A DNA stretch of 42,737 bases from positions 1 through 42,737 of the forward strand of contig CAIYXV010000100.1 in the NCBI GenBank assembly GCA_903930225.1, written 5' to 3'. This DNA is from an uncultured bacterium (GTDB lineage Bacteria; Margulisbacteria; WOR-1; XYC2-FULL-46-14; WPAF01). This document shows positions 1-42,737 of this stretch, piece after piece. A program made the translations under genes and the position numbers. Numbering within the stretch: position 1 is the first letter of the stretch; the number at the start of each line of letters is the position of its first letter. Below the pieces are notes generated by a model. That model had not been told where the DNA came from. It was given only the letters and a program-made list of their open reading frames with translations, and searched no databases.

Positions 1-73
1 CCAATTATAAAGCACTTTCCTGAACATCACAGAAGAACTTCAGTCTAGACGAGCTAACCAGCTGTTATAATGG

Positions 74-146
74 TACCCCCGGCAGGAATCGAACCTGCGA
101 CCTGCGGATTAGGAATCCGTCGCTCTATCCCCTGAGCTACGGGGGC
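74..146 (-). tRNA. tRNA-Arg (anticodon CCU)
   Basis: The reverse strand folds as a full cloverleaf. The 7-bp acceptor GCCCCCG pairs with CGGGGGU (first pair G-U), followed by discriminator A; there is a D-arm GCTCAGGGGATAGAGC, an anticodon stem with loop centred on CCT (GGATTCCTAATCC), and a T-arm carrying GGTTCGATTCC. CCA is not encoded. The anticodon CCU reads AGG (Arg). I see no convincing promoter or terminator around it. It lies on the part of the contig left of the suspect junction near 950, so it may not belong to the same genome as the rest. Confidence 0.95.
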
Positions 147-274
147 ACGGTCGGAAACATTGCATAATTGACTCAATTCCTATAACGTTAGTGCAATACA
201 GAGAAAAATGTCAAATCTTTTCTTGGACGCCCACCGCTCAGGAAATCAGGACCTCCACTATGGAAGAGTACGAA

Positions 275-619
275 ATGGTATTGATCGAAGCTCTCATCAA
301 GCACTTCAAGCTGGATGACGTGAAGGAAGCCCTCGAAGAAGTGGGCATAGGCGGAATGACCGTCACCGAGGTGATGCAGACGTCAATGTCAAAGCTTCGG
401 GGCCGCTCACCCGTCTCTCGAGAATCTTTCTCGGGTTTGTTTCCCAAGACAAAGATAGAAATAGCCGTCCCCGCTGCCCTGGCCGAACGTGCTCTGGAAG
501 CCATCTGCCTCCACGGCTCCACCGGCAAGAATGAAGACGGGATCATTGTGGTGAAACGAATCGAAGGTGCCATGCGAATCCGAACAGGCGAGACGGATTC
601 GTCAGCTCTTGCACCTTAA
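275..619 (+). CDS. PII-family (GlnB/GlnK-like) protein with remodelled T-loop
   Basis: A 114-residue PII-type signalling protein; the family uses trimers that bind ATP/ADP and 2-oxoglutarate to control ammonium transport and assimilation. The N-terminus (EALIKHFKLDDVKEALEEVG, then GMTVTEV) is near consensus. The B-loop (TGKNEDG) and C-loop (RIRTGET) that bind nucleotide are kept. The T-loop has the normal length but none of the usual residues: the GFGRQKGH..LYRG stretch is replaced by a Ser/Arg-rich sequence, so the uridylylated Tyr51 and the 2-oxoglutarate/Mg-contacting Gln39 are both missing. I prefer the ATG at 275 because MVLIEALIK aligns with the family start MKKIEAIIK; the ATG at 260 (AGGA 8 nt upstream) would add five residues, and the ORF-track start at 191 is too long. 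No amtB or glnA neighbour is visible. It may sense only adenylate state, or be a diverged PII paralog. Confidence 0.85.
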   Translation: MVLIEALIKHFKLDDVKEALEEVGIGGMTVTEVMQTSMSKLRGRSPVSRESFSGLFPKTKIEIAVPAALAERALEAICLHGSTGKNEDGIIVVKRIEGAMRIRTGETDSSALAP

Positions 620-699
620 CTGCCGGACCGGCGGGATAGAAAAAAAACGGGCAAGCACGCACAGCGAGACATAACATCCCAAAAACAAGACAGGTTTAT

Positions 700-957
700 T
701 CATCCACGGATAGATTCCACGTCACATTGATCCCCAAAGTTCGCCGCGACATCTTTCTGGAGGGCCTCTAGATCCTCTACCGTTTCCACCTCCACCACAA
801 GTTCCCCATTATCGAAACATTTGAGACGTCCATGGGTTTCTAACACTTGGATGGCCTTTTTTGGGTCTACAGTAATCCATCCTTTCATGCGTCTCACCAG
901 TTCAGAACCGCTGAAACCGCGCTCTATCACTAGGTCGATGTTCCCAGCGGAAAGAAT
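700..957 (-). CDS. Hypothetical protein, C-terminal fragment (5' end lost at junction)
   Basis: The track ORF 700-1215 is a composite: its first half is only the antisense of dapB. The last ~80 residues (from about [21 protein letters not shown] to the end VESIRG) read like real protein, with an acidic, helix-forming tail rich in Val and Glu. I do not recognise the family. Because the believable coding stops where the dapB homology on the other strand begins, this is probably the 3' part of a longer gene whose beginning is missing. It is convergent with the PII gene, 80 bp away. Confidence 0.35.
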
Positions 958-964
958 TGCCTGG
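945..964. other. Suspected chimeric or rearrangement junction
   Basis: To the left, a minus-strand ORF loses credible coding. To the right, dapB homology begins abruptly in the middle of the protein ([12 protein letters not shown]), with the NAD(P)-binding half absent. Two head-to-head genes both missing their 5' halves at one point is what a contig misjoin, or a deletion/inversion end, would look like. No insertion sequence, direct repeat or attachment site is visible at the point itself. Confidence 0.5.
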
Positions 965-1335
965 TGGCGCCTAATTTCGCGGTGGGGGCGGTGCTGATGA
1001 TGCAGTTTGCCCGGGAAGCGGCCAAGCACATACCCAAAGCGGAGATCATCGAAATGCACCATCAGCAGAAGATCGATAAACCCTCGGGCACAGCGCTTAA
1101 AACCGCGCACATGATGAAAGAGGTCATGGGGGAGGGGGCCGATATCCCCATCCATTCCGTCCGCCTGCCCGGATACGTGGCCAGCCAGGAAGTTCTCTTT
1201 GGCGGGCTGGGACAAACCTTAACGATCCGGCACGATACTACTTCCCGCGAATCTTTTATGCCGGGAGTGATCCTTGCCGTCCGCAAGATCCGTCATCTAA
1301 AAGGCCTTGTTTATGGACTGGAGAATATATTATAA
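964..1335 (+). CDS. dapB: 4-hydroxy-tetrahydrodipicolinate reductase, C-terminal half (truncated)
   Basis: DapB reduces 4-hydroxy-tetrahydrodipicolinate in the lysine/diaminopimelate pathway. This reading frame holds the C-terminal substrate-binding and catalytic domain: [12 protein letters not shown], the signature [15 protein letters not shown] with catalytic His and Lys, and the tail motif [15 protein letters not shown]. It is ~123 residues against the usual 240-270; the N-terminal Rossmann domain with its GxxGxxG dinucleotide site is missing. Homology extends a few codons upstream of the GTG at 964 (the frame is open to the TAG at 931), so 964 is just the first possible start, not a real one. 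It cannot be a functional DapB as it stands. It ends 30 bp before the next gene on the same strand. The truncation coincides with the junction at ~950. Confidence 0.85.
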
Positions 1336-1365
1336 TAATGAACGAAAAGGATAAGGTGAATTTTA

Positions 1366-1902
1366 ATGAATAAAAGAAATCTGTTCCCGGTTGCCATATT
1401 AGTCTCATTGCTGATGTTGATCGGAGGGCAGCTTCCGTCGCTCGCGGCAAAAGCAAAGGTCAAAGCCAAGAAAAAGGTCGTCGCCGGCGGACAAATGCAG
1501 TTGAAGGGGATGGAAGGCAATATCGGCGACTGGCTTTTTAATGGATCTACTAAGCTTAAGGTTACCAGTGTTACTACTCCCGAAGCCGGGCCAAAAGGGG
1601 AAAAACCGGATGAAGGAAAGCGCTGGATCGTCATCTCGGTCGAGCTTAAGAACGCCACCGACCAGAACTCCAATTACGGCGGCAGCGCCGAGTCGCTAAT
1701 GCTGGTAGATTCCGACGGCCAGACGATCCAGGTCGGACGCCTCTTGAAGAAAGATAACTGGGATGAAGACCAGGGGGGTATGATCCTTCCGGCCGCGGGG
1801 ATGAAGGGTGTTTTGGTAGGGCAGATAGCCCTTGATTATAAACCGGTCCGGCTGGTGTATCAGCATGGCGCCAGCGAACCGGTCTTCAGGGTTAGTTTCT
1901 AA
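1366..1902 (+). CDS. Secreted DUF4352-like protein
   Basis: A 178-residue protein with an N-terminal signal peptide: basic MNKR, a hydrophobic stretch to about residue 25, then PSLAA as a likely cleavage site. A Lys/Ala-rich linker (AKAKVKAKKK) follows, then a beta-rich domain of about 120 residues. The pattern RWIVISVELKNATDQ, then LMLVDSDGQ, then a late PVRLVYQ strand, is typical of DUF4352 (telokin-like, immunoglobulin-fold) extracytoplasmic domains. Function is unknown; such domains are usually periplasmic or surface and often ligand- or adhesion-related. AAGGATAAGGTG supplies a ribosome binding site about 9 nt before the ATG. It follows dapB by 30 bp and runs tail to tail with the GH94 gene, with one base between the stops and no terminator visible. 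Confidence 0.7.
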   Translation: MNKRNLFPVAILVSLLMLIGGQLPSLAAKAKVKAKKKVVAGGQMQLKGMEGNIGDWLFNGSTKLKVTSVTTPEAGPKGEKPDEGKRWIVISVELKNATDQNSNYGGSAESLMLVDSDGQTIQVGRLLKKDNWDEDQGGMILPAAGMKGVLVGQIALDYKPVRLVYQHGASEPVFRVSF

Positions 1903-1903
1903 A

Positions 1904-4276
1904 TTATCCCATTACTGCTTCAATGTAATGATCTTTGCCGTCAGCAAACGCGGGCAATAGGTTGCCGCTGATCTTCTCTCCATCGATCGTAATTGAGCTT
2001 ATTCCTTTTGCGACCCCTTTAGGATTCCTGACCGTAATGTAATACGATGAGCCGCGGAAGATCCTCTTTACCTCAAAACCTTTCCACTTTTTAGGGATGC
2101 ACGGATCGATCACCAAGCCGTTGTAATCAGGACGGATCCCCAGAATATACTGGCTGGCCGCCAGCATCGTCCAGGCGGCGGTGCCGGTGAGCCAGGAATT
2201 CCTTCCCAGCCCGAACTGCGGATGCTCCTTGCCTAAAATATTCTGGCAGTAAACGTACGGCTCAACTTCGTAAAGGTCGGCGATCTCATTTTTCGAGGAA
2301 GGCAATATCTGCCGGTAATACTGATACGCGCGGTCTCCGTCGCCGATCATCGTCTGCGCGATCATTTGCCAGGGGTTGGTCTGCAAAAAGATGCCTCCGT
2401 TCTCCTTGGCTCCCGGCGGGTAGGTGGTGGTGCCCCCGATCCGCCAGTCAAAATGGTCGTAAGCCGGCCAGTTTAACACCAGGCCGTATTTGGTGTTAAG
2501 ATATTTATGCGCGGAATCAAGCGCCGTCTTGGCCCGCTTGTCGGTCGCAAACCCGGACATTACCGCCCAGCTCTGCACCAGCAGATAGATCTTGGCTTTT
2601 TCGTTAAGATGCGTGCCGACCTTCTTGCCTTCGTCGGTATACGCCCTTAAGTACCATTTCCCGTCCCAGCCGGAAGAGGAATTGATGACTTTCGTGAATT
2701 TTTTGTGCAGGGCGGCATACTTATCTGAAAGGCGGGACTTTTTTAACGCTTTGGTCAGGGCGATCATTTCGTTAAGCGCCACACCCAGCAGCATGGTCGA
2801 CCAGACCGATTCCGCCTGGCCTTTTCCGGTATCAAGATTAAGCGTATCATCCCAGTCCGCCCAGCCCAGCAGGCACAATCCATGCTTCCCGGTGTGGGTG
2901 ACCGAATACTCGATCGCTTTTTCAAGATGCTCTATTACCGGGGCATCGCCGCTGTTCACGTAATGGACATTCTCATTTAGGAAATCCATGTCCCCGGTCT
3001 CTTTAATATATGAGCACACGGCTAGAACGATCCAGAGATGGTCGTCTGAGTACCATTTGGCCGCCTTTTGGGTCCCTTCGGCGGCGTCCCCGACATCGAT
3101 CTCTCCGGTCAAGGGATAGAACTGGTGGGCGGCGTTTCCCTCCTTGTACTGGATCCTCAACAGTTTGAGGATGGTGTGCCTGGCCTCGTTCGGAATGGTA
3201 TGCATAACGCCCAAAGTATCCTGCGCGGTGTCGCGGAAGCCCATCCCGCGGTTGACCCCCAGCTGGTAAAGGGAAACGAACCTTGACCAGTTGAAAGTGC
3301 ACTTGCACTGGTACTGGTTCCAGGTGTTGACCATCACGTTCAGGTCGGGATCCGGCGTTTTGACCTCATATTTTGAAATATAATCTTTCATGTTCCGCTT
3401 GAGGTCCGCGAACGTCCCGGCGACAGTCTTAGGGTTCTTATACTTTTTTATCAGCGGCAGCGCGTTTGCCGGCTGGTCGGTCGTTCCCAACATGAACACG
3501 ACCTCTTTTTCTTCCCCAGGCATAAGCTCGACCTCAACGCACAATCCCCCCACGCCGTTGCCCCGGAGCGCTTTGGTATTGGTGCCCGATCCTTTCTCGA
3601 CCACGATCGGGTTGGCCAGGGTCCGGTTGGTTCCCACGAATTTTTCGCGGTCGGTCTCGAAGCTGTGCACGGGAGCATTGCAGGCGAACCAGGTATATCC
3701 CAAGGTCTTCATGAACGCGGTCCAAAAAATGGCCTGGTGCTCAAAGGTCGCCTGGTTTATCTGCTGGCACCAGTCGACGTTGGTCTGGTCCCTCATCGAA
3801 TCGTAAAAAGAAAATTCAGCGTAGCTTATGAGCTTAAGCTTCCTTTTCACCTTTCCCTGATTTTTAATCTTCACCACCCACAACTCCATGGCCTGATCGT
3901 TGTCCGGGACAAAATAGGTGACCGAGCTTTTTATCTTCTCATATTCGGTGGTGATAGTGGTGTAAGCCAGACCGTGCCGGCATTCGTATTTGTCGCACTT
4001 ATGATAGGTGGGCGACCAGGTGGCGGACCAGTATTTTTTCGATTTCTCGTCCCGGAGATAGACGTAACGGCCTGGCTGGTCGTAGGGTATGGCGTTATAG
4101 CGGTAGCGCAGGATCCTTTTATTCTTGGGATCGTGGTCGAAGGAATATCCGCCGCCCGTATTACTGACTATGCCTCCGTATTTCCCCCCTCCGATGTAAT
4201 TGATCCAGGGGGTAGGGGTGTCGGGGCGGGTGACTACATATTCATTATTCGCGAGATCGAAGTAACCGTAACGCAT
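1904..4276 (-). CDS. GH94 glycoside phosphorylase (cellobiose/chitobiose-phosphorylase type)
   Basis: Family GH94 enzymes split beta-linked disaccharides with phosphate, giving a sugar 1-phosphate plus a free sugar and so saving ATP. The 790-residue length and full collinearity fit: YFDLANNEYVVTRPDTPTPW at the start, RGMGFRDTAQDTLGVMH (~343-359), YSDDHLW (409-415), the catalytic motif ADWDD (473-477, general-acid Asp last; ADWND in characterised enzymes) and the C-terminal jelly-roll ending GNLLPAFADGKDHYIEAVMG. No signal peptide, so cytoplasmic. YSDDHLW differs from the FNDDPLW I recall in cellobiose phosphorylases, so the acceptor may be another beta-glycoside such as chitobiose or a cellodextrin. 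The ATG sits inside the end of the GH42 gene (32 bp overlap) behind AAAGGATG, so the two are translationally linked. Last gene of the operon. Confidence 0.9.
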   Translation of the reverse strand: MRYGYFDLANNEYVVTRPDTPTPWINYIGGGKYGGIVSNTGGGYSFDHDPKNKRILRYRYNAIPYDQPGRYVYLRDEKSKKYWSATWSPTYHKCDKYECRHGLAYTTITTEYEKIKSSVTYFVPDNDQAMELWVVKIKNQGKVKRKLKLISYAEFSFYDSMRDQTNVDWCQQINQATFEHQAIFWTAFMKTLGYTWFACNAPVHSFETDREKFVGTNRTLANPIVVEKGSGTNTKALRGNGVGGLCVEVELMPGEEKEVVFMLGTTDQPANALPLIKKYKNPKTVAGTFADLKRNMKDYISKYEVKTPDPDLNVMVNTWNQYQCKCTFNWSRFVSLYQLGVNRGMGFRDTAQDTLGVMHTIPNEARHTILKLLRIQYKEGNAAHQFYPLTGEIDVGDAAEGTQKAAKWYSDDHLWIVLAVCSYIKETGDMDFLNENVHYVNSGDAPVIEHLEKAIEYSVTHTGKHGLCLLGWADWDDTLNLDTGKGQAESVWSTMLLGVALNEMIALTKALKKSRLSDKYAALHKKFTKVINSSSGWDGKWYLRAYTDEGKKVGTHLNEKAKIYLLVQSWAVMSGFATDKRAKTALDSAHKYLNTKYGLVLNWPAYDHFDWRIGGTTTYPPGAKENGGIFLQTNPWQMIAQTMIGDGDRAYQYYRQILPSSKNEIADLYEVEPYVYCQNILGKEHPQFGLGRNSWLTGTAAWTMLAASQYILGIRPDYNGLVIDPCIPKKWKGFEVKRIFRGSSYYITVRNPKGVAKGISSITIDGEKISGNLLPAFADGKDHYIEAVMG

Positions 4277-6098
4277 TTTTCATCCTTTCTAATAATTTAT
4301 TATTCTCCCATTTTAACAGACTGGGGAACAAGCTGAAAGTCGCGTAAAGCAGCTTTCCGTTCCCAAACTTTTTTTCGATCAGGGCGGGGTGGCCGTCCTG
4401 GTATTTGAGCACAACCTTGGCGGATCCGTCTTTTATTTTTACAATGTCCCGGAACCCGTACGCGAATGCCTTTAGCTTGCCAAAACTGATCTTGTCATTG
4501 ATCGTCTCGGTATAGAGATGCTCCGCGCCCAGAAGCTCCTCGAGCAGGGGTCTCTGGTATAAATGCGCGTTCTCGTCCTTCAGCCCGAACCGGGATTCGG
4601 AAATGACAATGCCGCCGGAGAGGATATATGACCGGATATTTTCGAATTGTTTCCGGTCGAGCAGATAAGGATTGGTTAAAAGAAGGATCTTGTGGTCAAG
4701 CCGGCCGGTGCCAAGATCGTTCTCAAATATAAAGTCATGCGCGTGCTTTCCGTCCCAGAGCAGGCGGTACGCTCCGGCGATCGCGTTCGATCCGAAGAAC
4801 AGACCTAACTCCCCGCGGCCCGAAAACCAGTCCGGAGGGCAGGGCCGCGACGGTCCTTCTTCCTGATAAGTTTGCAGGTCAGCGGATCTTGAGTAGTAAA
4901 TGGCGATCCCGGACCGCTTCGCGTGATGGGGCTTGCTCTTTTGCGTTTCGGCGATCAGCGCCTTTATCGCGCCCAGACGCTCGGTCGGGGTCCCATCCGG
5001 TTTGGTTATGCCGAATCCCCCGGTTTCGGATCCGAAAAGAGGAGGTCTCCAATTATGGAACAGGATCTCGCGCGCGCCGTGCTGTATCAGCAGTTTTGCC
5101 CATTCCTTTATCTCGTCCCCCGTTACCCATCCCCCTTGTCCCCACCTCACATTTGGCCCGCCCTGCAGTTCGGAAACGACAAATTCCGCTCCCGCTTTCT
5201 CGCAAACGCTTCTCCAGTAATCCGCGATCTGGGCAAGCGATTCCTCCGAATTCTGCGTGCCTTTGGGATAAATGTCCCAGCCGAACCATTCCAGATCATG
5301 GGCGATTCTGGTATGATCGACCGAACGGTTGATGATCGTGGTAAAACCGTTCGTCCCGATCTTATGCTCCTTGTCGTATTCCCTGATGATCCCCTTTAGT
5401 CCCATAAGCCAGCCGGAGAGGTTTTCCGATTTGAACCTGAACCAGTCGAGCCAGAGATGCGGATTGCCCGCGTCCCACATCCCGCATTTGGGCGAACTTA
5501 TCTCGGAAAAAGAAGAGAACGTGCCGGTCCAGAACCGGGTCCCCCACGCTTCGTTCAATTTGTCGATCGTTTTGTATTTACCCTTTGCCCATTCAATGAA
5601 CGCTTTTACCGTCGCCTCGCAGTGGCAGTAATCCTTGTTGTGGGTAAGGTCCAGGGGAGGGTAGCAGGGTTCATTGTCGATCTGCCACATATAAAGGGCC
5701 GGATGTTTGGCGTAGCGTTCGGCAAGCACTCGGGTTAAGGTTTCCGCGTATTTCTTGTATGTTTCATGGTCGCGGCAGGCGTTGGGGCGGGGGCCGAACG
5801 ACGGGTGGACCTGCCCATCATGGGCGATATGGAGTATTTCCGGATATTTTTTTACCAGCCATTGCGGCGCCTGCGCCACCGGCACGCCCAGCACTACCTT
5901 TAACTTGTGCTTTTCGCAAAGGGCCAGGGCGTGGTCCAGACCGTCGAATTTCCAGTCCCCTTCTTTTGGCTCAATATAGTCCCAGGCCATTTCGTTGAAG
6001 CGAACGGTCTCGAAACCCGCTTTTTTGATCTCAATGAATTCTTTCTCCCAGGTCTCTTTGGGATATTGGTCGGGGTAGAAGGTTACGCCGAATTTCAT
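4245..6098 (-). CDS. GH42 beta-galactosidase
   Basis: A 617-residue family-42 glycoside hydrolase; the family removes beta-galactosyl (sometimes alpha-L-arabinosyl) residues from oligosaccharides. The (beta/alpha)8 barrel begins MKFGVTFYPDQYP. The acid/base Glu is E143 in WQIDNEP and the nucleophile is E310 in VSELQGGPN. Cysteines at 108, 145, 158 and 160 match the zinc-binding cluster of Thermus-type GH42 enzymes. A trimerisation-type domain follows (about 390-560), then a short C-terminal beta-domain. It is slightly shorter than the usual 650-700. No signal peptide, so it acts on imported oligosaccharides. It sits 52 bp after glmS and overlaps the GH94 gene by 32 bp. There is no ribosome binding site before the ATG, but an extended -10 sits so close that a leaderless transcript is possible. 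Confidence 0.93.
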   Translation of the reverse strand: MKFGVTFYPDQYPKETWEKEFIEIKKAGFETVRFNEMAWDYIEPKEGDWKFDGLDHALALCEKHKLKVVLGVPVAQAPQWLVKKYPEILHIAHDGQVHPSFGPRPNACRDHETYKKYAETLTRVLAERYAKHPALYMWQIDNEPCYPPLDLTHNKDYCHCEATVKAFIEWAKGKYKTIDKLNEAWGTRFWTGTFSSFSEISSPKCGMWDAGNPHLWLDWFRFKSENLSGWLMGLKGIIREYDKEHKIGTNGFTTIINRSVDHTRIAHDLEWFGWDIYPKGTQNSEESLAQIADYWRSVCEKAGAEFVVSELQGGPNVRWGQGGWVTGDEIKEWAKLLIQHGAREILFHNWRPPLFGSETGGFGITKPDGTPTERLGAIKALIAETQKSKPHHAKRSGIAIYYSRSADLQTYQEEGPSRPCPPDWFSGRGELGLFFGSNAIAGAYRLLWDGKHAHDFIFENDLGTGRLDHKILLLTNPYLLDRKQFENIRSYILSGGIVISESRFGLKDENAHLYQRPLLEELLGAEHLYTETINDKISFGKLKAFAYGFRDIVKIKDGSAKVVLKYQDGHPALIEKKFGNGKLLYATFSLFPSLLKWENNKLLERMKNALRLLRSRE

Positions 6099-6104
6099 GG
6101 GTTA

Positions 6105-6113
6105 ATTATATCA
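6105..6113 (-). promoter_or_regulatory. Possible extended -10 promoter giving a leaderless GH42 mRNA
   Basis: On the minus strand TGATATAAT (TGn extended -10) is followed by TAACCC and then the GH42 ATG, placing the predicted transcription start at or next to the A of the start codon. No Shine-Dalgarno sequence precedes this ATG. No good -35 lies at 17 nt. The same TGATATAAT nonamer forms the -10 of the strong promoter upstream of the solute-binding protein gene. Confidence 0.4.
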
Positions 6114-6150
6114 GAAAAATCGAGACGCGTAATGCGCAAAGCGTAATCCG

Positions 6151-7995
6151 TTATTCAACCGTAACCGATTTAGCAAGGTTGCGGGGCTGGTCGACATGGC
6201 ATCCCCGTTTAACGGCTATGTAATAAGCCAATAACTGCAGCGGGATCACTGCCAGGATGGGGGAAAGCGCTTCGGTCGTGTGCGGGATCGAAATGATCGC
6301 GTCGGCCTTTTCCGTGATCATCTGGTCGCCTTCGGCGGCGACGGCAATTACCATCCCTCCGCGCGCTTTTACTTCTTCAATATTGCCCATTATCTTGTCA
6401 TATCGGCGGCCGGCCAGCGCCAAAATTATAACCGGCATGTTCTTGTCGATCAGCGCGATCGGGCCATGCTTCATTTCGGCCGCCGGATAACCTTCCGCGT
6501 GGATGTAGGAGATCTCCTTCAGCTTTAGCGCGCCTTCGAGCGCGATCGGGAATCCCTTGCCGCGCCCCAAAAAGAGGGCATTGGTGCTCTTATAGAACCT
6601 TTGCGCGATCGCTTCCACTTCATTCTCTTTTAGAAGCAGGCATTCTATCTTATCCGGCAGCGCGATAAGATCGGAGATCATTTTCTGCGCTTCCATCTTG
6701 CTCAAGGTCCCCCGTTTTTTGGCCAGGTAAAGCGCGAACAGGTAGATTACGGTCAGCTGGGTCGTGAACGCCTTGGTCGAGGCAACGCCGATCTCCGGCC
6801 CGGCGTAAGTATAAATGACGCCGTGCGACTCGCGCGCGATCGAGGAGCCGATCACGTTGCAGATGGAGATCACCTTCGCTCCCTGCGCTTTGGCTTCCCA
6901 GACCGCCCCCAGCGTGTCCGCCGTCTCACCGGACTGCGTGATCGCGATCACCAGCGTGTTCTCGTCTACGATCGGATGCCGGTAGCGGAACTCGGCCGCG
7001 TATTCCACCTCGGCCGGTATTTTCACGAACTGTTCGATCAGATATTCGCCTACCAGCCCCGCGTGCCAGCTGGTGCCGCAGGCGGTAAAGACCACGCGGT
7101 TTATTTTTTTTGCCTCTTCCACCGAGAAGTTAAGCTCGTCAAAGTGGATAAAAGACTCGTCCACCTTGATCCGGCCCGCGATCGTGTCGCGGATCGCCTT
7201 TGGCTGTTCGTGGATCTCCTTGAGCATAAAATGGGTGTAGCCGCCCTTTTCCGCCGATTCGGGGTCCCAGGAAACGAGCGTGATTTTATTCTTGACCGGT
7301 TTTCCCTTTAGGGTCTCGATCTTCACCCCGTCCTCGGTTATGGTCGCGACCTCGCTGTCGTTAAGGTAGATGATCTGGCTGGTGTATTTGAGCAGGGCGG
7401 GAATATCCGATGAGATGAACGTTTCGCCCTCCTGCACGCCGATCACCAGCGGGCTGGCCTTACGGGCGCAGACGATCTTGTCGGGCTGGTTCTCGTAGAC
7501 CACAGCCAGCGCGTAGCTGCCTTCGACCTGCTCCAGCGCTCCCTTAACCGCGTCTTCCAGCGCCAGCGTCTCCCCCTTTTTTGTGAATTCTTTTTCAATG
7601 AGGTGTGCCAGGACCTCGGTATCGGTGGTGGATTTGAATTTGTGGCCTTCCTCGGCCAGCCGGCGGCGGAGGGGGAGGTAGTTCTCGATGATCCCGTTGT
7701 GGACCAGCGCTATCTTTCCCGAGCAGTCGCTGTGCGGATGGCTGTTCTCGTCCGAAGGCTGTCCGTGAGTGGCCCATCTGGTGTGAGCGATCCCCGCTTT
7801 GCCGCCGATCGGCCGGGCGGAAAGCTCCTTCTCAAGTTCAGCGATCTTGCCGACGCACTTGGTGATGAACAGCCGCCCGTTGTTCAGGGTGGCCACGCCT
7901 GCGGAATCGTATCCCCGGTACTCGAGCTTTTTAAGCCCTTCGATCAGGAACGGCAGAGCTTCCTTACTGCCGAAGTATCCGAATATCCCGCACAT
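6151..7995 (-). CDS. glmS: Glutamine--fructose-6-phosphate aminotransferase (isomerizing)
   Basis: GlmS makes glucosamine-6-phosphate from fructose-6-phosphate and glutamine, the first step to UDP-GlcNAc for peptidoglycan and LPS. It begins MCGIFGYFG, so after Met removal Cys becomes the N-terminal nucleophile of the glutaminase. HTRWATHGQPSDENSHPH and the HNGIIENY segment are the glutaminase signature. Two SIS sugar-isomerase domains follow (TACGTSWHAG near 308; GRGKGFPIALEGALKLKE near 475), and the protein ends in the family tail LAKSVTVE. Full length at 614 residues. It starts 8 bp after the solute-binding protein gene and lacks a strong Shine-Dalgarno of its own, so it is probably co-transcribed and coupled. 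Location in a sugar-uptake operon rather than beside glmM or glmU is unusual. No glmS-ribozyme-like leader space exists. Confidence 0.97.
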   Translation of the reverse strand: MCGIFGYFGSKEALPFLIEGLKKLEYRGYDSAGVATLNNGRLFITKCVGKIAELEKELSARPIGGKAGIAHTRWATHGQPSDENSHPHSDCSGKIALVHNGIIENYLPLRRRLAEEGHKFKSTTDTEVLAHLIEKEFTKKGETLALEDAVKGALEQVEGSYALAVVYENQPDKIVCARKASPLVIGVQEGETFISSDIPALLKYTSQIIYLNDSEVATITEDGVKIETLKGKPVKNKITLVSWDPESAEKGGYTHFMLKEIHEQPKAIRDTIAGRIKVDESFIHFDELNFSVEEAKKINRVVFTACGTSWHAGLVGEYLIEQFVKIPAEVEYAAEFRYRHPIVDENTLVIAITQSGETADTLGAVWEAKAQGAKVISICNVIGSSIARESHGVIYTYAGPEIGVASTKAFTTQLTVIYLFALYLAKKRGTLSKMEAQKMISDLIALPDKIECLLLKENEVEAIAQRFYKSTNALFLGRGKGFPIALEGALKLKEISYIHAEGYPAAEMKHGPIALIDKNMPVIILALAGRRYDKIMGNIEEVKARGGMVIAVAAEGDQMITEKADAIISIPHTTEALSPILAVIPLQLLAYYIAVKRGCHVDQPRNLAKSVTVE

Positions 7996-8003
7996 TTAAG
8001 GTT

Positions 8004-9347
8004 TTATTTTTTCCCTTGCTGGATAACGGCTTCCATTTCTTTCTTTGCCATGTCCAGCTGTTTGGCGATCTGGTTCTTGTCCAGTTTACCCTCCGACCCG
8101 GTGACGTAATCCCAGAGAATGCCGAATCTGCGTGTGAGGATCGGCTCGAGTATTCCCCAGTAAGAAACGCAGGGATAGGTCTTGCCGTATTTGATCGCTT
8201 CGCGGAAAACCTTCCGGGCCGGGTCCACCGAAAAATAAGGTTCGTTGAAAATGGCGAGCTTGGCGGGCAGGAATCCCGACGCCTTGCAGTAATTAAGCTG
8301 CGCGTTGGTATCGGTGGTCAGATATTTGATCACTTCAAAGGCCTCTGCCTTATGCTGGGCCTGCCGGAAAATGGCCAGGTCCGATCCACCGACAAACGTG
8401 AACCGGCCTTTCGGTCCCTTAGGGTAGGGAACAACCGCGTAGTTGCGCGCGGTAATACCTTCCGAGGCGCCGCCTTGCGCCGGCGGAGTGGTCAGCGTTC
8501 TTACTTCGTAAGGGCCGTCCACCATTATTGCCACCGAACCGTTGTTGAAGTTGCTCGATACTTGAGCGGTGTTAAGTTCCAGGTATTCCGGTGGGACCAG
8601 CCCTTCCTTTGCCAGGTTCACGTAAAAGTAGACACCGTCGGTCGCGGCCGGAGAGTTGATGATCGAAGAGCTAAAATTCTGGTTGAGATAATCTCCGCCC
8701 GCGCCCCAGATCCAGGGGGAGAGATTATGTACGACATTCCAGTCGTTCTTACCGGGCATGCCCAACGGAAAGATCTCAAGCCCTTCGATCGTTAGCTTGG
8801 CCTGTTTGATCTTTACCAGCGTTGCCTTGAATTTGTCCCAGGTTTCAAGGTCCGCTGCGGTCAGTCCCAGCTTCTTGAACACATCCGTGCGGTAAAACAT
8901 CGCCCGGGCGTCAACGATCCAGGGGATCGCGGTGGTCTTGTTGGATTTTTCAAGGCCGGAGGATTTCCATGCGGCCGGGACGAAAGCTTTTGGCCCGCCC
9001 AGTTCCGTCACTTTGTCGGAAAGATCGAGCAGGGCGCCCATGCCGGAGATCGATCCTACCCAGGTCGATCCAAGCTGTACGATATCGGGGACGTCGTTGC
9101 TGGTCGCGGCGGTCGTGATCTTTGACCAGGCGGCTCCCCAGTCGAGCACCGTGACCTTGACCTTAATGTTAGGATGCGTTGCCTCAAAAGGTTTTAACGT
9201 TTCCCTAATATCCCTTAGCGGTTCAAGCGAATTAGGCATCATCCACATGTTTATGGTAACGGGGCCGCCTTCTTTTTTGGGGGCGCAGGAAGCGGCGGAT
9301 AAAATAAGCGCGGCAAACAAGGCAAAACACAACAGTTTCTTAAACAT
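8004..9347 (-). CDS. ABC transporter sugar-binding lipoprotein (family 1 solute-binding protein)
   Basis: A 447-residue extracellular solute-binding protein of the maltose/multiple-sugar type. The N-terminus is a lipoprotein signal: MFKK, a hydrophobic core, then LSAASC with Cys21 as the lipid-attachment residue (the -3 position is Ala rather than Leu, so the lipobox is slightly weak). The body has the family pattern: INMWMMPNS, the helix LKPFEATHPNIKVKVTVLDW, then NDVPDIVQLGSTWV, with YAVVPYPKGPKGRFTFVGGSDLAIF in the second lobe. It should deliver oligosaccharides to inner-membrane permeases, but none are encoded in this window. First gene of the operon with glmS, GH42 and GH94, so the ligand is probably a beta-galactoside or beta-glucoside oligosaccharide (inference). 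AAAGGAG precedes the ATG. Confidence 0.92.
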   Translation of the reverse strand: MFKKLLCFALFAALILSAASCAPKKEGGPVTINMWMMPNSLEPLRDIRETLKPFEATHPNIKVKVTVLDWGAAWSKITTAATSNDVPDIVQLGSTWVGSISGMGALLDLSDKVTELGGPKAFVPAAWKSSGLEKSNKTTAIPWIVDARAMFYRTDVFKKLGLTAADLETWDKFKATLVKIKQAKLTIEGLEIFPLGMPGKNDWNVVHNLSPWIWGAGGDYLNQNFSSSIINSPAATDGVYFYVNLAKEGLVPPEYLELNTAQVSSNFNNGSVAIMVDGPYEVRTLTTPPAQGGASEGITARNYAVVPYPKGPKGRFTFVGGSDLAIFRQAQHKAEAFEVIKYLTTDTNAQLNYCKASGFLPAKLAIFNEPYFSVDPARKVFREAIKYGKTYPCVSYWGILEPILTRRFGILWDYVTGSEGKLDKNQIAKQLDMAKKEMEAVIQQGKK

Positions 9348-9425
9348 TATTTTTTGCTCCTTTCAAGCTTCAGGCATTTTTCAGATGTCGGCCAAGAAGA
9401 TGTAAATCCTGCTGGCAGTATGTGA

Positions 9426-9454
9426 ATTATATCAAAAATTTACCGCTAAGTCAA
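9426..9454 (-). promoter_or_regulatory. Strong sigma70-type promoter of the sugar operon
   Basis: Read on the minus strand: -35 TTGACT (9454-9449), 17-nt spacer, -10 TATAAT (9431-9426) preceded by TGA, i.e. also an extended -10. It lies about 80 nt before the solute-binding protein ATG, leaving a 5' leader of about 70 nt. This is the only convincing housekeeping promoter I found for the long minus-strand genes and contrasts with the alternative motif used by the 9.6-42 kb cluster. Confidence 0.8.
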
Positions 9455-9474
9455 TTAAAAGAAGGTGTTTCCAG

Positions 9475-9636
9475 AAGCCCTCACCCGCGAATTTATTTTA
9501 ACCTGCGAATGAACTTCGCGGTTAAAATATGGGATATTGCTATAAGAAAACCAGGAACCGCGACGTTTAGTCGCAGGTTCCGATAATAGTTTCCCCCTCT
9601 ACCTTTGGGAGAGGGGGATTAAGGGGGTGAGGGTTT
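9475..9636. repeat. MITE-like element: terminal inverted repeats around three hairpins
   Basis: This non-coding block fills most of the 302-bp gap between the sugar operon and the TPR-barrel gene. It is bounded by CCCTCACCC (9478-9486) and its perfect inverse GGGTGAGGG (9625-9633). The tetranucleotide CCAG occurs just outside each end (9471-9474 and 9641-9644) and could be a target duplication, but four bases prove little. Inside are three hairpins: TTTTAACC/GGTTAAAA with a TGCGAA/TTCGCG extension (9496-9527), GGAACC-GCGAC/GTCGC-A-GGTTCC (9554-9581) and CCCCCTCT/AGAGGGGG (9593-9617). None is followed by a T-run on the minus strand, so it is not a classical intrinsic terminator, although it lies right after the TPR-barrel stop. 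It has no coding capacity, so it would need a transposase elsewhere. Confidence 0.6.
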
Positions 9637-9649
9637 TGGTCCAGAACTT

Positions 9650-12600
9650 TTAAAAGAAGCCGCCGAGGCCGACCGAGTAGGTGGTGTTTTGCGAGCTTTT
9701 GGTATCGTCAAAATGCGAGATGCCCAGGACTCCCTTCAGTCCCCAGCCGTCGCCAATGTACCCGACCCCTGTTTCTCCCTGTATATACATTATGTTCCCT
9801 GCTTTTCCCGAAATGCCGAACGGGATGTTCCAGCGTTTTTCGTTCCCGAAAAAGAAGGAAAGATCGGCTGCCGCCGAGCCGTAACCGCGCCAGTAGCCGC
9901 GGTCGCGGTTAAGCGGCCATAGGCCGTTCACGGTGATGGCCTGGGGGTTCCGTTCCACCCCGAACCCGAGCATAAACGAAGAATTCACGATTGCGTCGCC
10001 GAGATTGAACCGGTAGAGATATCGGGCGTAAGGATTAAAGGCAAAAGAAAATCGATCCGCTGGAGTATAAGCGGCGTCGTCATCCGCTTTCTTTTTAGCC
10101 CCATCGATATCGACTTTTGTAGGATCGGAGAACTCCCCGATATCCTGCTTGCTGGCGGCGATGAGCGGGCTGTTGTTGCCGGCAATTCTGACCGAGCCGT
10201 CAAGATCAAAGCCGAACATCATCAGGCTTTTTTCATTCAATGAAAGTTTATAGTCCATTCCCAGGGACAAGGCAAGATAAGTTGCGTAAAAGATGGATGA
10301 ATCCGGAGTGATGCCCGAGTACGAACTTTTATCCGGGTTCCAGGCAAATCCGTTCACTGTGTAGCCTGCCACATTCACCAGCATGGACGGGGCGATCCTG
10401 AAATTGAACCGGTCGCCGTCGTAGTTGTACCGCAGTTTAGCCGATATGGTGTGCGGCCGGTCGATCGTAAGCCTGGTGGCCGGCTCTGCCAAGCCGGCGG
10501 TCTTGAACTGCAGTTCCCGCTCGAGCCCGATTACGTAATCAAGCTTGAGGCTAAAGTTGCTGTATAATTTTATATCTGCGCTAAACATCGGCACGAAACC
10601 GGAAGTACGGGTACTATTGCTGCCGTTTTGATAGGAATCCACAACATAGGCGCCCCGGAACTCGATCGAGCTCAAGCCGCTCAGGTTCCTCTGGTTTATC
10701 AGTACCAGACTGTTCTCGATGCGGTCCTTTGTTTTCTGGAGGGTCGGATCGAATTCGGTGTTCAGCATACTGATCCTTGATCGGGCTTGCATGATCATGG
10801 CTGCCGCTCCTTTGAAGTCCCCGGTCTGGGCCAGCGAGACTGCCTTGTTGGCGTAAAGCTGGCACAGCAGCTTTTTTTCTTCGTTATCGAGATTTGATTT
10901 TCCTTCGAGCAGCTTGATCCCCTTGTCGTATTGTTCGATGGCGGCCTTGTGATCGAATTTCCGCAAACGGTAAATATCCCCGATCCCGGCGTAGGCCTGG
11001 GCGGTGTAGCGGTCAGCCGCGCTCTTGTCCGCTATTTTTTCGCCGGCGACGCGGGCGAGATTGTAATATTTAAGGGCTTCGCCATCGTCATTGAGCTTGT
11101 AGTTGTAAATGTCGGCCAGGCTCAAGTAGGCGGTGATAAGCGTATTCGTGAATTTCGGATCGTTCCTGATGCCGGACGGAAGAGTTTCGGAAGTTAAGAT
11201 CCCGATCACCTTCTTGTGCGATTCGACCGCTTTATCGGTCTCGTCGTTCTCAAGATATATCTTGCCGTATCCGTTCAGGATCCTAAGATAGGTATCAAGC
11301 AGTTCTTTCTGTCCGGTTTGAGAGAGCAGGTCCAAATTGCCGTTTATGAACTTGAGCGCGTTCTCGGCCGTTGCCGGAGCGTCTTTCTTGCCGGCCTTGG
11401 CAAGGGAGGCGGCGATCGTAATGATCGACTTGTCGTAAGCCTGCCGGGCCTCGGACAGACGGCCCATCTTGAAACAGAAAATATCCCCGATCGCGGCGTG
11501 AATGTTCGTCAGGAATTCAAGTTCCTTCTGGCCGAAGCTTTTCTGTTTTCCGATCAGGTCGACCGCGACGTTGTATTCGTCGACCGCCTCCTGATAAAGC
11601 TCCGCCGAAAGAAGATTCCCGATATATTCCAGGCGCATGGACCAGCTGTTCGCCCCGAAAGACGAAAGCACGGCTTCCGAAAGGAATTTCGATCCGCCGG
11701 TCTCGGCGCGGTTCTTTTGAATGAAGCGCAGGATCTTTGAAAGGTCAAGATGCATTGCCGACGCGCCGGTCTTGGCCGAAGCGTAGATCTCGGACCACTT
11801 GCCGGAATATCCGTCCGGGTTATCGCCCTTGAGCAGAACGCGGTTTATGATCAGGAGCATGGCTTTTTCCGGGTAAACCTTTCCGGGATAATACTGGTTA
11901 TCGGTGCGCATGAGATAATCTGCCTTGAGGCTGAGCGCCCAGTTAAAAGTCTTAATGAACCTCAATCCCTCTTTCAGCTGATCGACCGACTTCAGGTCCA
12001 CGCGGCTTAAGGCCTCAAAAGCTTCGGTTAAGAAACCAAATATTTTGTTAAAGTTGTTCGATATTTCCTGCGGGCTTTTACCCTTGCTTCCGATCAGACT
12101 GAGCCGCAGCAGGCTTTCCGCATCGCCCAGATAGGCTTTTGCCTTTTTCATTTGGACCGACGGTTTGTCCTGGTCCTCTTTTTTGATCAGTTCGATCGCT
12201 TTGTCAAAGAAGCCGGCAGCTTCGCCGAGCAGGGCCTCATCCTGCACCCCGGCCGCCTGCAGATGCCCGCCGATCGAAATGTAAAGACCGGCCCGGGAGG
12301 TTTTCATCGTTGTCAGGAACACGTCGTCCGATATCTTCGGATCGGCCAGGAGCATCTTGTAGATCCTTACCGCCTGCAGGTTCGAATCTTTCCCCGCGCC
12401 TTCACCGGCGATCTTATCCTCAAGGCTGCCCTTCATCCCATAGAGCCAGGCCAGAGTGGAGTAGGAGTTGAAGATATCCTCAAGGTTGCCGGGCAGCGCG
12501 AGCCTCTTTATATTTTCTTCCATCACTTTCAGGTCTTCGCTGTTTATAAGAGCGAAGGCCTCCTCGTATTTTTTATCCTCGATCAGGTTCTTGACCCTGA

Positions 12601-14911
12601 AGGCGAGGAATCCGGCCTGAGCATCGAGCAGCTTGTACTGTCCCTGGGCGGAGGTATCTTCTTTAAATAACTTAATGGCCTCCTGATATTCTTTGGTTGC
12701 ATTGGGAATATCGTCCAGTTCCTTAAGGTCCTTGGCCAGCGCAAAATGCAGTTCCGCGGCGCTTTTACGGGCCGTTTTCAGGGTATTGTCTTTCATGATG
12801 TTATCGCGGTTCTTTATTATCAGGTCCACCAGTGTTTTTACGCCGGAGATGGTCGTGCTTTCACCGTAAAGAAGCGCCTTGTAAATAGCCGCGGCGATGC
12901 GGTAATGCTCCTTGTCCCCGATCTTTTCCCCGTAAACCTCGTGCGCCCAGGCAAGGATCGAGATGTTTCCCAGGGCGGCGGTGTAATCCGGCTCTTTTTC
13001 CAGATATTTGTGCAGCAGGGTGAGCAGTTTTTTCTTTTTCGCTCCATCGATCGACGATTTGGCAATAGTTGCTTCGGCATCGTCTTTGAACTCCAGCTGG
13101 ACGTCCTCCGGATTTTTAAAAAACGCTTTCCAGGAAACATCGGTCCCGCCGAAGATCTCGGTCAGCTTGCCCTTCGGCACCGAGCGGTCGGCAAAGATAT
13201 CAGAAACGTTCTGTTCCAGCAGGCTGAAGATCAGCTCCGGTTTTTCCAGCTTGATAAAAGCGGTGGCGAACAGCTGGTTCGCTTCGATAATGCTGCCGTC
13301 GATCTGGGACCTGATCTGATCATCCGAAACACTGGCGCGGAGATCGCGCAGCATTTTTACCGCCTGTTTATAAACATTGGTTATTTCTGCCGGCTTATCG
13401 GAGAACTTAAGCTTGGTCTGAAGCGCGATCGTAATGTAATTAATGGTCGCCAGCTGGCGGTCTTTATCCTTCTTTTTATCCCCGATCGCTTTCCTGAGCG
13501 CGGCCGCGTTCTGTTTGAGGTAACTGTCGACCTCTCCCAGGTCGGGAGAAGAAAGGGCGAAGTCCCCGCCAATAATGGCCTGATAAATGGCGCCGGCCTT
13601 GTTGAGCAGTTTCAACCCCTGGGTCCGGTCTCCCTCGTCGCGGGATTCCTGATATTTATCCAGCATGAACGTTCCCATGTTCATGTAAACATTTGCCAGA
13701 TCGAGGTAGTTGTCGACCTCGGCGGGTTTTTTCCTGATCCCGTCGAGCGCGAGGTTCTCGCATCTGGCGTATTCCGCGACGGAGGCCTCTTTGAAAAATT
13801 TGACGTCGTAGGTCGATTCCAGCCCGTATTTTTTCGATATGGTCGAGATGGAGCCGAGCACGTACGCCAGCGAGAGCCGGTCTTTTAAGGTTTTATCGGG
13901 TTTAATGCCGGCCGAGAGAATGGTCTTCTTGTTCGGTATGTCCATGGCCGCGATCGTTTTCCACGGTTCCGCGCTGAGCGAAAGCTTTCCGTCATTGGCG
14001 AACGAGACCATAAGCAGCAGCGCCAGCTGCATCCGGTCGGGAATCGATTCCGGAGAATTCTTGTAAGGGAGATCGATCTTTTCCCAGAGAGCCCATTTGG
14101 CCTCATCGAAGAGGCGAGCGTTCAAAGCATAGGAAAGCGCGTCGTCCAGCGCCTTTACGTCCTTTTTTATCCGGGCAATCTTTATCTTGAGCCCGACGAT
14201 GGTCTTGGGGAAATTTATGCTTGCCGATCCGCCGGAGCCGGTCGGGTAGCCGGTCAGCGGAGAGGGAAGGGTTGCACCGGCGCTCATGGCTTCATATATC
14301 GCCAGTGCGGTGGTAAGCGAATCCAGGTCTTCCCGTTTTAAATATCTGCTGGCGAATTCCGCTACCGTATCCCGCGCGAACCGGTCCTGGTTCGGGTGTA
14401 CCGCGTAGGCGTTTTGGAAATCCGCGACGATTGAACCCGGAGCGTCTCCGCGCTGGAGTTCGGAATCGAACAATCCGATCACTGCCCATCTGTAATCGTC
14501 TCCCTGAAGTTTGGGGATCACATTGCGATAAGATGTTATGGCAGAACTATAGTTCCCGGATATTCGATAGGCGTCCGCTTTATAATAATCTATTTTGCCT
14601 TGGGTAAAGGAGCCGGTAGTCAGCAAGAAATTCTCAAAATCCGTTATCCCTAACGCCAGCGCTATGTCCGCGCCCTTTACGGAACGGTTGCCGCTTTTGA
14701 CTGCTTCGCTGACCGTTAATAGCTGTTTGTGGCTATTATTAACATATTTGATCAGCCACTTGGTGGCTTCGGCCTTGAAATAAGCAGTTCCCTGCGCCGG
14801 TTTACCGATCATATCCTTCAGGTCGGCATAATCCTTTTCGTCGTCTCCGACCTTCCGGCCGGATAAGACCTTAGGCTGAAAAAGAAGACCGATGCCGTTA
14901 ATTAGTGTCAT
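9650..14911 (-). CDS. Giant TPR protein with C-terminal outer-membrane beta-barrel (BcsC-like layout)
   Basis: A 1753-residue protein. Residues ~100 to ~1400 are helical tetratricopeptide-type repeats; clear examples are ALKYYNLARVAGEKI..AQAYAGIGDIYRL and AAIEQYDKGIKLL near 1300, with many degenerate units before. The final ~340 residues alternate hydrophobic and polar residues, rich in Tyr, Phe and Gly, with turn-like breaks, and the protein ends VGLGGFF with the C-terminal aromatic expected of outer-membrane barrels. This TPR-then-barrel order is that of BcsC, the cellulose export pore, though that is about 1150 residues. By analogy it would be the periplasmic scaffold and exit pore for a polysaccharide. 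Oddly, the N-terminus (MTLINGIGLLFQPKVLSG) is not a convincing Sec signal peptide. The start has AAGGGGG upstream; the export route or the start is unresolved. It has its own alternative-sigma promoter and is the last gene of the cluster. Confidence 0.75.
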   Translation of the reverse strand: MTLINGIGLLFQPKVLSGRKVGDDEKDYADLKDMIGKPAQGTAYFKAEATKWLIKYVNNSHKQLLTVSEAVKSGNRSVKGADIALALGITDFENFLLTTGSFTQGKIDYYKADAYRISGNYSSAITSYRNVIPKLQGDDYRWAVIGLFDSELQRGDAPGSIVADFQNAYAVHPNQDRFARDTVAEFASRYLKREDLDSLTTALAIYEAMSAGATLPSPLTGYPTGSGGSASINFPKTIVGLKIKIARIKKDVKALDDALSYALNARLFDEAKWALWEKIDLPYKNSPESIPDRMQLALLLMVSFANDGKLSLSAEPWKTIAAMDIPNKKTILSAGIKPDKTLKDRLSLAYVLGSISTISKKYGLESTYDVKFFKEASVAEYARCENLALDGIRKKPAEVDNYLDLANVYMNMGTFMLDKYQESRDEGDRTQGLKLLNKAGAIYQAIIGGDFALSSPDLGEVDSYLKQNAAALRKAIGDKKKDKDRQLATINYITIALQTKLKFSDKPAEITNVYKQAVKMLRDLRASVSDDQIRSQIDGSIIEANQLFATAFIKLEKPELIFSLLEQNVSDIFADRSVPKGKLTEIFGGTDVSWKAFFKNPEDVQLEFKDDAEATIAKSSIDGAKKKKLLTLLHKYLEKEPDYTAALGNISILAWAHEVYGEKIGDKEHYRIAAAIYKALLYGESTTISGVKTLVDLIIKNRDNIMKDNTLKTARKSAAELHFALAKDLKELDDIPNATKEYQEAIKLFKEDTSAQGQYKLLDAQAGFLAFRVKNLIEDKKYEEAFALINSEDLKVMEENIKRLALPGNLEDIFNSYSTLAWLYGMKGSLEDKIAGEGAGKDSNLQAVRIYKMLLADPKISDDVFLTTMKTSRAGLYISIGGHLQAAGVQDEALLGEAAGFFDKAIELIKKEDQDKPSVQMKKAKAYLGDAESLLRLSLIGSKGKSPQEISNNFNKIFGFLTEAFEALSRVDLKSVDQLKEGLRFIKTFNWALSLKADYLMRTDNQYYPGKVYPEKAMLLIINRVLLKGDNPDGYSGKWSEIYASAKTGASAMHLDLSKILRFIQKNRAETGGSKFLSEAVLSSFGANSWSMRLEYIGNLLSAELYQEAVDEYNVAVDLIGKQKSFGQKELEFLTNIHAAIGDIFCFKMGRLSEARQAYDKSIITIAASLAKAGKKDAPATAENALKFINGNLDLLSQTGQKELLDTYLRILNGYGKIYLENDETDKAVESHKKVIGILTSETLPSGIRNDPKFTNTLITAYLSLADIYNYKLNDDGEALKYYNLARVAGEKIADKSAADRYTAQAYAGIGDIYRLRKFDHKAAIEQYDKGIKLLEGKSNLDNEEKKLLCQLYANKAVSLAQTGDFKGAAAMIMQARSRISMLNTEFDPTLQKTKDRIENSLVLINQRNLSGLSSIEFRGAYVVDSYQNGSNSTRTSGFVPMFSADIKLYSNFSLKLDYVIGLERELQFKTAGLAEPATRLTIDRPHTISAKLRYNYDGDRFNFRIAPSMLVNVAGYTVNGFAWNPDKSSYSGITPDSSIFYATYLALSLGMDYKLSLNEKSLMMFGFDLDGSVRIAGNNSPLIAASKQDIGEFSDPTKVDIDGAKKKADDDAAYTPADRFSFAFNPYARYLYRFNLGDAIVNSSFMLGFGVERNPQAITVNGLWPLNRDRGYWRGYGSAAADLSFFFGNEKRWNIPFGISGKAGNIMYIQGETGVGYIGDGWGLKGVLGISHFDDTKSSQNTTYSVGLGGFF

Positions 14912-14965
14912 GGCATTGTCCCCCTTTTATATGGTTTATAGCACCCATCTTTTTCTCCTATCTAT

Positions 14966-14993
14966 ATATCGAAAAAAACCGGCGAAAAATTCA
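14966..14993 (-). promoter_or_regulatory. Cluster promoter motif, copy 1 (TPR-barrel gene)
   Basis: Minus strand TGAATT-N16-CGATAT, then ATAGATAGGAG; the -10 end is 54 nt before the ATG of the TPR-barrel gene. One of eight copies sharing the same 16-nt spacing. Confidence 0.7.
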
Positions 14994-15003
14994 TGCGCCC
15001 CCA

Positions 15004-18000
15004 TTAAAAATCACTAAGGATATTAAGCATTTTTGTTATCTTATCCTCGTTGGAATAACCGGTATTGTTCTTTATTTCCAGGAGAGCGCTCGCGATCGAT
15101 TTAAAGTCGTCGTCTTTGTTGTCCTCGTAAAAGCGGTCAATGGTCCGGAACGTGTATCCAAGGATTATCTCATTGAGACCGCCCTGTTGGATTGATTGTA
15201 GCGTTTTCTTGTAGGTGCGGTAAGCTAAGGTGAAGATGACTTGTTTTTCGCCCTTTTCCCTGGTTTGCTCGGCCAAAGCGAGATAATTTTCGCTCAAACC
15301 GCGCAAAGCGTTCACATTGTTGGTATTGAATTGGAGCGCCTTTTTGTAGTTTTTGATGGCTTCTTCCGCGGCTTGCTGGTTGCTGCCGCGCCCCCACCAC
15401 ATGATATCTCCCCAGCTGGCCCAGGCATCCGCCTGCCGGAAAGGGAATTTGCCGAAAATAATTCTGACCAGATCTTTGTTCTCTGGTTTTAAGAAGTATT
15501 GAACGATTGGGTCATTGGTCTCTTTGACCTGCTCACCCAGCAGGGCGGCAAACCTTTGGTCCAGCAGGGTGTTGGTTTCGTAAAGATACTCCGCTTCTCT
15601 CTTTAGATTCCTTTTTTCATCCGGCGTGAGTTTAGGGGAGGCATCAATATTATTATTAATTGTTTTAAGATCCACCGTATAACTGCTTTCAATTATACCG
15701 GCTACTATAAGCCTGCTTTCCAGGCTTTGTCTTTCCTTGTATAACATAAGCACCATTTTCATAACCGATTGCATAGAGAGGTCGACTGCGTGTTCGCGAT
15801 TCGAAAGGTAAACATTGTGCACTTCGGCCAGTGCGGCCAGACCTAAATCCAGTCGTCTTTGTTTTTCCTGCGCCGTGCTGAACTCAGAAAATTCCGACCA
15901 CCCAAAATAAAGATCGGCTTGATAAATCTTGCCGTTGACATAGTGAACGTTTCTCGGGTCGGCTGAAGGATTGGCCATGGCCAGCCGTACGGCTGCGCGG
16001 TAGATCAGCAGTAAATCGGACAGATTTTCCTCCGCAACAACATCATATTCCATTTCTCTTGCAATTCTGAGGATTGCCTCCTTGGCGTTCTTATCGGATT
16101 TTATTCCGGCGTAGTCTGCGGTGCTTAAATTATCAAGCGTGTACAGAACGATCCGGTTCAAAAGCAAGGCATGGTTGAAATCATGATCCGCTTCCTTTTG
16201 GAATATCTGATTTTGCGCCGGTACATCTAATAGCGATTTACGCAATTTTTCGTATTCCTTTTTTATATTGTTTAGCTTGGGAAAATAAGTGTTGATTCCG
16301 ATGATAGACCTCAGGGCCTGATAAATCAAAAGCGGATCCTGTTCGCCGTTAAGCTCGTCATTAATAACTTCCATCAAAATCTTGTTTGCGTTTTTTCCCG
16401 TCTCAAGCGCCCGATCCAGGTCATCTTCGAATAGGCCACGACCCGATGGCAAAAGCCTGATGTTTGCACGCCCGATTTCCTTATTGCCCAAAATCTTCTC
16501 TATTTCTTTATGGGCATAGACCATCATTTTAAGGTAGATCTGCGCTTCGGCGAGCTTTAGCTTTGGCCTCAGCTCCTTCGGAACGTCCTTTTTGAACTTG
16601 TAGATAAGATCAAGCGTCCGCTTGAGGTCCCCTGCGCTCGCGGGGGTTTGATAATTGATCGCGATCCGCGGTATCAAGATCGCGGCCTCAAACTCGAATT
16701 GGACCGTCGGGATCAGGTTCCCTCCTTTTACCCTGACAGTGGGAACGCCGCTCTCGGACACCGATTTCATGATCTCGACTAACGCGTCGGAGAAGAGCCG
16801 GCTTCCCGGAGAGGCCTTGCCGGTCAGTTTATCCCAGGCGCCGCCGGACAATTCGGAGCGGTGGCGGTCATATTCCTCAAGGAAAGCTTCCCCGAGCTTG
16901 AACGCCTTCACGTGGTTGCCGCCGTCGTTGAACTCCCGCATGATCGCCACCATCATCGCCATGCGTGTGCCATCGTCGAACCGGTTCGAGTCGAGCGTCG
17001 ACTGGAGCAGGTCTCCGACCACGATCTCGCCGAAGTTCAAGGTCTTGAGGATGCCCTCGAGATTGAAAATGGTCATCATTACCAGCTGCGGGTTGTTGCT
17101 GAACTTGGCGAGCAGCAGGGTGCGGTAAAATGCTTCCGCCGCCGCTTGGTACCGGCCGATGTTCCTTAAGGCGGACGCGTAATTATAATTTACTTCAGCG
17201 TCATCGGGATAATATTCAAGCTGGCGTTTTGCGTTCCAGAACATTTCTTTTGCGGTTGCGGGAAACTGTGGTTTCGTGTGCGCGCCGTCGTTTGCGGCGA
17301 GATCCAAAAAATAGGTCAGGGGGGCGTCGATCAGGTCTGATCCGCTGATGCTCCGGGGGGAGGGCAGTAATTCGGGTGTTTCGATGATCGAAATCGTTTT
17401 CGGCAGGGAGCTATGATAGGGAGCGACCTTCACTTTTGAAGTCCGGTTCTCCTGCGCGATCGCGCCGGTCAGAGTAAGAACGGAGATGGTAGACATGTAA
17501 TATCTGGGAAGCGGCTTTTTGTCGCCGGCCCTCTGCACCGGATCGTGGATCCCGCTTACCTCGGATCCGTTCTTCTGCTTCTTACTTTTCGGTGTTTTCA
17601 TGGTCTGTCCGGCCACGTATTCATTGAGCCCGCCTTCAAAGTCGGCGGTCATTTTGGGATCGTTCAATCCCAGCGAGGCCATCAGATAAACGTCGAGCGG
17701 AATGATGTTCCGGTCGGAATCGACCCTGACGCTTGCCGCTTTTTTCCCTGCGGCCAGCTGCGCCAATAAATTCCTGGCCTGGCAGACGGTGCCGGGATCG
17801 TCCGAAGCGAGGATCGCTTCTCCCAGTTCCTTCGGGCCGCGGATGCCGTCGTATTTTTCGGTAAAGCCCAATCTGGCCTCGCCGAACTCGATGCGGGTTG
17901 AGATGCGTCCGCCGGCGTCCACTATCACTTCCAGCTGGTCGGGGACAAAAGGCGTAACGTGAGCGGCCTCGATCTTCAAGAGGACGTCCTCGAAGCATTC

Positions 18001-19212
18001 CTTCGTTATGAAAAGTTTTCCCTTGGTGTAATAAGAAACGACCGCTCCCTTTTCCTCTTTTTCCGAGCCCGTCCCGTTGCCGAGCGGTTTTACTCCATAA
18101 TAGGTGAGCCGGTATCCGGATTTGCCGAGCAGGTTATCGATTAAGTCCTTGTGCGTCCAGTCGAGCACATAATAGGTGGTCCCGTTTTCGTTCAGGGTCA
18201 GTAGATTTTTAGCCCTTTCCGAGGGGTCCGCGATCTGCCGGTACATGGCGCCGGAAAAATTTACCGCCGCTTCAAGAACCGCCAGATTGTCGCGCTGGAC
18301 CTTTTCCCAGTATCCCTTGTTCCCGGTGTCGAAACGGGCAAAGTCCTCGAGCGCGGCCGGTACGATATAGGATGGGTTCACGGTAATGGCTCCGCGCAGG
18401 ACGTCCTTGTGCCCCCATCCGTCCGAAACGGTCAGAATATGACGGTGGTTCTTCTCAATGATATCGAACGCTTTGATGCGGGAGAGGAATTTGGCGGCGA
18501 GATCGGCGTAATATTCTTTTCCGCCGGCGGGGGCTTTCCAGACGCCGCTTTTTACCAGCGCGTCGGCGCGGACCAGCGACCAGGCGATGTAAAGATCGGC
18601 GTCAGTCGCGGAATGCCGGTCTGACAGATTAACGGCCTGGACCGTTTGTGATTTTAGGACGCCGTTATTATCCTTTTCTTCTACCAGCTCCATTCTCCAG
18701 GGAAGGAGCTGATTGTCGTTTAGGGAATTTAATACACCGTTTAAAAGGCGGTCGAAATTGTTTTGATAAACGCCGACCTGGGCTGGATTGTCCTGATAGA
18801 TCGATGAGGCATTGGCCAGGATCTTCATCCAGTAGCCCATCCCTTCGGAAACGACATCGTCGTCCTGAAGGCGGTAAATGTACGAGGCGTCGCCGACGTT
18901 GAGCATGAACCCGGGATTGTTCTTGTCGTTTACAGGAGAGAGCGCGCTCGCGATCACGGAAGGGAGCTCCTTTGACCATTTTTCGGCGAACTGGGGAGAG
19001 AGCGTTCCGTTATCCATCACATTGCAAACGCCGGATATAGGAAGTCCGGCCTGCACGGATGAAACAGCGGTATGGTTTTCGTGGCTAAGGTAGGCCGGGA
19101 CACCGATCGCCAGAACGGCGGCGGCTCCCAAAGATAATCGCAAAAAGCCGCGGCGGGTCATCCCCGACGGCGGGCTTTGATTGAAATTATTTATCCTAAA
19201 TTGGTTAGCCAT
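15004..19212 (-). CDS. Tat-exported GH8 glycosidase fused to TPR repeats
   Basis: A 1402-residue protein. The N-terminus carries a twin-arginine signal, TRRGFLR (19-25), followed by the hydrophobic segment LSLGAAAVLAIGVPAYL. Residues ~60-400 are a family-GH8 domain (endo-beta-1,4-glucanase, the BcsZ family): VSEGMGYWM (E123, expected general acid), SATDADLYIAWSL (201-213, with the Asp pair of the general base region) and AITVNPSYIVPAALEDFARFD. The rest is largely helical, with TPR-like units (e.g. AEVNYNYASALRNIGRYQAAAEAFYRT and the unit around AIKNYKKALQFNTNNVNALR). A GH8 domain fits trimming of a nascent beta-glucan in the periplasm, as BcsZ does, and the TPR tail could dock to the neighbouring TPR-barrel protein. 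GH8 fused to a long TPR tail is unusual. GGAGG precedes the ATG; own cluster promoter. Confidence 0.85.
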   Translation of the reverse strand: MANQFRINNFNQSPPSGMTRRGFLRLSLGAAAVLAIGVPAYLSHENHTAVSSVQAGLPISGVCNVMDNGTLSPQFAEKWSKELPSVIASALSPVNDKNNPGFMLNVGDASYIYRLQDDDVVSEGMGYWMKILANASSIYQDNPAQVGVYQNNFDRLLNGVLNSLNDNQLLPWRMELVEEKDNNGVLKSQTVQAVNLSDRHSATDADLYIAWSLVRADALVKSGVWKAPAGGKEYYADLAAKFLSRIKAFDIIEKNHRHILTVSDGWGHKDVLRGAITVNPSYIVPAALEDFARFDTGNKGYWEKVQRDNLAVLEAAVNFSGAMYRQIADPSERAKNLLTLNENGTTYYVLDWTHKDLIDNLLGKSGYRLTYYGVKPLGNGTGSEKEEKGAVVSYYTKGKLFITKECFEDVLLKIEAAHVTPFVPDQLEVIVDAGGRISTRIEFGEARLGFTEKYDGIRGPKELGEAILASDDPGTVCQARNLLAQLAAGKKAASVRVDSDRNIIPLDVYLMASLGLNDPKMTADFEGGLNEYVAGQTMKTPKSKKQKNGSEVSGIHDPVQRAGDKKPLPRYYMSTISVLTLTGAIAQENRTSKVKVAPYHSSLPKTISIIETPELLPSPRSISGSDLIDAPLTYFLDLAANDGAHTKPQFPATAKEMFWNAKRQLEYYPDDAEVNYNYASALRNIGRYQAAAEAFYRTLLLAKFSNNPQLVMMTIFNLEGILKTLNFGEIVVGDLLQSTLDSNRFDDGTRMAMMVAIMREFNDGGNHVKAFKLGEAFLEEYDRHRSELSGGAWDKLTGKASPGSRLFSDALVEIMKSVSESGVPTVRVKGGNLIPTVQFEFEAAILIPRIAINYQTPASAGDLKRTLDLIYKFKKDVPKELRPKLKLAEAQIYLKMMVYAHKEIEKILGNKEIGRANIRLLPSGRGLFEDDLDRALETGKNANKILMEVINDELNGEQDPLLIYQALRSIIGINTYFPKLNNIKKEYEKLRKSLLDVPAQNQIFQKEADHDFNHALLLNRIVLYTLDNLSTADYAGIKSDKNAKEAILRIAREMEYDVVAEENLSDLLLIYRAAVRLAMANPSADPRNVHYVNGKIYQADLYFGWSEFSEFSTAQEKQRRLDLGLAALAEVHNVYLSNREHAVDLSMQSVMKMVLMLYKERQSLESRLIVAGIIESSYTVDLKTINNNIDASPKLTPDEKRNLKREAEYLYETNTLLDQRFAALLGEQVKETNDPIVQYFLKPENKDLVRIIFGKFPFRQADAWASWGDIMWWGRGSNQQAAEEAIKNYKKALQFNTNNVNALRGLSENYLALAEQTREKGEKQVIFTLAYRTYKKTLQSIQQGGLNEIILGYTFRTIDRFYEDNKDDDFKSIASALLEIKNNTGYSNEDKITKMLNILSDF

Positions 19213-19282
19213 GGCACTTATCCCTCCGAGTGCTCGTTTTTATAATTATCGCCACAAAAACACTATGCTCCTCTCTGTATAT

Positions 19283-19310
19283 ATATCGAAAAAAATGAGG
19301 GGTAATTTCA
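19283..19310 (-). promoter_or_regulatory. Cluster promoter motif, copy 2 (GH8-TPR gene)
   Basis: Minus strand TGAAAT-N16-CGATAT, then ATATACAGAGAGGAG; 70 nt upstream of the GH8-TPR ATG. It lies in the 113-bp gap that follows the giant membrane protein gene. Confidence 0.75.
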
Positions 19311-19325
19311 AGCTGTTTTTGCCGG

Positions 19326-22300
19326 TCAGGATGGGGTTTTTTTGACCAGGTCGAGCATCTTTTTCCCGTTCCGCTTTTCCCATTTCCTCTGCCAGTCATC
19401 GGACTGGTTGCCGAACCTTACAATAATCTCGCCGAGCAGCAATTTCTGCCATTCATACACTATCCAGAATCCGACTATTCCCATGGGTAGGGAAGAGAAG
19501 TCCCCGTAATTTACGAAATCGGTAATGAGATTGTTCCTGATGACCTTATAACCGGCGTATGATAATCCGGCGAGCCAGAAGAGGTTCTTGTTCATTAAGG
19601 CGTTTGCCGCTTTGTCCCAGAGCTGCGGGCGTACCTTGTTCTTGGTGACCAGGAACGCGGAGCGGTCGTCACTTATGAATTTTACCATTACTCCTCTGCT
19701 GATCGCGGGCTGGGCGATGGTCTCGGTCGGGATGTGGCGGTTCACTGCCCCCAGGCCATAGGCGAGACCTTCGGTGTCGCGATTAAGCAGTTTTCTCAAC
19801 CCGCTTAAGGTTTCAGAAAGCTCCATTTTCTGCGCGCCCTCGTGATGGCGGCTCATCTTGAACGCGGTCATTGATGTTTTCCAGGCGAGCAGGCCGAGGA
19901 GGGGGAGCCATCCGATATGGGGGAGCACCAGGCTGCTGCTTATCTCAGAATTCACAAACGAAAGCGCGGTCATCCAGAACATGGTCAGGAACATCAGTCC
20001 GTAACGGTTGATATCGGTGGCCAGCGAGCTCATCGGATAGGTGTAGCAGGCAAAAAGATCAAGCCACTGGCTGAACGTGAGCGATTGCCGTTCACGATAA
20101 AAATCCCTTAAGAATTCCCTGATGTATTCGGCATTCCCGCCGAACCATCTGTCCCACTGGCCGAAAAGAACCCCCAGGTCGACTACCGCATCGTTCCACT
20201 GTACCGCTCCTTTGCTTCCCGCCGCCTGGAAATCCTTGCTGAGCATTGCCACGCCGGTAGCCGAATCCTCAACTATTCTCAAGATGTTGTAAAGTATGCG
20301 GGTATGGATGTACTCGCTAAGCTGGAGCTTGCGCTTTGCGATCGCGGAACCCGCTCTTGGCATTAGATTGAAAATAAAAAGATTTCCGAGCGAAGCGTAA
20401 GCCGCAAAATCCCAGAACCCATGGCCGGCAAACCATTCAGCGGGCATCCCCAGATGAGGAGCGAGGTGCGCCACTCCGTAGTAAGTGGCAAAGATAGACG
20501 GGATAACCGGGAGTTTTAGCGCTTTGGCAGCGGCTACTCCGGCCACCGCGACCATCAATGCGGGCTGCCATCCGGATAATCCGGGAATGGTAGATAAAAG
20601 TCCCATCCCCGCGGCGTAGACCGCCCCGAGCACCGGGATGAGCATGGAAGCGCGTTTCAGCGCGCCGTAGAATTTGGATTTAGCGACTTTACCGTATATT
20701 AGCTCGTCATAAGTGCCGTTATCGCGCATGGTAAAATTGACCGCTTCGATCGTTTTAACGCATTCCATTACCGCGTCGATCGGCATCATGTTGGCGTAAC
20801 CGATCGGGAACGCCGTTTTCCTCAATCTTTTGTGGCGGTGACGCACGATCCCGCGCGGCGCTTTTTGTCCGCGGGCGAGCCACATGTTATCCCTGAGCGT
20901 AGTGTCCTTGTCCTGCTGGGCGCGGATGAGCGTTCCCATGCCCTGGTATTCGTAGTTGTTGCCGAACTGCAGTATGGCATCTCCCCGGTAGACCAGTATC
21001 CCGTGATGGTAGCCAAAGTGAGACGAGAGGAATGGGAACCGGGTCGAAGTTATGTTGTCCAGGTCCCAGTTGCCGTGGAAGTCCGAGCCTTCGCGCTCAA
21101 AATAAGTCCGCTCGAACCGGCGGTCGTCAAGGTAATTAAAGACCGTCCCAACGCCGGCGACTTCCTGCCCGCTCTCCTCCGCCTGGCCGAGTGTTGCCGA
21201 TAATTGAGAAATAAACTCCTCCTGCCGGGTCTTTATTTCTGTGCGGTGGTCTTCGGTGTAGTCAAATATCTTTGCGATCGCGCGCGGAGCGGTAAAATTT
21301 GTCCGGTCGGCGATCCGGGCGATCTTTCTGGCCATGATCGCGAATTCGAGTATCCGTCCCTCGTCAAGTTCGTATTCGGTCATTCCCTGCTGTGAGATCG
21401 ACCAGGCGACGATCTCTTCCATTGTCCGCGGTCTCGGGATTATCAGTTCGTGCCTTCCATTTTCAAGCAATAGGAATTGCTTTGCCCCGTTCTGCTTATC
21501 CTTTGGGGTCCAGAGCGCCGGAATGGTATACCATTCGTAACGACTATACAGCTTTTCGTGCTCTTTCTTCTTTTTATCAGCATCGAGCTTGCGACCCAGG
21601 TCCATTGCCAGCTCGATTATCTGGTTCTTCTGCCTCAGGCTCAAATGCTTTTGCGTCGCAAGAAAACGCTTGATCACTGTCGCCGACCCGGCCCCGTTTT
21701 TCCCATTTTGCCGGAGCGGTTCGATATAATCATCGACTGCAATCTGGGGTATCCCGGTCGTATCGTTCAGGTCAAGCTTCTTATTAGCTACTGCGTAGTG
21801 GGCGGCGACAATGCCGAGCGCCTGTGAAGCATATACCGAGACGGCGATCTCATCGGCGATATCGACCAGGTTGGCGCGAATATCGGAAAGTTGCCCTTCG
21901 CAGTAGTTCATGGTGATGACGGATTCGGTTTCTGAAATTTTGAATGCTTTAAATACTTCGGAGGCCGCCTGTTTGGCCGTCATTTTGCGTCCGTGAATAA
22001 GGTCTATCAGGCGGCGGGCGATGTCGTCCGGCGTGATCCCGCGTTCGAGTTTGGCCTTAAAATCAAGATCCTCGTCGGAATGGAGGCGCAGCTGCCTTAC
22101 CACGTCGTCTTTTATCCAGTTGTGGATCTTGACCGGGATGCGGGTCTGTCCGCCTTTTTCCTCGAAAAACCGCTTTATGGAGTATCTGATGAACACCCCG
22201 AGCTGTTCGCCGACGCTCGAGCCGAGGAGCGCGACGTTGGTGAGCGCCGCCTTGGCCGCGGTGTAGTCAAGATGGCCTACTTTCTGGCTGAAGTAATGGG

Positions 22301-25300
22301 TGACTTCCAGCGATTCTCCGGTCCTTCTTGCGATCGTTCCCGCTTTTACCCCGCCACTGATATCCTTTAAAAGATCGGCAAGCTTTTTCTTGCTCAATGT
22401 CATGTAGTTGCCCGGTGTCATATGCGCAGTCATCACGTCGGCCGGGATCTTGGCGAGCTCGGTTTGCAGTTCGGCCGCGGTCAGCCCGGTCTTGGCGATC
22501 CCGACTACCTTGTCGCCGAACGATTTCAGTGAATCTTTTTCGATCAGTCTTCCGCGCTCACCGGGGGCGGGGTCGGCTTCAATCTGGCTGACCAGCCATT
22601 CCCGAATTTTTATCCCTTCCTCATATACTTTCCCGTCGGCGATCACGATATCTTCCAGCAGTTTTGCCGCGCCGGCAAACGAAAGGTTCGCCTGATATTT
22701 GACCACGCTTGTGCCGGTCATTTCATAGGTTTCGCCGCCAAACTCGACCGTGATCGCTTCGTCTCTGTCAAGTATCCGCGAGGCCAAAGCGGAGACTTTG
22801 GGTAACGCTTTGCCAAAACCTTTGGTTCCGGGTTTCCCTTTATTGCCGTTGAGCAGTATCCGGGGGATAAGCGTCGACATCTCGCGAAAAGATTTTATCC
22901 AGCCCTTGGTGCTGGGCTTTCCCTTTCCGCCCAAACCTTTGCCTATCAGTCCGGTTATCTCTTTCAGTATCTGATCGGCGATTTGTTTCTTTAACGATTT
23001 GATAATTGCTTCGACCGCTTCGTCAATCGTTTTGGCTCCCGACATCGCTTTAAACAATTCTTTTATTCCGTCTTTTCCTACGATTGCCGCAAGGTCGAAA
23101 AGGGTGCGATTGTTCATGAGCAGATCAGTAACCGCGTCACCGAAATCCTTTCTTATTTTGTCCATCAGCTTGGGTGTCTTCTTCAGTTCCTTGGCGCTTT
23201 TGATCTTAAGTATTTCGTCAATAAGCGATTCCTGCTTTTTGGCGTCCGTGACCAGGGCAGGGAGGCCGTTCAACGGCGTGAAAACTTTTCCGGCAAGGTT
23301 GGCTACTTTTGCCCTTGCAGTATCCGGTATCACAATGCTCTTCACCAGCTGAGCGGCTAGTAGTTTCTTTTCTTCCTTGTGATTCGCGGCTGATTCAATA
23401 TGCTTTCTTATTTTTGATGCGGGGTCGCCGAAATCCCGCACCATGACCGCCGATATCTTTTGCACGCCGTCGATCTCATGCGACATAAGCTGGTACATGC
23501 CGAGCGTTCCGGCATTCACTTCGCGGTAGTTGCGGTCAAGCTCGGTCTCGACCATTTCCCAGATAAAGTCGGATTCGACCTGGGTCAGAACATGACGGCT
23601 GGCAACCTCACTTACGATCGGTTCCACTTCTTCCTTCCATTTTTTCCAGACCAGGTATTGCGCGCCCTCAATGCCGAGGTTCGGATCGGCCTGCCTCATT
23701 GCTTTTACCTCTGCCGCCCAGTCCTTGCCGAATTTCCTTTTTGGCGCGAGGGCCACGCAAACCTCTTCGGCGAGCGTTCTCGATTTATTTGCCCTCCCGC
23801 CCGGGCTTTTTCCGTCAAGCCCCTCAAATCCGCGCACATAAGCGGAGTATTCGATCTTCTTTGCGATGTTGATCGCGGTCGTGTTCCCGCTGGCGGCAGG
23901 GGTCCTTTCTTTATCCGTCATCAAGACGAATTCCAGAAACTGCGCCCATTGAACGTCTGTGAACTTATCCCGTTTGATGCCGGTGTTTTTTTCGAACGCT
24001 TCAAGCAGTTTTTTGAACTTTGCGGGCGCCCAGCCTTTGAATTCCGCAAGGAAGGTCTTGAACTCGGCCTGCCCGGGGGTGAGCGGAGCGGCCGGGTCCT
24101 GATTTGCCAGCCACAGGATCGCTTTGCTTATGTTGCCATCCTCTCCCGCCTCGACCGCGCGTCCGAACTCGTACTGGTCGCGGAGACGATAGTAAAGATC
24201 AACGTCCTCACGATAGATGCGCGCCATTCCTTTGGCTTCTTCCTGAACGTTGCCGGCGGCGACCGCTTGTGTAAGTGTTCTGGCGCTTTGCTCGCTGATC
24301 TCGTATTCTTCCGTAAGCAGGGCCACCAGATCATCAAGATCTTTTTTCTCCATCCGGGAGCCCAGCAGTATAAGTTCTTTTCCAAGCTTGGCGATCGGGT
24401 CGGTCCGGCGTTCGGAAGCGAGCCTCAATGCCGCCTTGCGGGAAATAACATAAGCGCGTTTCGTGTCGATCCCGGCTTCGATCGCAAAGTATCTCAGGGC
24501 TTTGGCCAGATATTCTTCGCGGTAGGGAACGATGACCGTATCCACCAGCGTGTTGATCTCGTCGTCGGTCAAGGTGCTGTTCTTGTCCATCCTCCGTATA
24601 GCCGAAGCGACGGCCGGTGCGACATGCAGGTTGTCCAGCGTTATATCGCGTTGGTCAATGACCGCGTCTTTAAGGTTGTTAAGAACTTTCCGGTATTTAA
24701 CGCGCAACGCGGGGTCAGATACCGCTTCGTCGAGACGGTCAGCGAACAGCGCCTTGAGCGCTTCGTAGGTGACTTTTTCTCCATGCCATCTTCCGATCGA
24801 ATCCCTGAACCTGACCACCTGACCTTCCGGCGCGGCGTTCTCGTACGCTTCGTTCGCGACGTCATCCATGGTGCGGTGCGCCAGCCAGGCGCGCTCTTCG
24901 ACCGAAAGGCTGAAAGCAAGGTGGTCCTTGGCGTCCACGGACAGGTGTGAGAGCGATGTGATCTGGTCGATTATTCCGCGGATCTTTTTGATCCGTCCTT
25001 CAAAGATGTGCGCGGTCTTTATGAACCCGTACGTCTGTCCCTTGCAGGTCCAGGCGGCGGCGTTGCGGAATATCACCTTGTAGGCGCCGTACTTGATGCG
25101 GGCGTAAATATCCTGCACCAGGCATTCGAGCGGGTTCTCGTTCATGAACCCGCCGGGCGCGGTGTAGCGGAACATCATCAGCTTGGCCCTTTCTTGTTTG
25201 TTGTCCGATACTTTGGGGAACTTTAAAGCATCCACTCTTTCGGTCTGTTCGACCGTTCCCATATAAGAGAGCGCGCCGAAGGTATAAAAGGCGGACGCGA

Positions 25301-26621
25301 GGTAGAACCCGGCGAAAAGCATCGACTCGAACGGGCCGTGCGCCTTGGTAAAAAATACCGGATGAAGGGTAAGGAAGAAAAGCAAGTTGAACACTTTGGC
25401 CAGCTTGGTCGAAACGATCAGCGGCTGGTAGGGGAGGTGGAAATCCGGGATCTTGATCTCGTCCAGGTCGGCAGTGAGCGGGGCTAAAGCCGACTCGATC
25501 TGTTTTCTCTGATCAGCGGCCGCCAGCGCCTGAAGCGCGAGATCGGCCCTTTCGATTATGTGCTTTATATCGTCAGCGCTTAAGTGGGATTCCCCCTTTA
25601 CTTTTTCCTTAAGGTTGCTTATGCAATTTTTTGCTTCATCCGAATATTTATTTGTTCGTTGCGGCTTGCTGTCCTTGACCTTGTAAAGGTTTTCCAGTAT
25701 CTCGAACAAGTACCTTTGTTTCACATAAAGCGGGGCGCTTTCGCGCGCCAGCTGGCCGATGCGGATCCTTTGCTTGATCGTGTCGTGGATCCCGCCCGCG
25801 ACATAGGTGGTGGCCATCGCCCCCAGTCCGAATAACGCGGTCATGAATTCCTTCCCCTGCAGTCCGAGATAATCTTTCCCTACGAACATCATTAGCGCGC
25901 CGACGATCACGGGAAGGGAATTTTTCAATACCGCGGCCACTTTTTCCCTGAAAGCGGGGCAGCTTTTGAGCGCGAACGCCCCGGTCATGCCGAGCGCGGT
26001 AAAAGCGGCGCCCATCGGAATGGTTACGCTGAAAACAGAGGCAATGCCGATCGCGGCGACCGAGCCTAACGCGAGCGCCCCCATCAGGGCGACATTGCTG
26101 TGGCCGGCGCTTCCATTGGCGCGGGCGATTATCTCCATGTCTTCGGCTGACCTTATCCCGTGCTCGTAGATAGCATCCATCCGTTTGAGGTCCGGGTTGA
26201 TCGCTTCGGCCGCTTTGTCGAGCGCGGAGTCAACCCGCAGTGCGGCTGAATAAGCGGTCCGTTTTAGTCCCAGCAGATTGTCGGAGATGACATCGATCGC
26301 TCTTTCTTTCACGACCACGTGGTCGGTTTCGATGGGAATCATGCCGAGTTCGGCTAGTGCGCTGTTCCAGGTCCGCTCAGTGATGATGTTCGAGATATCC
26401 CGGACCTGTACTTGGTCGAGGCTTTTATCCTCGACCCTTAATTTCAATATCCCTTTTGAAGCGAGGATCTCATTTGCCTGAGGGAGCGAAGCCATTAGGG
26501 GGATCTGCCTGGCCATGACGGTCCGGTCCATAAAGCCGGCCGAGGTAAAGGTGCGGTTGGCCAGTCTGGTGAGACGGCTTTGAGGAAGCTCTATTTCGGC
26601 TTTCAATGGTCCGCTTGTCAT
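19326..26621 (-). CDS. Giant polytopic membrane protein with GT2/cellulose-synthase-like motifs
   Basis: A 2431-residue protein, the largest in the window. The N-terminal part has transmembrane helices at ~176-280 and ~390-450. A ~1500-residue mostly helical, charged region follows. From about 1700 onward are motifs that look like a processive GT2 synthase: LIIPRPRTMEEIVAWSISQQ (start-like), FHGNWDLDN with D1853-L-D1855 (DxD candidate), VEDSATG (2117-2123, matching the TED.ATG acceptor-base motif of cellulose-synthase relatives) and QWDRW (2155-2159, the QxxRW motif). Further helices lie at ~1970-2080 and ~2190-2400. It differs from BcsA because about four membrane helices fall between the DxD candidate and VED, so either the topology is new or only the tail is homologous. 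Most likely a synthase of the exported polysaccharide (inference). AAAGGG ribosome binding site; own cluster promoter; followed by GH8-TPR and TPR-barrel genes. Confidence 0.6.
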   Translation of the reverse strand: MTSGPLKAEIELPQSRLTRLANRTFTSAGFMDRTVMARQIPLMASLPQANEILASKGILKLRVEDKSLDQVQVRDISNIITERTWNSALAELGMIPIETDHVVVKERAIDVISDNLLGLKRTAYSAALRVDSALDKAAEAINPDLKRMDAIYEHGIRSAEDMEIIARANGSAGHSNVALMGALALGSVAAIGIASVFSVTIPMGAAFTALGMTGAFALKSCPAFREKVAAVLKNSLPVIVGALMMFVGKDYLGLQGKEFMTALFGLGAMATTYVAGGIHDTIKQRIRIGQLARESAPLYVKQRYLFEILENLYKVKDSKPQRTNKYSDEAKNCISNLKEKVKGESHLSADDIKHIIERADLALQALAAADQRKQIESALAPLTADLDEIKIPDFHLPYQPLIVSTKLAKVFNLLFFLTLHPVFFTKAHGPFESMLFAGFYLASAFYTFGALSYMGTVEQTERVDALKFPKVSDNKQERAKLMMFRYTAPGGFMNENPLECLVQDIYARIKYGAYKVIFRNAAAWTCKGQTYGFIKTAHIFEGRIKKIRGIIDQITSLSHLSVDAKDHLAFSLSVEERAWLAHRTMDDVANEAYENAAPEGQVVRFRDSIGRWHGEKVTYEALKALFADRLDEAVSDPALRVKYRKVLNNLKDAVIDQRDITLDNLHVAPAVASAIRRMDKNSTLTDDEINTLVDTVIVPYREEYLAKALRYFAIEAGIDTKRAYVISRKAALRLASERRTDPIAKLGKELILLGSRMEKKDLDDLVALLTEEYEISEQSARTLTQAVAAGNVQEEAKGMARIYREDVDLYYRLRDQYEFGRAVEAGEDGNISKAILWLANQDPAAPLTPGQAEFKTFLAEFKGWAPAKFKKLLEAFEKNTGIKRDKFTDVQWAQFLEFVLMTDKERTPAASGNTTAINIAKKIEYSAYVRGFEGLDGKSPGGRANKSRTLAEEVCVALAPKRKFGKDWAAEVKAMRQADPNLGIEGAQYLVWKKWKEEVEPIVSEVASRHVLTQVESDFIWEMVETELDRNYREVNAGTLGMYQLMSHEIDGVQKISAVMVRDFGDPASKIRKHIESAANHKEEKKLLAAQLVKSIVIPDTARAKVANLAGKVFTPLNGLPALVTDAKKQESLIDEILKIKSAKELKKTPKLMDKIRKDFGDAVTDLLMNNRTLFDLAAIVGKDGIKELFKAMSGAKTIDEAVEAIIKSLKKQIADQILKEITGLIGKGLGGKGKPSTKGWIKSFREMSTLIPRILLNGNKGKPGTKGFGKALPKVSALASRILDRDEAITVEFGGETYEMTGTSVVKYQANLSFAGAAKLLEDIVIADGKVYEEGIKIREWLVSQIEADPAPGERGRLIEKDSLKSFGDKVVGIAKTGLTAAELQTELAKIPADVMTAHMTPGNYMTLSKKKLADLLKDISGGVKAGTIARRTGESLEVTHYFSQKVGHLDYTAAKAALTNVALLGSSVGEQLGVFIRYSIKRFFEEKGGQTRIPVKIHNWIKDDVVRQLRLHSDEDLDFKAKLERGITPDDIARRLIDLIHGRKMTAKQAASEVFKAFKISETESVITMNYCEGQLSDIRANLVDIADEIAVSVYASQALGIVAAHYAVANKKLDLNDTTGIPQIAVDDYIEPLRQNGKNGAGSATVIKRFLATQKHLSLRQKNQIIELAMDLGRKLDADKKKKEHEKLYSRYEWYTIPALWTPKDKQNGAKQFLLLENGRHELIIPRPRTMEEIVAWSISQQGMTEYELDEGRILEFAIMARKIARIADRTNFTAPRAIAKIFDYTEDHRTEIKTRQEEFISQLSATLGQAEESGQEVAGVGTVFNYLDDRRFERTYFEREGSDFHGNWDLDNITSTRFPFLSSHFGYHHGILVYRGDAILQFGNNYEYQGMGTLIRAQQDKDTTLRDNMWLARGQKAPRGIVRHRHKRLRKTAFPIGYANMMPIDAVMECVKTIEAVNFTMRDNGTYDELIYGKVAKSKFYGALKRASMLIPVLGAVYAAGMGLLSTIPGLSGWQPALMVAVAGVAAAKALKLPVIPSIFATYYGVAHLAPHLGMPAEWFAGHGFWDFAAYASLGNLFIFNLMPRAGSAIAKRKLQLSEYIHTRILYNILRIVEDSATGVAMLSKDFQAAGSKGAVQWNDAVVDLGVLFGQWDRWFGGNAEYIREFLRDFYRERQSLTFSQWLDLFACYTYPMSSLATDINRYGLMFLTMFWMTALSFVNSEISSSLVLPHIGWLPLLGLLAWKTSMTAFKMSRHHEGAQKMELSETLSGLRKLLNRDTEGLAYGLGAVNRHIPTETIAQPAISRGVMVKFISDDRSAFLVTKNKVRPQLWDKAANALMNKNLFWLAGLSYAGYKVIRNNLITDFVNYGDFSSLPMGIVGFWIVYEWQKLLLGEIIVRFGNQSDDWQRKWEKRNGKKMLDLVKKTPS
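22758..22931 (-). repeat. Internal tandem duplication in the giant membrane protein
   Basis: Two adjacent segments of about 28 residues resemble each other: KGKPSTKGWIKSFREMSTLI.RILL and KGKPGTKGFGKALPKVSALASRIL. They sit in the middle of the soluble region and look like a Lys/Gly-rich hinge plus helix copied once. The DNA copies have drifted, so the duplication is old. Confidence 0.45.
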
Positions 26622-26673
26622 TATTTTTTCCCTTTCTAAATCTAAAATTGGACCGATACTTGTTTCCGTATAT

Positions 26674-26701
26674 ATATCGTCAATTTTGGGGCTGGATTTC
26701 A
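26674..26701 (-). promoter_or_regulatory. Cluster promoter motif, copy 3 (giant GT2-like gene)
   Basis: Minus strand TGAAAT-N16-CGATAT, then ATATACGGAAAC; 52 nt upstream of the ATG. The first 16 nt of the motif, TGAAATCCAGCCCCAA, recur exactly at 28159-28174 upstream of SLOG 3. Confidence 0.75.
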
Positions 26702-26768
26702 GAAAATCGCAGGGGAATTAATAAGCTTTAAAAGAACCAAAATAACCATATTTTAACAATGATGAATT

Positions 26769-28088
26769 TTAGGTGGTTATCTTTTTTAATATTTTAATGG
26801 TTTCATCTAAGGAAGTCGGGGTATATATCGCTCCGCTCCCTCTTTTTCTAATGTCCCTGGTCGGAAAACTTAATGGATTGCAGTTTATCAACGTCCTTTC
26901 ATAATATCTGGCCGAATCTACTTCCCGCCAGGTCGTATCTGAGCCGCCAAAATTAATCGAGGCCACCGAACTTAAAACCATCATGTCGCGGCTTTCTTTT
27001 TCATAACCGCTTACTATTGGTAAAACCGTAAATGGATTGGAGGCTAAATATGTTGAAAAGAAACATATCCCAACTGTAATAGCATGAGAATATAATTCAG
27101 TATCAATTGTAGCCATTGGGCCGGGCCCTCCGCCTCCGATCGTATAAAATTTGTTTTTCCACAGGGCTTTGGCAAATTCAGTCAGAGTATTTTCTGATGG
27201 ATGGGTTGGGCTGAATCTGGTCCCGGCAAAAAAGGAGACCGGAAGAAAATCCGCATGGAAAAGGTGACCCTGATCAGGGTCAATAAACAGGTTGCTTTCT
27301 ATGGTCTTTGTTATTTTCTCCTCATCCTTAATGGAAAGGTGTGATTGTAACGGGCTTTTAGCGGATTTTGGAAGATTGGCGTCAATTATAACGGAAGGTA
27401 TCCCCTTATACGCTGCGGCATGCAGACAATCATCAGCTATGGGGTCGTGATTCCCCCTGAAAACAACTAAAAGTCTTCCGCTCAGAGTAGCGGTCATGGC
27501 GGCAATCGACCGCAGTGGAGGAGTAATGATTGTCACTTTTAAGAGATGGTTATCCAAAGCGCTCTTTCGGGCCAAAACTCCAATTGATAATCCGCCGTTT
27601 TTTATTAATCCATTCAGCAGGGGCTGCAAGATCCCGGAGGTTTGGAAACAAACCACTGCGATCCCGTGTTTGGCTAGAGCGGCCCCAAGATTATAAGCGA
27701 TATCTGCATCGGCCGAACTATGAATAGAAGATCCGCCATCAACAATGGTGACCATTTGACAGGGCAGGTTTGATATTCTGGCGATCTCTTTGCCAAGGAT
27801 CTTTTCAATCGATAATTTTTCCGGCTTGTAGGCTGAAATCGGGTTTAAAATTATTCTGAATTTATCCAGAAATTGTTTTTGGAGAGTTTCCAGAAATGGT
27901 TTTAGATCACTATTTTTACCAAGAAGGCCGGCTATTTCGCCGGTAAATTCATGAGAAGGCATCTTAAAAAAATCGAGAACCCTTCTATCGCCGGAATGTT
28001 GAAGGCATTCTCTTTGCGCATCATTGAAACGCGCGATTTCTCTGATCGCGCAGCCGATCCTTGCCGCGGTCTTTAAAGTGTCAATCAT
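26769..28088 (-). CDS. LOG/SLOG-like Rossmann protein 3
   Basis: One of three paralogs in the cluster. Two nucleotide-binding-like halves are visible. The first is VTIVDGGSS...ADADIAYNLGAALAKHGIAVV...TSGILQPLLNG...GGLSIGVL, the pattern of LOG (lysine-decarboxylase-like) and SLOG domains. The second has GGGGPGPMATID and RDMMVLSSVASINFGGSDTTWREVDSAR. This echoes the LOG active-site motif PGGxGTxxE, keeping the Glu but with Ser-Asp-Thr in place of x-Gly. LOG enzymes hydrolyse nucleoside monophosphates to base and ribose 5-phosphate, while SLOG proteins sense nucleotide-derived ligands; which applies here is unknown. I chose the ATG at 28088 (MIDTLKTAARIG); the track start at 28094 is a TTG only 3 nt after GAGG. 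No signal peptide. Transcribed from its own motif, ahead of the giant GT2-like gene. Confidence 0.65.
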   Translation of the reverse strand: MIDTLKTAARIGCAIREIARFNDAQRECLQHSGDRRVLDFFKMPSHEFTGEIAGLLGKNSDLKPFLETLQKQFLDKFRIILNPISAYKPEKLSIEKILGKEIARISNLPCQMVTIVDGGSSIHSSADADIAYNLGAALAKHGIAVVCFQTSGILQPLLNGLIKNGGLSIGVLARKSALDNHLLKVTIITPPLRSIAAMTATLSGRLLVVFRGNHDPIADDCLHAAAYKGIPSVIIDANLPKSAKSPLQSHLSIKDEEKITKTIESNLFIDPDQGHLFHADFLPVSFFAGTRFSPTHPSENTLTEFAKALWKNKFYTIGGGGPGPMATIDTELYSHAITVGICFFSTYLASNPFTVLPIVSGYEKESRDMMVLSSVASINFGGSDTTWREVDSARYYERTLINCNPLSFPTRDIRKRGSGAIYTPTSLDETIKILKKITT

Positions 28089-28116
28089 ATACAATTACCT
28101 CAGGAATGCTGTGTAT

Positions 28117-28144
28117 ATATCGATAAAATTAAAGCGAAAATTCA
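28117..28144 (-). promoter_or_regulatory. Cluster promoter motif, copy 4 (SLOG 3)
   Basis: Minus strand TGAATT-N16-CGATAT, then ATACACAGC; 28 nt upstream of the chosen ATG. A decayed second -35-like half lies immediately upstream (28159-28174). Confidence 0.7.
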
Positions 28145-28158
28145 GTTATTATATATTG

Positions 28159-28174
28159 TTGGGGCTGGATTTCA
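28159..28174 (-). repeat. Orphan promoter half-copy identical to that of the giant gene
   Basis: The minus-strand 16-mer TGAAATCCAGCCCCAA is identical to the -35 half at 26686-26701. At the position where CGATAT should stand (16 nt on) there is ATAATA, so this copy seems to have lost its -10 or acts as an upstream element. It suggests a past local duplication between SLOG 3 and the giant gene. Confidence 0.5.
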
Positions 28175-28196
28175 ATTGAATTGGCTTGCGGGGGAA

Positions 28197-29543
28197 CTAC
28201 TTTCCTTTGCTGATTCTGTCCAGCAATTGAAGTACCCTGCTTGGAGAAGTTGCGGTATATAGCCGCCCGGTCCCTCTTTTTCTGATGTTCGCGGTTGGGA
28301 AACTTAGGGGATTGCAGTTTATCAGGGCCCGGCCGTAGTACCTTGCCGAATCGACTTCTCTCCAGGTGGTGTCGGACCCGCCAAGATTGACCGATGCGAT
28401 CGAGCTCAGCACCATCATGTCGCGGCTCTCTTTTTCATAATTCCCGACAATCGGAATGGCGCTGAACGGGTTTGAAGCAAGATAGGTGGGGAAGGAACAA
28501 AAACCGATAGTGAGAGCACTTTGGCTGACGACCTGATCGATGACCGCCATCGGTCCGGGACCTCCGCCGTTGATGGTGAAATAATTATTGCCGGTCAGCA
28601 GGCGGGCGAATTCTTCCAGATATTCCTGGTTCGGATGCCCAACGGTGAACTTGGTCCCGGCAAAAAACGATACCGGCTGGTGTTGAGGATTGAAGTTACT
28701 GGTCTGGCTCGGGGACAAAAAGAGCTGGCTTTCTAGATGCTCCCCGATCCGGTCTGCGTCAAAAAGGGAAAAATTATCCTGGAGCGGGCTTTTCGCCGCC
28801 TCAGGGATCCTGGTATCGATAAGGATGGCGGGTATTCCCTTGTATGCGGCGGTGTGGAGACAGTCATCGGCTATCGGGTCTTTTTCCCCCTTGTAAACGA
28901 TCAGCATCCTTCCGCTTAAGGTAGCGGTAAGAGCGGCGATCGATTTTACCTTTGGGGATCTTATCAGAATATTGATCAAGCTGCGGTTAGGCCTGGTTTT
29001 AGCGGCCAGTATCCCGATCGTCAGTCCTCCGTTCTCAACCGCCCCTTTAAGAAGCGGGCCCAACATTCCATTCGTTTGGTAGCAAATAACTGCGATCCCC
29101 TTTTTCCCCAGCGAAGCGCCGAGCCGATAAGCCGCATCTTCTTCAACCGAAGTGAGCGGCTTTGATGATCCGTCAACGACCGTTACCATTTGGCAGGGGA
29201 GGTTTGAAGTTCGGTTCAGCTCTTTTAATATGATCTGATCGACCGTTACCCGTTCCGGTTTATAGGCCGAGATCGGGCCTAAGCTGATGCCGAATTTTTG
29301 CCGGAGACTGGTTTTGATCCCGGTCAGGATCTCAGGGGGTTCTTGAAATCTAGTGATCACTTCCCCGACCTCGCCCGCCAATTGGGAAGATCTCATTTTA
29401 AAGAACCCGAGCACCTGCTTGTTTCCGCCGTGCTGCAGTACGTCGCGGTAAGTATCGTCAAAACGGGCGATCTCCCTTGCCGCGCAGGCGAGCCTCAAGG
29501 AAGTATGACCAGCATTCCGCACCGGCAGGTTGTATAAGCTCAT
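28197..29543 (-). CDS. LOG/SLOG-like Rossmann protein 2
   Basis: Close paralog of SLOG 3. Shared landmarks in order: ACAAREIARFDDTYRDVLQHGG, ISAYKPERVTVDQIILKE, VTVVDGSS, GGLTIGILA, ATLSGRMLIVYKGEKDPIADDCLHTAAYKG, PVSFFAGTKF, GGGPGPMAVID, YLASNPFSAIPIVGNYEKES and GGSDTTWREVDSARYYGRALINCNPLSF. The last corresponds to the PGGxGTxxE region of LOG enzymes, with Glu kept. The track start at 29546 is a TTG; the ATG at 29543 overlaps the PfkB stop as TGATG, so the two genes are translationally coupled. Last gene of the four-gene operon that begins at 35848. Coupling to a sugar kinase hints at sugar- or nucleotide-phosphate metabolism, or sensing of it. Function not established. Confidence 0.68.
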   Translation of the reverse strand: MSLYNLPVRNAGHTSLRLACAAREIARFDDTYRDVLQHGGNKQVLGFFKMRSSQLAGEVGEVITRFQEPPEILTGIKTSLRQKFGISLGPISAYKPERVTVDQIILKELNRTSNLPCQMVTVVDGSSKPLTSVEEDAAYRLGASLGKKGIAVICYQTNGMLGPLLKGAVENGGLTIGILAAKTRPNRSLINILIRSPKVKSIAALTATLSGRMLIVYKGEKDPIADDCLHTAAYKGIPAILIDTRIPEAAKSPLQDNFSLFDADRIGEHLESQLFLSPSQTSNFNPQHQPVSFFAGTKFTVGHPNQEYLEEFARLLTGNNYFTINGGGPGPMAVIDQVVSQSALTIGFCSFPTYLASNPFSAIPIVGNYEKESRDMMVLSSIASVNLGGSDTTWREVDSARYYGRALINCNPLSFPTANIRKRGTGRLYTATSPSRVLQLLDRISKGK

Positions 29544-30415
29544 CAACGCACCAGCTTTTGCGCGGTCAGGTAGCGATCGGAGATCTCTTCTTTCGAGAGA
29601 AAAAATAATCTTTGAGGGCCGTAGTCCTCTACCACGAAAGATGACATCACCTGCCCGTAAATAAAAGCGGATTCCGGACTTTTCCCCTCCGCCAGGGCGC
29701 CGATGAACCCCCCGGCAAAACTGTCGCCCCCGCCCAGGGTATCGATCGGCGATCGATTAAGCGCCGGGATCGAGAACCTTGATCTGCCGTTGTCCATGAT
29801 CGATCCGCTCCCGGCCATGTTCAGTATCGCTATTCTTACCCCAAGGTCCTTAATCGAGTGCAGCAGGGCGACGGCAGGCATGCTACCGAACAGCAGGATC
29901 GCTTCCTCGATATTCATCATCGCGATCGTGGCGTTCCGGATCGCGGTCTTTAATTGTTCCGGCGCGCCTATTGCCCAGCGCTTTTTCGTGTCTATCATGA
30001 CCGTTGTACCGGGCTGGAACTGACCGATCATTTTAAGCTGCGTTCCCGGATCATCTTCGGCGACAAAAGCGAAATCGGCCGGGGGCAGAGGGGTAGCGAG
30101 CTTCTCGTGTTCAATCGGCGTGTTCATTTGGAACTCGATAGTTTTGTGTGAGCTTGGATCATCGCAATTGGCCCTCCAGATGTTGCATTTTCCAGATAGT
30201 ATCTCAAGATGCGCCAGATCGACCCCTTTTGCCCGCAGAATTTCGAGGTCTGATCTTGGAAAATCGCTGCCGGTCTTTGATACCAGATAGGCACGGGAAA
30301 AATGCGCAGCGGAAAGGGAGGCGTAATATCCCGATCCCCCGGGGAGGACAAAGTCAGTCCCCCTTACAGTGATATGATCGATCATTGTCTTTCCCCAAAT
30401 AATCGCGCTGCCCAT
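29543..30415 (-). CDS. PfkB/ribokinase-family sugar kinase
   Basis: A 290-residue kinase of the PfkB family, which phosphorylates sugars or nucleosides with ATP. The N-terminal glycine motif is LPGGSGYYASLSAAHFS (24-40). The C-terminal signature DTLGGGDSFAGGF (225-237) carries the anion hole and catalytic base D231; consensus is DTxGAGDxFxGG, so one Gly replaces Ala. Substrate cannot be told from sequence; acceptor-side residues differ from ribokinase, fructokinase and adenosine kinase consensus. Cytoplasmic. It starts inside the stop codon of the upstream gene (TAATG) and ends overlapping SLOG 2 (TGATG), so it is tightly coupled in the operon. A role in making a sugar phosphate for the fused nucleotidyltransferases fits (inference). 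Confidence 0.88.
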   Translation of the reverse strand: MGSAIIWGKTMIDHITVRGTDFVLPGGSGYYASLSAAHFSRAYLVSKTGSDFPRSDLEILRAKGVDLAHLEILSGKCNIWRANCDDPSSHKTIEFQMNTPIEHEKLATPLPPADFAFVAEDDPGTQLKMIGQFQPGTTVMIDTKKRWAIGAPEQLKTAIRNATIAMMNIEEAILLFGSMPAVALLHSIKDLGVRIAILNMAGSGSIMDNGRSRFSIPALNRSPIDTLGGGDSFAGGFIGALAEGKSPESAFIYGQVMSSFVVEDYGPQRLFFLSKEEISDRYLTAQKLVR

Positions 30416-32604
30416 TAAAAATCGAGCTCCTTTCGGTCATTGAAGCTTAAATTATAATGCTCGAATCTGATCGTATAGGTCCGGGCTCCGGGGATCAATT
30501 TTGCTTTTACTGCTTCAATGTCCTTGCCTGAACCGTCAAGAAAAGTAACCGTATCCTCATTGATCCTGAAGCTTTTAGCCTTTTTAAAGACCTCATGCTC
30601 CTCCCAGGCGGCGGCAAGCTCTTTTGCGCGTCCGGCAAGCTCCTTACCGTCACGATCATAGTAGGTGAGGTTCACTTTTACGCTTTTCCCAAAATCGGGG
30701 ACCAGCGCTCGTATGATCCGATCGGTCATAATATATGCGTTCCAGATCGAGGTCGGAGGTTCATCCGGCGTACGATAATATTGAGGCTCATCTCGTCTGA
30801 CCGGGCTTGGGCCAAAATACATCCACCACAGGTGCGGGCAGTATTTATTGTCAATAAAAGAAAGATCGTCTAGAAGCCGCTGTTTTTCTTCCGCGGTCAT
30901 TATCCCTTCGCCGATCGCCCGTGACATGCTTTTTTCTATAAGCCGCCAATAATGGTCGGCGCCATCCGGGTTTTTATCCGAGAGGGGATCGAACGCGAAA
31001 AGCATGGCCGACAACTGTTCTTTGACCTGGCCCCTCCCTTTTTCCATGAGCTTCGCAAGCGACGCTTCGTATGAGCCCGAATTTTCCTTGAAAACCTGGC
31101 GGATCCCTTCAATGATCCTGAAATAAAGCTCCAGGTTGATGTTCCTCAGTCCCCCTTTTTCTGAAAGGGAGCCCGCTACGTCGCAGGCGGTCTGGAATTT
31201 GTGCATGTTAAGGAAAGCATTAACGGCCGGCAGGTTGACCGAACCGTCATTATTCCTCAGTAACGACCGCGTTTCCGGGTCGTTGAACATATCGGTCACA
31301 GCGGTCTGCCATGATAAAAAAGCGTACGCCAGATCCCCAATGTTCTGGTGGTATTTAATTAGTAGCTTTATCAGACGGAGTTTCTCTGGAGTTATGTCTT
31401 TTATAAATTCGAAGAGTGCAAATTCGTCGATCAGCCGGGCGCTCATCTCAGGATGTTCAAAGAACCTTACCAGTTTCCCGATGTCGTGCGTCAACACGAT
31501 CAGGTCCCTTTCGCTATCCGTAAGTGTTTCGGAGGCAGCTTTTAACTCGGCAAGGTTCTTTTTTACTCTTGTAGGCTCTCCGAACTCAAACAGTCTTCCC
31601 AGCCTTTTAAGTGAAGACCCGATAACATCCCGAGCATGGAACGCCTGCCGCGATACGGCGTAAACGTTCAAGGTGTGCGGGATCAGATTGCTCTTTATTA
31701 CTGCTTCTTCTTCCTCAGTAAGCCAGTTCTTTGATCCATGCTCCAGGATAACCGCTTTGAAAAATTCATATAGCGCCGGTCCAAACAGGTGGCGGCCCCC
31801 ATTGATAATATCCTCTATTTTAGTCGGGAGGATATGGCTGCGGATATGTGACGCGTATGCGAAGACCCCCTGGTCGAACAGATACTGAACGAGCCTTTTT
31901 TGGGGTGTCATTTTATAAGCAGGAAAGACCCCGGTCTTTTGAGTTGTCTCACCTGAACCCAGTCTTTCGGAAAATTCTATCGTCCGCTCGATCGCATTTT
32001 TAAGCGTGCCGTTACCGTCATTGTTCACGATGATATCGAACTCCGGCAGGCGGGGGGCGTAGCGTTCTCTGGTCCCGCGGACCCTTTGTATCCTGGTTTC
32101 AAGGGCGGGCCCGGATTCTCTCCCCCTTGATATCAGACGCTGCTCGAGGATCTCGGGCGAGACGTCCACGAATACCGCGCCGAACCTTGCATTCTGCGGC
32201 AGCGCGGCCCTGACCCCGGCGATAATATTGGGACCGGCGGCCAATACCCCCTTGAAACCGGGCGCAAGTTTTGAGATAAGTTCATCCCCGTTAACGCCGT
32301 AAAGCGCATTGCCGACTCGGTCGACCCCCATGAACGAGTCTGTTCTGACCCGTTCTAGGAATTCATCCGGAGCAAGGTAGTTGTAATCTCTTCCGGCGAC
32401 TTCATCGGCCCTGATCTCCCGGCTGGTGTGAAGCACGATCTCGGTGAAGCCTCTTTCTTTAAGCGCGGCGACGATCGATGATTTTCCGGAAGCGGTATCA
32501 CCGCAGATCGCGATAATAAGGGGCGGGATGGGGCCGGGACCGGGTATTCGACCCGATATTTTGGGCGTTCCCGGGACCCCTGATAATTTATCGATCATCG
32601 CCAT
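30415..32604 (-). CDS. Guanylate-kinase-like / HD-domain fusion protein
   Basis: A 729-residue protein with an unusual domain pair. Residues ~28-205 form a guanylate-kinase-like P-loop domain: GDTASGKSS (35-43), the GMP-site pattern TSREIRADEVAGRDY (60-74, cf. TTRxPRxGExxGxDY) and the lid-like SRGRES...ETRIQRVRGTRERY. Residues ~310-470 contain an HD phosphohydrolase-type domain with LTHDIGKLVRFFEHPEM (H373-D374, H384). The C-terminal ~170 residues include a conserved-looking YFGPSPVRRDEPQYYRTPDEP stretch and end RFEHYNLSFNDRKELDF; I do not recognise this part. Possible roles are nucleotide kinase plus phosphohydrolase, or a nucleotide-signal module controlling the pathway. Start has GGGAGG; it lies 16 bp after fusion B and overlaps the PfkB gene by one base. 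Confidence 0.75.
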   Translation of the reverse strand: MAMIDKLSGVPGTPKISGRIPGPGPIPPLIIAICGDTASGKSSIVAALKERGFTEIVLHTSREIRADEVAGRDYNYLAPDEFLERVRTDSFMGVDRVGNALYGVNGDELISKLAPGFKGVLAAGPNIIAGVRAALPQNARFGAVFVDVSPEILEQRLISRGRESGPALETRIQRVRGTRERYAPRLPEFDIIVNNDGNGTLKNAIERTIEFSERLGSGETTQKTGVFPAYKMTPQKRLVQYLFDQGVFAYASHIRSHILPTKIEDIINGGRHLFGPALYEFFKAVILEHGSKNWLTEEEEAVIKSNLIPHTLNVYAVSRQAFHARDVIGSSLKRLGRLFEFGEPTRVKKNLAELKAASETLTDSERDLIVLTHDIGKLVRFFEHPEMSARLIDEFALFEFIKDITPEKLRLIKLLIKYHQNIGDLAYAFLSWQTAVTDMFNDPETRSLLRNNDGSVNLPAVNAFLNMHKFQTACDVAGSLSEKGGLRNINLELYFRIIEGIRQVFKENSGSYEASLAKLMEKGRGQVKEQLSAMLFAFDPLSDKNPDGADHYWRLIEKSMSRAIGEGIMTAEEKQRLLDDLSFIDNKYCPHLWWMYFGPSPVRRDEPQYYRTPDEPPTSIWNAYIMTDRIIRALVPDFGKSVKVNLTYYDRDGKELAGRAKELAAAWEEHEVFKKAKSFRINEDTVTFLDGSGKDIEAVKAKLIPGARTYTIRFEHYNLSFNDRKELDF

Positions 32605-32620
32605 CTGGATACCTCCCGGA

Positions 32621-35600
32621 TCAGAAGCCGATATTCTTTAGGATATCAGCCGCCCGCCTGCCCGTGAACGGAACGTTCTTGGTATAAGCCTCTCTTCCGT
32701 CCTGGGCTTTTTTAAATATCTTAAAGACCTTCTCTACCTGCTCTTTTGTTAGTGGCAGGTCGGTCAATAAAAAGCCGCTCCAATCGTTGAATTTTGGAAG
32801 GATATTTCCCTGAGAATCAATATACCCATGCTCTATGAGATCGTCCCAGATCCTCTCTTTTTCTTCCCCCAGCCCGTCAAGATCCGATCGGTTGACCGTT
32901 CCAAACCCGAAATATCTAATAAAGTGATAACGAAGGTCTTCGTTGCCGATGTTGTCTTCGATCAAACGGTTGTCAGGAATTTTTTTCAGGTTAAGATCAA
33001 GGGGAAAGATGGTGGAAAGCTCGGTCCCGTCGTTAAGCGGCATGCTCCCGAACATTACCCCGTCATAGAAGCCGAACTTGATCTTTTTCTTGCCTTTGGG
33101 CGTCTCTATCTCAAAGTTCTCGCCGGCTTTTCCGTTAAAACGGTAGATCAGGGTGGCGCCGTCCCCGGCCACGCTTGGGTCGATCTCCTCTATCCGGCTG
33201 TCGTATATCACCGTATTCGAAGGTATGTAGAGGTCTCCCTCGCCGGTCCAGTAGATGGTTGAATCTAGTATCACCACATTGCTGCCGACATGGATCTTTC
33301 CTCCCTTTGTGCTCTTGAAGGAGGTGTTGCCGCCGATATAAACATGGTCCCGGTTCGGGATCACAAGCAATTCCTGCCCGGTCACTTCATGGTCGACCGC
33401 GCTCCCTTCGCGGACATTGCTAATCGTCCTGGCGACCGCGCGTTTGGCGGGATTTTCGTCAACCAGAAGCTGCCAGGCGTTGAAGAACTCCCGTTTTGTC
33501 CCGGTGTCGAGCCAGAAACCGTCGATCCTTCCGGCGGCGAGGCCGTTCTCCTTTTCATCAAGCTTGAGCGCGGTCTCCCAAATCGTTTTCCAAAGGACAT
33601 ACTCCACGCCGTCCGGCTTGCGCATCATCCATTCGTCCTTAGCCCCTTCGCCGAAACGGTTCTTGACCGCGCGGCAGGCGAGGAAGAGTTCTTTCCAGTT
33701 ATTTTTCAAAGAAACATTCCGGCATCTTTTGAAATACCAATTTTCAGGAGGGGTATCGCCGTCGTTGCTGAACCCGCCGAACTCGGTCAGGATCTCAATT
33801 GACGCGTCCCTTATCTCTTCCCAGACCTCTTTTGAATTATTGGTAAGCGGGGCGGGTGACAGGAGGTCGACAATGCCGCCGAAATACTTTTCTTGAAGCG
33901 CGATCGTTTCAAGTGAAGAGAGAACAATATCGTTGGCAACGACCCAGAGAAGTCTCCAGTCCCGGATATCCCATTCTGATTGATCAAAGGCCTTCTTTAA
34001 TTTCTTTATTAGGCCTTCGTTGCTCTCAGGGACCGTATCGAGGATCTTTTCGCGGTCGCCCTTGCTGACCGTTCCGGTCACGCGCAGAGTCCCTGCGTTT
34101 TCATCTTTTTTTAAATAGCTTAAGCCCGGGGCGCTTTTAAACGCCTCAATGGTCGCTTCCGGAAGCCGGTAAAGTTCAATCTCATACGGGGCCATCCATT
34201 TTTCAAGCGTGTTCGAAGATACGACCGGCTCGTCATGCAGCTTGGACCAGTCGGGGGTCTGGCCAGCGTAAGTGAAAAGGACCGGCTCGCCGGTCTTATA
34301 AGACGGGCGGGTATAGTGTTCCTCATCGCCGTAAAGCACGGCGATATCCCGGCGGATCAGCTTAACCATGCTGTTCATATCTATCTCTTTTTGTTTGGCC
34401 CTTCTCGCCAGCTCCTGGATCTTTACCACCGAGATCTTTTCTTTGAAGCCGAGCACCGCGCCGGTGATCTTGTCGACCAGCACGATGCCGAGCTGTTCCA
34501 GGTGCTTCAGTTTTTTGTCCCCGGTCGTGATCCCTTCGCCCAGCACCTGTTCCGGAACGGTAAGATTTATTATTCCGTGCTCATCTTCGGAGAGAAGATG
34601 TTCTCCGACCGTTATCCTCCCGGCAAAAGCATTGTCGGACGCCGCCAATATCAGCCATTCCCCGGGAGGGAGCTGCTTGGCCAGCATTTCACAGGACAGG
34701 GTCACGATCTGGTTTAGCGAACGATTCCCGACCATCGCCGCCCCTTTATCGCCTTTTTCCTGTTGGGTGATAGGGGTCTCTCTCTGCGCCATGCCGGAGC
34801 CGTTCAGCCCGATGAAGATCGGATGGTTCTCGTCGCATCTCGCGACCCCTTCATTTATGAGAAAAATAAAAGTCCCGAGCGCTCCCCGATAACGCGGATC
34901 GAATTCTTCCGACAGCCCGCGTCCGTACCCGAGAACTTCGCTGATCGTGTCCCTTAGCCGGTGGTCTCCCTTGAGCATTTTTAATGTCCGCTGGGTCCTT
35001 CCGGGAAGGGTCGAGACCATTTCGTTGCATATGTAGACCATGGTCTTGATCGGGATGCTGGGTTCGTTGAGCGCGCGGTGGGCAAAGTCAACGCCGTTCT
35101 TGCCATAGATCATCTGATGATAAAGCTGGTTTATCCCGAAGATGGTCTGTTCGGGGGGGGTGGGGCTTTCCACCGGCCTGAAGTCGCCGGGAAGAGTAAT
35201 GAATTCGGTGCCGCGCTCGATCTGGTGTTCCAGGAAATGCTGATGAATGCCGCGCAAAAGATCCATCCGGTGGAACCGTGACCAGAATACCGGACGGATC
35301 GCACCTTCGACGCCGGCTCTTAAGGCGCTATCAACCCCGTGGTTGATGCTTCCCATGCTGTATTCCGCGTCGGGATTTACGGACGGGAACGAATAATCGA
35401 GCGGACTGTTCTCCTGCGGGCCGTAGATGGAATAGATGCTTCGTATCCCCTTTATTGACGCTGGGCGGAAAGAGAAGACCATTCCCATCGCGTCGTGTAC
35501 ATGCATGACCGATATCTCAAGCTCTCCCGATTCAACGAACTTCCAGAGCGCGAGAGAGAAGGCGCGCATTTGATCATAAGCTTCCTTGCCGTGGGGATAT

Positions 35601-35848
35601 GTTTCCTTGAAAGAATTGCCGAGGATATGCACATATTCTTTCCCGGCGTTGCTTACTCCCGGGCTTCCGGGGATCACTACATGCGAATCGAAGCCGTGAC
35701 CCCTCTGGTAATTGACGATCGTCCCGACAATGCTCCCGGTATTGCCTGACTGCTTGATCCCCGGATACTCCGGGCTGACGTGGAGAATGATCCCTCTCCG
35801 GTTCGTAAATTGATATAGTAACGGTCTGAGAAAAACTCTACCTTCCAT
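32621..35848 (-). CDS. Fusion B: GT5-like domain, nucleotidyltransferase, beta-helix (1075 aa)
   Basis: Residues ~18-200 look like the N-terminal half of a glycogen/starch-synthase (GT5) fold: ILHVSPEYPGIKQSGNTGSIVGTIVNYQRGHGFDSHVVIPG and HVHDAMG (116-122). The usual C-terminal GT-B half is absent. From ~343 a nucleotidyltransferase begins, FIGLNGSGMAQRETPITQQ.KGDKG, a variant of GGxGxRLxPxTxxxPK, then WLILAASDNAF and, late, GFWLDTGTKREFFNAW. Next come left-handed beta-helix-like rungs (VYIGGNTSF, IHVGSNVVILDSTI, LYIPSNTVIYDSRI). Compared with paralog A it has two extra modules: ~60 residues near 590-650 (with LRVTGTVSKGDREKIL) and ~70 near the C-terminus (with GYIDSQGNILPKF). Both paralogs end AADILKxIGF. 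Probably activates a sugar phosphate to a nucleotide sugar and binds a donor or glucan (inference). First gene of the four-gene operon. Confidence 0.65.
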   Translation of the reverse strand: MEGRVFLRPLLYQFTNRRGIILHVSPEYPGIKQSGNTGSIVGTIVNYQRGHGFDSHVVIPGSPGVSNAGKEYVHILGNSFKETYPHGKEAYDQMRAFSLALWKFVESGELEISVMHVHDAMGMVFSFRPASIKGIRSIYSIYGPQENSPLDYSFPSVNPDAEYSMGSINHGVDSALRAGVEGAIRPVFWSRFHRMDLLRGIHQHFLEHQIERGTEFITLPGDFRPVESPTPPEQTIFGINQLYHQMIYGKNGVDFAHRALNEPSIPIKTMVYICNEMVSTLPGRTQRTLKMLKGDHRLRDTISEVLGYGRGLSEEFDPRYRGALGTFIFLINEGVARCDENHPIFIGLNGSGMAQRETPITQQEKGDKGAAMVGNRSLNQIVTLSCEMLAKQLPPGEWLILAASDNAFAGRITVGEHLLSEDEHGIINLTVPEQVLGEGITTGDKKLKHLEQLGIVLVDKITGAVLGFKEKISVVKIQELARRAKQKEIDMNSMVKLIRRDIAVLYGDEEHYTRPSYKTGEPVLFTYAGQTPDWSKLHDEPVVSSNTLEKWMAPYEIELYRLPEATIEAFKSAPGLSYLKKDENAGTLRVTGTVSKGDREKILDTVPESNEGLIKKLKKAFDQSEWDIRDWRLLWVVANDIVLSSLETIALQEKYFGGIVDLLSPAPLTNNSKEVWEEIRDASIEILTEFGGFSNDGDTPPENWYFKRCRNVSLKNNWKELFLACRAVKNRFGEGAKDEWMMRKPDGVEYVLWKTIWETALKLDEKENGLAAGRIDGFWLDTGTKREFFNAWQLLVDENPAKRAVARTISNVREGSAVDHEVTGQELLVIPNRDHVYIGGNTSFKSTKGGKIHVGSNVVILDSTIYWTGEGDLYIPSNTVIYDSRIEEIDPSVAGDGATLIYRFNGKAGENFEIETPKGKKKIKFGFYDGVMFGSMPLNDGTELSTIFPLDLNLKKIPDNRLIEDNIGNEDLRYHFIRYFGFGTVNRSDLDGLGEEKERIWDDLIEHGYIDSQGNILPKFNDWSGFLLTDLPLTKEQVEKVFKIFKKAQDGREAYTKNVPFTGRRAADILKNIGF

Positions 35849-35873
35849 GATTTTAGCTACCCCTTATATTGTT

Positions 35874-35901
35874 ATATCGGAAGGTAATTTGGTGGATTTC
35901 A
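35874..35901 (-). promoter_or_regulatory. Cluster promoter motif, copy 5 (fusion B operon)
   Basis: Minus strand TGAAAT-N16-CGATAT, preceded at the -10 by TTC and followed by AACAATATAAGGGG; 25 nt upstream of the ATG. It starts 6 nt after the terminator hairpin of the preceding gene, so this operon is insulated from it. Confidence 0.75.
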
Positions 35902-35907
35902 CTTGAA

Positions 35908-35953
35908 AAATGGGACATCCTGAAAATTATCGGTCTTTTCAAGATGTCCCATT
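35908..35953 (-). terminator. Rho-independent terminator after fusion A
   Basis: On the minus strand AATGGGACATC-TTGAAAA pairs with TTTTCA-GGATGTCCCATT around a ~9-nt loop and is followed by TTTTTC. It sits a few bases after the stop of the 940-residue gene (35960) and directly before the promoter of the next operon. It is the clearest intrinsic terminator in the window. Confidence 0.8.
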
Positions 35954-35959
35954 GGTGGA

Positions 35960-38782
35960 TCAGAACCCTATTTGTTTCAGTATGTCGGCCGCGATCATTC
36001 CAGCGAACGGCATCGGTTTTTTGATCACATCCACTCCGTCGCCGTAGTACTGCCTGAAATGATACCGGAGATCAGGGTTGGTTATATACTTTTCGATCAG
36101 AGAGAGATCCGGCTTTTCCTTGAGGTTCAGGTCAAGCGGGAAGACGGTAGAGACCTCTGATCCATCCTTTAATGACATGCTCCCAAACATGACCCCGTCG
36201 TAAAAACCGAACTTTATTTGTTTCTTGCCCTGAGGCGTGTCGATCTCAAAGGTCTGCCCGGTCGTTCCCTTGAACCGGTAAATAAGGGTGGCGCCGTCGT
36301 CCCTTACGGTCGGATCGATGTCTTCGATGCGGCTGTCGTAGATCACCGTGTTCGAGGGAATGGTAAGATCGCCTTCGCCGTTCCAGATGATAACGGAGTC
36401 CCTGATGATCACATTGTTGCCGATGTGTATCTTCCCGCCCTTTGCGCTGATGAAGGAGGTTTTTCCACCGATATGGACGGTGGCCGGGTTCTGATAAAGG
36501 AGGTTTTCCTGCCCGGTAATGCTGGGTTCCACCCCGCGGAGGGAAACATCGGACAACTTTCTCACGGTCTCTCTGATGGTCGGGTCTTCATGAACGAGCA
36601 TGAGCCAGGCGTTGAAAAATTCTCTTTTTGTACCGGTATCGAGCCAGAAGCCGTCGATCCTTCCCGCGGCCAGCCCGTTCTCCTCTTCGTCCAGTTTGAG
36701 CGACGTGTCCCAGATCATTTTCCAGGAATCGTACTCGATCGCAGCCGGCTTGCGCTTCATCCATTCGTCCTTGGCGTTGACCCCGAACTTATGCTTGATG
36801 GTTCGGCAGGCAAGGAACAGCTCTTTCCAATTGGCTTTCAGCGAAAGTTCCCGGTTCCGCTTAAAGTACCAGTCCTTCTGCGGCGGATCATTCTCGGCGT
36901 TAAAACCGCCGAACTCAGCAAGGATGGAAATGGCCTTATCCCTTATTTCTTTCAAGACGGCGGTGGATTTTGTCGGGTCCGATTCATCGGTCATCTTTGC
37001 GATCCCACCGAAGTATTCTTGCTTGAGGGCAATTTTTTCGAGGGATGAGAGCACGATGTCATTGGCTATGATCCAAAACATCCTCCAGTCCCGGCGGTCA
37101 TAACCGGATTTTTCCTTGAAACGGAGCATCCATTTTTCAAGCGTACAGGAAGAAACGGCCGGCTCGTCGTGGAGCTTTGACCAGTCCGGAGTTTGTGCGG
37201 CGTAGGCGAACAGGAACGGTTTCCCGTCACGGTGCGAAGGCCGCATATAATGTTCTTCATCGTTGTAAAGATCGGCGATATCCTTTCTGATCAGTTTCAC
37301 CATGCTGTTGGTATCGATCACGCCGCCGGTCCTCCGGGCGAGGTCCTGGATCTTGATCACCGGGATCTTTTCTTCAAATCCCAGCACCGCACCGGTGTTG
37401 GGATTGACCAGCACGATGCCGAGCTGTTCCAGCGGTTTTAATTTTTCATCGCCGACCGTTATGCCTTTGCCCAGGACCGTTTCCGGGACCGTGAGATTGA
37501 TTATTCCGTGTTCGTCCTCGGATAAAAGATGATCTCCGACCGTGATCCTTCCGGCAAAAGCATTATCGGAAGCGGCGAGGATCAGCCATTCCCCGAGCGG
37601 AAGCTGTTTGGCCACCATCTGGCTGGCAACGGTAACGATCTGGTTAAGCGTCCGGTTCCCCACCACCGCGGCGCCCTTATCGCCCTTTTCCTGCTGGGTT
37701 ATCGGCGTTTCTCTCTGCGCCAAGCCGGAAGCATTGATGCCGATGAAGATCGGTGCTTCCGCAGACAATCTCTTTGCCCCTTCCCCGATAAGATAGACAA
37801 AGGTGCCCAGCGCTCCCCGGTACAGCGGATCGAATTCCTGGTGGAGGCCGCGGCCGTAGCCGATGATCTCATTTATGGAGTCCTGCAGGACATGGTCGCC
37901 TCTTAAGGCGTCAAGCGCCCGTTTGGTCCTTCCCTGGATATCTGAAACCGTTTCATTGCAGATGTAAATTAAGGATTTTACCGACTGGCTTTTTTCAGCC
38001 AATGCGCGGTTCGCGAATTCGATTCCGGTTTCTCCGTAGATGATTTCATGGTACAGGATGTCGAGGCGGTGTTTGGCGGAGTCCGGCGGTGTGGGGCTGT
38101 CGACCGGACGCCAGTTCCCGGGAAGTTCGATGAAGATCACGCCCCGGTCCTTTTCGGCCTTCAAAAAATGCTGGTAAGCTCCGTTCATCAGCGTGGTCCG
38201 GTGCGCGGTGGACCAGAAAATGGAGCGGAAGGAACTCAAGACGCCCGCCCTCAAGGCGCTGACCATGCCGCGATGGGTGAGTCCCATGCTTATTTCCGGA
38301 TCGGAGTTCAATGCCGGAAAGGCGTAATCAAGGGGATTCGGGTCCTGGGGCCCGTAGATCGAATAAATGCTCCTGATTCCCATCAGCCTTTCGGGACGGA
38401 GAGCAAGGACCAACCCCATCGCATCATGCGCATGAATGAGCGTGATCGGCGTGTTCGAGGATTCCACGAATTTCCAGAATTCTTTTGCGTAGCTGCGGAG
38501 CTGTTGATAGGCGCCTTCCCCCAGGGGATAAGTTTCCTGCAGGGAATTTCCGACGATATGAACATAATCAAGACGGGGATTTACCAGTCCGGGTCTTCCC
38601 GGAATGACCACCTGCGCGTCGAACCCGTTGCTTCTCTGGAATTCAACCAGGTTTTGAACGATCGAGCCGACGTGTCCGCACTCATTGACACCGCGGTATT
38701 CCGCGGTCAGATGCAGGATCGCCCCTCTGCGGTTTGTGATCTGATGCAGGACCGGTCGTATAAATGTAGAACTCTCCAACAT
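35960..38782 (-). CDS. Fusion A: GT5-like domain, nucleotidyltransferase, beta-helix (940 aa)
   Basis: Paralog of fusion B, collinear over most of its length. Order: GT5-like N-domain (GAILHLTAEYRGVNECGHVGS; IHAHDAMG), a linker, the nucleotidyltransferase motif GINASGLAQRETPITQQ.KGDKGAAVVGNR followed by WLILAASDNAFAGRITVGDHL, the sugar-nucleotidyltransferase-like GFWLDTGTKREFFNAW, beta-helix rungs (VHIGGKTSF, IHIGNNVIIRDSVI, LTIPSNTVIYDSRI), then FGFYDGVMFGSM and the end AADILKQIGF. It lacks the two extra modules of fusion B, so it may be the simpler ancestral form. Catalytic Lys or Arg positions cannot be assigned with certainty. Cytoplasmic. CGGAGG before the ATG; own promoter and own terminator, so monocistronic. 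Confidence 0.65.
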   Translation of the reverse strand: MLESSTFIRPVLHQITNRRGAILHLTAEYRGVNECGHVGSIVQNLVEFQRSNGFDAQVVIPGRPGLVNPRLDYVHIVGNSLQETYPLGEGAYQQLRSYAKEFWKFVESSNTPITLIHAHDAMGLVLALRPERLMGIRSIYSIYGPQDPNPLDYAFPALNSDPEISMGLTHRGMVSALRAGVLSSFRSIFWSTAHRTTLMNGAYQHFLKAEKDRGVIFIELPGNWRPVDSPTPPDSAKHRLDILYHEIIYGETGIEFANRALAEKSQSVKSLIYICNETVSDIQGRTKRALDALRGDHVLQDSINEIIGYGRGLHQEFDPLYRGALGTFVYLIGEGAKRLSAEAPIFIGINASGLAQRETPITQQEKGDKGAAVVGNRTLNQIVTVASQMVAKQLPLGEWLILAASDNAFAGRITVGDHLLSEDEHGIINLTVPETVLGKGITVGDEKLKPLEQLGIVLVNPNTGAVLGFEEKIPVIKIQDLARRTGGVIDTNSMVKLIRKDIADLYNDEEHYMRPSHRDGKPFLFAYAAQTPDWSKLHDEPAVSSCTLEKWMLRFKEKSGYDRRDWRMFWIIANDIVLSSLEKIALKQEYFGGIAKMTDESDPTKSTAVLKEIRDKAISILAEFGGFNAENDPPQKDWYFKRNRELSLKANWKELFLACRTIKHKFGVNAKDEWMKRKPAAIEYDSWKMIWDTSLKLDEEENGLAAGRIDGFWLDTGTKREFFNAWLMLVHEDPTIRETVRKLSDVSLRGVEPSITGQENLLYQNPATVHIGGKTSFISAKGGKIHIGNNVIIRDSVIIWNGEGDLTIPSNTVIYDSRIEDIDPTVRDDGATLIYRFKGTTGQTFEIDTPQGKKQIKFGFYDGVMFGSMSLKDGSEVSTVFPLDLNLKEKPDLSLIEKYITNPDLRYHFRQYYGDGVDVIKKPMPFAGMIAADILKQIGF

Positions 38783-38810
38783 ATTATTTTTCCTCCGTTC
38801 TCACATTTGC

Positions 38811-38838
38811 ATATCGGCAGGTATGTTTAAAAATTTCA
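38811..38838 (-). promoter_or_regulatory. Cluster promoter motif, copy 6 (fusion A)
   Basis: Minus strand TGAAAT-N16-CGATAT with GC directly before the -10 core (GCCGATAT, the sigma28/sigmaD consensus -10); 28 nt upstream of the ATG. The -35 starts 2 nt past the SLOG 1 stop codon. Confidence 0.75.
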
Positions 38839-38839
38839 A

Positions 38840-40216
38840 TCATTTAATGATCCCTCTCAACATCATCAGGGTCTCTTCCGGGGTGGTGGCCGAAAGGAGC
38901 GGGGAGCTTGATCTTCCTCCGATCCCTCTGAAATATTCCACGTCGAATTCCGGCACGCAGTTGATCAGCGGCTTTCCGAACTGTCGGGCGCTTACGATCT
39001 CGTCGGCGGTGGCGTGGGATCCGCCAAGATTGATGGTCGCGACGCTTGAAAGGGTCATAAAATCAGCCCGTTCCATCTTAAGATTCCCGATCACGGCGAT
39101 GTCTATATGCGGATTGATCGCCAGATAGGTCCTGAAGAACGCTATCCCAAGCGTCATGGTTTCTTTCTTCTGCGCGGCTCTGGCGATCGCCAGCATATCG
39201 CCCGGCCCGGACCCGGTTATGGGGAAGCATCCGGTGTCGCACATTCCGGCGACCACTTTCTCAAGAAAATCGGACTCGACGCGGTAAATATTTTCGGAGG
39301 TCTGGCTTTTGGTTGAAGCCAGAACGGAGATCGGGGTACGCGGCCCGGAGCCGCTCAGGTAATGATAGGCTTTGTCGACATCGCCGTCCATAAATAGTCT
39401 TGCTTTTACCTCTTCGAAAGCGTCTTCCCAGCGAACGTGGCTTTGAAGAGGGTGTGCCATCGGTTTTGGCAACTGATTGTTCTCGCCGATGAAGATGACG
39501 TGGGTCCCGCCGTAGGCGGCGTCCATTGCCGCTCTGAGCGACGCGCTGTCGGAGGTTCCGTCCAGGACAAGTATTATCCGGCCCGACATGGCCGCGATCG
39601 TGGTCCTTAAAGTTCCGTTGTTATAGGGGGTTACGACCGGAAGTTTTATCAGGCCGCTGGTTTCGCTGATGTGGTCGCGGTGCACGCGGACCTGTTCTTC
39701 CGAAAGGATCCCCACGGTCAGGCCTTTTTGGTCCGACATGCCTCTTAAGAACGGCGTGAGCATTCCGGTGGTTTTGTCGCAGACCGCGACCACTCCCGCT
39801 TCCGCAAGTTTTTTACCCAGTTCGTAGGCGGCGTCTGAACTCCGGGAATCAAGTATCTTGTCCCCGCCCATCACGGTTATGGTCTTGGCGGGCAGATTGG
39901 AGATGCGGTCCTTTATTTCCCGGAGGATTATCCTTTCCGGGGGCAGGTTGTTGTAAGCGGAAACGCGTTCCAGAATAGCGTCAAGCTTGAATTTTGAGGC
40001 CACGTTCTCGAGGATGGTGCGGGCTTCGGCCTCGTTGTCGGTGAGTTTGGCTTGGAGGAGATTGGCGACCTCATGGGTTATGATCGATGCGGGCATGGTC
40101 ATGAAACGTATGGCCTCCGGGTTCGTCCCGTGCTGGATCCCGTCCCGGTACTGCATGCGCGCCAGTTCGCGGATGACGCAGCCCACTCTGGCGGCGGTGT
40201 TTAAACTTGCGGCCAT
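38840..40216 (-). CDS. LOG/SLOG-like Rossmann protein 1
   Basis: A 458-residue paralog of SLOG 2 and 3, somewhat diverged. It keeps AARVGCVIRELARM near the start, VSAYNNLPPERIILREI, TVMGGDK...SDAAYELGKKLAEAGVVAVCDKTTGML, GLTVGIL, MSGRIILVLDG, ITGSGPGDMLAIARAA, FRTYLAINPHIDIAVIGNLK and LSSVATINLGGSHATADEIVSARQFGKPLINC. In the last motif, GGSHATADE is closer to LOG-type PGGxGTxxE than in the other two. The ~65% spacing-conserved layout supports two Rossmann-like halves. Role unknown: phosphoribohydrolase, nucleotide sensor or sugar-phosphate binder. AAGGAGG lies 9 nt before the ATG, the best ribosome binding site of the cluster. Monocistronic by its flanking promoters, though no terminator is seen. 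Confidence 0.65.
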   Translation of the reverse strand: MAASLNTAARVGCVIRELARMQYRDGIQHGTNPEAIRFMTMPASIITHEVANLLQAKLTDNEAEARTILENVASKFKLDAILERVSAYNNLPPERIILREIKDRISNLPAKTITVMGGDKILDSRSSDAAYELGKKLAEAGVVAVCDKTTGMLTPFLRGMSDQKGLTVGILSEEQVRVHRDHISETSGLIKLPVVTPYNNGTLRTTIAAMSGRIILVLDGTSDSASLRAAMDAAYGGTHVIFIGENNQLPKPMAHPLQSHVRWEDAFEEVKARLFMDGDVDKAYHYLSGSGPRTPISVLASTKSQTSENIYRVESDFLEKVVAGMCDTGCFPITGSGPGDMLAIARAAQKKETMTLGIAFFRTYLAINPHIDIAVIGNLKMERADFMTLSSVATINLGGSHATADEIVSARQFGKPLINCVPEFDVEYFRGIGGRSSSPLLSATTPEETLMMLRGIIK

Positions 40217-40253
40217 GTCTTTATTCCTCCTTGGGGAATTTCCTTCCGATATA

Positions 40254-40281
40254 TTATCGTCAATTTGAACGGGGGATTTCA
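40254..40281 (-). promoter_or_regulatory. Cluster promoter motif, copy 7 (SLOG 1)
   Basis: Minus strand TGAAAT-N16-CGATAA, then TATATCGGAAGG; 37 nt upstream of the ATG. The -10 overlaps a small perfect inverted repeat, CGATA-ATA-TATCG. Confidence 0.75.
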
Positions 40282-40315
40282 GTCGGAGCGGGATAAATGT
40301 TTTCGGTTGCGGGGA

Positions 40316-41773
40316 TTACTTATCTTTTGACAGCTTGCTTATAATCAGGTCGCCGCTGGGGCTTCTAAACAGGATGGCGCCGGCCGCGTCAATCGTGCTC
40401 TCAATGACCTTGCCGGGGATCGATCCGCCAGCGATAATCCCATTGCGCAATTTCAGTTTGGAGATAAAAGTGGGCTTTTGCGGACTGCCCGGCAGGACTA
40501 CGACATTTTCCAGATGCACTTTCTCTTCTAGGGTCACGTTGTCGCCGACCACGCAGTTTTTAAGATGAACAAATCTTTTGATCCGGCAGTTTCGGCCGAT
40601 GATAGTACCGATCGGATCGAACTTCGTGTCGGATTCCTGAGGCATTTTAATTCTTGCCTGATCATCGATCTCGGTGTCCTGACCGACCAGCCCCCATGGT
40701 TGTTTGGTCCAGACCTTTCCAAAATCCATCGGTTCTCCGAACTCGCCCATCAGCCCCCGCATGTTGGCCAGATACAGGAGAAGCGGGGTCCCGACATCGC
40801 ACCAGAAAACGGGCAGTCCGTTCCTTTCCTCGGGCAGGAAATATGCGTTGAACCGGGAACTGCGCATGGCCGCTTTTATTTTTTGAAAGGGGATATTATG
40901 CGCGCTATCGTAAACCGTGGAGAAGCTGGCCATGGCCGGGAAGATGTGGAAGCCGAAATCGGAAAAATTGTGCTTTATGTGAGGACTGATGTTATCGATC
41001 CAGAAGGCGCCGTTGATGGCATAAAAACCGGTGCTTATAAAATTAGTTATCCGTTCGTCCCTTTCCTTCTGCTCGCTTTGCTCGCAGAAGCCGGTGATCT
41101 GCTTAACCTGCCCGATGTTTTCGAGGTAATAACGATCGAGCATTTCCTCGTATTCCGACGGGGAGATGTCACGAGCCTTATAATCCAGTCCGTCCGGCAC
41201 CACGGTCGCGAACGAGCGCTCCTCCCATTCGTTGCTGTGCATTCCGATCCGGGTGATCCCCACGGTCCCTCCCGCGTCGCTTTGCAGGTGGTTGTCAAGC
41301 ATCCTCATCAGTGTGTGCTGTTCCGGATCATCGCTCCCTGCGTTATTTGGGTTATCGCTGCCCATTATCATAAAGGTCAGGTTTTCCAGATGCGATTCAT
41401 TATGGCCTAGCTTAAAGGCGACGCTCTTGATGAAATCGTTAACTGACCGGGCGGTGCCCATGGGGCGGCTCTCTATCCACATCTTTACTTTCTGGTCCGG
41501 GTTTTTTGGCCGGTAGATCTGCTGTTCGATCTGCGAGGCCTGCTGTGGGGTGGTCAGGACAAAAATGTCGCGGAGGCCCATTTGTTCGTAAGCCCGGACC
41601 GAATAATCAATGGCGGAGCCGGTAAGGACAAGCACATTGGGTTTACAGCAGGCGGTCGCGTTCAAATCGGCGTCAGCGATCCCCTCGAGCCTTTTGGCGT
41701 TGCCGCCGGCTAGGATCAGTCCGTAAACCTGTCCCTTTGCAATCGCGGTTCTAGCTAAACTTATGTTGTTCAT
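40316..41773 (-). CDS. GlgC/GlmU-like sugar-1-phosphate nucleotidyltransferase
   Basis: A nucleotidyltransferase of about 485 residues that would join a sugar 1-phosphate to an NTP. The N-terminus has VYGLILAGGNAKRLEGIADAD and then CCKPNVLVLTGSAIDYSVRAYEQMGLRDIFVLTT, a variant of GGxGTRLxPLTxxxxKPxxPV with Asn-Ala-Lys in the phosphate loop. MGSDNPN matches the metal-binding region, FWCDVGTPLLLYLANMRGLM the late sugar-site motif, and TIIGRNCRIKRFVHLKNCVVGDNVTLEEKVHLENVVVLPGS a left-handed beta-helix. Sugar and base specificity are not readable; the ADP-glucose pyrophosphorylase layout is the nearest. I chose the ATG at 41773: AGGA lies about 10 nt before it, while the track ATG at 41785 touches the AGG and lies only 8 nt after the promoter -10. 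Likely supplier of activated sugar for the cluster. Confidence 0.82.
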   Translation of the reverse strand: MNNISLARTAIAKGQVYGLILAGGNAKRLEGIADADLNATACCKPNVLVLTGSAIDYSVRAYEQMGLRDIFVLTTPQQASQIEQQIYRPKNPDQKVKMWIESRPMGTARSVNDFIKSVAFKLGHNESHLENLTFMIMGSDNPNNAGSDDPEQHTLMRMLDNHLQSDAGGTVGITRIGMHSNEWEERSFATVVPDGLDYKARDISPSEYEEMLDRYYLENIGQVKQITGFCEQSEQKERDERITNFISTGFYAINGAFWIDNISPHIKHNFSDFGFHIFPAMASFSTVYDSAHNIPFQKIKAAMRSSRFNAYFLPEERNGLPVFWCDVGTPLLLYLANMRGLMGEFGEPMDFGKVWTKQPWGLVGQDTEIDDQARIKMPQESDTKFDPIGTIIGRNCRIKRFVHLKNCVVGDNVTLEEKVHLENVVVLPGSPQKPTFISKLKLRNGIIAGGSIPGKVIESTIDAAGAILFRSPSGDLIISKLSKDK

Positions 41774-41793
41774 AGTGATAGGCATCCTGATAA

Positions 41794-41821
41794 TTATCTG
41801 TTTGAGGGGCTCAAAATTTCA
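41794..41821 (-). promoter_or_regulatory. Cluster promoter motif, copy 8, with palindromic spacer
   Basis: Minus strand TGAAAT-N16-AGATAA, the least consensus -10 of the eight. Almost the whole spacer is a perfect inverted repeat, TTTGAG-CCC-CTCAAA (41801-41815), which could be a repressor or activator site placed between -35 and -10. The predicted transcript start is around 41787, giving a very short leader before the nucleotidyltransferase start. Confidence 0.65.
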
Positions 41822-41834
41822 GCGGCCCCAAAAA

Positions 41835-42737
41835 TTAATGTTCGCCTCCGTTGTCGAGTGCGATTACCACTTCCCCTTCTTCCCCGGTTTTTGCCAACTT
41901 GCGCAGTTCGGCAATGTCGAATTTTTCGAGCATTTGGCAAAATCTGCCGGTTTCCGCCGGGGAGATCTCAATGCTCGCTACCTCGAACTTGTATTCGCGG
42001 TAAAGGTCGACCAGAAACATGAAAAATCTGGCGCGGTGGACCGGGTCCTCGATCCTGCCCATCAGCTTTTTCAGCGGATAAATGGCGAATGAGCCCAGGA
42101 TCTTCTGGAAAGCGGAACGGTTGAGATTTCTTGTCCTCCAGAACTTTTCCTTTTCCCTTTCCACCGCTTTCATTTTTGTCAGATTGATCCTTGCTCCCGC
42201 CGATTTCAGGACATAACCGTCCCACCGCGATTGTCCCTTTGATTTTTCCCCGAACCCCCGGCTCTTGAAACGGGCTTCAAGGTCATTTAAGTCTTTGGCA
42301 TCGATCAGCGCCTCATGGATTCTCTTTAATCGTTCGTGTTCGATGGAATCGATCACGGCGCGGGCTCGGGTGTCCACCACACTTAGTACTACCATGGCAT
42401 CGATCAGTACTTTCCGCTTTTCCGCATCCGGGGAAAGTTCCCAAAATTTCAGGATCTTATTATATTTGCTGTCCTCGTCGATTATAAAAGTGCCGAAAAT
42501 GAGATGGTAATAGACCAGGGTCCTTATCCATTCAAGCTCCGGTTCGCTGACCAGGGCGAGGATCGCGCTTCGCAGCGGGGCTTCGCCGAGCAGATTGCGG
42601 CCGTGGGCGTGATGGTTCTTGTTCTCGATGAAGTTCCCGATATCGTGCAGGAGGATCCCGAGCAGGAAAGGCATCATCATGGAGGCGCTCATGTCCCGGA
42701 ACCTTAGCGAGAGTGTCCAGCAGTCTGCCGCGTTGGA
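41835..42737 (-). CDS. HD-domain protein, 5' end beyond the window
   Basis: The frame stays open from the stop at 41835 through the right edge. The track ATG at 42692 is internal or optional: the 15 upstream codons (SNAADCWTLSLRFRD) read on without a stop, so the true start is probably outside. The visible part begins with an HD phosphohydrolase motif, LLGILLHDIGNFIENKNHHAHG, in which His-Asp and the following His pair are the metal ligands. A helical region follows with VVLSVVDTRARAVID and a basic segment KAVEREKEKFWRTRNLNR; it ends with an acidic tail. HD proteins act as nucleotidases or (p)ppGpp/cyclic-nucleotide hydrolases; the substrate here is unknown. It ends 61 bp before the nucleotidyltransferase gene, and a second HD domain occurs in the fusion at 30415-32604. 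Confidence 0.7.
   Translation of the reverse strand, partial: SNAADCWTLSLRFRDMSASMMMPFLLGILLHDIGNFIENKNHHAHGRNLLGEAPLRSAILALVSEPELEWIRTLVYYHLIFGTFIIDEDSKYNKILKFWELSPDAEKRKVLIDAMVVLSVVDTRARAVIDSIEHERLKRIHEALIDAKDLNDLEARFKSRGFGEKSKGQSRWDGYVLKSAGARINLTKMKAVEREKEKFWRTRNLNRSAFQKILGSFAIYPLKKLMGRIEDPVHRARFFMFLVDLYREYKFEVASIEISPAETGRFCQMLEKFDIAELRKLAKTGEEGEVVIALDNGGEH

Follow-up and report, generated by a model that had tools for sequence, protein, structure and literature searches.

The gene pair and its surroundings

The window examined here, a stretch of 42,737 nucleotides from an uncultured bacterium of the Margulisiibacteriota, is one entire contig of a 1.69 Mb genome and ends with that contig at position 42737. 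Its minus strand contains two intact open reading frames, 32621-35848 (P0001, 1075 aa) and 35960-38782 (P0002, 940 aa), exactly where an earlier note on this DNA had placed a pair of fusion genes. They are tandem paralogs (64% identity over 939 aligned residues) and the combination of a GT5 half with a GlgC-like nucleotidyltransferase (NTase) is apparently a new domain architecture, rare and undescribed. Chance reading frames were ruled out, the pair being long, conserved and of low dN/dS, and so was a phage origin, alignment A1 having no viral match. The features of the locus are the following.

26769..28094, minus strand: third SLOG/LDcluster4 protein
28197..29546, minus strand: second SLOG/LDcluster4 protein
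29543..30415, minus strand: PfkB-type sugar kinase; its homologue in genome G016 lies beside a fusion pair and is fused to an ARMT1 domain
30415..32604, minus strand: fusion of guanylate-kinase-like and HD domains, 729 aa, P-loop and HD motif intact
32621..35848, minus strand: fusion protein 2 (P0001, 1075 aa), architecture as in P0002 with a longer insert
33149..33349, minus strand: P0001, short beta-helix-like segment, about residues 834-900
33431..34843, minus strand: P0001, NTase domain, about residues 336-806, with R356, K368, D405, E470-K471 and D781
34781..34801, minus strand: P0001, NTase loop GSGMAQR, residues 350-356
35159..35848, minus strand: P0001, residues 1-230, homologue of the GlgA (GT5) N-terminal domain
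35960..38782, minus strand: fusion protein 1 (P0002, 940 aa), consisting of GT5 N-half, linker, GlgC-like NTase with a large insert and short beta-helix-like tail
36278..36475, minus strand: P0002, short segment at about residues 770-835 resembling a left-handed beta-helix (profile similarity to hexapeptide proteins, weak)
36563..37774, minus strand: P0002, NTase domain, about residues 337-740, with R357, K369, D406, E471-K472 and D715; insert at about 553-703 preceding FWLDTGT
37712..37732, minus strand: P0002, NTase loop ASGLAQR, residues 351-357
38087..38782, minus strand: P0002, residues 1-232, homologue of the GlgA (GT5) N-terminal domain; K15, G18 and H161 lost, E9 and D137 kept
38840..40216, minus strand: SLOG/LOG-type protein (LDcluster4), 458 aa
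40316..41785, minus strand: stand-alone GlgC-like NTase with hexapeptide repeat, 489 aa, in which E-K of the EKP motif is apparently E-Q; glgC model E 3.9e-13, far below the equivalog cut-off
41835..42692, minus strand: HD-domain protein at the contig end

The same-strand run continues to very large proteins and to a GH8 protein with TPR, a solute-binding protein, a GlmS-like protein, GH42 and GH94. The three SLOG/LDcluster4 paralogs (about 450 aa each, 33-55% identity) have two SLOG-like stretches each, and a 2431-aa protein (19326-26621) shows hydrophobic stretches and no Pfam family apart from a marginal PqqD match. Several ordinary NTases are encoded elsewhere in the genome, whose ordinary GlgA (G000:C62:1146-4319) adjoins an 828-aa NTP-transferase protein, an arrangement seen likewise in other genomes of the class.

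The N-terminal GT5 half

The N-terminal domain of both proteins had been described as resembling only the first half of glycogen synthase, and this description was upheld. The isolated N-halves of P0001 and P0002 match GT5/GT4 N-domain models at E 3e-5 to 6e-4, under the Pfam cut-offs, and the homologue P0004 from G016 matches PF08323 over 195 residues (15-209) with 34-37 bits, above the cut-off of 22.7. In the 383 genomes searched, a profile built from four fusions (the window pair and the pair of G016) retrieved two ordinary GlgA proteins (E 1.8e-7 and 2.1e-5) from distant genomes that do not belong to the phylum; the gene for one of the two directly follows a gene that reads like glgB. A GT-B/GT5 relation is thus real, since P0004 passes the PF08323 cut-off and the fusion profile retrieves true GlgA. 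Narrow GlgA and NTase profiles lacked the power to settle the question; their GlgA matches fall in one register and the reversed controls do not. A hit in a 592-aa frame of G267 (L118) was attributed to chance similarity, the DNA there being GC-rich.

In GlgA, the acceptor is bound by Glu9 (Glc+1), Leu19 and Asp137, and ADP-glucose by Lys15, Gly18 and His161 together with Arg300, Lys305 and Glu377 of the C-half (PMC6210743). Alignment of the four fusions with Escherichia coli GlgA shows that their N-half is colinear with GlgA residues 1 to about 245 and keeps the equivalents of Glu9 and Gly17 in all four proteins, and that of Asp137 in the window pair only. Unlike GlgA, the fusions have no second, donor-binding half (they show no GT1/GT5 C-half match and the NTase domain comes next instead), and the donor contacts of the first half are also lost: the position of Lys15 (the lysine of KTGGL) is occupied by H/R/E/Q across the four proteins, that of Gly18 by Y/Y/H/N and that of His161 by V/V/Y/Y. 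Because the donor half is absent and these three residues are replaced, the GT5 half alone cannot be a working glycosyltransferase, and it would instead be a non-catalytic module for binding or regulation. Binding of glucan in particular is weakly supported, as the fusions retain neither of the acceptor residues Tyr95 and Tyr165 and the window pair lacks Leu19.

The N-half has been maintained by selection. The window paralogs show a dN of 0.27 with saturated dS, and their identity is 75% in the front of the NTase, 68% in its back part plus the beta-helix and 54% in the N-half; the pair, GT5 half included, is under purifying selection. In the tree, P0001 groups with P0002 (support 1.000) and the two G016 copies group together (0.999), therefore the tandem pairs either arose twice or were homogenised. 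Selection and the two separate tandem pairs suggest that P0001 and P0002 are a functional pair, perhaps acting as a mixed oligomer.

These data bear on two suggestions of the earlier note, namely that the fusion channels an activated sugar or that its GT5-like half has become a binding domain. For channelling, a bifunctional enzyme would make ADP-glucose with its NTase and use this product directly with its GT5 half. The order of the domains (GlgA part followed by GlgC part) and the glucose-activation theme of the operon would suit such an enzyme, and the linked stand-alone GlgC-like gene to which the note appealed is real; however, with the donor-binding half absent and Lys15, Gly18 and His161 replaced, the protein could work in this way only with a second protein that provides the missing half, and Pfam reveals none in the operon, which makes channelling very improbable. 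A binding domain fits the retention of Glu9 in 4/4 fusions and of Asp137 in the window pair as well as the purifying selection, and is favoured.

Known polypeptides that likewise carry two glucan-pathway domains, as given in the fusion passages of a review, include TreS-Mak/Pep2, GlgA-GlgB (some Chlamydiae) and GlgB-MalQ (Neisseria) (PMC11046441). In these, complete enzymes are linked (with an inactive GlgB part in the chlamydial protein), whereas the window fusions join a half-enzyme to a GlgC-like NTase, a pairing that those passages of the review do not mention (PMC11046441). No GlgA-GlgC fusion was found in the open literature, subscription papers lying mostly outside the search.

The nucleotidyltransferase domain and beta-helix-like tail

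The assignment of the central domain to the NTases, also proposed earlier, is supported by conserved motifs and PDB matches. Pfam gives no match to PF00483 or any other NTase family in either window protein, and the TIGR02091 (glgC) model matches three of seven family members, at best with E 0.0005, every curated cut-off being missed. In a profile search of the PDB the top match was a plant ADP-glucose pyrophosphorylase (E 0.019), followed by bacterial GlgC and several beta-helix proteins, and the alignment to GlgC brings F-EKP and FWsDvGT into order.

The seven proteins aligned comprise the four fusions and proteins of genomes G005 (1250 aa), G006 (1595 aa) and G009 (1477 aa) that share the NTase domain and in which no GT5 half was seen. 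Identity between subgroups is only 20-29%, and yet the sugar-NTase motifs (loop G and R, KG, D, EK and DxGT) are invariant in 7/7, in the order found in GlgC. They correspond to GlgC Arg32, Lys42, Asp142, Glu194-Lys195 and Asp276, the equivalence of D with Asp142 being assigned only by the hydrophobic-strand-D(N/Q) motif and the downstream spacing, as MAFFT placed Asp142 elsewhere; the equivalent of Trp274 is kept in the four fusions. GlgC has Arg32, Asp142 and Asp276 as critical residues or metal ligands (PMC5474683), and its Glc-1P site includes Glu194, Trp274 and Asp276 (PMC4890535). Conservation of the loop GSGxAQRETPITQ, which had been put forward as a check, holds for the catalytic skeleton G...R...KG, invariant in the seven proteins, but not for the letters, which read ASGLAQR in one window copy and GGDGERG, GGAGTRS or GGKGTRM elsewhere; a canonical GGxGTR or GNGTR loop occurs in three of the seven.

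The domain differs from GlgC in its spacing and in the GlgA N-domain that stands in front of it. From R to K there are 11-12 residues (10 in GlgC), whereas from K to D there are 37-39 in all seven proteins compared with 100 in GlgC, a shortening by about 60 residues that removes the GTADA/adenine-contact segment between K42 and D142, the region with the GlgC adenine contact Arg115 (PMC5474683). As this spacing is constant despite the low identity, the shortened stretch is a fixed feature and not decay. The window pair also has an extra stretch of 150-220 residues ahead of DxGT. Based on these conserved positions, nucleotidyltransferase activity of the fusions is plausible, and the domain would represent a new, abridged branch of a known kind of enzyme.

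The loss of the Arg115 region means, on the other hand, that the NTase could bind without catalysing, and a pseudo-enzyme has to be considered in which both halves are inactive and the protein, comparable to a non-catalytic regulatory subunit, serves as a sensor or scaffold, with a nucleotide sugar or a glucan as its ligand and the true NTases or the polysaccharide machinery under its control. The dead GT half, the NTase devoid of its nucleotide-contacting segment, the second GlgC-like gene with a longer core in the same operon and the several ordinary NTases of the genome would all agree with this explanation. It is nonetheless less likely than an active NTase, as all five residues of catalytic type stay unchanged across the seven proteins despite their low overall identity, binding-only domains usually lose some of them, and within the pair conservation is highest in the front of the NTase.

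The beta-helix named in the note is a tentative assignment with indirect evidence: several left-handed beta-helix (hexapeptide) proteins are among the weak PDB matches and align with the same, correct C-terminal columns. AlphaFold2 models of both fusion types, computed from a four-row alignment, were unusable (pLDDT 33 and 34).

Relatives, neighbouring genes and possible function

The NTase family was found in 5/74 genomes of the phylum examined, all belonging to one class. G016 (isolate Prado142), which is of the same class and of another Margulisiibacteriota family, has its own duplicated fusion pair, adjoined as in the window by PfkB, P-loop/HD and NTase genes. Exact-pattern scans of genome and viral contigs gave no match beyond the G016 record, and neither these scans nor the profile search of one sample of 383 genomes found a fusion outside the phylum.

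Relatives of the P-loop/HD protein occur in all five NTase-family genomes as well as in G013, and such fusions with a guanylate-kinase-like P-loop part are represented by window 30415-32604, L018:4336-7224 and L019:393-4046. Within these five the gene is close to the NTase; the one exception is G009, in which the P-loop part and the HD part sit at the ends of two contigs, the HD part on a contig other than that of the NTase, and probably belong to one gene. An NDK-like N-terminal domain is present on the P-loop/HD protein in G005 and G006, and probably also in a third genome; its profile has NDKs as the only PDB matches (E 0.23) and matches the Pfam NDK family at E 0.0034 over the catalytic-His region. 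The P-loop/NDK-like/HD polypeptide may possibly combine an NMP-to-NTP kinase chain with a phosphohydrolase. An extra, diverged PurA (adenylosuccinate synthetase) accompanies the housekeeping copy in G005, G006 and G009, beside the locus in G005 and adjoining the HD piece in G009, and is absent from the window genome and G016. Two of these paralogs, L018:2860-4350 and L043:1548-3116, share about 29% identity and lie beside an NTase or P-loop/HD locus. In G013 (L042:7509-14225) three consecutive NTases adjoin an MbnB/TglH-like fusion that is related, through its C-terminal part, to the HD portion of the window P-loop/HD protein.

This gene content allows for a module in which the P-loop kinase/NDK-like/HD protein and the PurA-like enzyme would prepare a particular NTP, and the NTase would join it to a sugar phosphate made by PfkB. 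The presence of P-loop/HD proteins in all five genomes, the NDK-like domain of G005 and G006 and the extra PurA of G005, G006 and G009 speak for such a module, but the NDK similarity is marginal and the window genome and G016 have no PurA paralog, so that it is considered improbable. Equally speculative is a broader proposal, according to which one class of Margulisiibacteriota has a compact GlgC-related NTase lineage that, together with co-encoded P-loop/NDK-like/HD kinases and in some members a PurA paralog, would form a self-contained pathway that converts a special nucleotide into a special nucleotide sugar; in the window, this version would have gained a recycled GlgA N-domain as an acceptor- or product-sensing part.

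The preferred reading, with a probability of about one half, is that the fusion may be a diverged GlgC-like sugar NTase encoded in an exopolysaccharide-type operon, its GlgA N-domain being catalytically dead and serving to bind a glucan or acceptor or to regulate. Judging from the conserved catalytic residues, the NTase core would couple NTP and sugar 1-phosphate to give a nucleotide sugar, and the GlgA N-domain, having lost donor binding, would bind a glucan or oligosaccharide or provide a surface for regulation or assembly. The short beta-helix might aid oligomerisation as in GlgC, the paired paralogs would probably form a mixed oligomer, and the product would feed the polysaccharide-type operon that holds the genes.

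Half a glycosyltransferase under selection, joined to a member of the enzyme class that makes its donor, would be a natural example of one half of a GT-B enzyme put to a new, non-catalytic use, and the abridged NTase core offers a test of how far the GlgC fold can be reduced. The genes also suggest that an uncultured phylum has a nucleotide-sugar locus of a kind not yet described.
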